From the NCBI GenBank assembly GCA_947632635.1, contig CANRQA010000005.1, forward strand, positions 1 through 46,040: a stretch of 46,040 bases of DNA. The letters are read 5' to 3'. A program made the position numbers and the translations under genes. This DNA comes from an uncultured Clostridia bacterium. GTDB lineage: Bacteria; Bacillota; Clostridia; TANB77; CAG-465. Under the pieces are notes generated by a model. That model did no database searches. It had not been told where the DNA came from and was given only the letters and a program-made list of their open reading frames with translations. Shown piece after piece: positions 1-46,040 of this stretch (position 1 is its first letter; the number at the start of each line of letters is the position of its first letter).

Positions 1-24
1 TAGGGCGACCGCATAAAAAATATA
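1..24. repeat. Left terminal inverted repeat of the IS
   Basis: The reverse complement of 1420-1443 matches this segment at 23 of 24 positions; the mismatch is base 7 (G here, A in the other end). The window begins exactly at the outer edge of this repeat. Confidence 0.9.
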
Positions 25-55
25 ATAATTACCTACTTATATATTTTTAATTTTT

Positions 56-1213
56 TTAAAATTGGTTAGTATTTGGATAAATTTCAAATATTAACCTTTT
101 TAAATTATCTAAATCACTATTGTAATACATCATTCTTTTATTTATTTCTTTTCTTTTTACTGAATCATCTAATTTTATTAAGTTATAACATATCTTCCTT
201 AATAATGATAAATTATGTATTGCATTTGACTTCTTCGCAGTAGATAAATCTTCTTTAAAATACACATCTAATACCCAATGTAAGTTATTTTCTATTTGCC
301 AATGTTTTCTTGTTATTTTTCCAAATTCTTCTGCTGATAACTTTACATTACTTATATAGTATTTTTCTTGTTTACTTTCTTCTCCTTTTATTTCTCTATA
401 ATTCACTGTCTTTATTATTGTCTGTACTCCTTTAAACTTTTCTAAGCTATCTATTTTATCTATATTCTTTATTACATATGTTTCCCTTCTTTCATATCTA
501 CCATGCCCTTTTTCTATTACCTTATTATATTCTAATTTACTTTTTTCTAACTTAGTATTCTCTACATATTTAAAATATTCCTCTACATCACTATATGCCT
601 GCCTTTGATTTGTTTTTAATGGTAAACAATAATTTCCTCGTTTACTTATTATCTTATTTATTATTTTTGTTTGTGTTCCTATTGCATCTATTGTTACTAT
701 ACATCCTGTAATATCAATTAAATCTAACAACTCTGGTATTGCTGTTATTTCATTACTTTTTTCGTTTACTTTTACTTGTCCTATAGATACTCCTATATCT
801 GTTAAATATGCTGATACAACATATGGTATATTCCCTCCATTTATTTTGTCTGTTGCTGCTCTTACTGCTTTACCATCTATTGCTATTGCTTTTTGTCCAT
901 TTATATCCGCTTTTTGATTTATTACTTCTTTTATCCAATTTGCAAATATTTCCATAAATTTTTTCGCATCGATAATTGCAAATACTCTTAGTAAAGTATC
1001 TGCTGATGGCACTCCATATCTTTCATCTAGTTTCAATAGATTTATGAAATATTCTTTCCTAAGTTCAAGAAAGTATGATATACTTTCACAATCACTACAT
1101 CCACATAATATTGCATAAATACACATTACTATTATATTTGTTAATTCGTGTCTTAATCCTCTTTTATCTCTTGGATCTTCTAATTCATTTAAAAACATAA
1201 TTAAACTTTTCAT
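56..1213 (-). CDS. ISAs1-family DDE transposase
   Basis: The protein is about 385 residues, full length for the family. It opens with the typical ISAs1 N-terminal region (FLNELEDPRDKRGLRHEL, then YAILCGCSD). The putative DDE residues are the Asp in AIDGKAVR (about residue 115), the Asp in VTIDAIGTQ (about 176) and the Glu in WQIENNLHWVLD (about 310). The ATG at 1213 is preferred; an in-frame TTG lies two codons upstream, and neither has a clear ribosome site. A TATAAT-like -10 lies just upstream (about 1230). The gene is intact, so the element may be active. It catalyses cut-and-paste or copy-type movement of its own element at the terminal repeats. Confidence 0.9.
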   Translation of the reverse strand: MKSLIMFLNELEDPRDKRGLRHELTNIIVMCIYAILCGCSDCESISYFLELRKEYFINLLKLDERYGVPSADTLLRVFAIIDAKKFMEIFANWIKEVINQKADINGQKAIAIDGKAVRAATDKINGGNIPYVVSAYLTDIGVSIGQVKVNEKSNEITAIPELLDLIDITGCIVTIDAIGTQTKIINKIISKRGNYCLPLKTNQRQAYSDVEEYFKYVENTKLEKSKLEYNKVIEKGHGRYERRETYVIKNIDKIDSLEKFKGVQTIIKTVNYREIKGEESKQEKYYISNVKLSAEEFGKITRKHWQIENNLHWVLDVYFKEDLSTAKKSNAIHNLSLLRKICYNLIKLDDSVKRKEINKRMMYYNSDLDNLKRLIFEIYPNTNQF

Positions 1214-1307
1214 ACTCAATCACAAATATATTATACTATATCTTTAAGTAAATGTCTGTATCATAAATATTTCATAAATTAGCTTATTACTTAATTTTTA
1301 TATGTAG

Positions 1308-1389
1308 TTATCCACATTTGACATATTATGTATATTTGACTTCTTTATTTTTCATTCTTATTGGCTAAAAATACTATTAGTTATCCACA
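1308..1389 (+). other. Two perfect DnaA boxes inside the IS
   Basis: TTATCCACA occurs at 1308-1316 and again at 1381-1389, both in the same orientation, in the non-coding stretch between the transposase start and the right terminal repeat. They match the consensus used many times in oriC further right. The match is direct; that DnaA binds here and influences the transposase promoter is inference. Confidence 0.6.
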
Positions 1390-1419
1390 GGATAACATAA
1401 TTATGTCATGAAAATTTTA

Positions 1420-1443
1420 TATATTTTTTATGCGGTTGCCCTA
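1420..1443. repeat. Right terminal inverted repeat of the IS
   Basis: Ends in TGCGGTTGCCCTA at 1443 and mirrors 1-24 with one mismatch. Host sequence (the HD-domain gene) resumes at 1444. Confidence 0.9.
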
Positions 1444-1778
1444 TCGTACCCTAAATTAGACAAAATTTCATTTGCAATTTTTTCAGATGCTTCTGCATGG
1501 CCGTAAAAGTGTCTAACTGCGCCTTCTGTAAATGAAAATGGTTTTCCTATATCATGTAATAATGCTGCAAGACGAACTTCTATATCTGGTGCTGTAAGAC
1601 TTACAACTTTTATTGTATGATTAAGGACATCTAAGTCATGATGTGGATGCTTATGTTCAAATTTGTACGAAGCTTTTAATTTAGGTATTATTTCAAAAAT
1701 AAAAACTAAGTTTTCATTGATACTATCTACTACATTATCAGATAATAATATTTTTTCTAAAAGCTCTCTATTTTTCAT
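1428..1778 (-). pseudogene. HD-domain protein, truncated by the IS
   Basis: The gene starts with ATG at 1778 after a good ribosome site (AAAGGAGC). The first about 112 codons are host sequence; the last four (RATA) and the stop come from the IS right end. The HD metal-binding core is visible: NHT, then AALLHDIGKP, then HFYGHAEAS. This arrangement resembles the HD domain of CCA-adding tRNA nucleotidyltransferases, but there is no nucleotidyltransferase domain in front, so it was probably a stand-alone HD phosphohydrolase. The last conserved Asp of an HD domain usually lies further downstream and would be lost. The rest of the gene, if it survives, lies left of the window. Confidence 0.8.
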
Positions 1779-2031
1779 ATACTTGCTCCTTTTAATATTA
1801 TTTTTCTAAGCCTCTTCTTAGATTTACAATTAAACATAATTCAAATGATAAAATAACTTCTTAAACAATAAATATGTTGCTTATTCAAGAAGTTTTGAAA
1901 TATATTTTGCTCATTTTTTTCACTTAACTATATTCAAATGCAACTAAGCCTTTCACTATTATATCATGTTTAATTTACTAATAATATAATGTTGTTCTTG
2001 TTTAAGTATTAGCTTTTCGTGTGAAAATAAA

Positions 2032-2064
2032 AGAGTAAAATACAAAATAATTGTATATTACTCT
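2032..2064 (-). terminator. Hairpin terminator after the 2081-2800 gene
   Basis: AGAGTAAAATACAA (2032-2045) pairs with TTGTATATTACTCT (2051-2064) with one mismatch and a 5-nt loop; on the minus strand it is followed by a T-rich stretch. The 302-bp gap 1779-2080 otherwise holds only a weaker imperfect inverted repeat (AACTTCTT at 1855, AAGAAGTT at 1887) and no convincing gene. Confidence 0.7.
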
Positions 2065-2080
2065 TTATAAAAAAATTTAA

Positions 2081-2800
2081 CTATTTTTCATCAAAAATAT
2101 CAATAAATTTATCAAGAGCTTCAAGCACTGAATGACATACTTTACGATCTTTTATATTCATTGCTCTACACATATAAAAGATAAGTGCACTTTTCATTTT
2201 TTTATCACTAATTTTTTCAATAGCACTCATTTCACTAATGAATAAATTTAAACAACTTTCAAATTCAACAATTGTTGCTTTTGCCTTATATTCTATAATG
2301 TTATTTATATCTTCGAACTTTTTGCAAAGGTGCATTAAAAATTCTATTTTATCGCTATACTCTGGACATGTCGATACAAAATAACATAACCCATTAAATT
2401 TCTCCCATACTTTTTTATACTCATAGCTTGATGCATCTCTATATTCTTTACTTAATTCTATATTAACTTCTACATTATATATTATTTCATATAAATAAGC
2501 ATATATTTCCATCATAAAATTACTATCATAATGTTCATAAATTTCACTTAAAATATCATTTAAAAGTGCATATGCCTGGTTATTTAAAGTTGCTCTTACA
2601 AGATTATGGCTATTTTCCTCAAAAATCCGTTCATAAAAATCATATTCGATAACTTTTTTCTTAACTTCTAACATATCATTACATATATTTTCTTTTTCAT
2701 CACTGCTTATTGGAATATAAAACTCATCATAATATTCTTTTAACTTCTTCCTTGTTTCTTTTGCTTTGTTTAACAATGTTTTACTAACAAGTTTTGACAT
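2081..2800 (-). CDS. Hypothetical helical protein, 239 aa
   Basis: I do not recognise this protein. It is soluble-looking, rich in Lys, Glu, Tyr and Asn, and predicted by eye to be mostly alpha-helical, with a charged N-terminal helix (residues about 5-25) and no signal peptide or membrane segment. The start ATG at 2800 follows a strong ribosome site (AAAAAGGAGAG). It is flanked by a terminator on each side (2831-2869 upstream, 2032-2064 downstream), so it is a single-gene transcription unit, separate from rsmG. In many Firmicutes the position beyond rsmG holds noc/parA/parB; here it holds this unknown gene, which does not resemble them. Confidence 0.8.
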   Translation of the reverse strand: MSKLVSKTLLNKAKETRKKLKEYYDEFYIPISSDEKENICNDMLEVKKKVIEYDFYERIFEENSHNLVRATLNNQAYALLNDILSEIYEHYDSNFMMEIYAYLYEIIYNVEVNIELSKEYRDASSYEYKKVWEKFNGLCYFVSTCPEYSDKIEFLMHLCKKFEDINNIIEYKAKATIVEFESCLNLFISEMSAIEKISDKKMKSALIFYMCRAMNIKDRKVCHSVLEALDKFIDIFDEK

Positions 2801-2830
2801 TTTATTCTCTCCTTTTTAATAAAAAAATAA

Positions 2831-2869
2831 GACATATATGTTAATTTCTTACATTATAACATATATGTC
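2831..2869 (-). terminator. Terminator of the mnmE-mnmG-rsmG operon
   Basis: GACATATATGTTA (2831-2843) and TAACATATATGTC (2857-2869) form a perfect 13-bp stem with a 13-nt loop. On the minus strand the stem is followed by TTATTTTTTT. It lies just beyond the rsmG stop. Confidence 0.9.
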
Positions 2870-2879
2870 AAGTAGAAAA

Positions 2880-3605
2880 CTATAACGGACTTTTTTTAAT
2901 TTTTCCATTACTTCTTGGATACTTATTTGATACTTCTTTTATACGTTTTATTTCTATTATATATCTTTTATACTCTTCTTCATTATAAACATATTTATAT
3001 TCAAATATATTTGTAATTTTTAACTCTAATGTTTCTATTGCTTTTTTTGCACTTTCTATTTCTTCTTGTACATTACTTCCCTTTAGTAATAAACATTTTC
3101 CGCCTAATTTTAAATATGCAAAATTATATTCAACTAATATATTAAGTGGTGCTACAGCTCTTGAAACTACTATATCATATTTATTCCTATAATTTTCGTT
3201 ATGTGCCATTTCTTCTGCTCTACCATGCACAATTTCTATATTTTTTAAATCTAAGTTTTTTATAACTTCTTCTAAAAATATTAATCGCTTATTTAATGCA
3301 TCTAGCAAAGTAATATTAACTTTTCCTTCAAAATATATTGCTATTACAATACCTGGAAAACCAGCACCTGTTCCAACATCAATTATATTGCTACCCTCAT
3401 TTATATATTTAACTACCTCTAATGAATCAATAAAATGTTTCATTACAACATCATAATCTTCTGTAATAGATGTAAGATTCATTTTTTCATTCCATTCAAC
3501 AAGTAATTTTTTGTACTTTTCAAACTTTTCAAGTTCATCTTCATTAAGTTCAATATTTATCTTTTTTGCTTCTTCTCTTAATAATTCCTTAAAATCACTT
3601 TTCAT
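2880..3605 (-). CDS. rsmG: 16S rRNA (guanine-N7) methyltransferase RsmG (GidB)
   Basis: 241 residues, normal for RsmG, which uses S-adenosylmethionine to methylate N7 of 16S rRNA G527 (E. coli numbering). The SAM-binding motif IIDVGTGAGFPGIVIA is at about residues 74-90, with the conserved MNLTSI and HFIDSLE segments before it (about 43-62) and VVSRAVAPL (about 147) after it. Start ATG at 3605 follows GTGAGGTT. It is the last gene of the mnmE-mnmG-rsmG unit, 9 bp after the mnmG stop and followed by a strong terminator. This order next to oriC is classic for bacteria. Loss of function is known to give low-level streptomycin resistance in other species. Confidence 0.97.
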   Translation of the reverse strand: MKSDFKELLREEAKKINIELNEDELEKFEKYKKLLVEWNEKMNLTSITEDYDVVMKHFIDSLEVVKYINEGSNIIDVGTGAGFPGIVIAIYFEGKVNITLLDALNKRLIFLEEVIKNLDLKNIEIVHGRAEEMAHNENYRNKYDIVVSRAVAPLNILVEYNFAYLKLGGKCLLLKGSNVQEEIESAKKAIETLELKITNIFEYKYVYNEEEYKRYIIEIKRIKEVSNKYPRSNGKIKKSPL

Positions 3606-3614
3606 ATGAAAACC

Positions 3615-5507
3615 TCACTTTTTGTTTTGACTTAAATATATAAGTAAAACTGATATATCAGCTGGTGAAACACCAGATATTCTGGAAGCCTGTCCAACAG
3701 ATAAAGGCTTTTGTTTATTTAACTTTTGTCTTGCCTCTAAACTTAAACCTTTAATATTTTCATAATCTATTTCCGCAGACAATTTTTTCTCTTCTAATTT
3801 TTTAAACTCCTCTATTTGCTCTAATTGTAGTTTAATATATCCCTCATATTTAATAGCAATCTCTACCTCTTCTATAACAGAATCAGGTAAAACAGGTCTT
3901 TCTTCATCTATTTCTTTTAAAGAAATATAACTTAACTCACTTCTTTTAATTAAATCAGATAATTTTACACCTGTTTCAAGTTCAGAACTATTCAAGGATT
4001 TAAGTAGATTATTAACTTTAGTAGACGGCTTAATTCTTGTATTTTCAAGACGAGTAATCTCATCTTCTATCATTTTTTTCTTTTGCAAAAATCTTTCATA
4101 TCTTTCTTTTGAAATAAGGCCAATATTATATCCTTTTTCAGTAAGTCTTAAATCAGCGTTATCTTGTCTTAATGTAAGTCTATACTCAGAACGAGATGTC
4201 ATCATTCTATATGGTTCATTTGTTCCTTTTGTAACCAAATCATCAATAAGGACGCCAATATATGCCTCTGACCTATCTAATATAAATGGCTCTAAATTAT
4301 CTATTTTACGAGCCGCATTAATACCTGCCATTATTCCCTGTGCTGCTGCTTCTTCATATCCAGAACTTCCATTAACTTGACCCGCAAAAAATAATCCGTC
4401 AATTCCTTTATATTCTAAACTTAATTTTAAGTTTGTAGAATCAATACAATCATATTCAATTGCATACGCAGGTCGCATCATTTTAGCATTTTCAAGACCT
4501 TTAATAGACCTATACATTTCGATTTGTACTTCTTCAGGAAGAGATGAAGACATACCTTGAATATACATTTCAGATGTACTCTCACCAAGTGGCTCGATAA
4601 ATAATTGATGTCTTTCTTTATCATTAAACCTTACAACTTTATCTTCAATTGAAGGGCAATACCTTGGTCCTATTCCATGAATTCTACCACTATAAATAGG
4701 TGACCTATCAAGATTATTCATAATAATTTCATGTGTTTTTTTATTAGTATAAGTTAAATAACAATCAATTTGTTTTTTGCTTATAATTTCCTCATTTCCC
4801 TCATTTTCAAAAGAAAATGGTACAATTTTTTCATCTCCATGTTGTACTTCCATTTCATCAAGGTTCATATTATTTATGTTAATTCTTGCAGGCGTACCTG
4901 TTTTAAATCTGCGAAGTTCTACGCCTATATCAAGTAAACTTTGAGATAAATCATTAGCTGGAAATACACCATCTGGTCCACTTTCATATGATACTTCTCC
5001 AATAATAACTTTACCCTTTAAATAAGTTCCAGTAGCAACTACAATAGATTTAGCATATACAGTCGCCCCTATTTTTGTTTTAACGCCTACAACATGATTA
5101 TTTTCAATTAATATTTTAACAATCTCACCTTGATATATATCCAAGTTTTCTTGATTTTCAAGAGTTTGCTTCATTTTTATATGATACATTCTTCTATCGG
5201 ATTGAACTCTTAATGAATGTACAGCCGGACCTTTTGACATATTTAACATTTTAGATTGTATAAAAGTGCTATCAGCATTTTTTGCCATTTGTCCACCTAA
5301 AGCATCTATTTCACGAACTAAATGCCCTTTTGAAGTTCCACCAATACTTGGATTACATGGCATATTTGCAAGAGTATCTAAATTTATAACAAAAACCGCA
5401 GTCTTTTTTCCAAGTCTTGCTGCTGCAAGTGCTGCTTCACATCCAGCATGTCCTGCACCTATAACTACGACATCATAATCTCCTAAAGAATATTCATTTT
5501 TTTCCAT
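3615..5507 (-). CDS. mnmG: tRNA modification enzyme MnmG (GidA)
   Basis: FAD-binding partner of MnmE in making carboxymethylaminomethyl-uridine at the wobble position of certain tRNAs. The Rossmann FAD motif [17 protein letters not shown] is at the N-terminus; the GidA signatures [11 protein letters not shown] and [16 protein letters not shown] are present. From the chosen start the protein is 630 residues, normal length. I chose the ATG at 5507 because it follows a near-ideal ribosome site (GGAGGTGC), although the frame stays open to 5534. It lies 11 bp after the mnmE stop and 9 bp before rsmG, so the three are one operon. Confidence 0.97.
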
Positions 5508-5518
5508 ATTGCACCTCC

Positions 5519-6895
5519 CTACTTTCCTAAACAAAATTTTTCAAATATTTTATTAACTACGTCAATATTAACATCGCTACCTATTATCTCACCAAGTGAT
5601 TTAGTAGCATTTTTTATATATATAGAAACAATATCAATAGGCTGTCCATTATTTACCTCTGTTCTTGCCTGTTCTAAATACTCGACTGCCTTTTTTAATA
5701 AATCTTTATGTCTTGCATTTGTAATAACAAGCTCATGTGAATAATCAAAATTTGATTTACTGAATATATCATCAATAGCTTTTTTTAGATTTTCTATTCC
5801 TTCATTGTTTATAACTGAAAGTGAAATTACATTATCAAACTGATATTTGTTTAATTCGTTCAAAATGGTATCAAAAATCGATTTTTGAGTCTTGTCTATC
5901 TTATTTATCGCTACAATTACTTTTAAGCCTTTATTTTTGATTTTAGAAAGTAATTTTAATTCATCATCAGTTATTCCCTCTTCACCATTTAACAAAAACA
6001 AAACAAGGTCAACTTCATCTAATTTTTTTAAACTTTTCTCTACCCCAATTTTTTCTACTAAATTTTCTGTATCTCTTATACCTGCTGTATCGTAAATATT
6101 TAATACCAAACTACCAATATTTATAGTTTCTTCAACAATATCACGAGTTGTTCCTGCAATATCTGTAACTATTGCTTTATCGCTTTTTGATAAATTATTA
6201 AGTAATGAAGATTTACCAACATTTGGTCTACCTATAATTGCAACATTTACCCCATCTTTAATATATTTACCTTGTTCATAAGTATCTAAAATTTGCTTTA
6301 TTTCAGTAACTTTTTTATCAATTAGTGAAATAACATTATCATTTTCAACTTCTTCATAATCATATTCTGGATAATCAACACTAACTTCAATATGTGCTAA
6401 AAGTTCAACAAGTTCTTCTCTTAAACTTGCTATTTTTTTAGAAATATTACCCTCTAATTGATTTGTCGCAATTTGAGTTTGTAATTTATTCTTTGCATTT
6501 ATTAGGTTTATAACTGCCTCTGCTTGAGATAAATCCATTTTTCCATTTAAAAAAGCCCTTTTAGAAAATTCACCAGGAAGAGCTAAACGTGCTCCATTTT
6601 CTAATACTATTTCTAGAATTTGGCGTGTAATCTCTATACCACCATGACAATTTATTTCACAAACATCTTCACCAGTAAATGACTTTGGAGCTTTAAAATA
6701 TGATACAAGTACCCTATCAATAGCAGTATTATTATCATAAATTTTACCATAAATAATAGTATTAGGTTTTAACTCTGCTTTTGAGATAAAAATTTTATTT
6801 ATTATATTTAAACTATCTTTTCCACTAATACGAATTATACTTATACCGCTATTTTGCAAAGCTGTACCAATTGCAGCAATAGTATCTGTTGACAT
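5519..6895 (-). CDS. mnmE: tRNA modification GTPase MnmE (TrmE)
   Basis: Partner of MnmG in wobble-uridine modification; binds tetrahydrofolate and potassium-dependent GTP. The G domain sits in the middle: G1 [10 protein letters not shown]2 DIAGTTRD, G3 DTAG, G4 NKID. The C-terminus ends in FCLGK, matching the conserved C-(I/L)-G-K motif that carries the catalytic Cys. The start ATG at 6895 is preferred over the ATG at 6901 because AAAGGG lies only about 4 nt before the latter but about 10 nt before the former; the protein is then 458 residues. It is the first gene of the mnmE-mnmG-rsmG operon, and a terminator of the upstream unit lies at 6921-6939. Confidence 0.97.
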
Positions 6896-6920
6896 AAACA
6901 TTTTCCCTTTCCTATATAAA

Positions 6921-6939
6921 AGTCAGCTAAATGCTGACT
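6921..6939 (-). terminator. Terminator of the rpmH-to-jag unit
   Basis: AGTCAGC and GCTGACT form a perfect 7-bp stem with a 5-nt loop. There are Ts on both sides, so it can act on the minus strand (TTTTATA) and also looks functional on the plus strand. It separates jag from mnmE. Confidence 0.8.
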
Positions 6940-6959
6940 TTTTTTACTATTTAAAAATA

Positions 6960-7613
6960 TTAATATTTCTTTTTAATAACGACTCTTCTTCTTGGTTCTT
7001 CCCCTATACTTTCAGTTTCTACATCTTTTCTTGTAGCAAGTTCAGTATGAATTATAAGACGCTCATATGCAGACATTGGCTCAAGTTTAATTGGTTTTCT
7101 AAAACGAATAACATTATCAGCCATCTTATTTGCAAGTCTTTTTAATTTTTCTTCTTTTTGCTTTTTATAATCATTAATTTCTACAAAAACTTTTGCATAT
7201 TCTTCATCTTCTCTTTGAAGCATTGCATTTAATAATGATTGTAAAGATTCGATTGTTTTACCTTTATATCCAATAAGATGAGATACTTTATCCCCTACAA
7301 TTTTTAATGTAATTTGATTATTTTCTCTAATTAATTCATATTTAATATCACTTTCACCAGTTATATCAAATATATTTTTTAGTATTTCTTCTATTTTTGA
7401 AATTGTTTTTTCAGCCTGTTCATCACTTATTTTTTTATCAACTGTAAGTCTTACTTTAGCCATTTTAGCAGAAAGAATTCCTAGTACACCACCAGAAGTT
7501 GGTTCTTCTAAAACTTCTACAATTACATCATCTCTTGAAACTTTTAATTCTTCTAGTCCTTTTCTTATTGCTTCTTCTACTGTCTTTCCTATTTGCTCTG
7601 TTATTTTTTTCAT
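6960..7613 (-). CDS. jag: RNA-binding protein Jag/KhpB (EloR)
   Basis: 217 residues in the usual Jag order: an N-terminal Jag domain (about 1-50, VEEAIRKGLEELKV... SGGVLGILSAK), a KH domain with LIGYKGKTIESLQSLLN (about 122-138), and an R3H domain with ERLIIHTELATRKDVETES near the C-terminus. In other Firmicutes it binds RNA and works with KhpA in cell elongation. Start ATG at 7613 follows AAAGGAGGGAG and overlaps the yidC stop codon (ATGA), which implies translational coupling to the membrane insertase gene, a conserved arrangement. Confidence 0.95.
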   Translation of the reverse strand: MKKITEQIGKTVEEAIRKGLEELKVSRDDVIVEVLEEPTSGGVLGILSAKMAKVRLTVDKKISDEQAEKTISKIEEILKNIFDITGESDIKYELIRENNQITLKIVGDKVSHLIGYKGKTIESLQSLLNAMLQREDEEYAKVFVEINDYKKQKEEKLKRLANKMADNVIRFRKPIKLEPMSAYERLIIHTELATRKDVETESIGEEPRRRVVIKKKY

Positions 7614-8458
7614 TTTATACTCCCTCCTTTATTTAGAGTTAAAACTTCTTCCTTTTTATTTTTATTTTTAGTAACAATTGAAATAATTAACTGTTGTATA
7701 ATTTGAATAATATTTCCAAATAACCAGTAAATTCCAAGTGCTAGTGGCATTGTATATGAAATAAATGCTGACAAAATAGGCATTGTAAAATTCATAGACT
7801 TCTGCATTTCTTGTTGTTCATCAGTCATATTTGAAGTTTTTTGCGTAATTTTTATTTGAATTATTGAAAATATTGCTGCAAGTATTGGTATAGCAAGTGA
7901 TATTGGATGAGATTTTTTATTCTCGTCTTGTGACCTAAAGTTTGCAGGTATATCACCTAAATTAATACCAAACTTAACATCCATATCAATTAATCCTTTT
8001 TCATTTGCAATTACAAGCTCATTCATTTGCATTTCTCTCTCAGTTACTTCTTCTTTATTTAATATTTCTTGTGTATAAGCTCTAATTTGCTCTGTTGGTG
8101 TTTGGACAATATATGTAAGAGGTTGTCTAACAATTGCAAACATAGCAAGAATAATTGGAATTTGTATAAGAAGTGGTAAACATCCGCCCATTGGATTAAT
8201 TTTATTTTCTGCATAAAGTTTTGATAACTCCTCTGCCTGCTTTTGTTTATCATTTTTATATTTTTCTCTAATTTTTGCATCAAGTGGTGCAATTTTTTGC
8301 ATTTTCTCTGTTGATTTTAATTGTATTATTGTAAGTGGTAATAATATTAATTTTGTTAATAAAGTAAATAAAAGTATTGAGATAAAATAATTATTATTAA
8401 CTAACTTATATATTAATCTAATTATAAAGCCAAAAAAACTCGCTATAGCATTGTACAT
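7610..8458 (-). CDS. yidC: Membrane protein insertase YidC/OxaI (SpoIIIJ type)
   Basis: 282 residues with five hydrophobic segments typical of Gram-positive YidC: an N-terminal segment (about 5-35), then ILLFTLLTKLILLPL, PLLIQIPIILAMFAIV, ISLAIPILAAIFSI and LGIYWLFGNIIQII. The conserved MGGCLPLLIQIPI stretch is present, and the hairpin between the first and second core segments carries the usual charged QKIAPLDAKIREKYKNDKQK type loop. It inserts and folds membrane proteins, alone or with SecYEG; the SpoIIIJ paralogue is needed for sporulation in B. subtilis. No lipobox Cys is seen at the N-terminus. Start ATG at 8458 follows AAGGGGAATG. Last codon overlaps jag. Confidence 0.95.
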   Translation of the reverse strand: MYNAIASFFGFIIRLIYKLVNNNYFISILLFTLLTKLILLPLTIIQLKSTEKMQKIAPLDAKIREKYKNDKQKQAEELSKLYAENKINPMGGCLPLLIQIPIILAMFAIVRQPLTYIVQTPTEQIRAYTQEILNKEEVTEREMQMNELVIANEKGLIDMDVKFGINLGDIPANFRSQDENKKSHPISLAIPILAAIFSIIQIKITQKTSNMTDEQQEMQKSMNFTMPILSAFISYTMPLALGIYWLFGNIIQIIQQLIISIVTKNKNKKEEVLTLNKGGSIK

Positions 8459-8472
8459 CTACATTCCCCTTT

Positions 8473-8730
8473 TCATTTTAAATAATCTACTCCACCATGT
8501 GAAAATGGATTACATTTTAATATCCTTATGCCACCTAAAATATTCCCTTTTATTATACCATACTTGTCAACTGCTTGTTTAGTATATTCAGAACAAGTAG
8601 GATAAAATATACATCTTCTTCCAAAACTTTTTGATATATTTTTTTGATAAAAATTAATAAGTAATATTTCAAGTTTTGCTGGTATTCTTATTATAAACTT
8701 TAATATTTTAAATAATTTATTTTTCTTCAT
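8473..8730 (-). CDS. yidD: Membrane protein insertion efficiency factor YidD
   Basis: 85 residues, typical size. The YidD signature is clear: FYQKNISKSFGRRC, then IFYPTCSEYTKQAVDKYG, then ILKCNPFSHGGVD. The N-terminus is a hydrophobic and basic amphipathic segment expected to lie on the inner face of the membrane. It helps YidC-dependent insertion. It overlaps rnpA by 14 bp and is 14 bp from yidC, which fits one transcript rpmH-rnpA-yidD-yidC-jag. Confidence 0.95.
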   Translation of the reverse strand: MKKNKLFKILKFIIRIPAKLEILLINFYQKNISKSFGRRCIFYPTCSEYTKQAVDKYGIIKGNILGGIRILKCNPFSHGGVDYLK

Positions 8731-9064
8731 ATAAACCTAAATCCTTAAAACATTTACAAATTTCTGTTTTTACAATTTCAAAATTTACATCATTTATAGT
8801 TGTATTTTTTTTGTATATTACAACTATAAAATATCCTTTTTTTAGTTTTTCTTCTTCAATTTTATATACTTCTCTTGCCCATCTTTTTAATTTATTTCTA
8901 TGAACACTTATTCCATTTTTTTTAGATACGCAAATTCCAAAAAAACTTTTATTTTTCTTGTTTTTTAATACATGAACAGTTATATTTTTTGAATTTGCAT
9001 ACTCTCCTATTTTTAATATTTTTTTAAAAACCCTGTTCTTTTTTATTCTATATGTAAATTTCAT
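8717..9064 (-). CDS. rnpA: Ribonuclease P protein component
   Basis: 115 residues. The protein subunit of RNase P binds the 5' leader of pre-tRNA and supports the RNA catalyst. It shows the basic family signature in the form VHRNKLKRWAREVYK (about residues 56-70; the usual motif is RNRxKRxxRE), preceded by FGICVSKKNG. Start ATG at 9064 follows AGGTGAG. It is downstream of rpmH and overlaps yidD. Confidence 0.95.
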   Translation of the reverse strand: MKFTYRIKKNRVFKKILKIGEYANSKNITVHVLKNKKNKSFFGICVSKKNGISVHRNKLKRWAREVYKIEEEKLKKGYFIVVIYKKNTTINDVNFEIVKTEICKCFKDLGLYEEK

Positions 9065-9083
9065 TATCTCACCTATTATACGG

Positions 9084-9116
9084 TAAAAGTGAGTATGAAA
9101 AACATACCCACTTTTA
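9084..9116 (-). other. Strong hairpin between rpmH and rnpA
   Basis: TAAAAGTGAGTATG (9084-9097) pairs with CATACCCACTTTTA (9103-9116), 14 bp with one G-U-compatible mismatch and a 5-nt loop. There is no U-tract after it on the minus strand, so it is more likely a processing or partial-termination element that sets the rpmH:rnpA ratio than a full terminator. Confidence 0.5.
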
Positions 9117-9129
9117 AATAAGCAGTAAC

Positions 9130-9264
9130 CTAAGCACTTATTACTTTTCTTCCTTTAGCTCTTCTGCGTTTTAAAACATCACGACCAGAAGCTGTGCTCA
9201 TTCTTTTTCTAAATCCATGAACTTTTTGTGTTTGTATTTTTTTTGGTTGATATGTTCTTTTCAA
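9130..9264 (-). CDS. rpmH: Ribosomal protein bL34
   Basis: A 44-codon gene too short for simple ORF listing. It reads [18 protein letters not shown], then [20 protein letters not shown], then RKVISA, an unmistakable L34. It starts with TTG at 9264 behind a strong ribosome site (AGGGGGTG, six bases upstream). L34 is the first gene of the leftward operon and borders oriC, its standard place in bacteria. Confidence 0.97.
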
Positions 9265-9464
9265 TTGCTACACCCCCTAATGTAATTCTAATTATTTTCT
9301 TATTATTCATTAGATAATTTTTCATCTAATTTTAACTTCATTTTAAATCAAAGTAAATTAATTATATCGTATTTTTTTTAATTTGTCAATAAAAAAATAC
9401 AAATTTTATTAAAGATATTTTTATTATCCTTTTACATAAAAATATTTAATTAGAAATATTAAAA

Positions 9465-9720
9465 TTTTATCCACATATACCTGTGGATAACTTTCTTTAA
9501 ACACATATGTTCTTGTCAAAAATAAAATTTTATAAAAAATTATAAAAGTATTGAATTTTTGCGAAGTTCATGATATATTTAATCTAGCAAATTTTATATT
9601 AATTTTCACACGTTTCACACAAATCCACAGCATTTATGTAAAATTAATTTTTAGTATATACTATTTTGTCGAAAAGTTATCAACACCTGTGGATAACTCT
9701 GTGGATAACTTTGTGAAAAC
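9465..9720. other. oriC, left DnaA-box cluster upstream of dnaA
   Basis: Perfect DnaA boxes: TTATCCACA at 9467-9475 (+) and its reverse complement at 9482-9490, 9688-9696 and 9700-9708; the variant TTATCAACA lies at 9677-9685. A weaker TTTTCACAA-like box is at about 9711-9719. The first two face each other across 6 bp. The 480-bp gap 9265-9744 contains no convincing gene; a short ORF covering 9551-9814 is chance. This cluster probably also serves dnaA autoregulation, since the last boxes sit 40-70 bp from the dnaA start. Confidence 0.88.
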
Positions 9721-9744
9721 ATGTGTTTTTAGAAGGGTGGTTTT

Positions 9745-11136
9745 ATGGATAACAACTTTATGGAAACATGGTCGCAAGCCTTGGAAATACTGCAAGAAGA
9801 GATTTCACCAGTAGGATATAAAACATACGTTGAAGTAATGGTTCCAAGAATTGTGGATAACAATACTTTATGCTTCTTATCACCATCAAATTATCATATT
9901 GATATTTGCAAAAAGAGATATTTAGATTTAATTCAAAATACTCTAACATTTCTTACAAAAAAATCATATAATATCACTTTTGAAGCCAAAGAAATCATAC
10001 CTGATTCAAATGATAACAAAGAAGAAAGTGTTGAAATCGAACCAGAAATTGAAAAAACCACAAAAGATAAAACTGATACAGAAAATGTAGAAGTAAAACG
10101 AACAAATGAAGTGGCAGGGCTAAATCCAAGATACACATTTGAAAATTTTATAATAGGTTCAAATAACAGATTTGCCCATGCAGCAGCAGTAGCTGTATTT
10201 GAAAATCCAGCCAAAAAATATAATCCTTTATTTATTTATGGAGGAGTAGGACTTGGAAAAACGCATCTAATGCAAGCAATTGGAAATGCTATGTATCAAG
10301 CAAATCCAAATATTAGAATTATATATTGTACTGGTGAATTATTTGCAAATGAAGTAATATCAGCTATTATGAATAATCAAAATGAATCATTTAGAAAAAA
10401 ATACAGAAATATTGATTTATTATTAATTGATGATATACAATTTCTAGCAGGTAAAGATAAATGTCAAGAAGAGTTCTTTCACACATTTAATACACTTTTT
10501 GAAAGTGGAAAACAAATTGTATTAACATCTGAAAAACCACCAAAAGAAATAGCTCTTTTAGAAGACAGATTAAAAACTAGATTTGAGATGGGGCTTTCTG
10601 TTGATATGCAAACACCAGATTATGAAACACGTCTTGCAATATTAAGGAAAAAAGCAGAGCAGGAGAGGTATATAATTAATGATGATATACTTGTAAAAAT
10701 TGCAACAAGGGTAAAATCTAATATAAGAGAATTAGAGGGTGTATTTAATAAATTAGTTGCATATACATCATTTACTAATAATGACTTAACTGATGAAGTA
10801 GTAGAAAATACAATAGAATCTATACTTGTAAAAAATACAAATGTTATAACAAGTAAGTTAATAATGCAAATAGTTTGTAAATTCTTTAATATAAAAGTTA
10901 GTGATATTGTTAGTGATAAAAGGTCAAATAGTGTAGCTTTTCCAAGACAAATAGCAATGTATCTTTGTAGAGAAATAGCTAATATGTCATTTCCAGCAAT
11001 AGGTAAAGATTTTGGAGGAAGAGACCATTCAACTGTATTACACGCATATTCCAAAATTAAAGATGAATATGATAATAATCCCGAGACTAGAGATTTAATA
11101 GAAGATATAAAGAAAACCTTATCTATTGCGGATTAG
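9745..11136 (+). CDS. dnaA: Chromosomal replication initiator DnaA
   Basis: 463 residues in the four-domain order: domain I (about 1-80), an acidic flexible linker (about 85-125), the AAA+ domain with Walker A GGVGLGKT (166-173) and Walker B LLLIDDIQF, and domain IV with the DNA-binding signature GGRDHSTVLHAY near the C-terminus. DnaA-ATP binds TTATCCACA boxes and melts oriC. The ATG at 9745 follows AGAAGGGTGG. DnaA boxes lie on both sides of the gene, which fits autoregulation. Confidence 0.98.
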   Translation: MDNNFMETWSQALEILQEEISPVGYKTYVEVMVPRIVDNNTLCFLSPSNYHIDICKKRYLDLIQNTLTFLTKKSYNITFEAKEIIPDSNDNKEESVEIEPEIEKTTKDKTDTENVEVKRTNEVAGLNPRYTFENFIIGSNNRFAHAAAVAVFENPAKKYNPLFIYGGVGLGKTHLMQAIGNAMYQANPNIRIIYCTGELFANEVISAIMNNQNESFRKKYRNIDLLLIDDIQFLAGKDKCQEEFFHTFNTLFESGKQIVLTSEKPPKEIALLEDRLKTRFEMGLSVDMQTPDYETRLAILRKKAEQERYIINDDILVKIATRVKSNIRELEGVFNKLVAYTSFTNNDLTDEVVENTIESILVKNTNVITSKLIMQIVCKFFNIKVSDIVSDKRSNSVAFPRQIAMYLCREIANMSFPAIGKDFGGRDHSTVLHAYSKIKDEYDNNPETRDLIEDIKKTLSIAD

Positions 11137-11192
11137 AAGAAAATATTACATATATATTACAAAAATATTTCGTAATCGTAACATATAAAAAT

Positions 11193-11479
11193 TTATCCAC
11201 AAGTAACTGTGGAAAACCATGTGGATAAAATGTGTATAACTTATAATTTTAAAAATTATCCACACCAAACAAATATTCTGTGGAAAAATAGAACAAGTTA
11301 TCCACAGACTTATCCACATAAGTTTTTCTAGTATTAGATAGGGGTAGAGGTACTTATCCACATAATCCACAATACCTACTACTATGACTACTAAATATAA
11401 ATATATAATAATATAATATATGTTTATGTATGCAAAATAAATTTTTAACAAACAACTTTTCTGTGGAAACTGTGGAAAA
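11193..11479. other. oriC, right DnaA-box cluster between dnaA and dnaN
   Basis: Perfect TTATCCACA boxes on the plus strand at 11193-11201, 11256-11264, 11298-11306, 11310-11318 and 11354-11362, and on the minus strand at 11220-11228. Near-consensus boxes: 11208-11216, 11231-11239, 11279-11287, 11363-11371, 11462-11470 and 11471-11479. Density is far above chance even in this AT-rich DNA. The 424-bp gap 11137-11560 holds no gene. A 9-bp inverted repeat (TATAACTTT at 11482, AAAGTTATA at 11514) could fold in the dnaN leader. Confidence 0.93.
11376..11425 (+). other. DnaA-trio array and AT-rich unwinding element
   Basis: Directly after the last two boxes (11354-11371) the plus strand reads CTA CTA CTA TGA CTA CTA (11376-11393), i.e. 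3'-GAT repeats on the other strand, followed by about 30 bp of pure A/T (from about 11394). This matches the DnaA-trio plus unwinding-element layout described for B. subtilis and other bacteria. It places initial strand opening between dnaA and dnaN. Confidence 0.75.
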
Positions 11480-11560
11480 CTTATAACTTTTATTATATAA
11501 ATTATTAAAATATAAAGTTATATTTATCATAAAGTAAACAATATAAAAGGAGATAATAAA

Positions 11561-12679
11561 ATGAATATAAAATGTAGTTTAAGAGAATTAATAAATGGAT
11601 TAAATACTGTATCTATAGCTTCTGCTAATAAAACAACAATGCCAATACTTGAGGGAGTTTTAATAGAAGCATATAATAATAAAGTAAAATTAACAACTAA
11701 TAATTTAGAACTTGGTTGTGAGTATGAATTTGAATGTAAAATAGAAACAGAAGGAAAAACTGTTGTAGATATTAGAATGTTAAATGAAATAGTTAGAAAA
11801 ATTGAAGATAACGAAGTTGAATTAGTTTTAGAAGATAATTTATTTATACTAAAATCAGTAAATGGTATATTTAAACTTGCTACTATGAATGCAAACGAAT
11901 ATCCAAAACTACCAGTGTTTAATGTTGAAAATAGTATAGAGCTTGAACAAGCTACTTTTAAAGATATGTTAAAAAAGTCTATATTCTGTGTAAGTAATGA
12001 TGAAAATAGACCTATATATAATGGAGCATTAGTAAAGGTAGAGGGGAATATATTAACTATTGTAGCTGTTGATGGATTTAGATTAGCACTAAGAAAACAT
12101 TTAAATAAGACTAATATAAATGATTTTAAAGCAATTATTCCAGGTAAAGTATTAAGTGAATTACTAAAAATATTATCAGATATTGACGGTGATAAAATAA
12201 AAATAGGTGTTAATAAAAATCAGGCTTTATTTGAAATAGGACAAAGTGTAATTATTTCTAGAATTATCGAAGGTGAATTTTTAAATTATAATGGAATAAT
12301 TCCTGAAAATTATGAAACAAAAATAAAATTAAAAACTAAAAATTTACTTGATTCTTTTGAAAGAGTTGCTTTATTTGCAAAAGAAAATAAAGAAAAAGAT
12401 AAAAAATCACCTGTTAAAATGAAAATTGAAATTGATGGAGTAGTGCTTAGTTGTGTAAGTGATACTGGAGATGCAAAAGAATCAATTACAGCTGTTGTAG
12501 AGGGTAAAAATTTAGAAATAGGATTTAATCCTAGATATGTTATTGAAGCATTAAGAGTAATAGAAGATGAGGAAATAAGTATTGAATTTACTTCAAGTAT
12601 TTCTCCAGTCCTTATAAAACCAACTGTAGGAAATGGATATATTTACGTTGTTTTACCAATTAAACTAAAACAAGAATAA
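11561..12679 (+). CDS. dnaN: DNA polymerase III sliding clamp (beta)
   Basis: 372 residues, normal for the clamp; three repeated clamp folds are expected. Family features include the N-terminal LRELINGLNTVSIASANKTTMPILEGVLIEA-type start and the C-terminal FNPRYVIEALR ... GNGYIYVVLPIKL. It forms a dimeric ring that tethers polymerase III. Start ATG at 11561 follows AAAAGGAGA. A bidirectional terminator follows at 12705-12737, which separates dnaN from recF. Confidence 0.97.
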   Translation: MNIKCSLRELINGLNTVSIASANKTTMPILEGVLIEAYNNKVKLTTNNLELGCEYEFECKIETEGKTVVDIRMLNEIVRKIEDNEVELVLEDNLFILKSVNGIFKLATMNANEYPKLPVFNVENSIELEQATFKDMLKKSIFCVSNDENRPIYNGALVKVEGNILTIVAVDGFRLALRKHLNKTNINDFKAIIPGKVLSELLKILSDIDGDKIKIGVNKNQALFEIGQSVIISRIIEGEFLNYNGIIPENYETKIKLKTKNLLDSFERVALFAKENKEKDKKSPVKMKIEIDGVVLSCVSDTGDAKESITAVVEGKNLEIGFNPRYVIEALRVIEDEEISIEFTSSISPVLIKPTVGNGYIYVVLPIKLKQE

Positions 12680-12704
12680 TTTTATTAATAAGTATTAAAT
12701 AAAA

Positions 12705-12737
12705 AAACAAGAAATTGAAATTCTCAATTTCTTGTTT
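12705..12737. terminator. Bidirectional terminator between dnaN and the 44-codon gene
   Basis: AAACAAGAAATTGA (12705-12718) and TCAATTTCTTGTTT (12724-12737) form a perfect 14-bp stem with a 5-nt loop, with A-run before and T-run after, so it works for dnaN on plus and for the convergent small gene on minus. Confidence 0.9.
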
Positions 12738-12745
12738 TCAAGTTT

Positions 12746-12880
12746 TCATACAAGCCACCGAATTATCATATAAATGGCAAAAATAATAAGAGCAGGTATG
12801 CCTACAAGTTTAAATATAAGTATTAGTCCATAAACAATAGGCATAAACAATAATTCCAAAAAAGCACCTAAAAGCCCCAT
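12746..12880 (-). CDS. 44-residue membrane peptide, antisense between dnaN and recF
   Basis: Starts with ATG at 12880 after a perfect ribosome site (AAGGAGGC) and ends with TGA at 12746, only 9 bp from a matched terminator. The translation begins MGLLGAFLELLFMPIVYG and ends FAIYMIIRWLV; it is almost wholly hydrophobic, with one or two short membrane segments. It runs against the direction of its neighbours. In many Firmicutes this slot holds the S4-domain gene yaaA, which is absent here. I do not recognise the peptide; it could be a small integral membrane protein or a type-I-toxin-like peptide. Confidence 0.65.
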   Translation of the reverse strand: MGLLGAFLELLFMPIVYGLILIFKLVGIPALIIFAIYMIIRWLV

Positions 12881-12958
12881 TTGAAAGCCTCCTTAAAAGA
12901 AAACACTTAACATAATTATAACATGGATTAAAAAATATGTCAAGAAGAGAGGAATAAC

Positions 12959-14035
12959 ATGTATTTAAAAAGTATAAATCTTGAAAATTTTAGAAATTAT
13001 AGTAATCAATATATAGAATTTATAAATGGTATAAATTTATTTGTTGGAAATAATGCACAAGGCAAGACAAATATAATTGAAGCAATTTATGTATGTTCAT
13101 TTGGAAAGTCGTATAGAACTACTAAGGATATTGAATTATTAAAATTTAATGAAGAATTTTTAAGAATAAAGTTAGATTATAATAAAAAAGATTATGATAA
13201 AGAAATAGAAGTTTTTATAAATAATTTGAATAAAAAAATAATAAAAGAAAATGGAGTTAAAATTTCAAAAATAGCGGACCATGTTGAAGAGTTACCAATT
13301 GTAATTTTTTCTCCAGATAGTTTAGATATTGTAAAAGGTGCACCAGGAAAAAGAAGAATGTTTATTGATATGATTTGTTGTCAATTATCTAAATCATATT
13401 TACTTACACATCAAGAATATATGAAGTGCTTAAAATTAAAAAATAATATGTTAAAAAAAGATGAGATTGATAAAGACTATATTTTAGTTTTACATGAAAA
13501 AATGAGTGATTGTATAGAAAAAATAGTTAAATTTAGAACTGAAGTTATAGAAAAATTATTGATAAAGGCAAAAGAAATTCATAAGAAATTAACAGATTCA
13601 AAAGAAGAAATAAATGTTGAGTATGTTACTGATTTTATGAATTTAGATAAACAAGAAATAAAAAAATATTTAGATGAACATTTATATATTGATATATTAA
13701 GGAAATCCTCTATAAAAGGGATACAAAGAGATGATATAAATATATATATAAATAATTTAGAAGTAGGAAAGTATGGCTCACAAGGGCAAAATAGGACAGC
13801 ATTACTTACTTTAAAACTTGCTGATTTTGAAGTATTAAAAGATGAAAAAGAAGAAGTACCTATATTACTTTTAGATGATATAATGTCTGAACTTGATAGT
13901 AATAGAATTAATTTTCTTTTAGATTATATTGAGGGTTACCAGAGTGTTATAACTACAACAGATGCTTCATTTGTAAAAAATGTAGAAAATATAAAAATTT
14001 CAAAAGTTTTAAATGGAACACTTAAAAAATTATAA
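12959..14035 (+). CDS. recF: DNA repair ATPase RecF
   Basis: 358 residues, SMC-like ABC ATPase that helps load RecA at single-strand gaps. Walker A is VGNNAQGKTNIIEA (about 27-40), the signature is GSQGQNRTALLTLKLA, and Walker B plus D-loop is PILLLDDIMSELD. The N-terminus LKSINLENFRNY is typical. Start ATG at 12959 follows GAGAGGA. It lies downstream of dnaN but after a terminator, so it has its own promoter. Its last about 16 codons have a degraded second copy just upstream of gyrB (15087-15134). Confidence 0.97.
   Translation: MYLKSINLENFRNYSNQYIEFINGINLFVGNNAQGKTNIIEAIYVCSFGKSYRTTKDIELLKFNEEFLRIKLDYNKKDYDKEIEVFINNLNKKIIKENGVKISKIADHVEELPIVIFSPDSLDIVKGAPGKRRMFIDMICCQLSKSYLLTHQEYMKCLKLKNNMLKKDEIDKDYILVLHEKMSDCIEKIVKFRTEVIEKLLIKAKEIHKKLTDSKEEINVEYVTDFMNLDKQEIKKYLDEHLYIDILRKSSIKGIQRDDINIYINNLEVGKYGSQGQNRTALLTLKLADFEVLKDEKEEVPILLLDDIMSELDSNRINFLLDYIEGYQSVITTTDASFVKNVENIKISKVLNGTLKKL
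13987..14013 (+). repeat. Direct repeat, copy 1: recF 3' end
   Basis: 27 bases, beginning AAATATAAAAATTTC, are identical to 15087-15113. The similarity continues, less exactly, through the recF stop (14014-14038 against 15114-15138). This copy is the functional end of recF. Confidence 0.8.
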
Positions 14036-14083
14036 CAAATTTATTAAAAATTTTTAAATATTTAATATGGGAGATTTTTTATT

Positions 14084-15085
14084 ATGGAAAATTTAAAAAT
14101 AAAGAATATAAATGGTGATGGATATGAGCTTGGATTAAAATTTTCAAAATTATTTAACAGTAATTTTAAAAATAAATTTAATTATTATAAAAATTTATTA
14201 AATGATAAAAAAATTAAGAATAATTTTGAAAAAGTAAAGAAAAAATTAGAATACAAATATCCAAATTATTTACAAGAAACATATGGTAGAGCAGATGGTT
14301 TTAATATTACTAGAGATGAATATTTATTAAGTATTTGTTTTGAATTATATTCATTAAGAGAATCTTGTACTGATATTATTATAAAAATAGATAATAAACA
14401 TATAATATCTGGACATAATGAAGATTTAGAAGAAAATTTAGAAGAATTAATGTTTGTAAAATATAATAATAAAAATGGATACTTTTGTGAATTATCAACA
14501 TATAATTGTCCACAAGGAACAACATTTGGGTGGAACGATAAAGGGATAATTTATAGTGTAAATTCAATAGAATTAAAGAATAATAATGAAATAGGAATTC
14601 CAGTATGGTTTATTTTAAGAGATATTGTGAATTGTAGTAATATAGAAGAAATTATAAATAAAATTGATGTGAATGATTGTGCATCAGCATTTAGTTTAAA
14701 TATTATAGATAGTAATAATAATAACGCTTATTCAATAGAAAAAGTTTTAAATAAATTAGATGTTATAAGTATAGATAATAAATATATACATACAAATCAT
14801 ATAATACATCCTAATATTGATAATAGATTATGTGTTAGTAGTAAATCTTCATTAATTAGAATAAATACAGGTATAAATCAATTAAATCATATTAATTTAA
14901 AAAATACTAATATAGAAGATGTAAGAAAAATTTTACGATATAGTAAAAATAGTAAAGAATTTATATATAGAAATATAGGAGAAGATGAATATCCAACTGT
15001 TGCAACTTTTTTATTTGATAGTATGAATAAAGAAATACAAATTTATAGTTATTATGATAAAAAATACATAAAAATAAATATTTAA
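14084..15085 (+). CDS. C45-family NTN hydrolase (acyltransferase/amidase type)
   Basis: 333 residues, similar to the acyl-CoA:6-aminopenicillanate acyltransferase family (peptidase C45). Evidence is the motif RESCTDIIIKI (Cys at about 103, the likely N-terminal nucleophile after self-cleavage) followed by the HNEDLEE block (about 119-125), FGWNDKGIIYSVNSIE and the TNHIIHP region. Family members cleave or transfer acyl groups on amides; the substrate here is unknown. No signal peptide is visible, so it is probably cytoplasmic. It is very Asn/Ile-rich and AT-rich in codons. It sits between recF and gyrB, genes that are normally adjacent, and is bracketed by the recF-tail repeats, so it is probably an insertion. 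Confidence 0.8.
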   Translation: MENLKIKNINGDGYELGLKFSKLFNSNFKNKFNYYKNLLNDKKIKNNFEKVKKKLEYKYPNYLQETYGRADGFNITRDEYLLSICFELYSLRESCTDIIIKIDNKHIISGHNEDLEENLEELMFVKYNNKNGYFCELSTYNCPQGTTFGWNDKGIIYSVNSIELKNNNEIGIPVWFILRDIVNCSNIEEIINKIDVNDCASAFSLNIIDSNNNNAYSIEKVLNKLDVISIDNKYIHTNHIIHPNIDNRLCVSSKSSLIRINTGINQLNHINLKNTNIEDVRKILRYSKNSKEFIYRNIGEDEYPTVATFLFDSMNKEIQIYSYYDKKYIKINI

Positions 15086-15086
15086 T

Positions 15087-15113
15087 AAATATAAAAATTT
15101 CAAAAGTTTTAAA
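15087..15113 (+). repeat. Direct repeat, copy 2: recF-tail remnant before gyrB
   Basis: Identical over 27 bases to 13987-14013, then diverging (about 20 of 26 further bases match with a 1-nt deletion, through TTATAA). In the recF frame it would read NIKISKVLN and then stop at once. It is non-functional and lies 66 bp upstream of gyrB. Confidence 0.8.
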
Positions 15114-15161
15114 CTGAAACTTGCAAAATTATAATAAAGTATGATATAAATATATATATGA

Positions 15162-17096
<1,935 letters not shown>

Positions 17097-17098
17097 TT

Positions 17099-17138
17099 AA
17101 ATAAATAGCTTTTATATTTATATAAGAGCTATTTATTT
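17099..17138 (+). terminator. gyrB terminator
   Basis: AAATAAATAGCT (17099-17110) and AGCTATTTATTT (17127-17138) pair perfectly with a 16-nt loop and run into a T-tract, starting two bases after the gyrB stop. Confidence 0.85.
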
Positions 17139-17208
17139 TTTTAAAATTATTATCTTATAAAAAAATAAAATCAAAATATTAAAAGTTATTTTTATATACA
17201 AAAATAAC

Positions 17209-17237
17209 TTGACAAAAATGAAGATGTAATATATAAT
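17209..17237 (+). promoter_or_regulatory. Sigma-A promoter for the first DUF4143 ATPase
   Basis: Perfect TTGACA (17209-17214), 17-bp spacer, perfect TATAAT (17232-17237), 18 bp upstream of the start codon. Confidence 0.8.
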
Positions 17238-17254
17238 ATATATAGGTGATAAAT

Positions 17255-18451
17255 ATGTTGAAAAGAGAAATATATTTAGATAAAATTAGAGATTTTTATG
17301 ATAGTGATTTGATTAAAATTTTAGTGGGAATTCGTAGATGTGGTAAATCTGTTATATTAGAGCAAATTATTGAAGAATTAAAAGAAAGAAATATTGATGA
17401 AAATCATATTATATACATAAATTTTGAATTTATAGAATTTGAACAATTGATAGATTATAAAAAATTAAATCAATATATAAAAGAAAAAATTGTAGATGAT
17501 AAGTTATACTATTTGTTTTTTGATGAAATACAAAATGTTGAACATTTTGAAAAGGTTATTAATTCATTAAGAGCTTCAAAAAAAGTCAGTATATTTATAA
17601 CAGGCTCAAATAGTAGGTTATTATCAGAAGAATTATCAACTGTACTTTCAGGACGATATGTAAGTTTTAAAATTAATCCATTGTCATATAAGGAAGTGCT
17701 ACAATTATTAGGAAAAAAGAAATCTACAGATGAAATATTTCAAAGTTATATGAAATGGGGTAGTTTGCCAAATAGATTTGAATTTCAAAAAGAAGAAGCA
17801 ATTAAAAATTATTTGTATGGTGTATTTGACTCAATTATTTTAAGAGATGTAGTAGAAAGATTAAAAATTAGAGATACTGTACTATTTAATTTAATTTTAA
17901 AGTATATTATAGATACAATAGGAAGAGAATTTTCCGCTGAAAATATTATAAACTTCTTAAAAAATGAAGGAAGAGAAGTTTCTACATTAACAATATATTC
18001 TTATCTTGATGCACTTTGTAAAGCATTGTTAATTAGAAAAGTATATAGATATGATATACATGGAAAAGCTGTATTGAAAACATTAAATAAATATTATGTG
18101 ACAGATTTAGGAATAGCTCAAATAAAAAATAATAAAACTGAAATAGATAAATCTTATGCTCTTGAAAATATTGTATATAATGAATTGTTAATAAAAGGAT
18201 ATGATGTATATACAGGAAAAACTAAAAAAGGAGAAATAGATTTTGTAGCCACTAAACCCGATAAAAAAATATATATACAAGTTGCATTTAGTATACCAAA
18301 TGAGGATACAAAAAAAAGAGAATTTGGAGCTTACGATTTAGTAAATGATAATTATCCAAAATATGTAATTACCTTAGATAAATTATCTTATGAAGTTAAT
18401 GGAATAAAACATATAAATTTAATTGATTTTCTTTTAGATGATAATTTTTAA
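17255..18451 (+). CDS. AAA ATPase with DUF4143 C-terminal domain (first)
   Basis: About 398 residues. The N-terminal AAA_14 domain has Walker A VGIRRCGKSVI (about 23-33) and Walker B YYLFFDEIQNV, followed by ITGSNSRLLS, a typical sensor segment. The C-terminal DUF4143 part has YYVTDLGIAQ, ENIVYNELLIKGYDVYTGKT and GEIDFVA, which resembles a PD-(D/E)xK nuclease-like fold (E...D..VA then Q). Function in the family is not established; proposals include DNA-related or stress roles. The ATG at 17255 is chosen over GTG at 17246 because AGGTGAT precedes it. It has its own strong promoter and is a monocistron. Confidence 0.88.
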   Translation: MLKREIYLDKIRDFYDSDLIKILVGIRRCGKSVILEQIIEELKERNIDENHIIYINFEFIEFEQLIDYKKLNQYIKEKIVDDKLYYLFFDEIQNVEHFEKVINSLRASKKVSIFITGSNSRLLSEELSTVLSGRYVSFKINPLSYKEVLQLLGKKKSTDEIFQSYMKWGSLPNRFEFQKEEAIKNYLYGVFDSIILRDVVERLKIRDTVLFNLILKYIIDTIGREFSAENIINFLKNEGREVSTLTIYSYLDALCKALLIRKVYRYDIHGKAVLKTLNKYYVTDLGIAQIKNNKTEIDKSYALENIVYNELLIKGYDVYTGKTKKGEIDFVATKPDKKIYIQVAFSIPNEDTKKREFGAYDLVNDNYPKYVITLDKLSYEVNGIKHINLIDFLLDDNF

Positions 18452-18560
18452 TATTTAAAGAATAAATAAAATTTATATAATATTTTATCTTTAGAAGCAG
18501 TATAATATAAATGCTTTTAAAGATTTTTTTGTGCAAAGCTATAATTATTTACTTGATTTT

Positions 18561-18638
18561 TGGAATTTTGTGAAAAAATATATTTTAAATATGGAATTTT
18601 GTGAAAGATAGCTTGATTTTATATGGAATTTTGTGAAA
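18561..18638 (+). repeat. Three copies of a 15-mer upstream of the second ATPase
   Basis: TGGAATTTTGTGAAA occurs exactly at 18561-18575, 18592-18606 and 18624-18638, i.e. with 31- and 32-bp spacing (about three helical turns), in the 212-bp gap before the 18664 gene. Copies 1 and 3 are each preceded by CTTGATTTT. The regular spacing and location suggest an operator array for a DNA-binding regulator. Confidence 0.8.
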
Positions 18639-18663
18639 TAATATAAATATAGGTGGGTGGAAT

Positions 18664-20010
18664 ATGGAATTATTAAAAAGAAAAATAGATAAGTTTTTAA
18701 TAGAATGGAAAAAGAATAAAGATAGAAAACCTCTAATTATAAAAGGAGCACGTCAAATTGGAAAAACAGAATCTATAAGAAATTTTGCAAAGAATAACTA
18801 TGAAAGTGTAATAGAAATAAATTTTGCAATTCAAAAACAGTTTAAAAGTATTTTTGATGATGGTTTTGAAGTAGATACTATAATTAAAAATATATCATTA
18901 ATTAATCCAAATTTTGAATTTATTCCAAACGCAACTTTGATATTTTTTGACGAACTGCAAGATTGTAGTAATTGTGCTACATCATTAAAAGCATTTAATC
19001 AAGATAGAAGATATGATGTTATATGTTCTGGTTCATTAATGGGAATAAATTATCAAGAAATAGAATCAAATAGTGTAGGAAATAAAGAAGATTACGAAAT
19101 GCATTCTATGGATTTTGAAGAATTTCTTTGGGCAAAAGGATATAAGGAAAGTCAAATAGAAGAGTTATATGAACATATGAAAGAGTTAACTCCATTTTCT
19201 AATACTGAATTATCCGTAATGTTAAATAATTTTAGAGAGTATATGATTATAGGCGGAATGCCAGAAATAGTTAATTCATTTGTAAAAAATAATAATTATA
19301 GTGGTACTTTGAAATTACAAAAACAAATTCTTTTAGATTATGAGGAAGATATAACTAAATATGCACAAGGTTTAGATAAAGGCAAGATACTAAATGTATA
19401 TAAAAAAATTCCAGTTTTTCTTGGAAATGAAAATAAAAAATTTCAAATTTCTAAAGTTGAAAAGGGAGCTAGAAATCGAGAATATATTGGCACAATAGAA
19501 TGGTTAAATAATGCGGGTATGATAAATGTTTGTTATTGTTTAGAGCAACCTGAATTACCGCTAAAAGGTAATTTTAATCCGGATAATTATAGAATATATT
19601 TTAAAGATACTGGACTTTTAATAGGCTCTTTAGATGAAGAAGCACAAGAAGATTTAAGGAATAACAAAAACTTTAATACATATAAAGGTGCTATTTATGA
19701 AAATATTGTAGCAGATATGTTAGTAAAACAAGGATATAATCTTTATTTTTATAAAAATGAAAAAGCAACAATTAAAATGGATTTCTTTGTAAGGGATACA
19801 AATTCTTTAATACCTATAGAAGTTAAGGCAACAGATAACTCAACTGTATCATTGAATAATTTAATAAAAAGTAATAAATATAAAGATATAAAGTATGGAA
19901 TAAAATTTAGTTCACAAAATATTGGTTTTAATGGTAAATTTTATACTTTCCCATATTTTTTAGCTTTCTTCTTAAAGAGATATTTAAAAGAAAAAAATAA
20001 TTCAAATTAA
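18664..20010 (+). CDS. AAA ATPase with DUF4143 C-terminal domain (second)
   Basis: 448 residues. Walker A is IIKGARQIGKTESI (about 25-38), Walker B is LIFFDELQDC, then VICSGSLMGI. The C-terminal portion has YRIYFKDTGLLIGSL, a YENIVADMLVKQGYNLYFY block and the nuclease-like IPIEVKATDN. It differs from the gene at 17255 well beyond simple duplication (different insert after Walker B, longer, and only motifs shared). Start ATG at 18664 follows AGGTGGGTGGA. Its upstream region carries three identical 15-mers. Cellular role unknown. Confidence 0.88.
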   Translation: MELLKRKIDKFLIEWKKNKDRKPLIIKGARQIGKTESIRNFAKNNYESVIEINFAIQKQFKSIFDDGFEVDTIIKNISLINPNFEFIPNATLIFFDELQDCSNCATSLKAFNQDRRYDVICSGSLMGINYQEIESNSVGNKEDYEMHSMDFEEFLWAKGYKESQIEELYEHMKELTPFSNTELSVMLNNFREYMIIGGMPEIVNSFVKNNNYSGTLKLQKQILLDYEEDITKYAQGLDKGKILNVYKKIPVFLGNENKKFQISKVEKGARNREYIGTIEWLNNAGMINVCYCLEQPELPLKGNFNPDNYRIYFKDTGLLIGSLDEEAQEDLRNNKNFNTYKGAIYENIVADMLVKQGYNLYFYKNEKATIKMDFFVRDTNSLIPIEVKATDNSTVSLNNLIKSNKYKDIKYGIKFSSQNIGFNGKFYTFPYFLAFFLKRYLKEKNNSN

Positions 20011-20031
20011 AATTATTAACATATATTTTTT

Positions 20032-20062
20032 AGAAAGTTATATAATGATTATATAGCTTTCT
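20032..20062 (+). terminator. Terminator after the second DUF4143 ATPase
   Basis: AGAAAGTTATATAA (20032-20045) and TTATATAGCTTTCT (20049-20062) pair over 14 bp (one G-U) with a 3-nt loop, then T7. It abuts the ribosome site of the next gene (GAGGTGAT at 20069). Confidence 0.88.
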
Positions 20063-20079
20063 TTTTTTGAGGTGATAAT

Positions 20080-21027
20080 ATGTTAATTATAGATAGTCAT
20101 GCAGATACTTTAGAATGTGCATATGATGAAAAGATAAGTATTGATAATAAAAATTTAATGTTTAATTTAAAAGACGCTAATAAATATAAACCATATATTC
20201 AGTTTATTAGTGTATTTATTGATACTAAATATATAAATAATAACGTAAATAAAGGATATATAAGAGGAAATAATATACTTGATTATTTTGAGTATCAATA
20301 TTTAAAATATAAAGAAGAATATAATTTATTGAATATAAAAAGTAAAGAAGATTTAGATGACGTTATAAATAATAATAAAATAGGAATAATATTATCAAGT
20401 GAAAATGGTGGAATTATTGGATATGATATAAAAAATATTAGTAAGTTATATAATAGGGGAATAAGAGTTATGGGGCTTACTTGGAATGATGATAATTTAC
20501 TAGGTTCAGGTGCATATACTAAAAATGATGTAGGTATTACAACGTTTGGAAAGAATTGTATTGAAAAGATGAATGAATTAAATATTATTATAGATGTTTC
20601 ACATTTATCATATAATAGTTTTTTTGATACAATTGATAATGCAAAGTATGTAATAGCAAGTCATTCAAATATATATAATTTGTGTAATACACCAAGAAAT
20701 TTATATGATAATCAAATAAAAAGTATCGCTAAAAAAGATGGTGTAATTGGAATATGTTTATATAGCAAATTTTTAAAAGAGAAAGGTGAAGTAGGACTTG
20801 ATGATGTTATAAAACACATAGCATATATTGCCGATTTAGTTGGAGTAGAATATGTAGGTATAGGAACAGACTTTGACGGTATTGATAAATCATTTTTACC
20901 TAAAGAAATAAATGGAGTAGAAAATATGGATAAGATTATTTTTAAGTTAGAAGAATATGGATTTGCAAAAAATGAAATAAAAAAAATTATGGGGGATAAT
21001 TATTTAAGAATATTAAGTAAAATATAA
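20080..21027 (+). CDS. Membrane-dipeptidase-type (M19) metallopeptidase
   Basis: 315 residues, family M19 (renal dipeptidase). Zinc-binding residues are recognisable: IDSHADT (His7, Asp9), the Glu in LSSENGG, the His in IDVSHLS and in IASHSN, and the Asp in GTDFDG. No signal peptide is visible, so it is probably cytosolic. The likely substrates are dipeptides, possibly including D-amino-acid-containing ones from the cell wall. The ATG at 20080 follows GAGGTGAT, which is just behind the upstream terminator. No strong promoter is visible in the gap, so it may depend on read-through or a promoter inside the upstream gene. Confidence 0.9.
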   Translation: MLIIDSHADTLECAYDEKISIDNKNLMFNLKDANKYKPYIQFISVFIDTKYINNNVNKGYIRGNNILDYFEYQYLKYKEEYNLLNIKSKEDLDDVINNNKIGIILSSENGGIIGYDIKNISKLYNRGIRVMGLTWNDDNLLGSGAYTKNDVGITTFGKNCIEKMNELNIIIDVSHLSYNSFFDTIDNAKYVIASHSNIYNLCNTPRNLYDNQIKSIAKKDGVIGICLYSKFLKEKGEVGLDDVIKHIAYIADLVGVEYVGIGTDFDGIDKSFLPKEINGVENMDKIIFKLEEYGFAKNEIKKIMGDNYLRILSKI

Positions 21028-21039
21028 AAAATAAATAAC

Positions 21040-21079
21040 AGTTACAATTCACTCCCTATATCTGCTGTGAATTGTAACT
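21040..21079. other. 13-bp perfect hairpin without a T-tract
   Basis: AGTTACAATTCAC (21040-21052) and GTGAATTGTAACT (21067-21079) are exact complements with a 14-nt loop. It follows the dipeptidase gene but has no T-run on the plus strand (AACACAATGC follows); on the minus strand a T-rich tail follows although no gene reads that way. Confidence 0.5.
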
Positions 21080-21116
21080 AACACAATGCAACTGCGTAAA
21101 CTAAAAATAATATATA

Positions 21117-21146
21117 TTGACTTTTTTTGTAAAATTATGTTATTAT
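21117..21146 (+). promoter_or_regulatory. Promoter for the 21168 gene
   Basis: TTGACT (21117-21122), 18-bp spacer, TATTAT (21141-21146), 21 bp from the start codon. Confidence 0.6.
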
Positions 21147-21167
21147 ATATACAAGGAGGAAATATAT

Positions 21168-21902
21168 ATGGAAAACAAGAGAAAAAATATTTATATAGCT
21201 ATATTTGTCGCAACTACAATAGTATCTACATGTATAGCAGTGTATTTTGGAATTACGAAGAAAGAAGAAGTAAATAATTTGAAAGTACAACTTGATGAAT
21301 TAAAACAAGCAGAAAATAAGACAGAAGAAGTAAATAAAGAAAGTGAAGATAATAATTCAATAAATCAAGTGCAAGAAAAAGTAGTAGAAAAATATGCAAA
21401 ATATAATGTAGAAACTTCAAATTGCTTAAATAATAATGATAACTCAATAGTATATGCAAATTATATATATCAAACAGAAGAGTTTTATGGACTTGAATTA
21501 AATGTTCAACCAGATAAAAAAACTGTTGGAATTTCAGTAGATGTAAATAAATTTAAAGCTAATTTACCAGACATAAATATAGGTAATGAAAATATATATA
21601 AAACATATACATTTGATAAAGAAATTTATGATATATTTATTGGAGGATTTGGGCAAGATATACATACGAATGAAATGGCATTTTTTATTTTATCTGATGG
21701 AACTGTTGAATATATCAATATAAAAGAAGCAATAGAAAATGATACATATCAATCTAATGGTAAAATAAGCAATTTAACAGATATTGTAGGAATACAAATG
21801 GCAAATGTTAGTTCAAAAGATGGTCCAGGAGGATATATAACAACAATAGCATATAATAAAGATGGCAAATTTTATGATATAGATAAAGAATTGAAAAAGT
21901 AA
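21168..21902 (+). CDS. Membrane-anchored extracytoplasmic protein, unknown function
   Basis: 244 residues. An N-terminal basic stretch (MENKRKN) and one hydrophobic segment (about 7-25) are followed by a Lys/Glu-rich coiled-coil (about 30-75) and a C-terminal globular domain of about 165 residues facing outside. There is no lipobox Cys, so it is anchored as a single-pass protein or signal-anchor. I do not recognise the domain. The ATG at 21168 follows AAGGAGGA; earlier in-frame codons lack a ribosome site. It has its own promoter and terminator, so it is monocistronic. Confidence 0.8.
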   Translation: MENKRKNIYIAIFVATTIVSTCIAVYFGITKKEEVNNLKVQLDELKQAENKTEEVNKESEDNNSINQVQEKVVEKYAKYNVETSNCLNNNDNSIVYANYIYQTEEFYGLELNVQPDKKTVGISVDVNKFKANLPDINIGNENIYKTYTFDKEIYDIFIGGFGQDIHTNEMAFFILSDGTVEYINIKEAIENDTYQSNGKISNLTDIVGIQMANVSSKDGPGGYITTIAYNKDGKFYDIDKELKK

Positions 21903-21942
21903 AATTGATAGTAAAGAAATTTATTATTAGTTATTAAAAATA

Positions 21943-21970
21943 GAGAATTGTCTATTTATAGATAGTTCTC
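21943..21970 (+). terminator. Terminator after the 21168 gene
   Basis: GAGAATTGTCTAT and ATAGATAGTTCTC pair (with G-U pairs) around a short loop, followed by T8. Confidence 0.85.
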
Positions 21971-22057
21971 ATTTTTTTTATAAATAGTTTTATATTAATA
22001 CTTGTTCTTACTAAACTGTACAAAAAAGGTATTTATAAAAAAAAATCACCTAAGCAC

Positions 22058-22086
22058 TTGACAACTAAAAATAAATTATGTATAAT
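22058..22086 (+). promoter_or_regulatory. Promoter of infC-rpmI-rplT
   Basis: Perfect TTGACA (22058-22063), 17-bp spacer, perfect TATAAT (22081-22086). Transcription would start at about 22093, leaving a 165-nt leader. Confidence 0.88.
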
Positions 22087-22092
22087 AATACT

Positions 22093-22240
22093 TGTAAAGT
22101 AGAGGAAATCTTCTCACCTTACAAGTATTGTCTTAGTAAGGTTATACAAAATAATATATAAATTGCATGTTTTTTTCATGTGTAAGATATATTTGAGTTA
22201 GTGAGAAGATTGCCCTATGAAGAGCAATCTTTTTTATTTT
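22093..22240 (+). promoter_or_regulatory. L20-type attenuator leader of infC-rpmI-rplT
   Basis: A terminator stem is AAGATTGC (22206-22213) with GCAATCTT (22224-22231) followed by a T-run. Upstream, AATCTTCTCAC (22107-22117) is an exact 11-nt complement of GTGAGAAGATT (22201-22211), so pairing them captures the 5' arm of the terminator: a mutually exclusive antiterminator. CCTTAC (22117-22122) and GTAAGG (22136-22141) offer a further alternative stem. Together with the downstream genes this fits the known Firmicute L20 leader, in which ribosomal protein L20 is thought to favour termination. That L20 acts here is inference from gene context. Confidence 0.82.
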
Positions 22241-22258
22241 TGTATGGAGGTGTTTAAG

Positions 22259-22768
22259 ATAAAACAAGATTTTTTAGTAAATGAGCAAATCAAATTTGCT
22301 GAAGTTCAAGTTATTTCTGACGAAGGAGAAAAACTTGGAAAAATGTCTACAAAAAAGGCATTAGAAATTGCTGATGAAAGAGGACTTGATTTAGTATTAG
22401 TTTCATCAAATGCTGATAACCCAGTTTGCAAACTTTTAAATTATAGTAAGTATAAATTTGAAATGGCAAAAAAAGCAAAAGAAGCTAAGAAAAATCAAAA
22501 AATAATGGAGATAAAAGAAATTAGACTTTCTCCAAATATTGATAAACATGATTTAGAAGTAAAAGCAAAAATGGCAAATAAATTTATTGATTCTGGAAAT
22601 AAAGTAAAAGTATCAATGAGATTTAGAGGAAGAGAATTAAACTTTGTAAATCAAGGGAAAGAAATAATGAATACTTTTAAAGAAATGATTGAAAACTCAC
22701 AAATTGATAAAGAAGCTAAAATGGAAGGTAAAAACCTTACAATGTTTTTAGCACCTAAACAAAAATAG
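22259..22768 (+). CDS. infC: Translation initiation factor IF-3
   Basis: About 169 residues. IF-3 keeps 30S subunits free and proofreads the start codon. The N-terminal domain starts with (M)KQDFLVNEQIK after the initiator, and the C-terminal domain has IKEIRLSPNIDKHDLEVK and KVKVSMRFRGREL. The start is an ATA at 22259-22261, 9 bases after GGAGG (22246-22250). The in-frame ATG at 22217 lies inside the attenuator hairpin, and the ATG at 22244 overlaps the ribosome site, so neither is a good start. Non-standard initiators (AUU in E. coli and B. subtilis) are a known trait of infC, used for autoregulation. Confidence 0.93.
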   Translation: MKQDFLVNEQIKFAEVQVISDEGEKLGKMSTKKALEIADERGLDLVLVSSNADNPVCKLLNYSKYKFEMAKKAKEAKKNQKIMEIKEIRLSPNIDKHDLEVKAKMANKFIDSGNKVKVSMRFRGRELNFVNQGKEIMNTFKEMIENSQIDKEAKMEGKNLTMFLAPKQK

Positions 22769-22794
22769 TAGTGTTTAAGAGAGGGGAGAATATT

Positions 22795-22992
22795 ATGCCA
22801 AAAATAAAAACACATAGCTCATCAAAGAAAAGATTATCAGTTACAGGAACTGGCAAAATTAAGAAAAATGTTGCAAATAGAGCACATAAATTAACAGGTA
22901 AGTCATCTAAAAGAAAAATGGCTTTAAAACAATCTTCATATGTAGATAGTGCAAATAAAAATGCAGTGAAGAAATTATTACCATATAAGTAA
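22795..22992 (+). CDS. rpmI: Ribosomal protein bL35
   Basis: 65 residues starting MPKIKTHSSSKKRLSVT, ending NAVKKLLPYK; a clear L35. The ATG at 22795 follows GAGGGGAG; an in-frame upstream start (22771) has no ribosome site. It is the middle gene of infC-rpmI-rplT. Confidence 0.97.
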   Translation: MPKIKTHSSSKKRLSVTGTGKIKKNVANRAHKLTGKSSKRKMALKQSSYVDSANKNAVKKLLPYK

Positions 22993-23015
22993 TACGTAGA
23001 GGGGAGAGAATATAA

Positions 23016-23363
23016 ATGGCAAGAGTAAAAGGAGCAGTAACAACAAGAGCAAGACATAAAAAAGTACTTAAAAGAGCAAAAGGATATTTTGGAGCTAAGT
23101 CTGTAAGATATAGAATGGCTAACCAAGCTGTAATGAAATCTTTAAAATATGCATATATTGGAAGAAAACAAAATAAAAGAAATTTTAGAAAATTATGGAT
23201 AGCAAGAATAAATGCAGCAGCAAGAATGTGTGGAACAACATATAGTAAACTTATGTCTAATTTAAAAAATGCTAATGTTACTATAAATAGAAAAATGTTA
23301 GCTGAAATGGCTGTAAATGATTTTGAAGGATTTAAAACTTTAGTTGAAAAAGTACAAAAATAA
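23016..23363 (+). CDS. rplT: Ribosomal protein bL20
   Basis: 115 residues starting [19 protein letters not shown] with the conserved AKGYFGAKS and [15 protein letters not shown] blocks. L20 is an early assembly protein of the 50S subunit and the expected regulator of its own operon via the leader at 22093-22240. Start ATG follows GAGGGGAGAG. Confidence 0.98.
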
Positions 23364-23377
23364 TATGGAGGTAGCTT

Positions 23378-23935
23378 ATGATTTTAGCAGGAGATTTTAG
23401 AAATGGTATGACATTTGAAATGGAAGGAAACGTGTATAGAGTAGTAGAATTTCAACATGTAAAACCTGGTAAAGGAGCAGCATTTGTTAGAACAACACTT
23501 AAAAATGTTATAACAGGAAAAAATATAGAAAAAACATTTAATCCTACTGAAAAAGTAGAAGAGGCTCAAATTACAATTCAAGAAATGCAATATCTATATA
23601 ATGATGGTGAAAATTATACATTTATGGATACAACAACATATGAACAAGTTGAGCTTACAAAAGAGCAAATTGAAGATACACTTCCATATTTAAAAGATAA
23701 TATGAATGTAAAAGTTTTATCATATAAAGGAAATGTATTTGGTGTTGAACCACCAACATTTGTTGAACTTGAAGTAACATATACAGAACCTGGAATAAAA
23801 GGAAGTACTGCAACTGGTACAACAAAACCTTGTACAGTTGAAACAGGCGCAAGTTTTAATGTACCAATTTTTGTTGAAATAGGCGATATTATTAGAATTG
23901 ATACAAGAACAGGCTCATATATGGAAAGAGTATAA
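23378..23935 (+). CDS. efp: Translation elongation factor P
   Basis: 185 residues, three beta-barrel domains. EF-P relieves ribosome stalling on polyproline stretches. The tip loop is [13 protein letters not shown] with Lys32 in the position modified in other bacteria, and the C-terminal signature [17 protein letters not shown] is present. It starts at ATG 23378 after GGAGGTAG, 14 bp from rplT, so it is co-transcribed with the infC operon, which is not the common location of efp. Confidence 0.97.
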
Positions 23936-23953
23936 AAAATAAAAAAGAAAAAA

Positions 23954-23989
23954 GGAAACTTGAAATTTTAAATAACAAGTTTCTTTTTG
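23954..23989 (+). terminator. Terminator after efp
   Basis: GAAACTTG (23955-23962) and CAAGTTTC (23976-23983) pair, flanked by an A-run before and TTTTT after; the A/T flanks also allow use by the convergent genes at 24011. Confidence 0.75.
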
Positions 23990-24010
23990 ATATTTAACTA
24001 TATTACAATA

Positions 24011-24358
24011 TTATATTCTAATTTCTAATATATCATTAATAATTTTATCCTCTTGTTCTTTTGATAAAGATAAGTTTTTATCAATAATTTTTAATATTTT
24101 TATACCTCTTTTAAGAATAAAAGTATTAATTATATCTAAAAGAGTTTCGTAATTTTCTTCTTTAAATAGAGAAGTTAAATTAGGTTTATCTTTATACTCT
24201 ATTAAAACTAGATTTATATCATCTAACTTGGGCATTAATTTTTCATTAGCGTTCAAATAATTATATGAATTATCCCAAAAGTCTTTAAATAATTTATAGC
24301 GATATACATTATATCCAAATGGAACAAGTGAAAAATTGCCAAAAGAAAGTAAATCCAA
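24011..24358 (-). CDS. Small hypothetical ORF in frame behind the amidase stop
   Basis: Open for about 115 codons from a TTG at 24358, with no visible ribosome site. It lies in the same frame as the upstream amidase gene, separated only by that gene's TAG (24377-24379) and six codons. The product has an aromatic-rich N-terminus (VPFGYNVYRYKLFKDFW) and a helical charged C-terminus. I do not recognise it. It may be a coupled small gene, a read-through extension or a decayed 3' part of a longer gene. Expression is uncertain. Confidence 0.45.
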   Translation of the reverse strand: MDLLSFGNFSLVPFGYNVYRYKLFKDFWDNSYNYLNANEKLMPKLDDINLVLIEYKDKPNLTSLFKEENYETLLDIINTFILKRGIKILKIIDKNLSLSKEQEDKIINDILEIRI

Positions 24359-24376
24359 GTTAGATAATAAGTAAAA

Positions 24377-25699
24377 CTATAATATACTTAATATTGTTTG
24401 ATAAATTCCCTCAACGTAACCAGACTGATTATTAAGAATATTTTGTAAATCTTTATCATTATTTATATATCCAAGTTCAAGTAAATAAGCCTCAACTACA
24501 GAATTAGAATTATAAAAATCATTTTTTTCTAAATCTTTGTTTCTACCGTCAACATATGCACTTGTAACCATGCCACCACTTTCACGAATTATAAAATAAT
24601 AAGGAGTGTCTGTGGTAATATTATATGGTTCATAATTACCTATTTTAGCATCATCGTCCATTGATTTTATATCTTCTTCAGTAAAATTTCTAGTATAAAC
24701 TCCATTTGAATATTTTTCTAAATCTTTATTTGAATAATTGGTATTTGCGTATTTTACAATGTTATCTGCAAGTAAACTAGCAAAATCATTGTTACATTTA
24801 GTAGCTCTATATACTTCAACTCCGTTATAGCCAAGTCCTTTTTCACAGCTATTTAAATGTATAGAAAATAAAAATTTAGATTTTGTTTTATTTGGAATAG
24901 TTGCACGGCCATTATCACCATATTCTTTTGGTCTATCTTCAATATTTTCTCGTGTTAATTTTACTTTTAGTCCTAAACTTTCAAGTTTTTCTTTTAATTC
25001 TAAAGATATTTTATATGTATAATATGATTCATAATAATTACCATTTATTGCACCAGTATCTTTTCCACCATGACCTGCATCTATTACTATATCATAGATA
25101 TCTTCATTTTGATTAACAAGGACACTGCCCTCAATATATGTAATATCACTATCAAATATTAAATCAATCTTATTGCAATTTTTGTTTGTAGATAGTGTAT
25201 AATATTCAAGATTGTTATATTCTGTAGTATTTTCAAATGTGTAATAGTTATATTCATTAGTCTTTGTATTTTCTACACAAAGTAATAGATAATATTTTTC
25301 AGCAAGTAATTCTTCTAAATTTATTCCCATATTTATTTCATTTGATAAATTAAATTTTAGCGTATTATTAGAATAAGTAAAAATAACATCTTTAATAATT
25401 TCATTACCATTACTTTTTAATATTAAATATGGCTTTAAATCATTTACATCTTCAAAAACAACATTATCTAATGTGGCAAATAAATTAAAGTGAGTACCAT
25501 AAATATAATATTTAGTAAGTTTTGCTTTATTTTCTTGTATAATATCAGCTATATTATCAATTGAAATGCTAGAAATAGTTGGGATAGAAGTTTTATTTTC
25601 ATTTAAGTTATGAAAATATATAAAAAATATAGCTAATGATAAAATAACAATTGTACAAATTACGATAATTAGTATCTTCCACCTGTTTATATTAATCAC
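24377..25699 (-). CDS. Membrane-anchored N-acetylmuramoyl-L-alanine amidase (Amidase_3)
   Basis: About 440 residues. An N-terminal hydrophobic segment (about 9-27) anchors or exports it; a stalk and accessory region (about 40-200) precede the zinc amidase domain. Zinc and catalytic residues are visible: DAGHGGKDTGA (His), the Glu in NYYESYYTYK, SIHLNS (His) and the catalytic Glu in YLLELGYI near the C-terminus. It cleaves the amide between MurNAc and L-Ala; CwlD and similar enzymes act in spore cortex or cell separation. The start is GTG at 25699 or, judged by the spacing to GAGGTG, an ATA at 25690. It runs against replication, unlike its neighbours. Confidence 0.88.
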   Translation of the reverse strand: MININRWKILIIVICTIVILSLAIFFIYFHNLNENKTSIPTISSISIDNIADIIQENKAKLTKYYIYGTHFNLFATLDNVVFEDVNDLKPYLILKSNGNEIIKDVIFTYSNNTLKFNLSNEINMGINLEELLAEKYYLLLCVENTKTNEYNYYTFENTTEYNNLEYYTLSTNKNCNKIDLIFDSDITYIEGSVLVNQNEDIYDIVIDAGHGGKDTGAINGNYYESYYTYKISLELKEKLESLGLKVKLTRENIEDRPKEYGDNGRATIPNKTKSKFLFSIHLNSCEKGLGYNGVEVYRATKCNNDFASLLADNIVKYANTNYSNKDLEKYSNGVYTRNFTEEDIKSMDDDAKIGNYEPYNITTDTPYYFIIRESGGMVTSAYVDGRNKDLEKNDFYNSNSVVEAYLLELGYINNDKDLQNILNNQSGYVEGIYQTILSIL

Positions 25700-25795
25700 C
25701 TCACATAGTTATATTATAATTTATTTAGTAAACTTTGTAAATATGAAATAACTAAAAATAAAGATTTTAAATAAGTTTAATTATAAAAAATACTA

Positions 25796-25824
25796 TTGCT
25801 AAAATAATTTATATGATATATAAT
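25796..25824 (+). promoter_or_regulatory. Promoter for the PfkB-IMPase gene
   Basis: TTGCTA (25796-25801), 17-bp spacer, TATAAT (25819-25824). Confidence 0.6.
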
Positions 25825-25860
25825 GTTAACATATAAAATTTAATAGAGGTGGAGAATTTT

Positions 25861-27539
25861 ATGAAATATGATGTGTGCGTTATAGGTGGATGTAGTTTAG
25901 ACCAAATGTTTTATCAAAGGCCAGATTTAACATATGATAAAGAAGCAAATATGAAAGTACCAGGTGGAAAAGGTGCAAATCAAGCTGTTGCTGCAGCAAG
26001 AGCAGGAGCAAAAACTACAATCATTAGTAAAATAGGAAAAGATGATATAGGTAAAAATATATTAGAGAACTTAAATTTTAATATGGTAAATACGTCTAAT
26101 ATAGAAATGGTTGATGGATTGCAAAATGATTTTTCAAATATATATATAAATATAAAAGATAAGGATAACAAAATAGAGAGAGTTTCACGGAGCAATAAAT
26201 AGTTTTACAGAGGATATAATAGATAAATATAAAGATGTAATACTTTCCTCTAATATTATTGTGTGTCAGTTAAAAGTTCCAAAAGAAGTAACGGTAAAAT
26301 TAATAGAATTTTGTTATAAACATAGTAAAAAGTTAATATTAACTCCTTGTAGACCAGAAAAATTAAATATTAAGGATAAGGAAAACTTAAAATTAATTGA
26401 TAAAATATCTATCATAACAGCTAATAAAAAGGAATGTAAAACTATTTTTAATACTGATGATGTTTTATCATGTGTAAAAAAATATCCTAACAAATTAATT
26501 GTTACACTTGGAAAAGAAGGATTAGTATATCATAATGGTAAAAGATTTGTAAAAATGCCAGAAATAGATGTTGATGAAGTCATAGATACAACAGGTGCTG
26601 GAGATACTTTGTGCCGGTAATTTAGCATACTTTTTGTCTCAAGGTATTGATTTACAACATGCTTTAAGAAAAGCAATGTATGCATCAACTATGAAAATAA
26701 AAGTAAAATCAGCACAAGCAGGTATGCCATATAAAGAAGATTTAGAAGAATTTATTAGTAGTGATAGAAATAAAGAGTTTAATTATTCAAAAGAATTAAA
26801 TTTAGCTCTAAAAATGGTAAAAGGAGCTTATGACTATGTAAAAGCAAATAACAAATTTCAAATATATGAAAAACAAGATAGTACATTTGTTACAGATATT
26901 GATATAATGGTAGAAGAGTTTTTAACTAGTGAAATATTAAAAAAATTTAAAAAAGATAACTTCTTAACAGAAGAAAAGCATCCAGATGGCGTTTTAAGAG
27001 AAAGAACATGGATAATTGACCCTATAGATGGTACAAATCATTTTATAAAAAATGATGGAATGTGGGGCATACAACTTGCTTTCTATGATAAAGGTGCAAC
27101 ACAGTTTAGTGTTATATATTTGCCAAAAAAAGAAGAATTATATTATGCTGCAAATGGAATAGGAGCATTTATTAATAATAATAAAATATTAAATATAGAA
27201 GATGTACCTGCTAAAAGTTCTGTTGTCGAGTTTGCAGGTTCAATTATGTATTTACTTGACAGTAAAAAAATATATTTTGATAAGTTATTAGATAAAAAGA
27301 AAAATAAGTTAAAAGTATTAAATATTTTCCATGTAAATTCTAGTTGTATATCATTTACTAATTTGGTATCTGGGAAAACAAATGGGTTAATTATATCTAG
27401 TAAAAAATTATGGGATATTATGCCTGGTATGTTTCTTTGTAAAGAGGCTGGAATTAACTCATATTTACTAGATTTTAATGAAGATGGTTTAAAGTTATAT
27501 ACAAACAGCAGTGAGTTAAAAGAATTATTATTAAAATAG
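25861..27539 (+). pseudogene. PfkB-family sugar kinase fused to inositol-monophosphatase-like domain, two frameshifts
   Basis: Three successive frames make one protein of about 560 residues. Frame 1 (25861-26202) has the ribokinase N-terminus (CVIGGCSLD, VPGGKGANQAVAAARAGA). An extra C at about 26188 breaks it: with it removed the text continues VSGAINSFTEDI in frame 2. Frame 2 ends at DTTGAGDTLCR; removing the shift in the T-run at 26608-26610 (two Ts missing) gives GAGDTFCAGNLAYF in frame 3, the PfkB anion-hole motif. The same frame runs on without a stop into an IMPase domain (TWIIDPIDGTNHF, WDIMPGMFLCKEAG). Start ATG at 25861 follows GAGGTGGAG. The IMPase part is intact and could be made only from an internal start. 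Confidence 0.85.
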
Positions 27540-27566
27540 TTTAAACAGTTGATTATAGCAAAATTT

Positions 27567-27606
27567 AAAGAAATGTATAAGATAAAAACTATACATTTCT
27601 TTTTTG
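27567..27606 (+). terminator. Terminator after the PfkB-IMPase gene
   Basis: AAAGAAATGTATA (27567-27579) and TATACATTTCTTT (27590-27602) pair perfectly, followed by Ts. Confidence 0.88.
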
Positions 27607-27657
27607 ATTATTTTAAAATTTCTATTATTATTGCAATAAAAATAAAGATTTTAAATA

Positions 27658-27686
27658 TTGCAAATACTCCTAAAGTGTAGTATAAT
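27658..27686 (+). promoter_or_regulatory. miaB promoter
   Basis: TTGCAA (27658-27663), 17-bp spacer, TATAAT (27681-27686), 25 bp from the start codon. Confidence 0.7.
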
Positions 27687-27711
27687 GTCATATATTGTAG
27701 GAGAATAGAAA

Positions 27712-29097
27712 ATGAGATTTGTAAATAGTTATTTAAGTAAAATAAAAGAATATGTAATAAAAAATAATTTAACATATAGTATAGATACAATGGGCTGTCA
27801 AATGAATGAAAATGACTCTTTAAAATATAGTGGAATACTAGAAAGTATGGGATTTAAGGAGGCAGACTCAAAAACAGCTAATTTAATATTATTTAATACT
27901 TGTTGTGTGCGTGAAAATGCTGAAAATACTCTTTTTGGAAGATTAGGATTTTTAAAATCACGTAAAATAAAAGAGAAAAATGTATATATTGTTGTTGTTG
28001 GGTGTATGAGTCAACAAAAACATATTTTGGATAAAATTAAAGTATCATATCCTTTTGTAGATATTGTACTTGGTACAAATGCAATGAGTATTTTCCCAGA
28101 AAAATTATATAATGCAATAATAAATAATAAAAAATCTATTGAATATATAGAAGTAGGAAATGAGATTGAAGAAGAAGTCCCTATAAAATATGACGATAAA
28201 TTTAAGGCAAGTGTAAGTATTATTTATGGTTGTAATAATTTTTGCTCGTATTGCATAGTTCCTTATGTTAGAGGAAGAGAAAGAAGTAGAACTCCACAAG
28301 ATATAATTAATGATATAAATGAATTAGCAAAAAAGGGATATAAAGAAATAATGTTACTTGGACAAAATGTTAATTCATATGGTAATGATTTTAAAGAAGA
28401 TTCTTTAAAAGGCTATACTTTTCCAAAATTACTTAAAGAAATAGAAAAAATAAATGGTATTGAAATAATTAGGTTCATGTCACCACATCCAAAAGATTTT
28501 AGTGATGAGTTAATTGAAACTATAAAAAATTCAAAGAAAATTGCAAGACAAATACATTTACCATTGCAGTCTGGTAGTAGTAAGATTTTAAAAGAAATGA
28601 ATAGAAAATATACTAAAGAAAAGTATTTAGAAATTGTTGAAAAATTAAAAAAGGCGGATAAAAATATATCTTTTTCAACAGATATTATAGTAGGTTTTCC
28701 AAATGAAACAGAACAAGATTTTAAAGAAACTTTAGATGTTGTAAAAAAGGTTGGATTTGACCAAGTTTATATGTTCATATATTCAAAAAGAGTTGGTACA
28801 AGAGCTGCAAATATGACTGATGAAACAAAACCAGAAGAAAAAGTTAACCGTTTAGAAAGATTAAAATCATTATATGAAGAAATGTTGCCAGAACTTAATA
28901 AAAAAATGATAGGTAAAAGTTATAAAGTATTAGTGGAGGGAAAAAGTAAAAATAATGATAAATTATTTACTGGAAGAACAAGTCAAAATAAAGTAGTAGT
29001 ATTTGAAGCAAATAAACAAGATATAGGAAAGATAAAAAATGTTGAAATTGAAAGTGAACATCTTTGGTATTTAAAAGGTAAAATTGTAGATGATTAG
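27712..29097 (+). CDS. miaB: tRNA methylthiotransferase MiaB
   Basis: 461 residues, radical-SAM enzyme that adds the methylthio group to i6A37 of tRNAs. The N-terminal UPF0004 domain has TMGCQMNENDS, NTCCVRENAE and VGCMSQ, giving three Cys for the auxiliary cluster. The radical-SAM motif GCNNFCSYCIVPYVRGRERSR (CxxxCxxC) is at about 166-186. A C-terminal TRAM domain ends the protein (YKVLVEGKSK ... GRTSQNKVV). Start ATG at 27712 follows AGGAGAA. It has its own promoter and terminator. Confidence 0.97.
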   Translation: MRFVNSYLSKIKEYVIKNNLTYSIDTMGCQMNENDSLKYSGILESMGFKEADSKTANLILFNTCCVRENAENTLFGRLGFLKSRKIKEKNVYIVVVGCMSQQKHILDKIKVSYPFVDIVLGTNAMSIFPEKLYNAIINNKKSIEYIEVGNEIEEEVPIKYDDKFKASVSIIYGCNNFCSYCIVPYVRGRERSRTPQDIINDINELAKKGYKEIMLLGQNVNSYGNDFKEDSLKGYTFPKLLKEIEKINGIEIIRFMSPHPKDFSDELIETIKNSKKIARQIHLPLQSGSSKILKEMNRKYTKEKYLEIVEKLKKADKNISFSTDIIVGFPNETEQDFKETLDVVKKVGFDQVYMFIYSKRVGTRAANMTDETKPEEKVNRLERLKSLYEEMLPELNKKMIGKSYKVLVEGKSKNNDKLFTGRTSQNKVVVFEANKQDIGKIKNVEIESEHLWYLKGKIVDD

Positions 29098-29179
29098 TAA
29101 AGTAAATATTTAAAAATTAATAAACTATTTATATTATTAAAAAATAATAATAACTAAAAAAACATATAAATTTAATTAA

Positions 29180-29215
29180 AATAGTAGGAATAATATGGTT
29201 CTTACTATTTTTTAT
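29180..29215 (+). terminator. miaB terminator
   Basis: AATAGTAGGAA (29180-29190) pairs with TTCTTACTATT (29199-29209), one mismatch, followed by T-run. The rest of the 275-bp gap to 29372 holds the next promoter only. Confidence 0.8.
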
Positions 29216-29311
29216 GTGCGCTTGTTATAAGAATAAAATTATAGAAAATGTTATGATAATAAGAAAAAATAACGTTTATTTTAAAAATTTTTAAAAAGTT
29301 ATGTAATTAAG

Positions 29312-29340
29312 TTGCAAGATGTTTTGATTTATGATATAAA
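29312..29340 (+). promoter_or_regulatory. Promoter of the DUF4116 repeat operon
   Basis: TTGCAA (29312-29317), 17-bp spacer, TATAAA (29335-29340). Confidence 0.6.
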
Positions 29341-29372
29341 TAAGTTGTAAACATATTAAAGGAGGATAATAT

Positions 29373-31268
29373 ATGGATATAATAAAAGATAAAGAAAAAG
29401 CTATAGAAACAGTGAAACAAGATGGAAATGCTTTAGAATATGTAAGTGAAGAGCTAAGAGGAGATAAAGAAATAGTATTAGAAGCAGTAAGACAGAATGG
29501 AGAAGCATTATACTATGCAAGTGACGAACTAAAAGGAGATAGAGAAGTAGTATTAGAAGCAGTAAAACAAGATGGAGAAGCATTATACTATGCAAGTGAC
29601 GAACTAGAAAAAGATAGAGAAGTAGTATTAGAAGCAGTAAAACAAAATGTGGAAATATTCTACTTTGTAAGTGACGAACTAAAAAATGATAAAGAAATAA
29701 TATTAGAAGCAGTAAAACAAGATGGAGAAGTAGTCTTCTATGTAAGTGACGAACTAAAAAAAGATAAGGAATTTATATTAGAAGCAGTAAAGCAAGATGG
29801 AGAAGTATTATTCTATGCAAGTGACGAATTAAAAGGAGATAAAGAAGTAGTATTAGAAGCAGTAAAACAATATGGAATGGCCTTACAATATGCAAGTGAC
29901 GAATTACAAAAAGATAAAGAAGTAGTATTAGAAGCGGTAAAACAAAATGGATATGTATTACAATATGTAAGTGAAGAGCTAAAAAACGATAAAGAAGTTG
30001 TCTTGGAAGCAGTAAAACAAAATGGAGATGTATTATTCCATGTAAATGAAGAGTTAAGAGGAGATAAAGAAGTAGTATTGGAGGCAGTAAAACAAAATGG
30101 AAATGCATTCAGATATGCAAGTCGTGGATTAGAAAATGATAAGGAATTTATATTAGAAGCAGTAAAACAGGATGGAAATGTATTATATTATGCAAGTGAC
30201 GAACTAGTAGGAGATAAAGAGGTAGTTTTAGAAGCCGTAAAACAAAATGGATGGGCTTTACGATTTGCAAGCGATGAACTAAAAAGAGATAGAGAAGTAG
30301 TATTAGAAGCAGTAAAACAGGATGGAGATGTATTAGAAAGTGTAAGTGACGAATTAAAAAGAGATAAAGAAGTAGTGTTAGAAGCCGTAAAACAAAATGG
30401 AGGAGCTTTACGACATGTAAGTGACGAACTAAGAAAAGATAAGGAAGTAGTATTAGAAGCCGTAAAACAAAATGGAATGGCTTTATTGTATGCAAGTTCA
30501 AATTTCCTAGAGGATAGAGAAGTAGTGTTAGAAGCAGTAAAGCAAAATGGAAATGCATTAATATATGTAAGTAAAAAACTAAAAAATGATAAAGAAGTAG
30601 TATTAGAAGCAATAAAACAGGATGGCGAAGCATTAAAATATGCAAGTGACGAATTAAAAGGAGATAAAGAAGTAGTATTAGAAGCCGTAGAATCAGGAGG
30701 TAATTATGGCGAAGCATTAAGATATGCAAGTGATGAGCTAAAGGCAAATAAAGAATTTGTGTTGAAAGCAATAGGAATAGATGGATATGTATTAGAATAT
30801 GCAAGTGACGAATTAAAAAATAATAGAGAATTTGTATTAGAGGCAGCAAAAGTAGGTGGCCCCGGAGTAATGGAGTGTGCTAAAGAAGAATTTAAAAATG
30901 ATAAAGAAATTGCATTAGAATTTATAAAAAAATGTTATTGTGGTTTGGAATATTTAGGTGAAGAATTAAGATTAGATAAAGAGTTTGTGTTAGAAGCAAT
31001 AAGAATAGATGAAAATAACATAGATGCTGTAAGTGATGAATTGAAAGCAGACAAAGAATTTATGGAAAAAATAAATAGAATAATTGAAGAAGAAAATAAG
31101 GGAAAAGTTACAGAAATAGATGATGAAAACACACCAAGAGAAGAATTAGAAAAAGAGGCTGAAGCTAAAAAAACAGAAGCAAAAGCATTAGAAGATGAGG
31201 AAAGAAAAATAAAAGATTTGGAACAAACTATTAATAAAAAAGAACAAGGTAATCAAAGTATTACGTAA
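29373..31268 (+). CDS. DUF4116 repeat protein, 22 full repeats
   Basis: 631 residues. About 90 percent is a tandem array of a 25-residue unit, consensus DKEVVLEAVKQNGxALxYASDEL (residues about 6-559), matching the DUF4116 repeat. The units are nearly identical in the middle and drift at both ends (units 18, 20 differ in length by 3 and 1). It predicts a helical solenoid with a hydrophobic face. The C-terminus (about 575-631) is a charged coiled-coil. There is no signal peptide or membrane segment, so it is cytosolic. Start ATG at 29373 follows AAAGGAGGA. It heads a two-gene unit with the 31284 gene. Function of DUF4116 is not established; solenoids of this kind usually bind protein partners. 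Confidence 0.92.
   Translation: MDIIKDKEKAIETVKQDGNALEYVSEELRGDKEIVLEAVRQNGEALYYASDELKGDREVVLEAVKQDGEALYYASDELEKDREVVLEAVKQNVEIFYFVSDELKNDKEIILEAVKQDGEVVFYVSDELKKDKEFILEAVKQDGEVLFYASDELKGDKEVVLEAVKQYGMALQYASDELQKDKEVVLEAVKQNGYVLQYVSEELKNDKEVVLEAVKQNGDVLFHVNEELRGDKEVVLEAVKQNGNAFRYASRGLENDKEFILEAVKQDGNVLYYASDELVGDKEVVLEAVKQNGWALRFASDELKRDREVVLEAVKQDGDVLESVSDELKRDKEVVLEAVKQNGGALRHVSDELRKDKEVVLEAVKQNGMALLYASSNFLEDREVVLEAVKQNGNALIYVSKKLKNDKEVVLEAIKQDGEALKYASDELKGDKEVVLEAVESGGNYGEALRYASDELKANKEFVLKAIGIDGYVLEYASDELKNNREFVLEAAKVGGPGVMECAKEEFKNDKEIALEFIKKCYCGLEYLGEELRLDKEFVLEAIRIDENNIDAVSDELKADKEFMEKINRIIEEENKGKVTEIDDENTPREELEKEAEAKKTEAKALEDEERKIKDLEQTINKKEQGNQSIT
29388..31049 (+). repeat. 75-bp coding tandem repeat array
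   Basis: About 22 units of 75 bp, with the core GATAAAGAAGTAGTATTAGA kept nearly unchanged in the middle units. High DNA identity between units makes copy-number change by recombination or slippage likely. The same periodicity leaves long chance ORFs on the opposite strand. Confidence 0.9.
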
Positions 31269-31283
31269 AAGTGGAGGCATATT

Positions 31284-31688
31284 ATGGTTAATAATGAAGA
31301 AAATAACAAGTTAGTTGAGGTAAAAAAAGAAAGTATTTTTGCTAAAATAACAAACTTTTTCAAAAATCTTTTTAGTAGTAAAGAGAAGAGTATAATAGAC
31401 AATACTGTTAAAGAAGAAAATGTTGAAAAAATAGAAAAAAGTGAAACTGTACAAGAAAAAGATAAATTTACTGAAAGTATAAAAAATTATGAAAATAAAG
31501 ATAACGATATAATAGTATTAAAAAATCTATATCATGAAGGAAAAATAAGTGTAAAAGAACTAACAGATGAACAGTTAGAAAGAATATGTGAACTTTATGA
31601 TGAACAAATATTTAGACTAAAAGAGTCAAATGAAAGAAGAAAAGCAAAATTACTAGAATATAGAAATACAAAAATGAAAAACGCATAG
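31284..31688 (+). CDS. Small charged partner of the DUF4116 protein
   Basis: 134 residues, unrecognised. The N-terminus (residues about 18-36, FAKITNFFKNLFSSKEK) is an amphipathic aromatic and basic helix that could touch membrane or protein; the rest is Lys/Glu-rich with a C-terminal coiled-coil (LTDEQLERICELYDEQIF). It starts with ATG at 31284 after GTGGAGG, 15 bp after the DUF4116 stop, so the two are co-transcribed and may form a complex (inference from spacing only). Confidence 0.8.
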   Translation: MVNNEENNKLVEVKKESIFAKITNFFKNLFSSKEKSIIDNTVKEENVEKIEKSETVQEKDKFTESIKNYENKDNDIIVLKNLYHEGKISVKELTDEQLERICELYDEQIFRLKESNERRKAKLLEYRNTKMKNA

Positions 31689-31710
31689 TTTTATTAGTCT
31701 TTTGTATATA

Positions 31711-31737
31711 AGAAGGGAATATATCTCTTCTTTTTTC
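31711..31737 (+). terminator. Terminator of the DUF4116 operon
   Basis: AGAAGGGA (31711-31718) and TCTCTTCT (31724-31731) pair with one G-U, followed by T-run. Confidence 0.75.
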
Positions 31738-31795
31738 TTTTCTTAAGAATTAAATAATAATAACTAGCATATACTTGTACAAGGAGGTATATTAT

Positions 31796-32878
31796 ATGGT
31801 AGCAGCAAGAAGATTAAGAAAAAGTATGCTAAGAGAAAATAGTGGATTAGAAAATATAGGAAATATAGATTTATCAGGATATGAACATAAGAAAAATAAA
31901 GTAAGAAAACATGAAGATGACATATATATTAAAGATAATTTAGGAACATTTGATGATGAAAATACATATAAATTTAATTTAAAAACAAAGTATATTATTA
32001 AAATCTTCTTATCAATTGCAATAGTATTTTCATGTTTATGTGCAAAATTATTATTTAAAGAACAAGCAAAATCAAATAAATATATAGGATATATAATAAA
32101 TGAATATAAAAAAGATTATACAAAAGAGGGGGTTATAGAAAAATTTGAAGATATAGTAAATAGTGGATATGAAAAGGCAAAATATATTATACCAGAAGCT
32201 CTTGCAAATAAAGTAAAAGAAAAATATCTAGTAAGTATTAAGCCTAAAATAGCAGATTTTGAAGTGCAAGAAGTATTTAACAATATCTTTACAGTTACAA
32301 ATACTGAAAATAATATAATAGGTGAAATGCAAGAAAGCCAAACGATAACTGTGGATAATGTGAATAACATTGACACAGAAAATACTGGAGTTGGTGGAGG
32401 AGAGCCTATTGAAGTCGCGTTAAATGAAGCAAGTGACGAAACAGAATTTACAATGCAAGACAGCGTAAAAGAAATACTTAATAAAAATATAGAGATAAGA
32501 AAACCAGTAGAAGGAGTATTAACATCTGCATATGGAGATAGGGAAGAAATTTTTAAAGGTGTAAATCCATATCATACAGGTTTAGATATTGCAAATAAAC
32601 TAGACACACCAATAAAAAGTGCAACATGTGGAAAAGTAACAAAAACAGAAAAAGATAATAAATACTACGGAAATAATATTGAAATTGAAACATCAGGAGT
32701 AACATTTAAATATGCTCATCTTAACAAAATAGCTGTAGCTGTTGGTGATGAAGTAAATTTTGATACAATTATAGGATATATGGGAAGTACAGGAATGTCA
32801 ACAGGTTCACATTTACATTTTGAAATAAAACTAAATGGAAAAACTGTAGACCCAAGGCAAATAATAAGTTTTTATTAG
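31796..32878 (+). CDS. spoIVFA: M23 peptidase, SpoIVFA-like
   Basis: About 360 residues: a cytosolic basic N-terminus (about 1-60), one membrane segment (YIIKIFLSIAIVFSCLCAKLLF, about 63-84), a linker and a C-terminal LytM/M23 domain. All M23 residues are present: HTGLD (His about 260, Asp 264), YAHL (His 308) and HLH (339-341). Its overlap with SpoIVFA is topology plus the adjacent spoIVFB-like gene; SpoIVFA of B. subtilis regulates SpoIVFB and has a degenerate LytM domain. Start ATG at 31796 follows AAGGAGGT. If it is SpoIVFA, it localises SpoIVFB in the outer forespore membrane; an alternative is a plain M23 endopeptidase. Confidence 0.72.
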   Translation: MVAARRLRKSMLRENSGLENIGNIDLSGYEHKKNKVRKHEDDIYIKDNLGTFDDENTYKFNLKTKYIIKIFLSIAIVFSCLCAKLLFKEQAKSNKYIGYIINEYKKDYTKEGVIEKFEDIVNSGYEKAKYIIPEALANKVKEKYLVSIKPKIADFEVQEVFNNIFTVTNTENNIIGEMQESQTITVDNVNNIDTENTGVGGGEPIEVALNEASDETEFTMQDSVKEILNKNIEIRKPVEGVLTSAYGDREEIFKGVNPYHTGLDIANKLDTPIKSATCGKVTKTEKDNKYYGNNIEIETSGVTFKYAHLNKIAVAVGDEVNFDTIIGYMGSTGMSTGSHLHFEIKLNGKTVDPRQIISFY

Positions 32879-32893
32879 TTTAATGGGGAATAT

Positions 32894-33535
32894 ATGAAAA
32901 TAAATACACCAATATTAAAAATAGAAATAGAAACAATTTTTATAATAATAGTTTTTATTTCTATTTTTTCACAAATTTTTCAAAATTATATGTTATCATA
33001 TTATATATGCTATCTTTTTATATTATTTCATGAACTTGCACATATGCTAATTTCATCTTTATTTGGAATAAATGTAAAAGGAATAAAATTTACAATTTCA
33101 GGAGTTTCGATAAATATAGATAAACATGATTTATATAATGATAAATTAAATTTTATTTCTATTATAAGAAATATTATAATATATTTAGCAGGACCAATAT
33201 CAAACATTATACTTGCATTTACTTTTCATAGTATAGAAATGGTATTTGAAATAAATATTTTTTTAGCAATAGTAAATTTGCTACCAATATATCCACTAGA
33301 TGGATATAACATTTTAAAAAATATTTTATTACTAAAAAATAAATATATAGAAGATAGAATTTTAGATAATATAGAAAATGCATTTATGTCTATATTATTT
33401 GTAATAGCAATTTTTCAATTTGTTTTAACAACAAATATTTCAATATTTATATTTGTTTTATACGTTTATATGCTAAAACAAATTAGTAAAAAAGATCGAA
33501 AAATAGCTAATATAATTGATTACTTAACATATTAA
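32894..33535 (+). CDS. spoIVFB: M50 intramembrane metalloprotease, SpoIVFB-like
   Basis: 213 residues, several membrane segments. The HExxH motif is HELAH (46-50) inside a membrane segment, and the third zinc ligand is the Asp of LPIYPLDGYN (about 136), the site-2-protease arrangement. SpoIVFB cleaves pro-sigma-K in the mother cell. Start ATG at 32894 follows GGGGAAT, 15 bp after the M23 gene, so the pair forms one unit as spoIVFAB does in B. subtilis. No CBS domain is seen. In B. subtilis the spoIVF operon is read by sigma-E; no clear sigma-E promoter could be assigned here. Confidence 0.82.
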   Translation: MKINTPILKIEIETIFIIIVFISIFSQIFQNYMLSYYICYLFILFHELAHMLISSLFGINVKGIKFTISGVSINIDKHDLYNDKLNFISIIRNIIIYLAGPISNIILAFTFHSIEMVFEINIFLAIVNLLPIYPLDGYNILKNILLLKNKYIEDRILDNIENAFMSILFVIAIFQFVLTTNISIFIFVLYVYMLKQISKKDRKIANIIDYLTY

Positions 33536-33586
33536 AATAATATTTCAAACAAATTACAAAAATATTACATTTTTTTATAAAAACAC

Positions 33587-33615
33587 TTGATTTTTTAAAA
33601 AAAAGATAGTATTAT
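33587..33615 (+). promoter_or_regulatory. ftsA promoter
   Basis: TTGATT (33587-33592), 17-bp spacer, TATTAT (33610-33615). Confidence 0.6.
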
Positions 33616-33646
33616 ATATATAACATTTGAGTTGGGGGTGCAAAAA

Positions 33647-34894
33647 GTGGCTATTGGGGATATAATAGTTGGTCTTGATATAGGCGTTTCTAAAGTCAGC
33701 TGTGTAATAGGACAAGTTAATAAATTTAGCGAAATAGAAGTTATAGGCTATGGACTTGCCAATAATTCCGGAATAAAAAAAGGGCAAATTATTGATCCAC
33801 CAACTGTTGCAAACTCAATAAAAGAGGCTGTAAGTTATGCAGAACAAGTATCGGAACTTTCAGTTAATTCGGCATATGTTAATATAAAAGGCATGAATGT
33901 TAGAATTGAAAAAGTAGTCATGGAATCTGATGTTGAAAAACCTGATGATGGAATGACGATAAATGATATTTATAACCTCTTTGATAAAATACAAATGTCG
34001 ACTAAATTAGAAAAAGATGAGCAAATTATTGATATATTACCATATGAATATCGAGTAAATGGTAGAGTATATAAAGAAGAACCAATAGGTGCTTTTTCTA
34101 AAACATTTGCTATGGAAGTAGAAGTGGTAATAGCAAAAGGCGAATATATATATGGCTTACAAAAAACATTAAAACTTGCTGATTTAAAATTAGACGGACT
34201 TATACTTGAAACATTAGCAACTTCAAATATTGTTTTAATGCCAGAAGAAAAAGAAATGGGAGTATTACTTGTAGATATTGGTGGGGGACACACTGATATA
34301 TCAGTATATAAAAATTCAAAAATTGAATTTTACACTACAATTCCTGTTGGAGGAGATCATATAACGAGTGATATAGCACTTACATTTGATATATCTACTG
34401 AAGAAGCAGAAAAATTAAAAAGGCAGTATAATTTGGCAATTATGGCAATGATTACAAATAATCATGAAGTAAAATTACAAACCAAAATGTCAGAACAAAA
34501 CAATAATATAGTAAATTGTAGTGATATTGTTCAAGTAATTGAAGCAAGAATAAAAGAAATTTACCAGATTATAAAGAAAATGATAGCAGACAACAATTTG
34601 TCTAGTAAAATTGAATGTATGGTTCTTACAGGACAAGGTATTAGTCAAATTGTAGGTGCTGAGGAATTAGCAATGTTAACTTTGAAAATAAATCAGGTAA
34701 GAATTTGTTCTCCAAAATTAATAAATATAATCAAACCACAACATACAACAGTATTTGGAATGGTAAGATATATATCAAGTTTGGGATTAAGTAAACATGT
34801 AAATAGTGACGTTGAGATAGTCACAGAAGAAACATTTAAACAAAAGCTATTAGGTGGGTTAAAGAAAATAAATATATTTAAAAAAAATAGGTAA
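33647..34894 (+). CDS. ftsA: Cell division actin-like protein FtsA
   Basis: About 415 residues. Actin-fold features: GLDIGVSKVSCVIGQV (phosphate 1), LLVDIGGGHTDISVY (phosphate 2), and TGQGISQI near the C-terminus. The C-terminus KLLGGLKKINIFKKNR is a basic amphipathic helix that anchors FtsA to the membrane. It links FtsZ to the membrane at mid-cell. The GTG at 33647 is preferred because GGGGGTG lies six bases upstream; an in-frame TTG at 33632 overlaps that ribosome site. ftsZ follows 21 bp later. Confidence 0.92.
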   Translation: MAIGDIIVGLDIGVSKVSCVIGQVNKFSEIEVIGYGLANNSGIKKGQIIDPPTVANSIKEAVSYAEQVSELSVNSAYVNIKGMNVRIEKVVMESDVEKPDDGMTINDIYNLFDKIQMSTKLEKDEQIIDILPYEYRVNGRVYKEEPIGAFSKTFAMEVEVVIAKGEYIYGLQKTLKLADLKLDGLILETLATSNIVLMPEEKEMGVLLVDIGGGHTDISVYKNSKIEFYTTIPVGGDHITSDIALTFDISTEEAEKLKRQYNLAIMAMITNNHEVKLQTKMSEQNNNIVNCSDIVQVIEARIKEIYQIIKKMIADNNLSSKIECMVLTGQGISQIVGAEELAMLTLKINQVRICSPKLINIIKPQHTTVFGMVRYISSLGLSKHVNSDVEIVTEETFKQKLLGGLKKINIFKKNR

Positions 34895-34915
34895 GTTTTT
34901 GAGGAGGAATATGTA

Positions 34916-36052
34916 ATGGAAAATGAATCACAAGCTGGAATGGCAAATATTAAAGTCGTTGGTGTAGGTGGCGGCGGTAATAGTGTTGTAAATAGAATGG
35001 TTGAGGCTAATTTAAAAGGTGTTGAGTTTATAGCAGTAAATACAGATAAACAAGCCTTAAATTTGTCAAAAGCATCTAGGAAAATTCAAATAGGTGAAAA
35101 ATTAACAAGAGGACTTGGAGCAGGAGCAAATCCTGAAATTGGAAAATGTAGTGCTGAAGAGTCAAAAGCAGAAATTGCAGAAGCATTAAAAGGTGCTGAT
35201 ATGGTGTTTGTAACTGCCGGAATGGGCGGTGGAACTGGTACTGGTGCCGCACCAATAGTAGCAGAAACATCTAAAGAAATGGGAATACTTACAGTTGCAG
35301 TTGTAACAAAACCTTTCCCATTTGAAGGAAAAAGAAGAACTTTACAAGCTGAATCTGGTATAGAAGAACTTCGTCAAGTAGTTGATACCTTAATTGTAAT
35401 TCCTAATGAAAAACTATTACAAGTTGTTGAAAAGCAAACATCTATAGTTGAGGCATTTAAAATGTCAGATGACGTATTAAGACAAGGTGTACAAGGTATA
35501 TCTGATTTAATTACAATACCAGGACTTGTAAATCTAGATTTTGCAGATGTTAAAACTATAATGTTAGATGCTGGAATTGCTCATATTGGTATTGGTAGAG
35601 CTTCAGGCGATCATAGAGCACAAGAGGCAGCAAGACAAGCTATACATAGTCCATTACTTGAAACATCTATCGAAGGTGCTGGCGGAGTATTAATAAATGT
35701 AACAGGCGGTAGAGATTTAGGATTACTTGAAATAAACGAAGCAGCAGAACTTGTACAAAAATCAGTTGATCCAGAAGCAAATATTATATTTGGAGCAGTT
35801 ATTGATGAAACTATTGAAAATGAAATTGTTATAACAGTAATTGCAACAGGATTTTCTAAAACACCTTTTCAAGAGTTAAAACTTGACAATATTGTAGGAG
35901 AAGCCTTAAAAACAGCTGTAAATAATAATACAGAAGAACAAAATTTGATTAATACTGTAACTAGATCAAGTATTACATCAAATACAAATGATTACAAAAT
36001 AGATTTAGATATTCCACCTTTTTTAAGAAGAACAAGAGGAGAGAATAATTAA
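34916..36052 (+). CDS. ftsZ: Cell division GTPase FtsZ
   Basis: 378 residues. The tubulin signature [10 protein letters not shown] is at about 102-111, preceded by [13 protein letters not shown] near the N-terminus. The C-terminal tail ends [10 protein letters not shown], the peptide that binds FtsA and other partners. FtsZ polymerises into the Z ring and, in spore formers, into the polar septum. Start ATG follows GAGGAGGAA. It is co-transcribed with ftsA. Confidence 0.98.
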
Positions 36053-36107
36053 TATAATATTATTTAAAACCTTTAAAAATATATCTATTTTATTAATATT
36101 AATTTAA

Positions 36108-36137
36108 GTGAGTTCTATTAATTTAGGACTCATTTTT
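36108..36137 (+). terminator. ftsAZ terminator
   Basis: GAGTTCTA (36110-36117) and TAGGACTC (36124-36131) pair with a G-U, then ATTTTT. Confidence 0.75.
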
Positions 36138-36167
36138 GTAATTGATAAAATAAAATAGTCACACTAC

Positions 36168-36196
36168 TTGACATAATTAAAAATATATGATATTAT
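36168..36196 (+). promoter_or_regulatory. Promoter for the 7-TM protein gene
   Basis: Perfect TTGACA (36168-36173), 17-bp spacer, TATTAT (36191-36196). The leader has a perfect 8-bp hairpin (TTGAAATC at 36219, GATTTCAA at 36231) that is not a terminator. Confidence 0.75.
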
Positions 36197-36265
36197 ATAT
36201 GTGCAAAAAAATTGTTAATTGAAATCGAATGATTTCAATAATAAAAAAATAGGAGGTATTACTTA

Positions 36266-36877
36266 ATGAAAAAATTAATGTCCACTCGGGAACTTGCACT
36301 TACTACAGCTTTAATTATAATATGGAACATTTTTATAACACTTTTTGTATTTTGGTCTTTTAAAGAAAGTTTACCACAAATATTTAATAGCAGTTATGTA
36401 AAAGGTTTTCTTTTAATAGGAGTATTTGTAAGTTATTTCGTAAGTAAGTGGATTGTTAAAAATAGTATTGTTTATTTTTGTTTTGGTACATTAAATTCAA
36501 TACTTTCAGGAATAATTATGATATGTTATAAATCTAATATAAATGGCTTAAAAGAAATTATTATATGTATTTTATTTATAATAATCGTTGTTGGAATTCT
36601 TTGCCTTGATATAAAATATATTTCTAAAGAATTTAAAAATGAAACATTTGCTTTAATTTTTTCGTTGTGTTTATTATTTTTTATTATTTTTGAGAAAAAT
36701 TTTGATATAAGAGAAATAGTAATTGTGTTCGTGAATTCGCTTTTGTATTATATTACTAGTGAAAAGTTTATGAAAAATCTATTTAAAGAAGAAAAAAACT
36801 GTGCTCTTGCAATTGATACAGCGATTGATTGTTACTTTTATATAATGATTTTGTTAGCATTTACTTTTTCTATCTAA
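36266..36877 (+). CDS. Seven-segment membrane protein
   Basis: 203 residues with about seven hydrophobic segments: about 11-30, 44-60, 68-88, 97-115, 128-143, 148-163 and 184-203. Topology and a final acidic/aromatic segment (AIDTAIDCYFYIMILLAF) recall the Bax-inhibitor-1 (YccA/YbhL) family, but similarity is weak and I would not name it. ATG at 36266 follows AGGAGGT. It has its own promoter and terminator and sits between ftsZ and spoIIGA. Confidence 0.8.
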   Translation: MKKLMSTRELALTTALIIIWNIFITLFVFWSFKESLPQIFNSSYVKGFLLIGVFVSYFVSKWIVKNSIVYFCFGTLNSILSGIIMICYKSNINGLKEIIICILFIIIVVGILCLDIKYISKEFKNETFALIFSLCLLFFIIFEKNFDIREIVIVFVNSLLYYITSEKFMKNLFKEEKNCALAIDTAIDCYFYIMILLAFTFSI

Positions 36878-36883
36878 ATAAAC

Positions 36884-36937
36884 ATACTGGTTAGAATATA
36901 GTTTTAATTTACTATATTTTTAACCAGTATTTTTTTG
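36884..36937 (+). terminator. Terminator after the 7-TM gene
   Basis: A long stem, ATACTGGTTA...ATATAGT with ACTATAT...TAACCAGTAT, spans 36884-36930 with one mismatch, followed by T7. Confidence 0.92.
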
Positions 36938-36973
36938 TGTAAAAAAATAAAAAAGTTAATGTAAGTATGTAAA

Positions 36974-37008
36974 TTCTACAATTTTTTTAGATAAACGTAA
37001 TATATAAT
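36974..37008 (+). promoter_or_regulatory. Putative Spo0A-dependent promoter of spoIIGA
   Basis: A -10 TATAAT lies at 37003-37008, but the -35 position has only Ts. TTCTACA (36974-36980), one mismatch from the 0A box (TTCGACA), overlaps that position. This fits the known Spo0A activation of spoIIG, but is inference. Confidence 0.35.
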
Positions 37009-37026
37009 ATAGTCTAGGTGAGAGAA

Positions 37027-37830
37027 ATGAAAATCTACCTAGACTATATTTTTTTAGAAAATCTAGTTTTGAATTTGATACTTTTGTATCAAGTAAGTAT
37101 TTTTACAAAATCGCACTTAAAAAAAACAAATTATATTATAGGAACTGTTTTTATAGCTATTTATACAACAATAGTACATATAGTAAATTTAAGCATTTTA
37201 AATAATATAGGTATAAAAATAGCAGTAATATTTATTGGAATATATATAACATTTGCACCAAAGATAATACCAGAATATATCAAAAAGATAATATATTATT
37301 TTTTATTATCTTTTTTGTATGTAGGAATAATAATATCAATTTCACTGCTTTTTGGAATTAATTTAGAAAATATAATATCCAAGATAATTATATATATAAT
37401 ATCTGGAGTAATTTCATATATTTTCAATAAAAATATGTGGAAAATGTGGAAAAGTAACATAAAAAAATCAGATTTAACATATAAAATAAATATAAAGGGA
37501 CAAGAAATTATTGCATTTGTTGATACGGGCAATAATGTAAAAGATTTACTAACTAATTTAAACGTAATTTTTGTAGATGAAAAGTATAAAGAAAAAATAA
37601 TTGATGGAAATAAAGAAGTAATAATAGGATTTAACACAATAGCTGAAAGTGGTAATTTACAAGGCTATATTGTAAAAGATATAGAAGTATATAAAAATAA
37701 AGAAAAAGTTGGAACAATAAAGAAAATAATTATGTGTTTTGTAAAGAATAGCTTGGATAAAAAAGAATATAGTGCACTTATAGGATATGACACATACATT
37801 GAAAATTTAAAGGGGGTACGACTTTGTTAG
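37027..37830 (+). CDS. spoIIGA: Pro-sigma-E processing protease SpoIIGA
   Basis: About 268 residues. The N-terminal half has five hydrophobic segments; the C-terminal half is an aspartic-protease-like domain with the catalytic motif [10 protein letters not shown] (Asp about 167) and IGYDTYI near the end, as in SpoIIGA. It cleaves the pro-peptide of sigma-E after septation on a signal from the forespore (SpoIIR). Start ATG at 37027 follows AGGTGA; the in-frame GTG at 37018 is inside that site. Its stop overlaps the sigE start by 7 bp, a conserved arrangement. Confidence 0.94.
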
Positions 37831-38534
37831 AAAAGAAAAAAATAAAAAATATATATTTAAAATTACTTAAATTATTACATTTAGATGAAAATTCACTTTT
37901 TTATATAGCAGGCTCTGAAAAATTACCTGCACCATTAGAGCCAGAAGAAGAACAAGAACTTTTAGAAAAATTAATGAAAAAAGATGTTAATGCAAAAAAT
38001 ACTTTAATAGAAAGAAATTTAAGACTTGTCGTATATATAGCAAAAAAGTTTGAAAATTCAGGTGTAAATATAGAAGACTTAATATCAATAGGAACAATAG
38101 GATTAATGAAAGCAATAAATAGTTATAATTTAGATAAAAATATAAAACTTGCAACTTATGCATCAAGATGTATAGAAAACGAAATATTAATGTTCTTAAG
38201 AAAAAACAATAGAATAAAAACAGAAATATCTATTGATGAACCCATAAATACAGATAGCGAGGGAAATGATATGTCACTTGCTGATATATTAGGAACAGAC
38301 AATGATAGTATTTTTAAATCAATTGAAGAAAATGATAACAAAAAAATTCTTGTAAATGCTATTTCAAAATTAAATAAAAGAGAAAAGACAATAATGCAAC
38401 TTAGATACGGATTTGATGGATATGAGGAACTTACACAAAAAGAAGTAGCAGATAAACTTGGAATATCCCAATCATATATTTCACGAATAGAAAAAAAGGT
38501 AATAAATAATTTAAAAAAAGATTTTACGGCATGA
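37824..38534 (+). CDS. sigE: RNA polymerase sporulation sigma factor SigE
   Basis: 236 residues. An N-terminal pro-sequence with a basic amphipathic start ([16 protein letters not shown]) and the conserved [13 protein letters not shown] precedes sigma region 2 ([30 protein letters not shown]), then region 4 with the helix-turn-helix ([22 protein letters not shown]). It directs mother-cell transcription once processed. The start is TTG at 37824 behind AAGGGGGT, overlapping spoIIGA. A strong terminator follows, so in this genome it is not co-transcribed with sigG. Confidence 0.96.
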
Positions 38535-38544
38535 AATATAACAA

Positions 38545-38579
38545 AAAAATCGAATGGTAATTTTACTATTCGATTTTTT
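38545..38579 (+). terminator. sigE terminator
   Basis: AAAATCGAATGGTAA and TTACTATTCGATTTT pair with one mismatch and a tight loop, followed by TTTTTTC. Confidence 0.9.
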
Positions 38580-38602
38580 CTATATAAAAAAAGAAAAAAA
38601 TG

Positions 38603-38611
38603 TGGTATAAT
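38603..38611 (+). promoter_or_regulatory. Extended -10 promoter of the TIR-NB-ARC gene
   Basis: TGGTATAAT is an extended -10 (TG, one base, TATAAT at 38606-38611); no good -35 is seen. AAGGAGAT lies before the start codon. Confidence 0.55.
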
Positions 38612-38634
38612 ATATAAAAAAAGGAGATAAAGGT

Positions 38635-40338
38635 ATGGATATAAAGCCTATAGATGTATTTATTAGTCATCATACAAAAAGTTGTTTAAAAATAACTGAA
38701 GCTATATGTAATTCCTTAGAAAGTCTTGGAATTAGAGTATGGTATGCACCAAGAGATACACAAGATGAGTATGCAAGAAAAATAGTTGAAGTTATTAATG
38801 AATGTAAAGTATTTATTTTAGTATTAAATCATGAATCTTCTGAATCTTATGACGTATTAAATGAAATAAATTGTGTAGCAGAAAGGCTTAGAAACAAACA
38901 AGCAGTACATGTTATTCCTTTTCAAATATCAAATGAAGATATAAGTGATAATGCAAAGTATTATATAGGTAGGATGCATTGGCTAGATGCAGTTACCCCA
39001 CCTATAGAAAAAAGGATAAAAGAATTAACTGATAGAGTAGAAGCTATTTTAAAAAATAATCAAAATATTATACCAGAATATAAAGATAAAAATGCTATAA
39101 AAATAAATAGTACATATGTATCTGAAAATGTTCAATTTATTGGAAGAAAAAAAGAAATAGAAGAAGTAAAAAATGCTTTAGATAGATATAAAAAAGTATT
39201 TTTAAAGGGAATTGGTGGAATAGGAAAAAGCGAAATAGCAAAAAAATATATTAGTATGTATAAAGAAAATTATGACATTATTATTTTTGCTAGATATACT
39301 ATAAATTTAGAACAATTAATTATTAGTGAAAAAAATTTTAATATTAGTAATTTTTATAGGATACAAAATGATAATGGTATAATCGAAAATGATAGAGAGT
39401 TTTTTTTAAGGAAATTAGATTTAATAAAAGAATTTGCAAAAACTAAAAAAATGCTAATTGTAATAGATAATTTTGATACAGAAGATGATGAAAACTTAGA
39501 AGAAATATTAAATGGTGAATATGATGTTATTTTTACAACAAGATATAGTCATGAATATTTAGGAGTTCCAACAATTGAAATAAATGCTATGGATAATACT
39601 CATGATTTATATAATTTATTTGTACAAAATTATAACATACATCAAAATGTAAATGAAAAAGAAGAAATAATAGATATAATTAGATTATTACAAGGTCATA
39701 CATTAGCAATAGAGTTGGTATCAAAGTATATGAAAAGCTCTAGGAAAAGACCTAAAGATATGTATAATATAATAAAAGAAAATGGTATAAATCCAAATTT
39801 ATCAGGTCAAATCAATCATTTCTTTGAGAAAAATACTATGTATCAATATATAAAAATGTTATTTGATATATCAAAAATTAATGAAGAAGAAAAATATGTT
39901 TTGATGAATTTATCATTATTTACAATTACAGGAATAGAATTTGGTTTATTTATAGAACTTTGTAATTTGCAAGATGGATTTGTAATAGATGACCTTATTA
40001 AAAAAAGTTGGATATCATATAGTATTAATGAAGATACAATACATCTTCACCCATTAATTATTGATGTTATAAAAAACGAATGTAAACCAGATTTAAAAGT
40101 TTGTAATATTTTATTTACTAATTTAACAAAAATAGATTCATGGAAAATATCTCAACATGAAAGAATAAAATATGAGGGAATTATATTAAACATATATCAT
40201 AATTTTACTTATATAACACAAGAAAATGTAAATAAATATATAGAGGTTGCAAAATTTTTAAGAGATTTGGGGTATTATAAACAATCAGAAGAATTATTGT
40301 TAAAAATTTTAGATGTACAAATTAAAGAAAAACGGTGA
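38635..40338 (+). CDS. TIR-NB-ARC STAND protein, 5' part of a frameshifted NLR-like gene
   Basis: 567 residues. TIR domain (about 5-137): IDVFISHHTKS, then RVWYAPRDTQ, and Glu77 in YDVLNEINC at the place of the NADase Glu. NB-ARC domain (about 165-480): FIGRKKEIEEV, Walker A GIGGIGKS (192-199), Walker B LIVIDNFD (about 274-281), FTTRYS sensor, GHTLAIELVSKYM (GLPL-like), and a winged-helix segment ending HLHPLIIDVI (MHD-like). The start of a TPR (FLRDLGYYKQSEELLLKI) is cut by the frame end at 40338; it continues in the ORF at 40313. By analogy to bacterial STAND/NLR defences, a sensor TPR triggers oligomerisation and NAD depletion by TIR. It sits between sigE and sigG. Confidence 0.85.
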   Translation: MDIKPIDVFISHHTKSCLKITEAICNSLESLGIRVWYAPRDTQDEYARKIVEVINECKVFILVLNHESSESYDVLNEINCVAERLRNKQAVHVIPFQISNEDISDNAKYYIGRMHWLDAVTPPIEKRIKELTDRVEAILKNNQNIIPEYKDKNAIKINSTYVSENVQFIGRKKEIEEVKNALDRYKKVFLKGIGGIGKSEIAKKYISMYKENYDIIIFARYTINLEQLIISEKNFNISNFYRIQNDNGIIENDREFFLRKLDLIKEFAKTKKMLIVIDNFDTEDDENLEEILNGEYDVIFTTRYSHEYLGVPTIEINAMDNTHDLYNLFVQNYNIHQNVNEKEEIIDIIRLLQGHTLAIELVSKYMKSSRKRPKDMYNIIKENGINPNLSGQINHFFEKNTMYQYIKMLFDISKINEEEKYVLMNLSLFTITGIEFGLFIELCNLQDGFVIDDLIKKSWISYSINEDTIHLHPLIIDVIKNECKPDLKVCNILFTNLTKIDSWKISQHERIKYEGIILNIYHNFTYITQENVNKYIEVAKFLRDLGYYKQSEELLLKILDVQIKEKR

Positions 40339-41032
40339 AATTTCTTTAGAGGTAGCATTGATATATGATTTACTAAGATTTGTAAATAACAAATCATATA
40401 ATGTAAAAAAAGCAAATGAATATAACGAAAAATCTATTTCAATATTAAGAAATTTAAAAAATGAAGAATATACACTAGCAGATACTTTAAAATCAAGAGC
40501 TTTTTCATATTTAAAGGAAAGAAAAAAAGAAGAAGCAAAAGTTTTATTAGAAGAAGTTGTAAGTATTTATGATAGAATATTACCAGATAATCATTATAAA
40601 ATTGGAAATTTAAATATAGCACTTGCAAGGCTATATTATCAATTAGAAGATTATGAAAAGTCATATGAGTGTGCCAAAAAGGCGGTTAAATTATTATCGC
40701 TAAAATATGATAGACAAAGTACAGACGTTGCAACAGCTTTAATGGCTCTTGGACTTGCAAACTGTAAATTAGGAAACTTTGAAGAGGGTATTAATAATTT
40801 AAAAGAAACTTTAAAAACAAGAATAGAAAAATTCCATGATAACGATTTTGCTATATTAGATGCATACGAATCACTAGCCGATGGATATATAGATGCAAAA
40901 GATTATAAAGAGGCTAAAAAATATTTAATGATTGTAAAGGATGAACTTAGTAAAAAAGTATCTGTTGAAGATAAATGGTATAAAAGAATAGAAGAAAAGC
41001 TAAAATGCGTTAATGAAAATTTGAATAAATAA
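40313..41032 (+). CDS. TPR sensor, 3' part of the TIR-NB-ARC gene in +1 frame
   Basis: 239 residues with four or more TPRs of the kinesin-light-chain style (ADTLKSRAFSYLKERKKEEA, IALARLYYQLEDYEKSYECA, ALMALGLANCKLGNFEEG, AYESLADGYIDAKDYKEAKK). The start ATG at 40313 has no ribosome site and overlaps the end of the upstream frame. Removing one A from the five-A run at 40328-40332 fuses the two frames into a protein of about 800 residues with a continuous TPR series, so the two are best read as one gene split by a homopolymer frameshift. Whether the parts act as two proteins is unknown. Confidence 0.78.
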   Translation: MYKLKKNGEISLEVALIYDLLRFVNNKSYNVKKANEYNEKSISILRNLKNEEYTLADTLKSRAFSYLKERKKEEAKVLLEEVVSIYDRILPDNHYKIGNLNIALARLYYQLEDYEKSYECAKKAVKLLSLKYDRQSTDVATALMALGLANCKLGNFEEGINNLKETLKTRIEKFHDNDFAILDAYESLADGYIDAKDYKEAKKYLMIVKDELSKKVSVEDKWYKRIEEKLKCVNENLNK

Positions 41033-41083
41033 AATACTACTTAGGTAATAAAAAGTTATTGTACAGGTTTTTGTTAAAATAAT

Positions 41084-41112
41084 TTGACAAATTTTTAATC
41101 TTTAAGTATAAT
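41084..41112 (+). promoter_or_regulatory. Promoter for the 41151 gene
   Basis: Perfect TTGACA (41084-41089), 17-bp spacer, perfect TATAAT (41107-41112). Confidence 0.85.
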
Positions 41113-41150
41113 TTTTATATAAGATTTTTAATTTGTTGAGGTTGATATAA

Positions 41151-41678
41151 ATGGATACAAAAATTTTTATATTATTAATAATAGGACTTGCTATAGCAGC
41201 ATTAGTTACAAGAATAATAAATATAACTTTAGCTAGGCAAATGAAATGTAAAGAGATATATGAAGAACTAAAAAAAGATTTTTTATATACCAAAGCTAAT
41301 ACTTATTTATTAATAATTAGTACAAGTAGTTTAATTATATTTATTTTATATTCAATAATGGAATATAGAATAATAGCTTTAGGTATATTAACTATGCTTA
41401 TTGGTGTTTTTAGAGGTATAGCATATATAGACACAGGAGTTGGAACTGCACCAAATCAATCAATGGAAAGTTTTATATTACTACGTATTATTATATTTTT
41501 TGTACTTTTAGTAATAACATATGTTTCTATATGTATATTATTAATAAGACAAATAAATGCTAATACAAAAATATATAAATTATTAAAAAATAATATTGAG
41601 GAATTAAAAACTAAATATGCAAAACGCATTCAAAATAATGATATTAATAACATCAGTGATTGGAATGATGGTATATAA
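41151..41678 (+). CDS. Membrane protein, four segments, unknown function
   Basis: 175 residues: hydrophobic segments at about 4-24, 48-67, 72-92 and 107-130, then a charged cytosolic tail with a Lys-rich coil. I do not recognise it. Start ATG at 41151 follows GAGGTTGAT. It has a perfect promoter and its own terminator, so it is not strictly tied to the TIR gene, although the two lie together between sigE and sigG. It may be a partner effector or an unrelated passenger. Confidence 0.78.
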   Translation: MDTKIFILLIIGLAIAALVTRIINITLARQMKCKEIYEELKKDFLYTKANTYLLIISTSSLIIFILYSIMEYRIIALGILTMLIGVFRGIAYIDTGVGTAPNQSMESFILLRIIIFFVLLVITYVSICILLIRQINANTKIYKLLKNNIEELKTKYAKRIQNNDINNISDWNDGI

Positions 41679-41693
41679 AATATAACTTTATTA

Positions 41694-41728
41694 AAAACTA
41701 GGAATTAAAAAATAATTCTTAGTTTTTT
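41694..41728 (+). terminator. Terminator after the 41151 gene
   Basis: AAAACTAGGAATTA (41694-41707) and TAATTCTTAGTTTT (41713-41726) pair with one mismatch, followed by Ts. Confidence 0.85.
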
Positions 41729-41902
41729 CTTTTGTAAGCACAATTCTACAAATTTCTAAAATGCAAAAAGATATAATGGATGTGTTAATATGCACGTTAT
41801 ATCATTGTAAAAAAAGCACTAAAAAAAACAAGTAATGTCGAAGATGTATAAATAAGAATTCATATGTAAAGTATATTAACAAAATAAAAGGAGGCTATAC
41901 AT

Positions 41903-42685
41903 ATGAATGTAAAAGTTGAGATACAAGGATTAGATACATCTAAATTACCAAAATTATCTGCAAAAGAACAAATGGAAATGTTAAAACAAATAAAGGAAGG
42001 AAAAACAGAATTAAAAAATGATTTTATAGAAGCAAATTTAAGACTTGTTTTAAGTCTTGTAAAAAGATTTAATAATCGAGGTGAAAATATAAACGATATA
42101 TTCCAGGTAGGAGTTGTAGGATTAATAAAAGCAATAGATAATTTTGATATTGAACAACCAGTACAATTTTCTACATACGCTGTACCAATGATAATTGGAG
42201 AAATAAAAAGATATTTAAGAGATAATAGTGCATTTAGAATAACAAGGTCATTACGAGATTTAGCATATTTAATTTCTCAAGAAAGAGAAAAATATATTAG
42301 AGAAAAAAATGAAGAACCAACAGTAGATGAAATATGTAATTTAACAAAAGCATCAAAAGAAGATGTTATACTTGCTATAGATAGTCAAATAGTACCAATG
42401 TCAATATATGATAGCGTATATAATGACGGAGGAGACCAAATATATTTACTTGACCAATTAAAAAATGAAAAAGAAGAATCAGAGGAATTAATAAATAAAA
42501 TAGCAATAGAACAAATCTTAAAAAAACTATCTGATAAAGAAAGATATGTAATTGAAAGAAGATATTTTAAAAATAAAACACAATCCGAACTTGCTGAAGA
42601 ATTAGGAGTTTCACAAGCACAAATTTCAAGAATAGAAAAAACAGCTTTACAAAGAATAAAAAAACGAGTCGAACGTCAAAAATAG
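41903..42685 (+). CDS. sigG: RNA polymerase sporulation sigma factor SigG
   Basis: 260 residues. The conserved start VKVEIQGLDTSKLPKLSA is typical of sigma-G. Region 2 has RLVLSLVKRFNNRGENINDIFQVG and region 4 the helix-turn-helix TQSELAEELGVSQAQISRIEK. It drives late forespore transcription. Start ATG at 41903 follows AAAGGAGG. About 170 bp of non-coding leader precede it, including TTCTACAAA at about 41753, a 0A-box-like sequence; no clear sigma-F promoter was assigned. In other spore formers it is adjacent to sigE; here 3.3 kb intervene. Confidence 0.96.
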   Translation: MNVKVEIQGLDTSKLPKLSAKEQMEMLKQIKEGKTELKNDFIEANLRLVLSLVKRFNNRGENINDIFQVGVVGLIKAIDNFDIEQPVQFSTYAVPMIIGEIKRYLRDNSAFRITRSLRDLAYLISQEREKYIREKNEEPTVDEICNLTKASKEDVILAIDSQIVPMSIYDSVYNDGGDQIYLLDQLKNEKEESEELINKIAIEQILKKLSDKERYVIERRYFKNKTQSELAEELGVSQAQISRIEKTALQRIKKRVERQK

Positions 42686-42688
42686 AAA

Positions 42689-42727
42689 AAATATTATTGC
42701 ACAAATTGTGTAATAATATTTTTTTAG
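42689..42727 (+). terminator. sigG terminator
   Basis: AAATATTATT...CACAA with TTGTG...AATAATATTT, almost perfect, followed by TTTTT. Confidence 0.9.
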
Positions 42728-42765
42728 ATTAAACATATATTTTTAGTATATAAAAGGAGGTAAAA

Positions 42766-43293
42766 ATGGAACCAAAAGTAATATATTTAAGTCCATCAAC
42801 ACAAGAAAACAATTTAGGAATAGATGATTATGGAACAGAAGAATATAGAATGAATAGAATTGCAGATATTGTTGAAAGATTATTAAATGAAACAGGTAGA
42901 TATATAGTTTATAGAAATAATCCAAATGATAGTTTATCAAGTGTGGTAGCTGAAAGCAATAGATTAAGACCAGATATTCATGTAGCTATACATAGTAATG
43001 CTGGTGATGGCAGTGCAAGAGGCCCGGAAATATTTGCAAACAGGCAAGGCACAAGCGGAGATAAACTTGCAAATGCTATTTATAATGAAATATTAAAAAT
43101 ATATCCTGAGCCACAACTTGCACGAGGAGTAAAATATACTGATGTACTGTATGAGATAATAAATACTCTTGCACCATCCACATTACTTGAAATAGCATTT
43201 CATGATAATAAAGAAGATGCAAATTGGATAATGCAAAATGAAGAGGAAATAGCAAGAGCTATTGTTAATGGAATAAATGAGTATTTTGCTTAA
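42766..43293 (+). CDS. Amidase_3-like cell wall hydrolase, SPSTQ type
   Basis: 175 residues, single catalytic domain, no signal peptide. The fold is the N-acetylmuramoyl-L-alanine amidase type: IYLSPSTQENN replaces the usual DAGHGG, then the Glu of YGTEEYRMN, His of VAIHSNAGDGSARGPE, and the catalytic Glu in LLEIAFHDN. The first zinc His of the classic family is thus not visible, a known trait of one clostridial subgroup. The lack of a signal peptide suggests it is released by lysis or acts in the mother cell on the spore wall. Start ATG at 42766 follows AAAAGGAGGT. It sits just downstream of the sigG terminator. Confidence 0.82.
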   Translation: MEPKVIYLSPSTQENNLGIDDYGTEEYRMNRIADIVERLLNETGRYIVYRNNPNDSLSSVVAESNRLRPDIHVAIHSNAGDGSARGPEIFANRQGTSGDKLANAIYNEILKIYPEPQLARGVKYTDVLYEIINTLAPSTLLEIAFHDNKEDANWIMQNEEEIARAIVNGINEYFA

Positions 43294-43343
43294 TTTATAT
43301 TGTTAAAGTAAATGAAATATGATAAAATAAGTTTGGTGGTAAA

Positions 43344-44714
43344 ATGTTAAGTATAAGTGAACTTGTAAAAGCAACAAAAGGTATTTTAATAAATGGAAAT
43401 AGTAATATTATACCTAAAAACTATGTAATTGATAGTAGAATAATGCAAAAAGATGACTTCTTTGTACCTATAATAGGAGAAAATGTAGATGGACATGAGT
43501 ATATAATAGAAACTGTAAAAAAAGGCGCAATAGGTTTCTTTATAAATAGCAATTATAAAAAAATTAATGAAATAGTATCTGAAAGTAAAAAAATAAATAA
43601 GGACATATGTATTATAAAAGTAAATGATAGTAAAGAGGCCTTATATGAGGCGGGGGTATATAATAGGAACAAACATATTGATATACCAGTTATAGCAATT
43701 ACAGGTAGTGTTGGAAAAACAAGCACTCGTGAAATGGTTGCAAGTGTAATAAAAACAGAAAAAAATGTACTTGTTACTGAAAAAAATTATAATAGTATAA
43801 TTGGTGCACCTATTATGGCTTTAAAAATTGATAATCAAGATGTTTGTGTATTTGAACTTGGAACTGATCATGTAGGAGAAATGGATAGACTATCATATTT
43901 AGTAAAACCAAATGTAGCAGTTATAACTATGATTGGGGTAGCACATATAGGTATTTTTGGAAATAAAGAAAATATTTTTAAAGAAAAAATACAAATAACA
44001 AATTATATGAAAAAAAATGGAACATTAATAATTAATGGAGATGACGAATTTCTAAAAAATATAAAAAATTTAAAGGATATAGAAATTATAAGATTTTATG
44101 ATAAAGAGGTAAAAAATATACAAAACGAAATTCAAAGATTAAAATATGATACAAATATTAATGGTATAAATAGTACAGTTGTTATAAATGCACTAGGAGA
44201 GCATAATATAAAGAACTCACTTTGTGCAATTAAAGTTGGAGAAAAGTTTAAAATATCAACAAAAAATATTATATTAGGTATTGAAAAATATAAAAACTTT
44301 TCTCGAAGATTAGAAAAAATAGTTATAAAAGATAATATAACTTTAATAGATGATACATATAATTCTAGTATTAATTCTGTTAAATCAGGTCTTGAAACAA
44401 TTAACAAAATAGACGCTGCAAGAAAAATAGCAGTAATTGGAGATATGTTAGACCTTGGCGATGAGTCAAAAAAATTACATGAAGAAATAGGAGAAACATT
44501 TAAACACATTAAATTTGATAAATTATATTTATATGGTAAAGAATGTAAGAACACAAAAAGAATTGCAGAACAATTTATTGAAACTAAGTATTATGAAAAA
44601 AAAGAACAATTAATAAAAGACTTAAAAGCAGATATATTACCAAATGATGTTATATATTTAAAAGCATCAAATGGTATGAAATTTAATGAAATTATAGATA
44701 GACTTAAAGAGTAG
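43344..44714 (+). CDS. murF: UDP-MurNAc-tripeptide--D-Ala-D-Ala ligase MurF
   Basis: 456 residues. It adds D-Ala-D-Ala in peptidoglycan precursor synthesis. The ATP loop is ITGSVGKTSTREMVASV (about 113-129), followed by EKNYNSIIGAPIMAL and VFELGTDHVGEMDRL, then the C-terminal ligase domain with DDTYNSSINSVKSGLETI and IGDMLDLGDES. It starts at ATG 43344 after TTGGTGG. It stands alone rather than in a division/cell-wall cluster, so a second copy may exist elsewhere. Confidence 0.92.
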   Translation: MLSISELVKATKGILINGNSNIIPKNYVIDSRIMQKDDFFVPIIGENVDGHEYIIETVKKGAIGFFINSNYKKINEIVSESKKINKDICIIKVNDSKEALYEAGVYNRNKHIDIPVIAITGSVGKTSTREMVASVIKTEKNVLVTEKNYNSIIGAPIMALKIDNQDVCVFELGTDHVGEMDRLSYLVKPNVAVITMIGVAHIGIFGNKENIFKEKIQITNYMKKNGTLIINGDDEFLKNIKNLKDIEIIRFYDKEVKNIQNEIQRLKYDTNINGINSTVVINALGEHNIKNSLCAIKVGEKFKISTKNIILGIEKYKNFSRRLEKIVIKDNITLIDDTYNSSINSVKSGLETINKIDAARKIAVIGDMLDLGDESKKLHEEIGETFKHIKFDKLYLYGKECKNTKRIAEQFIETKYYEKKEQLIKDLKADILPNDVIYLKASNGMKFNEIIDRLKE

Positions 44715-44736
44715 GTAGAATATTTACCTACTCTTT
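44706..44736 (+). terminator. Hairpin at the murF stop
   Basis: AAAGAGTAGGTA (44706-44717) and TACCTACTCTTT (44725-44736) pair perfectly with a 7-nt loop, including the murF stop codon. Only three Ts follow, so termination may be partial, leaving some read-through to ylmC. Confidence 0.7.
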
Positions 44737-44759
44737 GCATATTATATAATGGTGATATT

Positions 44760-44990
44760 ATGGCAAGAGGCATAGATTTTAAACAAAAAGAAGTAATTAG
44801 TATAACTGAAGGTAAAATTTTGGGGTTTGTAGTAGATGTTCAAGCAGATTTTGAAAGTGGAGAAATACACGCAATTATTGTAGCAAAAACAGGTAAATTA
44901 TTTGGTGGAGTAATGGGCAAAAATAATATTACAATTCCTTGGGAAAAGATACGAAAAATAGGAGAAGATGTAATACTTGTAGAAATTTAA
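44760..44990 (+). CDS. ylmC: YlmC/YmxH-family PRC-barrel protein
   Basis: 76 residues. The PRC-barrel core reads KEVISITEGKILGFVVDVQ, then GEIHAIIVA, then ITIPWEKIRKIGEDVILV, as in the YlmC/YmxH family linked to sporulation and often found next to sigG in Clostridia. Precise function is not established. The start ATG at 44760 follows GGTGATATT. Confidence 0.85.
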   Translation: MARGIDFKQKEVISITEGKILGFVVDVQADFESGEIHAIIVAKTGKLFGGVMGKNNITIPWEKIRKIGEDVILVEI

Positions 44991-45009
44991 AAAAATTTTA
45001 AAAAAACTA

Positions 45010-45038
45010 TTGACAAAATATGACAAAAATTATATAAT
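45010..45038 (+). promoter_or_regulatory. rRNA promoter P1
   Basis: Perfect TTGACA (45010-45015), 17-bp spacer, perfect TATAAT (45033-45038). Confidence 0.9.
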
Positions 45039-45128
45039 AAAACACGTTGCAAATATTTTCAAAAGAAGCTAAAAAATGTTATGTAAAAAATAAATACTAA
45101 TATTTTTAAAAAATAAGCAAAAAAAGTA

Positions 45129-45157
45129 TTGACAAGTATTTTGCAGCATGTTATAAT
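45129..45157 (+). promoter_or_regulatory. rRNA promoter P2
   Basis: Perfect TTGACA (45129-45134), 17-bp spacer, perfect TATAAT (45152-45157), about 120 bp after P1, with AT-rich sequence upstream. The gap 44991-45307 holds these promoters and the rRNA leader, no gene. Confidence 0.92.
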
Positions 45158-45307
45158 TAATATAATCGCTGATTTAGTGATTAAAGTACATTGAAAAATA
45201 AACAATACAAGAATAAACCAAAAAGTAAGGTTGTACAAAGAAATTTGGCAACCGTCAATAACAAAGTAAATTCGCGAAAAAAAGAAAAGCGTGAAAATGA
45301 GAAAGAT

Positions 45308-46040
<733 letters not shown>

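Follow-up and report, generated by a model that had tools for sequence, protein, structure and literature searches.

In the plant TIR-NLRs RPP1 and ROQ1, a TIR domain, an NB-ARC domain and a repeat sensor follow one another in this order, and the output runs through EDS1 and helper NLRs. The gene described here shares that order, but it is bacterial, its sensor is built of TPR instead of LRR, and its proposed output is a RyR/RCK membrane protein. Thoeris resembles the present case in combining a TIR enzyme (ThsB) with a separate effector (ThsA), which here too would read an ADPR-type signal, and the gene gives weak PADLOC ThsB matches; it differs in that here the TIR is fused to an NB-ARC-TPR sensor and the partner is RCK/RyR rather than SIR2-SLOG, macro-TM or caspase. 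None of these known ThsA effectors was recognised in the neighbourhoods read, nor was any found in the selected neighbours scanned with Pfam and PADLOC. The bacterial STAND defence proteins Avs and bNACHT and the archaeal PH0952 (6mfv), the latter being the best structural match of the model of an intact relative at locus L122, likewise consist of a STAND NTPase with a C-terminal repeat sensor, but Avs and bNACHT use a NACHT or Avs-type ATPase where this gene has NB-ARC, and here a TIR is N-terminal. PADLOC returned no Avs match at E<=1 for the two parts of the gene, and the AVAST5 structures 9nc9 and 9jap ranked 48-49 by fold (Foldseek, L122 model). DUF4062 (Swarozyc) proteins directly deplete NAD+ (PMC13174449); the gene falls outside this group, scoring 18.2 bits against DUF4062, under the cut-off of 24.7 and beaten by TIR_2, and DUF4062 occurs as a separate gene adjoining the relative at L124.

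On the partner side, a 2026 preprint shows 2'/3'cADPR to be bound and cleaved by RyDEP, a phage protein with a RyR domain (PMC13232231), and other phage RyDEP homologs act as sponges of the same molecule (PMC13232231). The proteins considered below share the RyR domain (PF02026) with RyDEP; unlike that soluble phage counter-defence enzyme, they are chromosomal and lie beside, or are fused to, a channel-like membrane protein or Abi_2. The RCK-gated channels GsuK, Slo1/BK, MthK, TrkHA and CASTOR/DMI1 have transmembrane helices followed by two Rossmann/RCK-like domains, an arrangement that the partner appears to share in its model, but the partner additionally carries a RyR module, its TM-scores are low and its channel activity is predicted.

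The gene lies in a stretch of 46,040 nucleotides from an uncultured Clostridia bacterium (contig CANRQA010000005.1), here called the window, which belongs to the genome designated G000. The preliminary description had placed it at 38635-41032, between sigE and sigG, and these coordinates are correct: a TIR and NB-ARC frame is followed there by a TPR frame. The features of the region are as follows.

37824 to 38534, forward strand: sigE, the left neighbour (NCBIfam SigE, 9.9e-105, 349 bits vs a cut-off of 339).
38544 to 38579, forward strand: terminator hairpin 3' of sigE (RNA fold of -17.2 kcal/mol for 38535-38585, z=-8.7).
38580 to 41740, forward strand: insert, that is, sequence without counterpart in close congeners (ends approximate; blastn against the congener gaps).
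38603 to 38611, forward strand: putative extended -10 (TGGTATAAT) ahead of the gene, TATAAT-type by sequence, with no recognisable -35.
38622 to 38626, forward strand: putative ribosome-binding site AGGAG, by sequence.
38635 to 40338, forward strand: 567-aa TIR and NB-ARC portion of the STAND/NLR-like gene (Pfam TIR_2 and NB-ARC), 62% identical to the intact L122 protein.
38640 to 39030, forward strand: TIR domain, about residues 3-130, with the catalytic Glu77 within VLNEIN.
39145 to 39790, forward strand: NB-ARC nucleotide-binding domain, with P-loop GIGGIGKS and Walker B LIVIDNFD.
40313 to 41032, forward strand: 239-aa TPR portion of that gene, read in the +1 frame (Pfam TPR_12), with 59% identity to L122 in its C-terminal part.
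41151 to 41678, forward strand: orphan 175-aa membrane protein inside the same insert, preceded by a perfect TTGACA-17-TATAAT at 41084-41112.
41903 to 42685, forward strand: sigG, the right neighbour (NCBIfam SigG as best match, 2.6e-103, at 345 bits under the model cut-off of 372).

The TIR, NB-ARC and TPR parts read from the sequence at the outset are all there, as is each of the motifs FISHHTKS, Glu77, GIGGIGKS, LIVIDNFD and HPLI. Search with Pfam profiles gave TIR_2 in 38635-40335 (E=1.1e-11, 45.7 bits vs a curated cut-off of 28), NB-ARC in the same interval (E=2.7e-9, 37.1 bits vs a curated cut-off of 23.5) and TPR_12 in 40313-41029 (E=3.5e-20), so that both TIR_2 and NB-ARC stand above their curated thresholds. 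All 25 aligned sequences, the window gene among them, share Glu77, Trp36, Ser11, the P-loop Lys198 and the Walker B Asp278. A structure prediction of the intact L122 protein, with a mean pLDDT of 84.6, adopts an NLR-type fold: Foldseek returned the archaeal STAND protein 6mfv first, then the plant TIR-NLR RPP1 (E=3.7e-11 against its core) and Apaf-1.

The two frames overlap by 26 bases, with the TPR half shifted by one, and the TGA that ends the first frame is in frame owing to the frame break. Given that the two halves are collinear with the intact L122 protein and conserved alike, we conclude that they are one gene with a single frame break near 40330 and that a full-length protein is not encoded in this assembly. 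The wording used earlier of a fused protein and a repaired gene had hinted at this break, while the gene is actually split in the assembly. In the gene as it stands, the C-terminal repeat sensor is absent from the polypeptide that carries the TIR and NB-ARC domains, the TPR lying in the +1 frame; in the intact copy of the same genome (L086) and in relatives both are on one polypeptide. The ATG of the second frame has no obvious ribosome-binding site, judging by sequence. Beyond the break no further stops occur in either half, and since both halves are also conserved alike, the break either arose recently or reflects an assembly error. No break is present in the nearest homologs, at L095, L096, L122 and L124, or in a second copy in the same genome (~790 aa); short or cut copies also occur at some more distant loci (L118 and L126-L129), some of them at contig ends. 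A programmed frameshift was considered and rejected, as none occurs in the closest relatives and the reading frame is at odds with a classical -1 slippery heptamer. The gene is thus a broken member of its family by descent.

One scan of genome contigs revealed 37 homologous loci, nearly all in gut Firmicutes MAGs and one in a Gastranaerophilales MAG. None of the 37 lies in a viral contig; carriage by a phage or plasmid was rejected, with no relative in viral contigs and only partial matches in phage and plasmid records. The usual neighbours of the family are tandem copies and other TIR genes, its neighbourhoods also include DUF4062, Abi_2 and defence-island genes, and its distribution is patchy. 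The earlier assignment to an NLR-like STAND family is supported, and the distribution and surroundings are of the kind expected of anti-phage sensors; the defence role proposed with it is a probable one. The intact second copy (G000:C1, from 86445 onwards) encodes 789 aa with 47% identity and is likely to be the working sensor. It groups with L130 and the gene of the congener G007 (support 0.998), whereas the window copy groups with L124, L096, L122 and L095 (support 1.000). Recent duplication within this genome was rejected, as the copies stem from separate clades; this points to separate acquisitions. At L094 (G056:C19, 131-11223), an NB-ARC-TPR relative without TIR adjoins a serine-recombinase-like gene, with E1/E2-type, metallo-beta-lactamase, RloB-like and AAA defence-like genes, named by eye, on its other side. 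Together, the window gene is best explained as one member of a bacterial family of NLR-like TIR-NB-ARC-TPR sensors that was acquired horizontally and has since suffered a frame break.

The place between sigE and sigG had been presented as a surprise, and the spacing of 68-100 bp in sister genera agrees with this, but within the genus the gap runs from ~100 bp to 4.7 kb and holds unrelated cargo. In one species group it carries a LemA-like pair, cysS, cysE, TPR and unknown genes (named by eye); a ClpP-like gene (Pfam) occupies it in G018, a short unrelated ORF in G013, and nothing in others. The ClpP-like protease gene of G018 lies on the opposite strand (L065:1191-1733), and an apparent remnant of it is found in the same gap of G001 (L078). 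Comparison of the insert interval with the congener gaps by blastn revealed significant similarity only in the block upstream of sigG, from ~41744, which is conserved and retained in the window. Because both length and cargo of the gap vary within the genus, we conclude that the gene is one of several fillings of a variable gap and that its position is incidental. Among 27 congeners a close homolog was found only in G007, at a different locus and beside a second TIR gene; no spore sigma genes lie near the closest relatives in the neighbourhoods read, and the synteny comparison thus shows that the gene is not at this position in all relatives. No RyR or membrane-protein match was obtained at the sigE/sigG loci read with the same profiles. 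Insertion of a mobile element with target duplication was rejected, the flanks sharing only 8-9 base AT-rich matches of which several are equally good.

The strong sigE terminator was confirmed by folding (values above). Of the promoter claimed for the gene, the extended -10 before the ATG stands; no recognisable -35 accompanies it, and a sigma-70 scan lists no site at 38603-38611, so that a promoter of its own is plausible. The orphan 175-aa protein, for which neither a Pfam or NCBIfam family above cut-off nor a homolog in congeners was found, is a possible partner encoded in the insert. Two further observations concern the surroundings. A Spo0A-box-like TGTCGAA at 41836-41842, 65-85 nt before sigG, occurs in the window and in each of the nine close congeners compared (L065, L077-L084) but in only one of 11 genomes from the other species group; direct Spo0A control of sigG may accordingly be confined to one species group. 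At the start of the window (56-1219, reverse strand) lies an ORF that appears transposase-like by eye.

Inspection of the neighbours of the family revealed a recurrent partner. At L097, L098 and L124, a membrane protein of 587-699 aa lies upstream of the sensor, with a TrkA-N-like part in some; these proteins are 37-48% identical between loci, and that of L098 carries a fused C-terminal RyR domain (2.7e-36). At L103, L109, L111, L115 and L152 a shorter TM2-type membrane protein with a weak RyR match adjoins the sensor, so that sensor and partner are directly adjacent at eight loci, the partner being immediately upstream in several, and at L117 a RyR ORF lies ~2.4 kb from the sensor. The window copy has no RyR/RCK neighbour; in this genome and in G007 a RyR ORF of 94-95 aa adjoins an RCK-like membrane protein of 602-606 aa, the pair lying at another place than the sensor (RyR scores of 2.0e-34 at G000:C6 and 3.0e-33 at G007:C2). 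For the G000 ORF, animal ryanodine receptors are matched at 6e-62 and 3nrt, a bacterial structure labelled 'putative ryanodine receptor', at 1e-32. The His-x-x-Trp pair used by RyDEP (H75, W78) has a counterpart by spacing in the G000 and G007 proteins, as read from their sequences. The RyR domain is also fused to Abi_2 at L124, and in G007 Abi_2 adjoins the RyR ORF and the membrane protein. The L124 interval 4460-13798 is a dense putative defence set comprising the Abi_2-RyR fusion, the RCK-like membrane protein, the TIR-NB-ARC-TPR gene, DUF4062 and a protein of 1180 aa that combines TPR with Ig-like domains. At L161 (G172) and L162 (G237), a RyR ORF is followed directly by a protein matching the sensor profile at ~1e-28, and the pairing may extend to these more distant relatives.

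The association was also evident at the level of whole genomes. Of 57 relatives searched with PF02026, just G000 and G007 contain the domain, and these are precisely the two with close sensor homologs. RyR was present in 17 of 31 sensor-bearing genomes vs 23 of 386 without the sensor (Fisher p=1.5e-11, kinship ignored), and across the class 4 of the 5 genomes having a TIR-bearing match contained it (Fisher 8.7e-5, kinship likewise ignored). Nine of the 17 RyR matches are weak and cover part of the profile (E 1e-6 to 1e-9); no RyR match was found in 14 of the 31 sensor-bearing genomes, some of which are small or incomplete MAGs. AbiEii, an unrelated defence family taken as control, showed no bias (12 of 31 sensor genomes vs 127 of 391 others), and general co-enrichment of defence genes was rejected on this ground as the cause of the association. 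TIR-NB-ARC-TPR genes thus repeatedly accompany a RyR/RCK membrane protein, either adjacent or in the same genome.

To describe the partner we used a model of the L098 protein, which is 4 sequences deep with a mean pLDDT of 61.8, its RyR part lying below 50 and being unusable. The better part, which spans residues 1-430, contains four helices of TM length and a pair of Rossmann-like domains. Its closest solved structures in Foldseek are GsuK, Slo1/BK, TrkA, CASTOR/DMI1 and MthK, all of them RCK-gated channels or their gating rings; the match to GsuK reaches 2.7e-7 (Z 10-12 with large rmsd, from a shallow model), and the TM-scores of the RCK matches are low, at 0.15-0.20 of the query. On the basis of the RCK-like part and the transmembrane helices, the partner is modelled like an RCK-type ion-channel protein.

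For the intact family we infer phage sensing, NADase and cyclase chemistry, the identity of the signal, opening of a channel and arrest of the cell, in the following order. The TPR superhelix would sense what is most likely a phage component, upon which NB-ARC would switch and oligomerise in the manner of RPP1 and Apaf-1; the TIR domains, brought into a cluster, would convert NAD+ into a cyclic-ADP-ribose-type signal. This would be read by the RyR domain belonging to a second, membrane-bound protein whose body would be an RCK-type channel; some relatives encode that protein beside the sensor, this genome at a different locus (G000:C6). Once open, the channel would collapse the membrane potential, and the infected cell would stop growing. 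The reading we favour, at a probability of about 55%, is that the window holds a broken NLR-like sensor, placed incidentally, whose intact relatives signal through a cADPR-type molecule to a RyR/RCK channel. The complete immune pathway, from NLR-like TIR-NB-ARC-TPR sensor through a cADPR-type signal to an RCK-type channel gated through RyR, we put at slightly under even odds. Counting against the favoured reading, DUF4062 and other TIR proteins in the sensor neighbourhoods could act without RyR.

Other explanations bear on the gene itself or on its partner. There is an even chance that the copy in the window is no more than a pseudogene, without function in this organism, which is compatible with the function proposed for the family: the frame break, the lack of an obvious ribosome-binding site before the second ATG and the unbroken state of L095, L096, L122, L124 and the second genomic copy speak for it, while halves conserved alike (62% and 59% to L122) with no more stops indicate a break that is recent or an assembly error. 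That the gene is instead a developmental one tied to sporulation is exceedingly improbable. Its position between sigE and sigG is the one point in favour, and nothing supports the link between spore fate and infection that had been raised: 26 of the 27 congeners have no close homolog, the gap carries other genes in congeners, and the sigE terminator and a vegetative TATAAT-type -10 stand between sigE and the gene. A sporulation link was rejected on the variable gap and on the homologs at other loci.

As for the partner, the sensor may be a self-contained abortive-infection NADase that depletes NAD+ without a second messenger, with RyR/RCK as an independent, co-travelling system. We consider this unlikely. 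A TIR whose Glu is invariant fits plain NADase activity, a RyR partner is missing at many loci, and the DUF4062 protein adjoining L124 belongs to a group that depletes NAD+ directly (PMC13174449); however, RyR is enriched with the sensor in a way that AbiEii is not, it adjoins the sensor directly at eight loci, with the partner just upstream in several, and the RyR domain is a known binder of cADPR (PMC13232231). More doubtful still is the possibility that the RyR proteins are a counter-defence or a brake, removing or sponging the TIR signal, rather than effectors. Phage RyR proteins do exactly this (PMC13232231), and the RyR of G000 and G007 is a small separate ORF of 94-95 aa, but the proteins are chromosomal, adjoin an RCK-channel-like membrane protein or, in L098, are fused to one, and in L124 the fusion to Abi_2, an abortive-infection domain, places RyR in effector-like company.

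The sensor adds a member to the NLR-like TIR family. A literature search found no system that joins a TIR-STAND protein to a RyR channel, and going by the literature searched the pairing of sensor and RyR/RCK protein is undescribed, although a 2025 preprint on new TIR systems (Yirmiya et al., doi 10.64898/2025.12.03.692087) may already describe RyR effectors. What ligand RyR domains evolved to detect, and whether ryanodine receptors respond to cADPR directly, are long-standing questions; a bacterial RyR domain that is joined to a channel-like protein and associated across genomes with a TIR enzyme offers a small, testable system for both. If the complete pathway is as proposed, it would provide a bacterial route from an NLR-like receptor through a nucleotide signal to an ion channel, parallel to plant TIR-NLR immunity, and would be a bacterial counterpart of both animal cADPR-ryanodine-receptor signalling and the TIR-NLR-to-channel signalling of plants.
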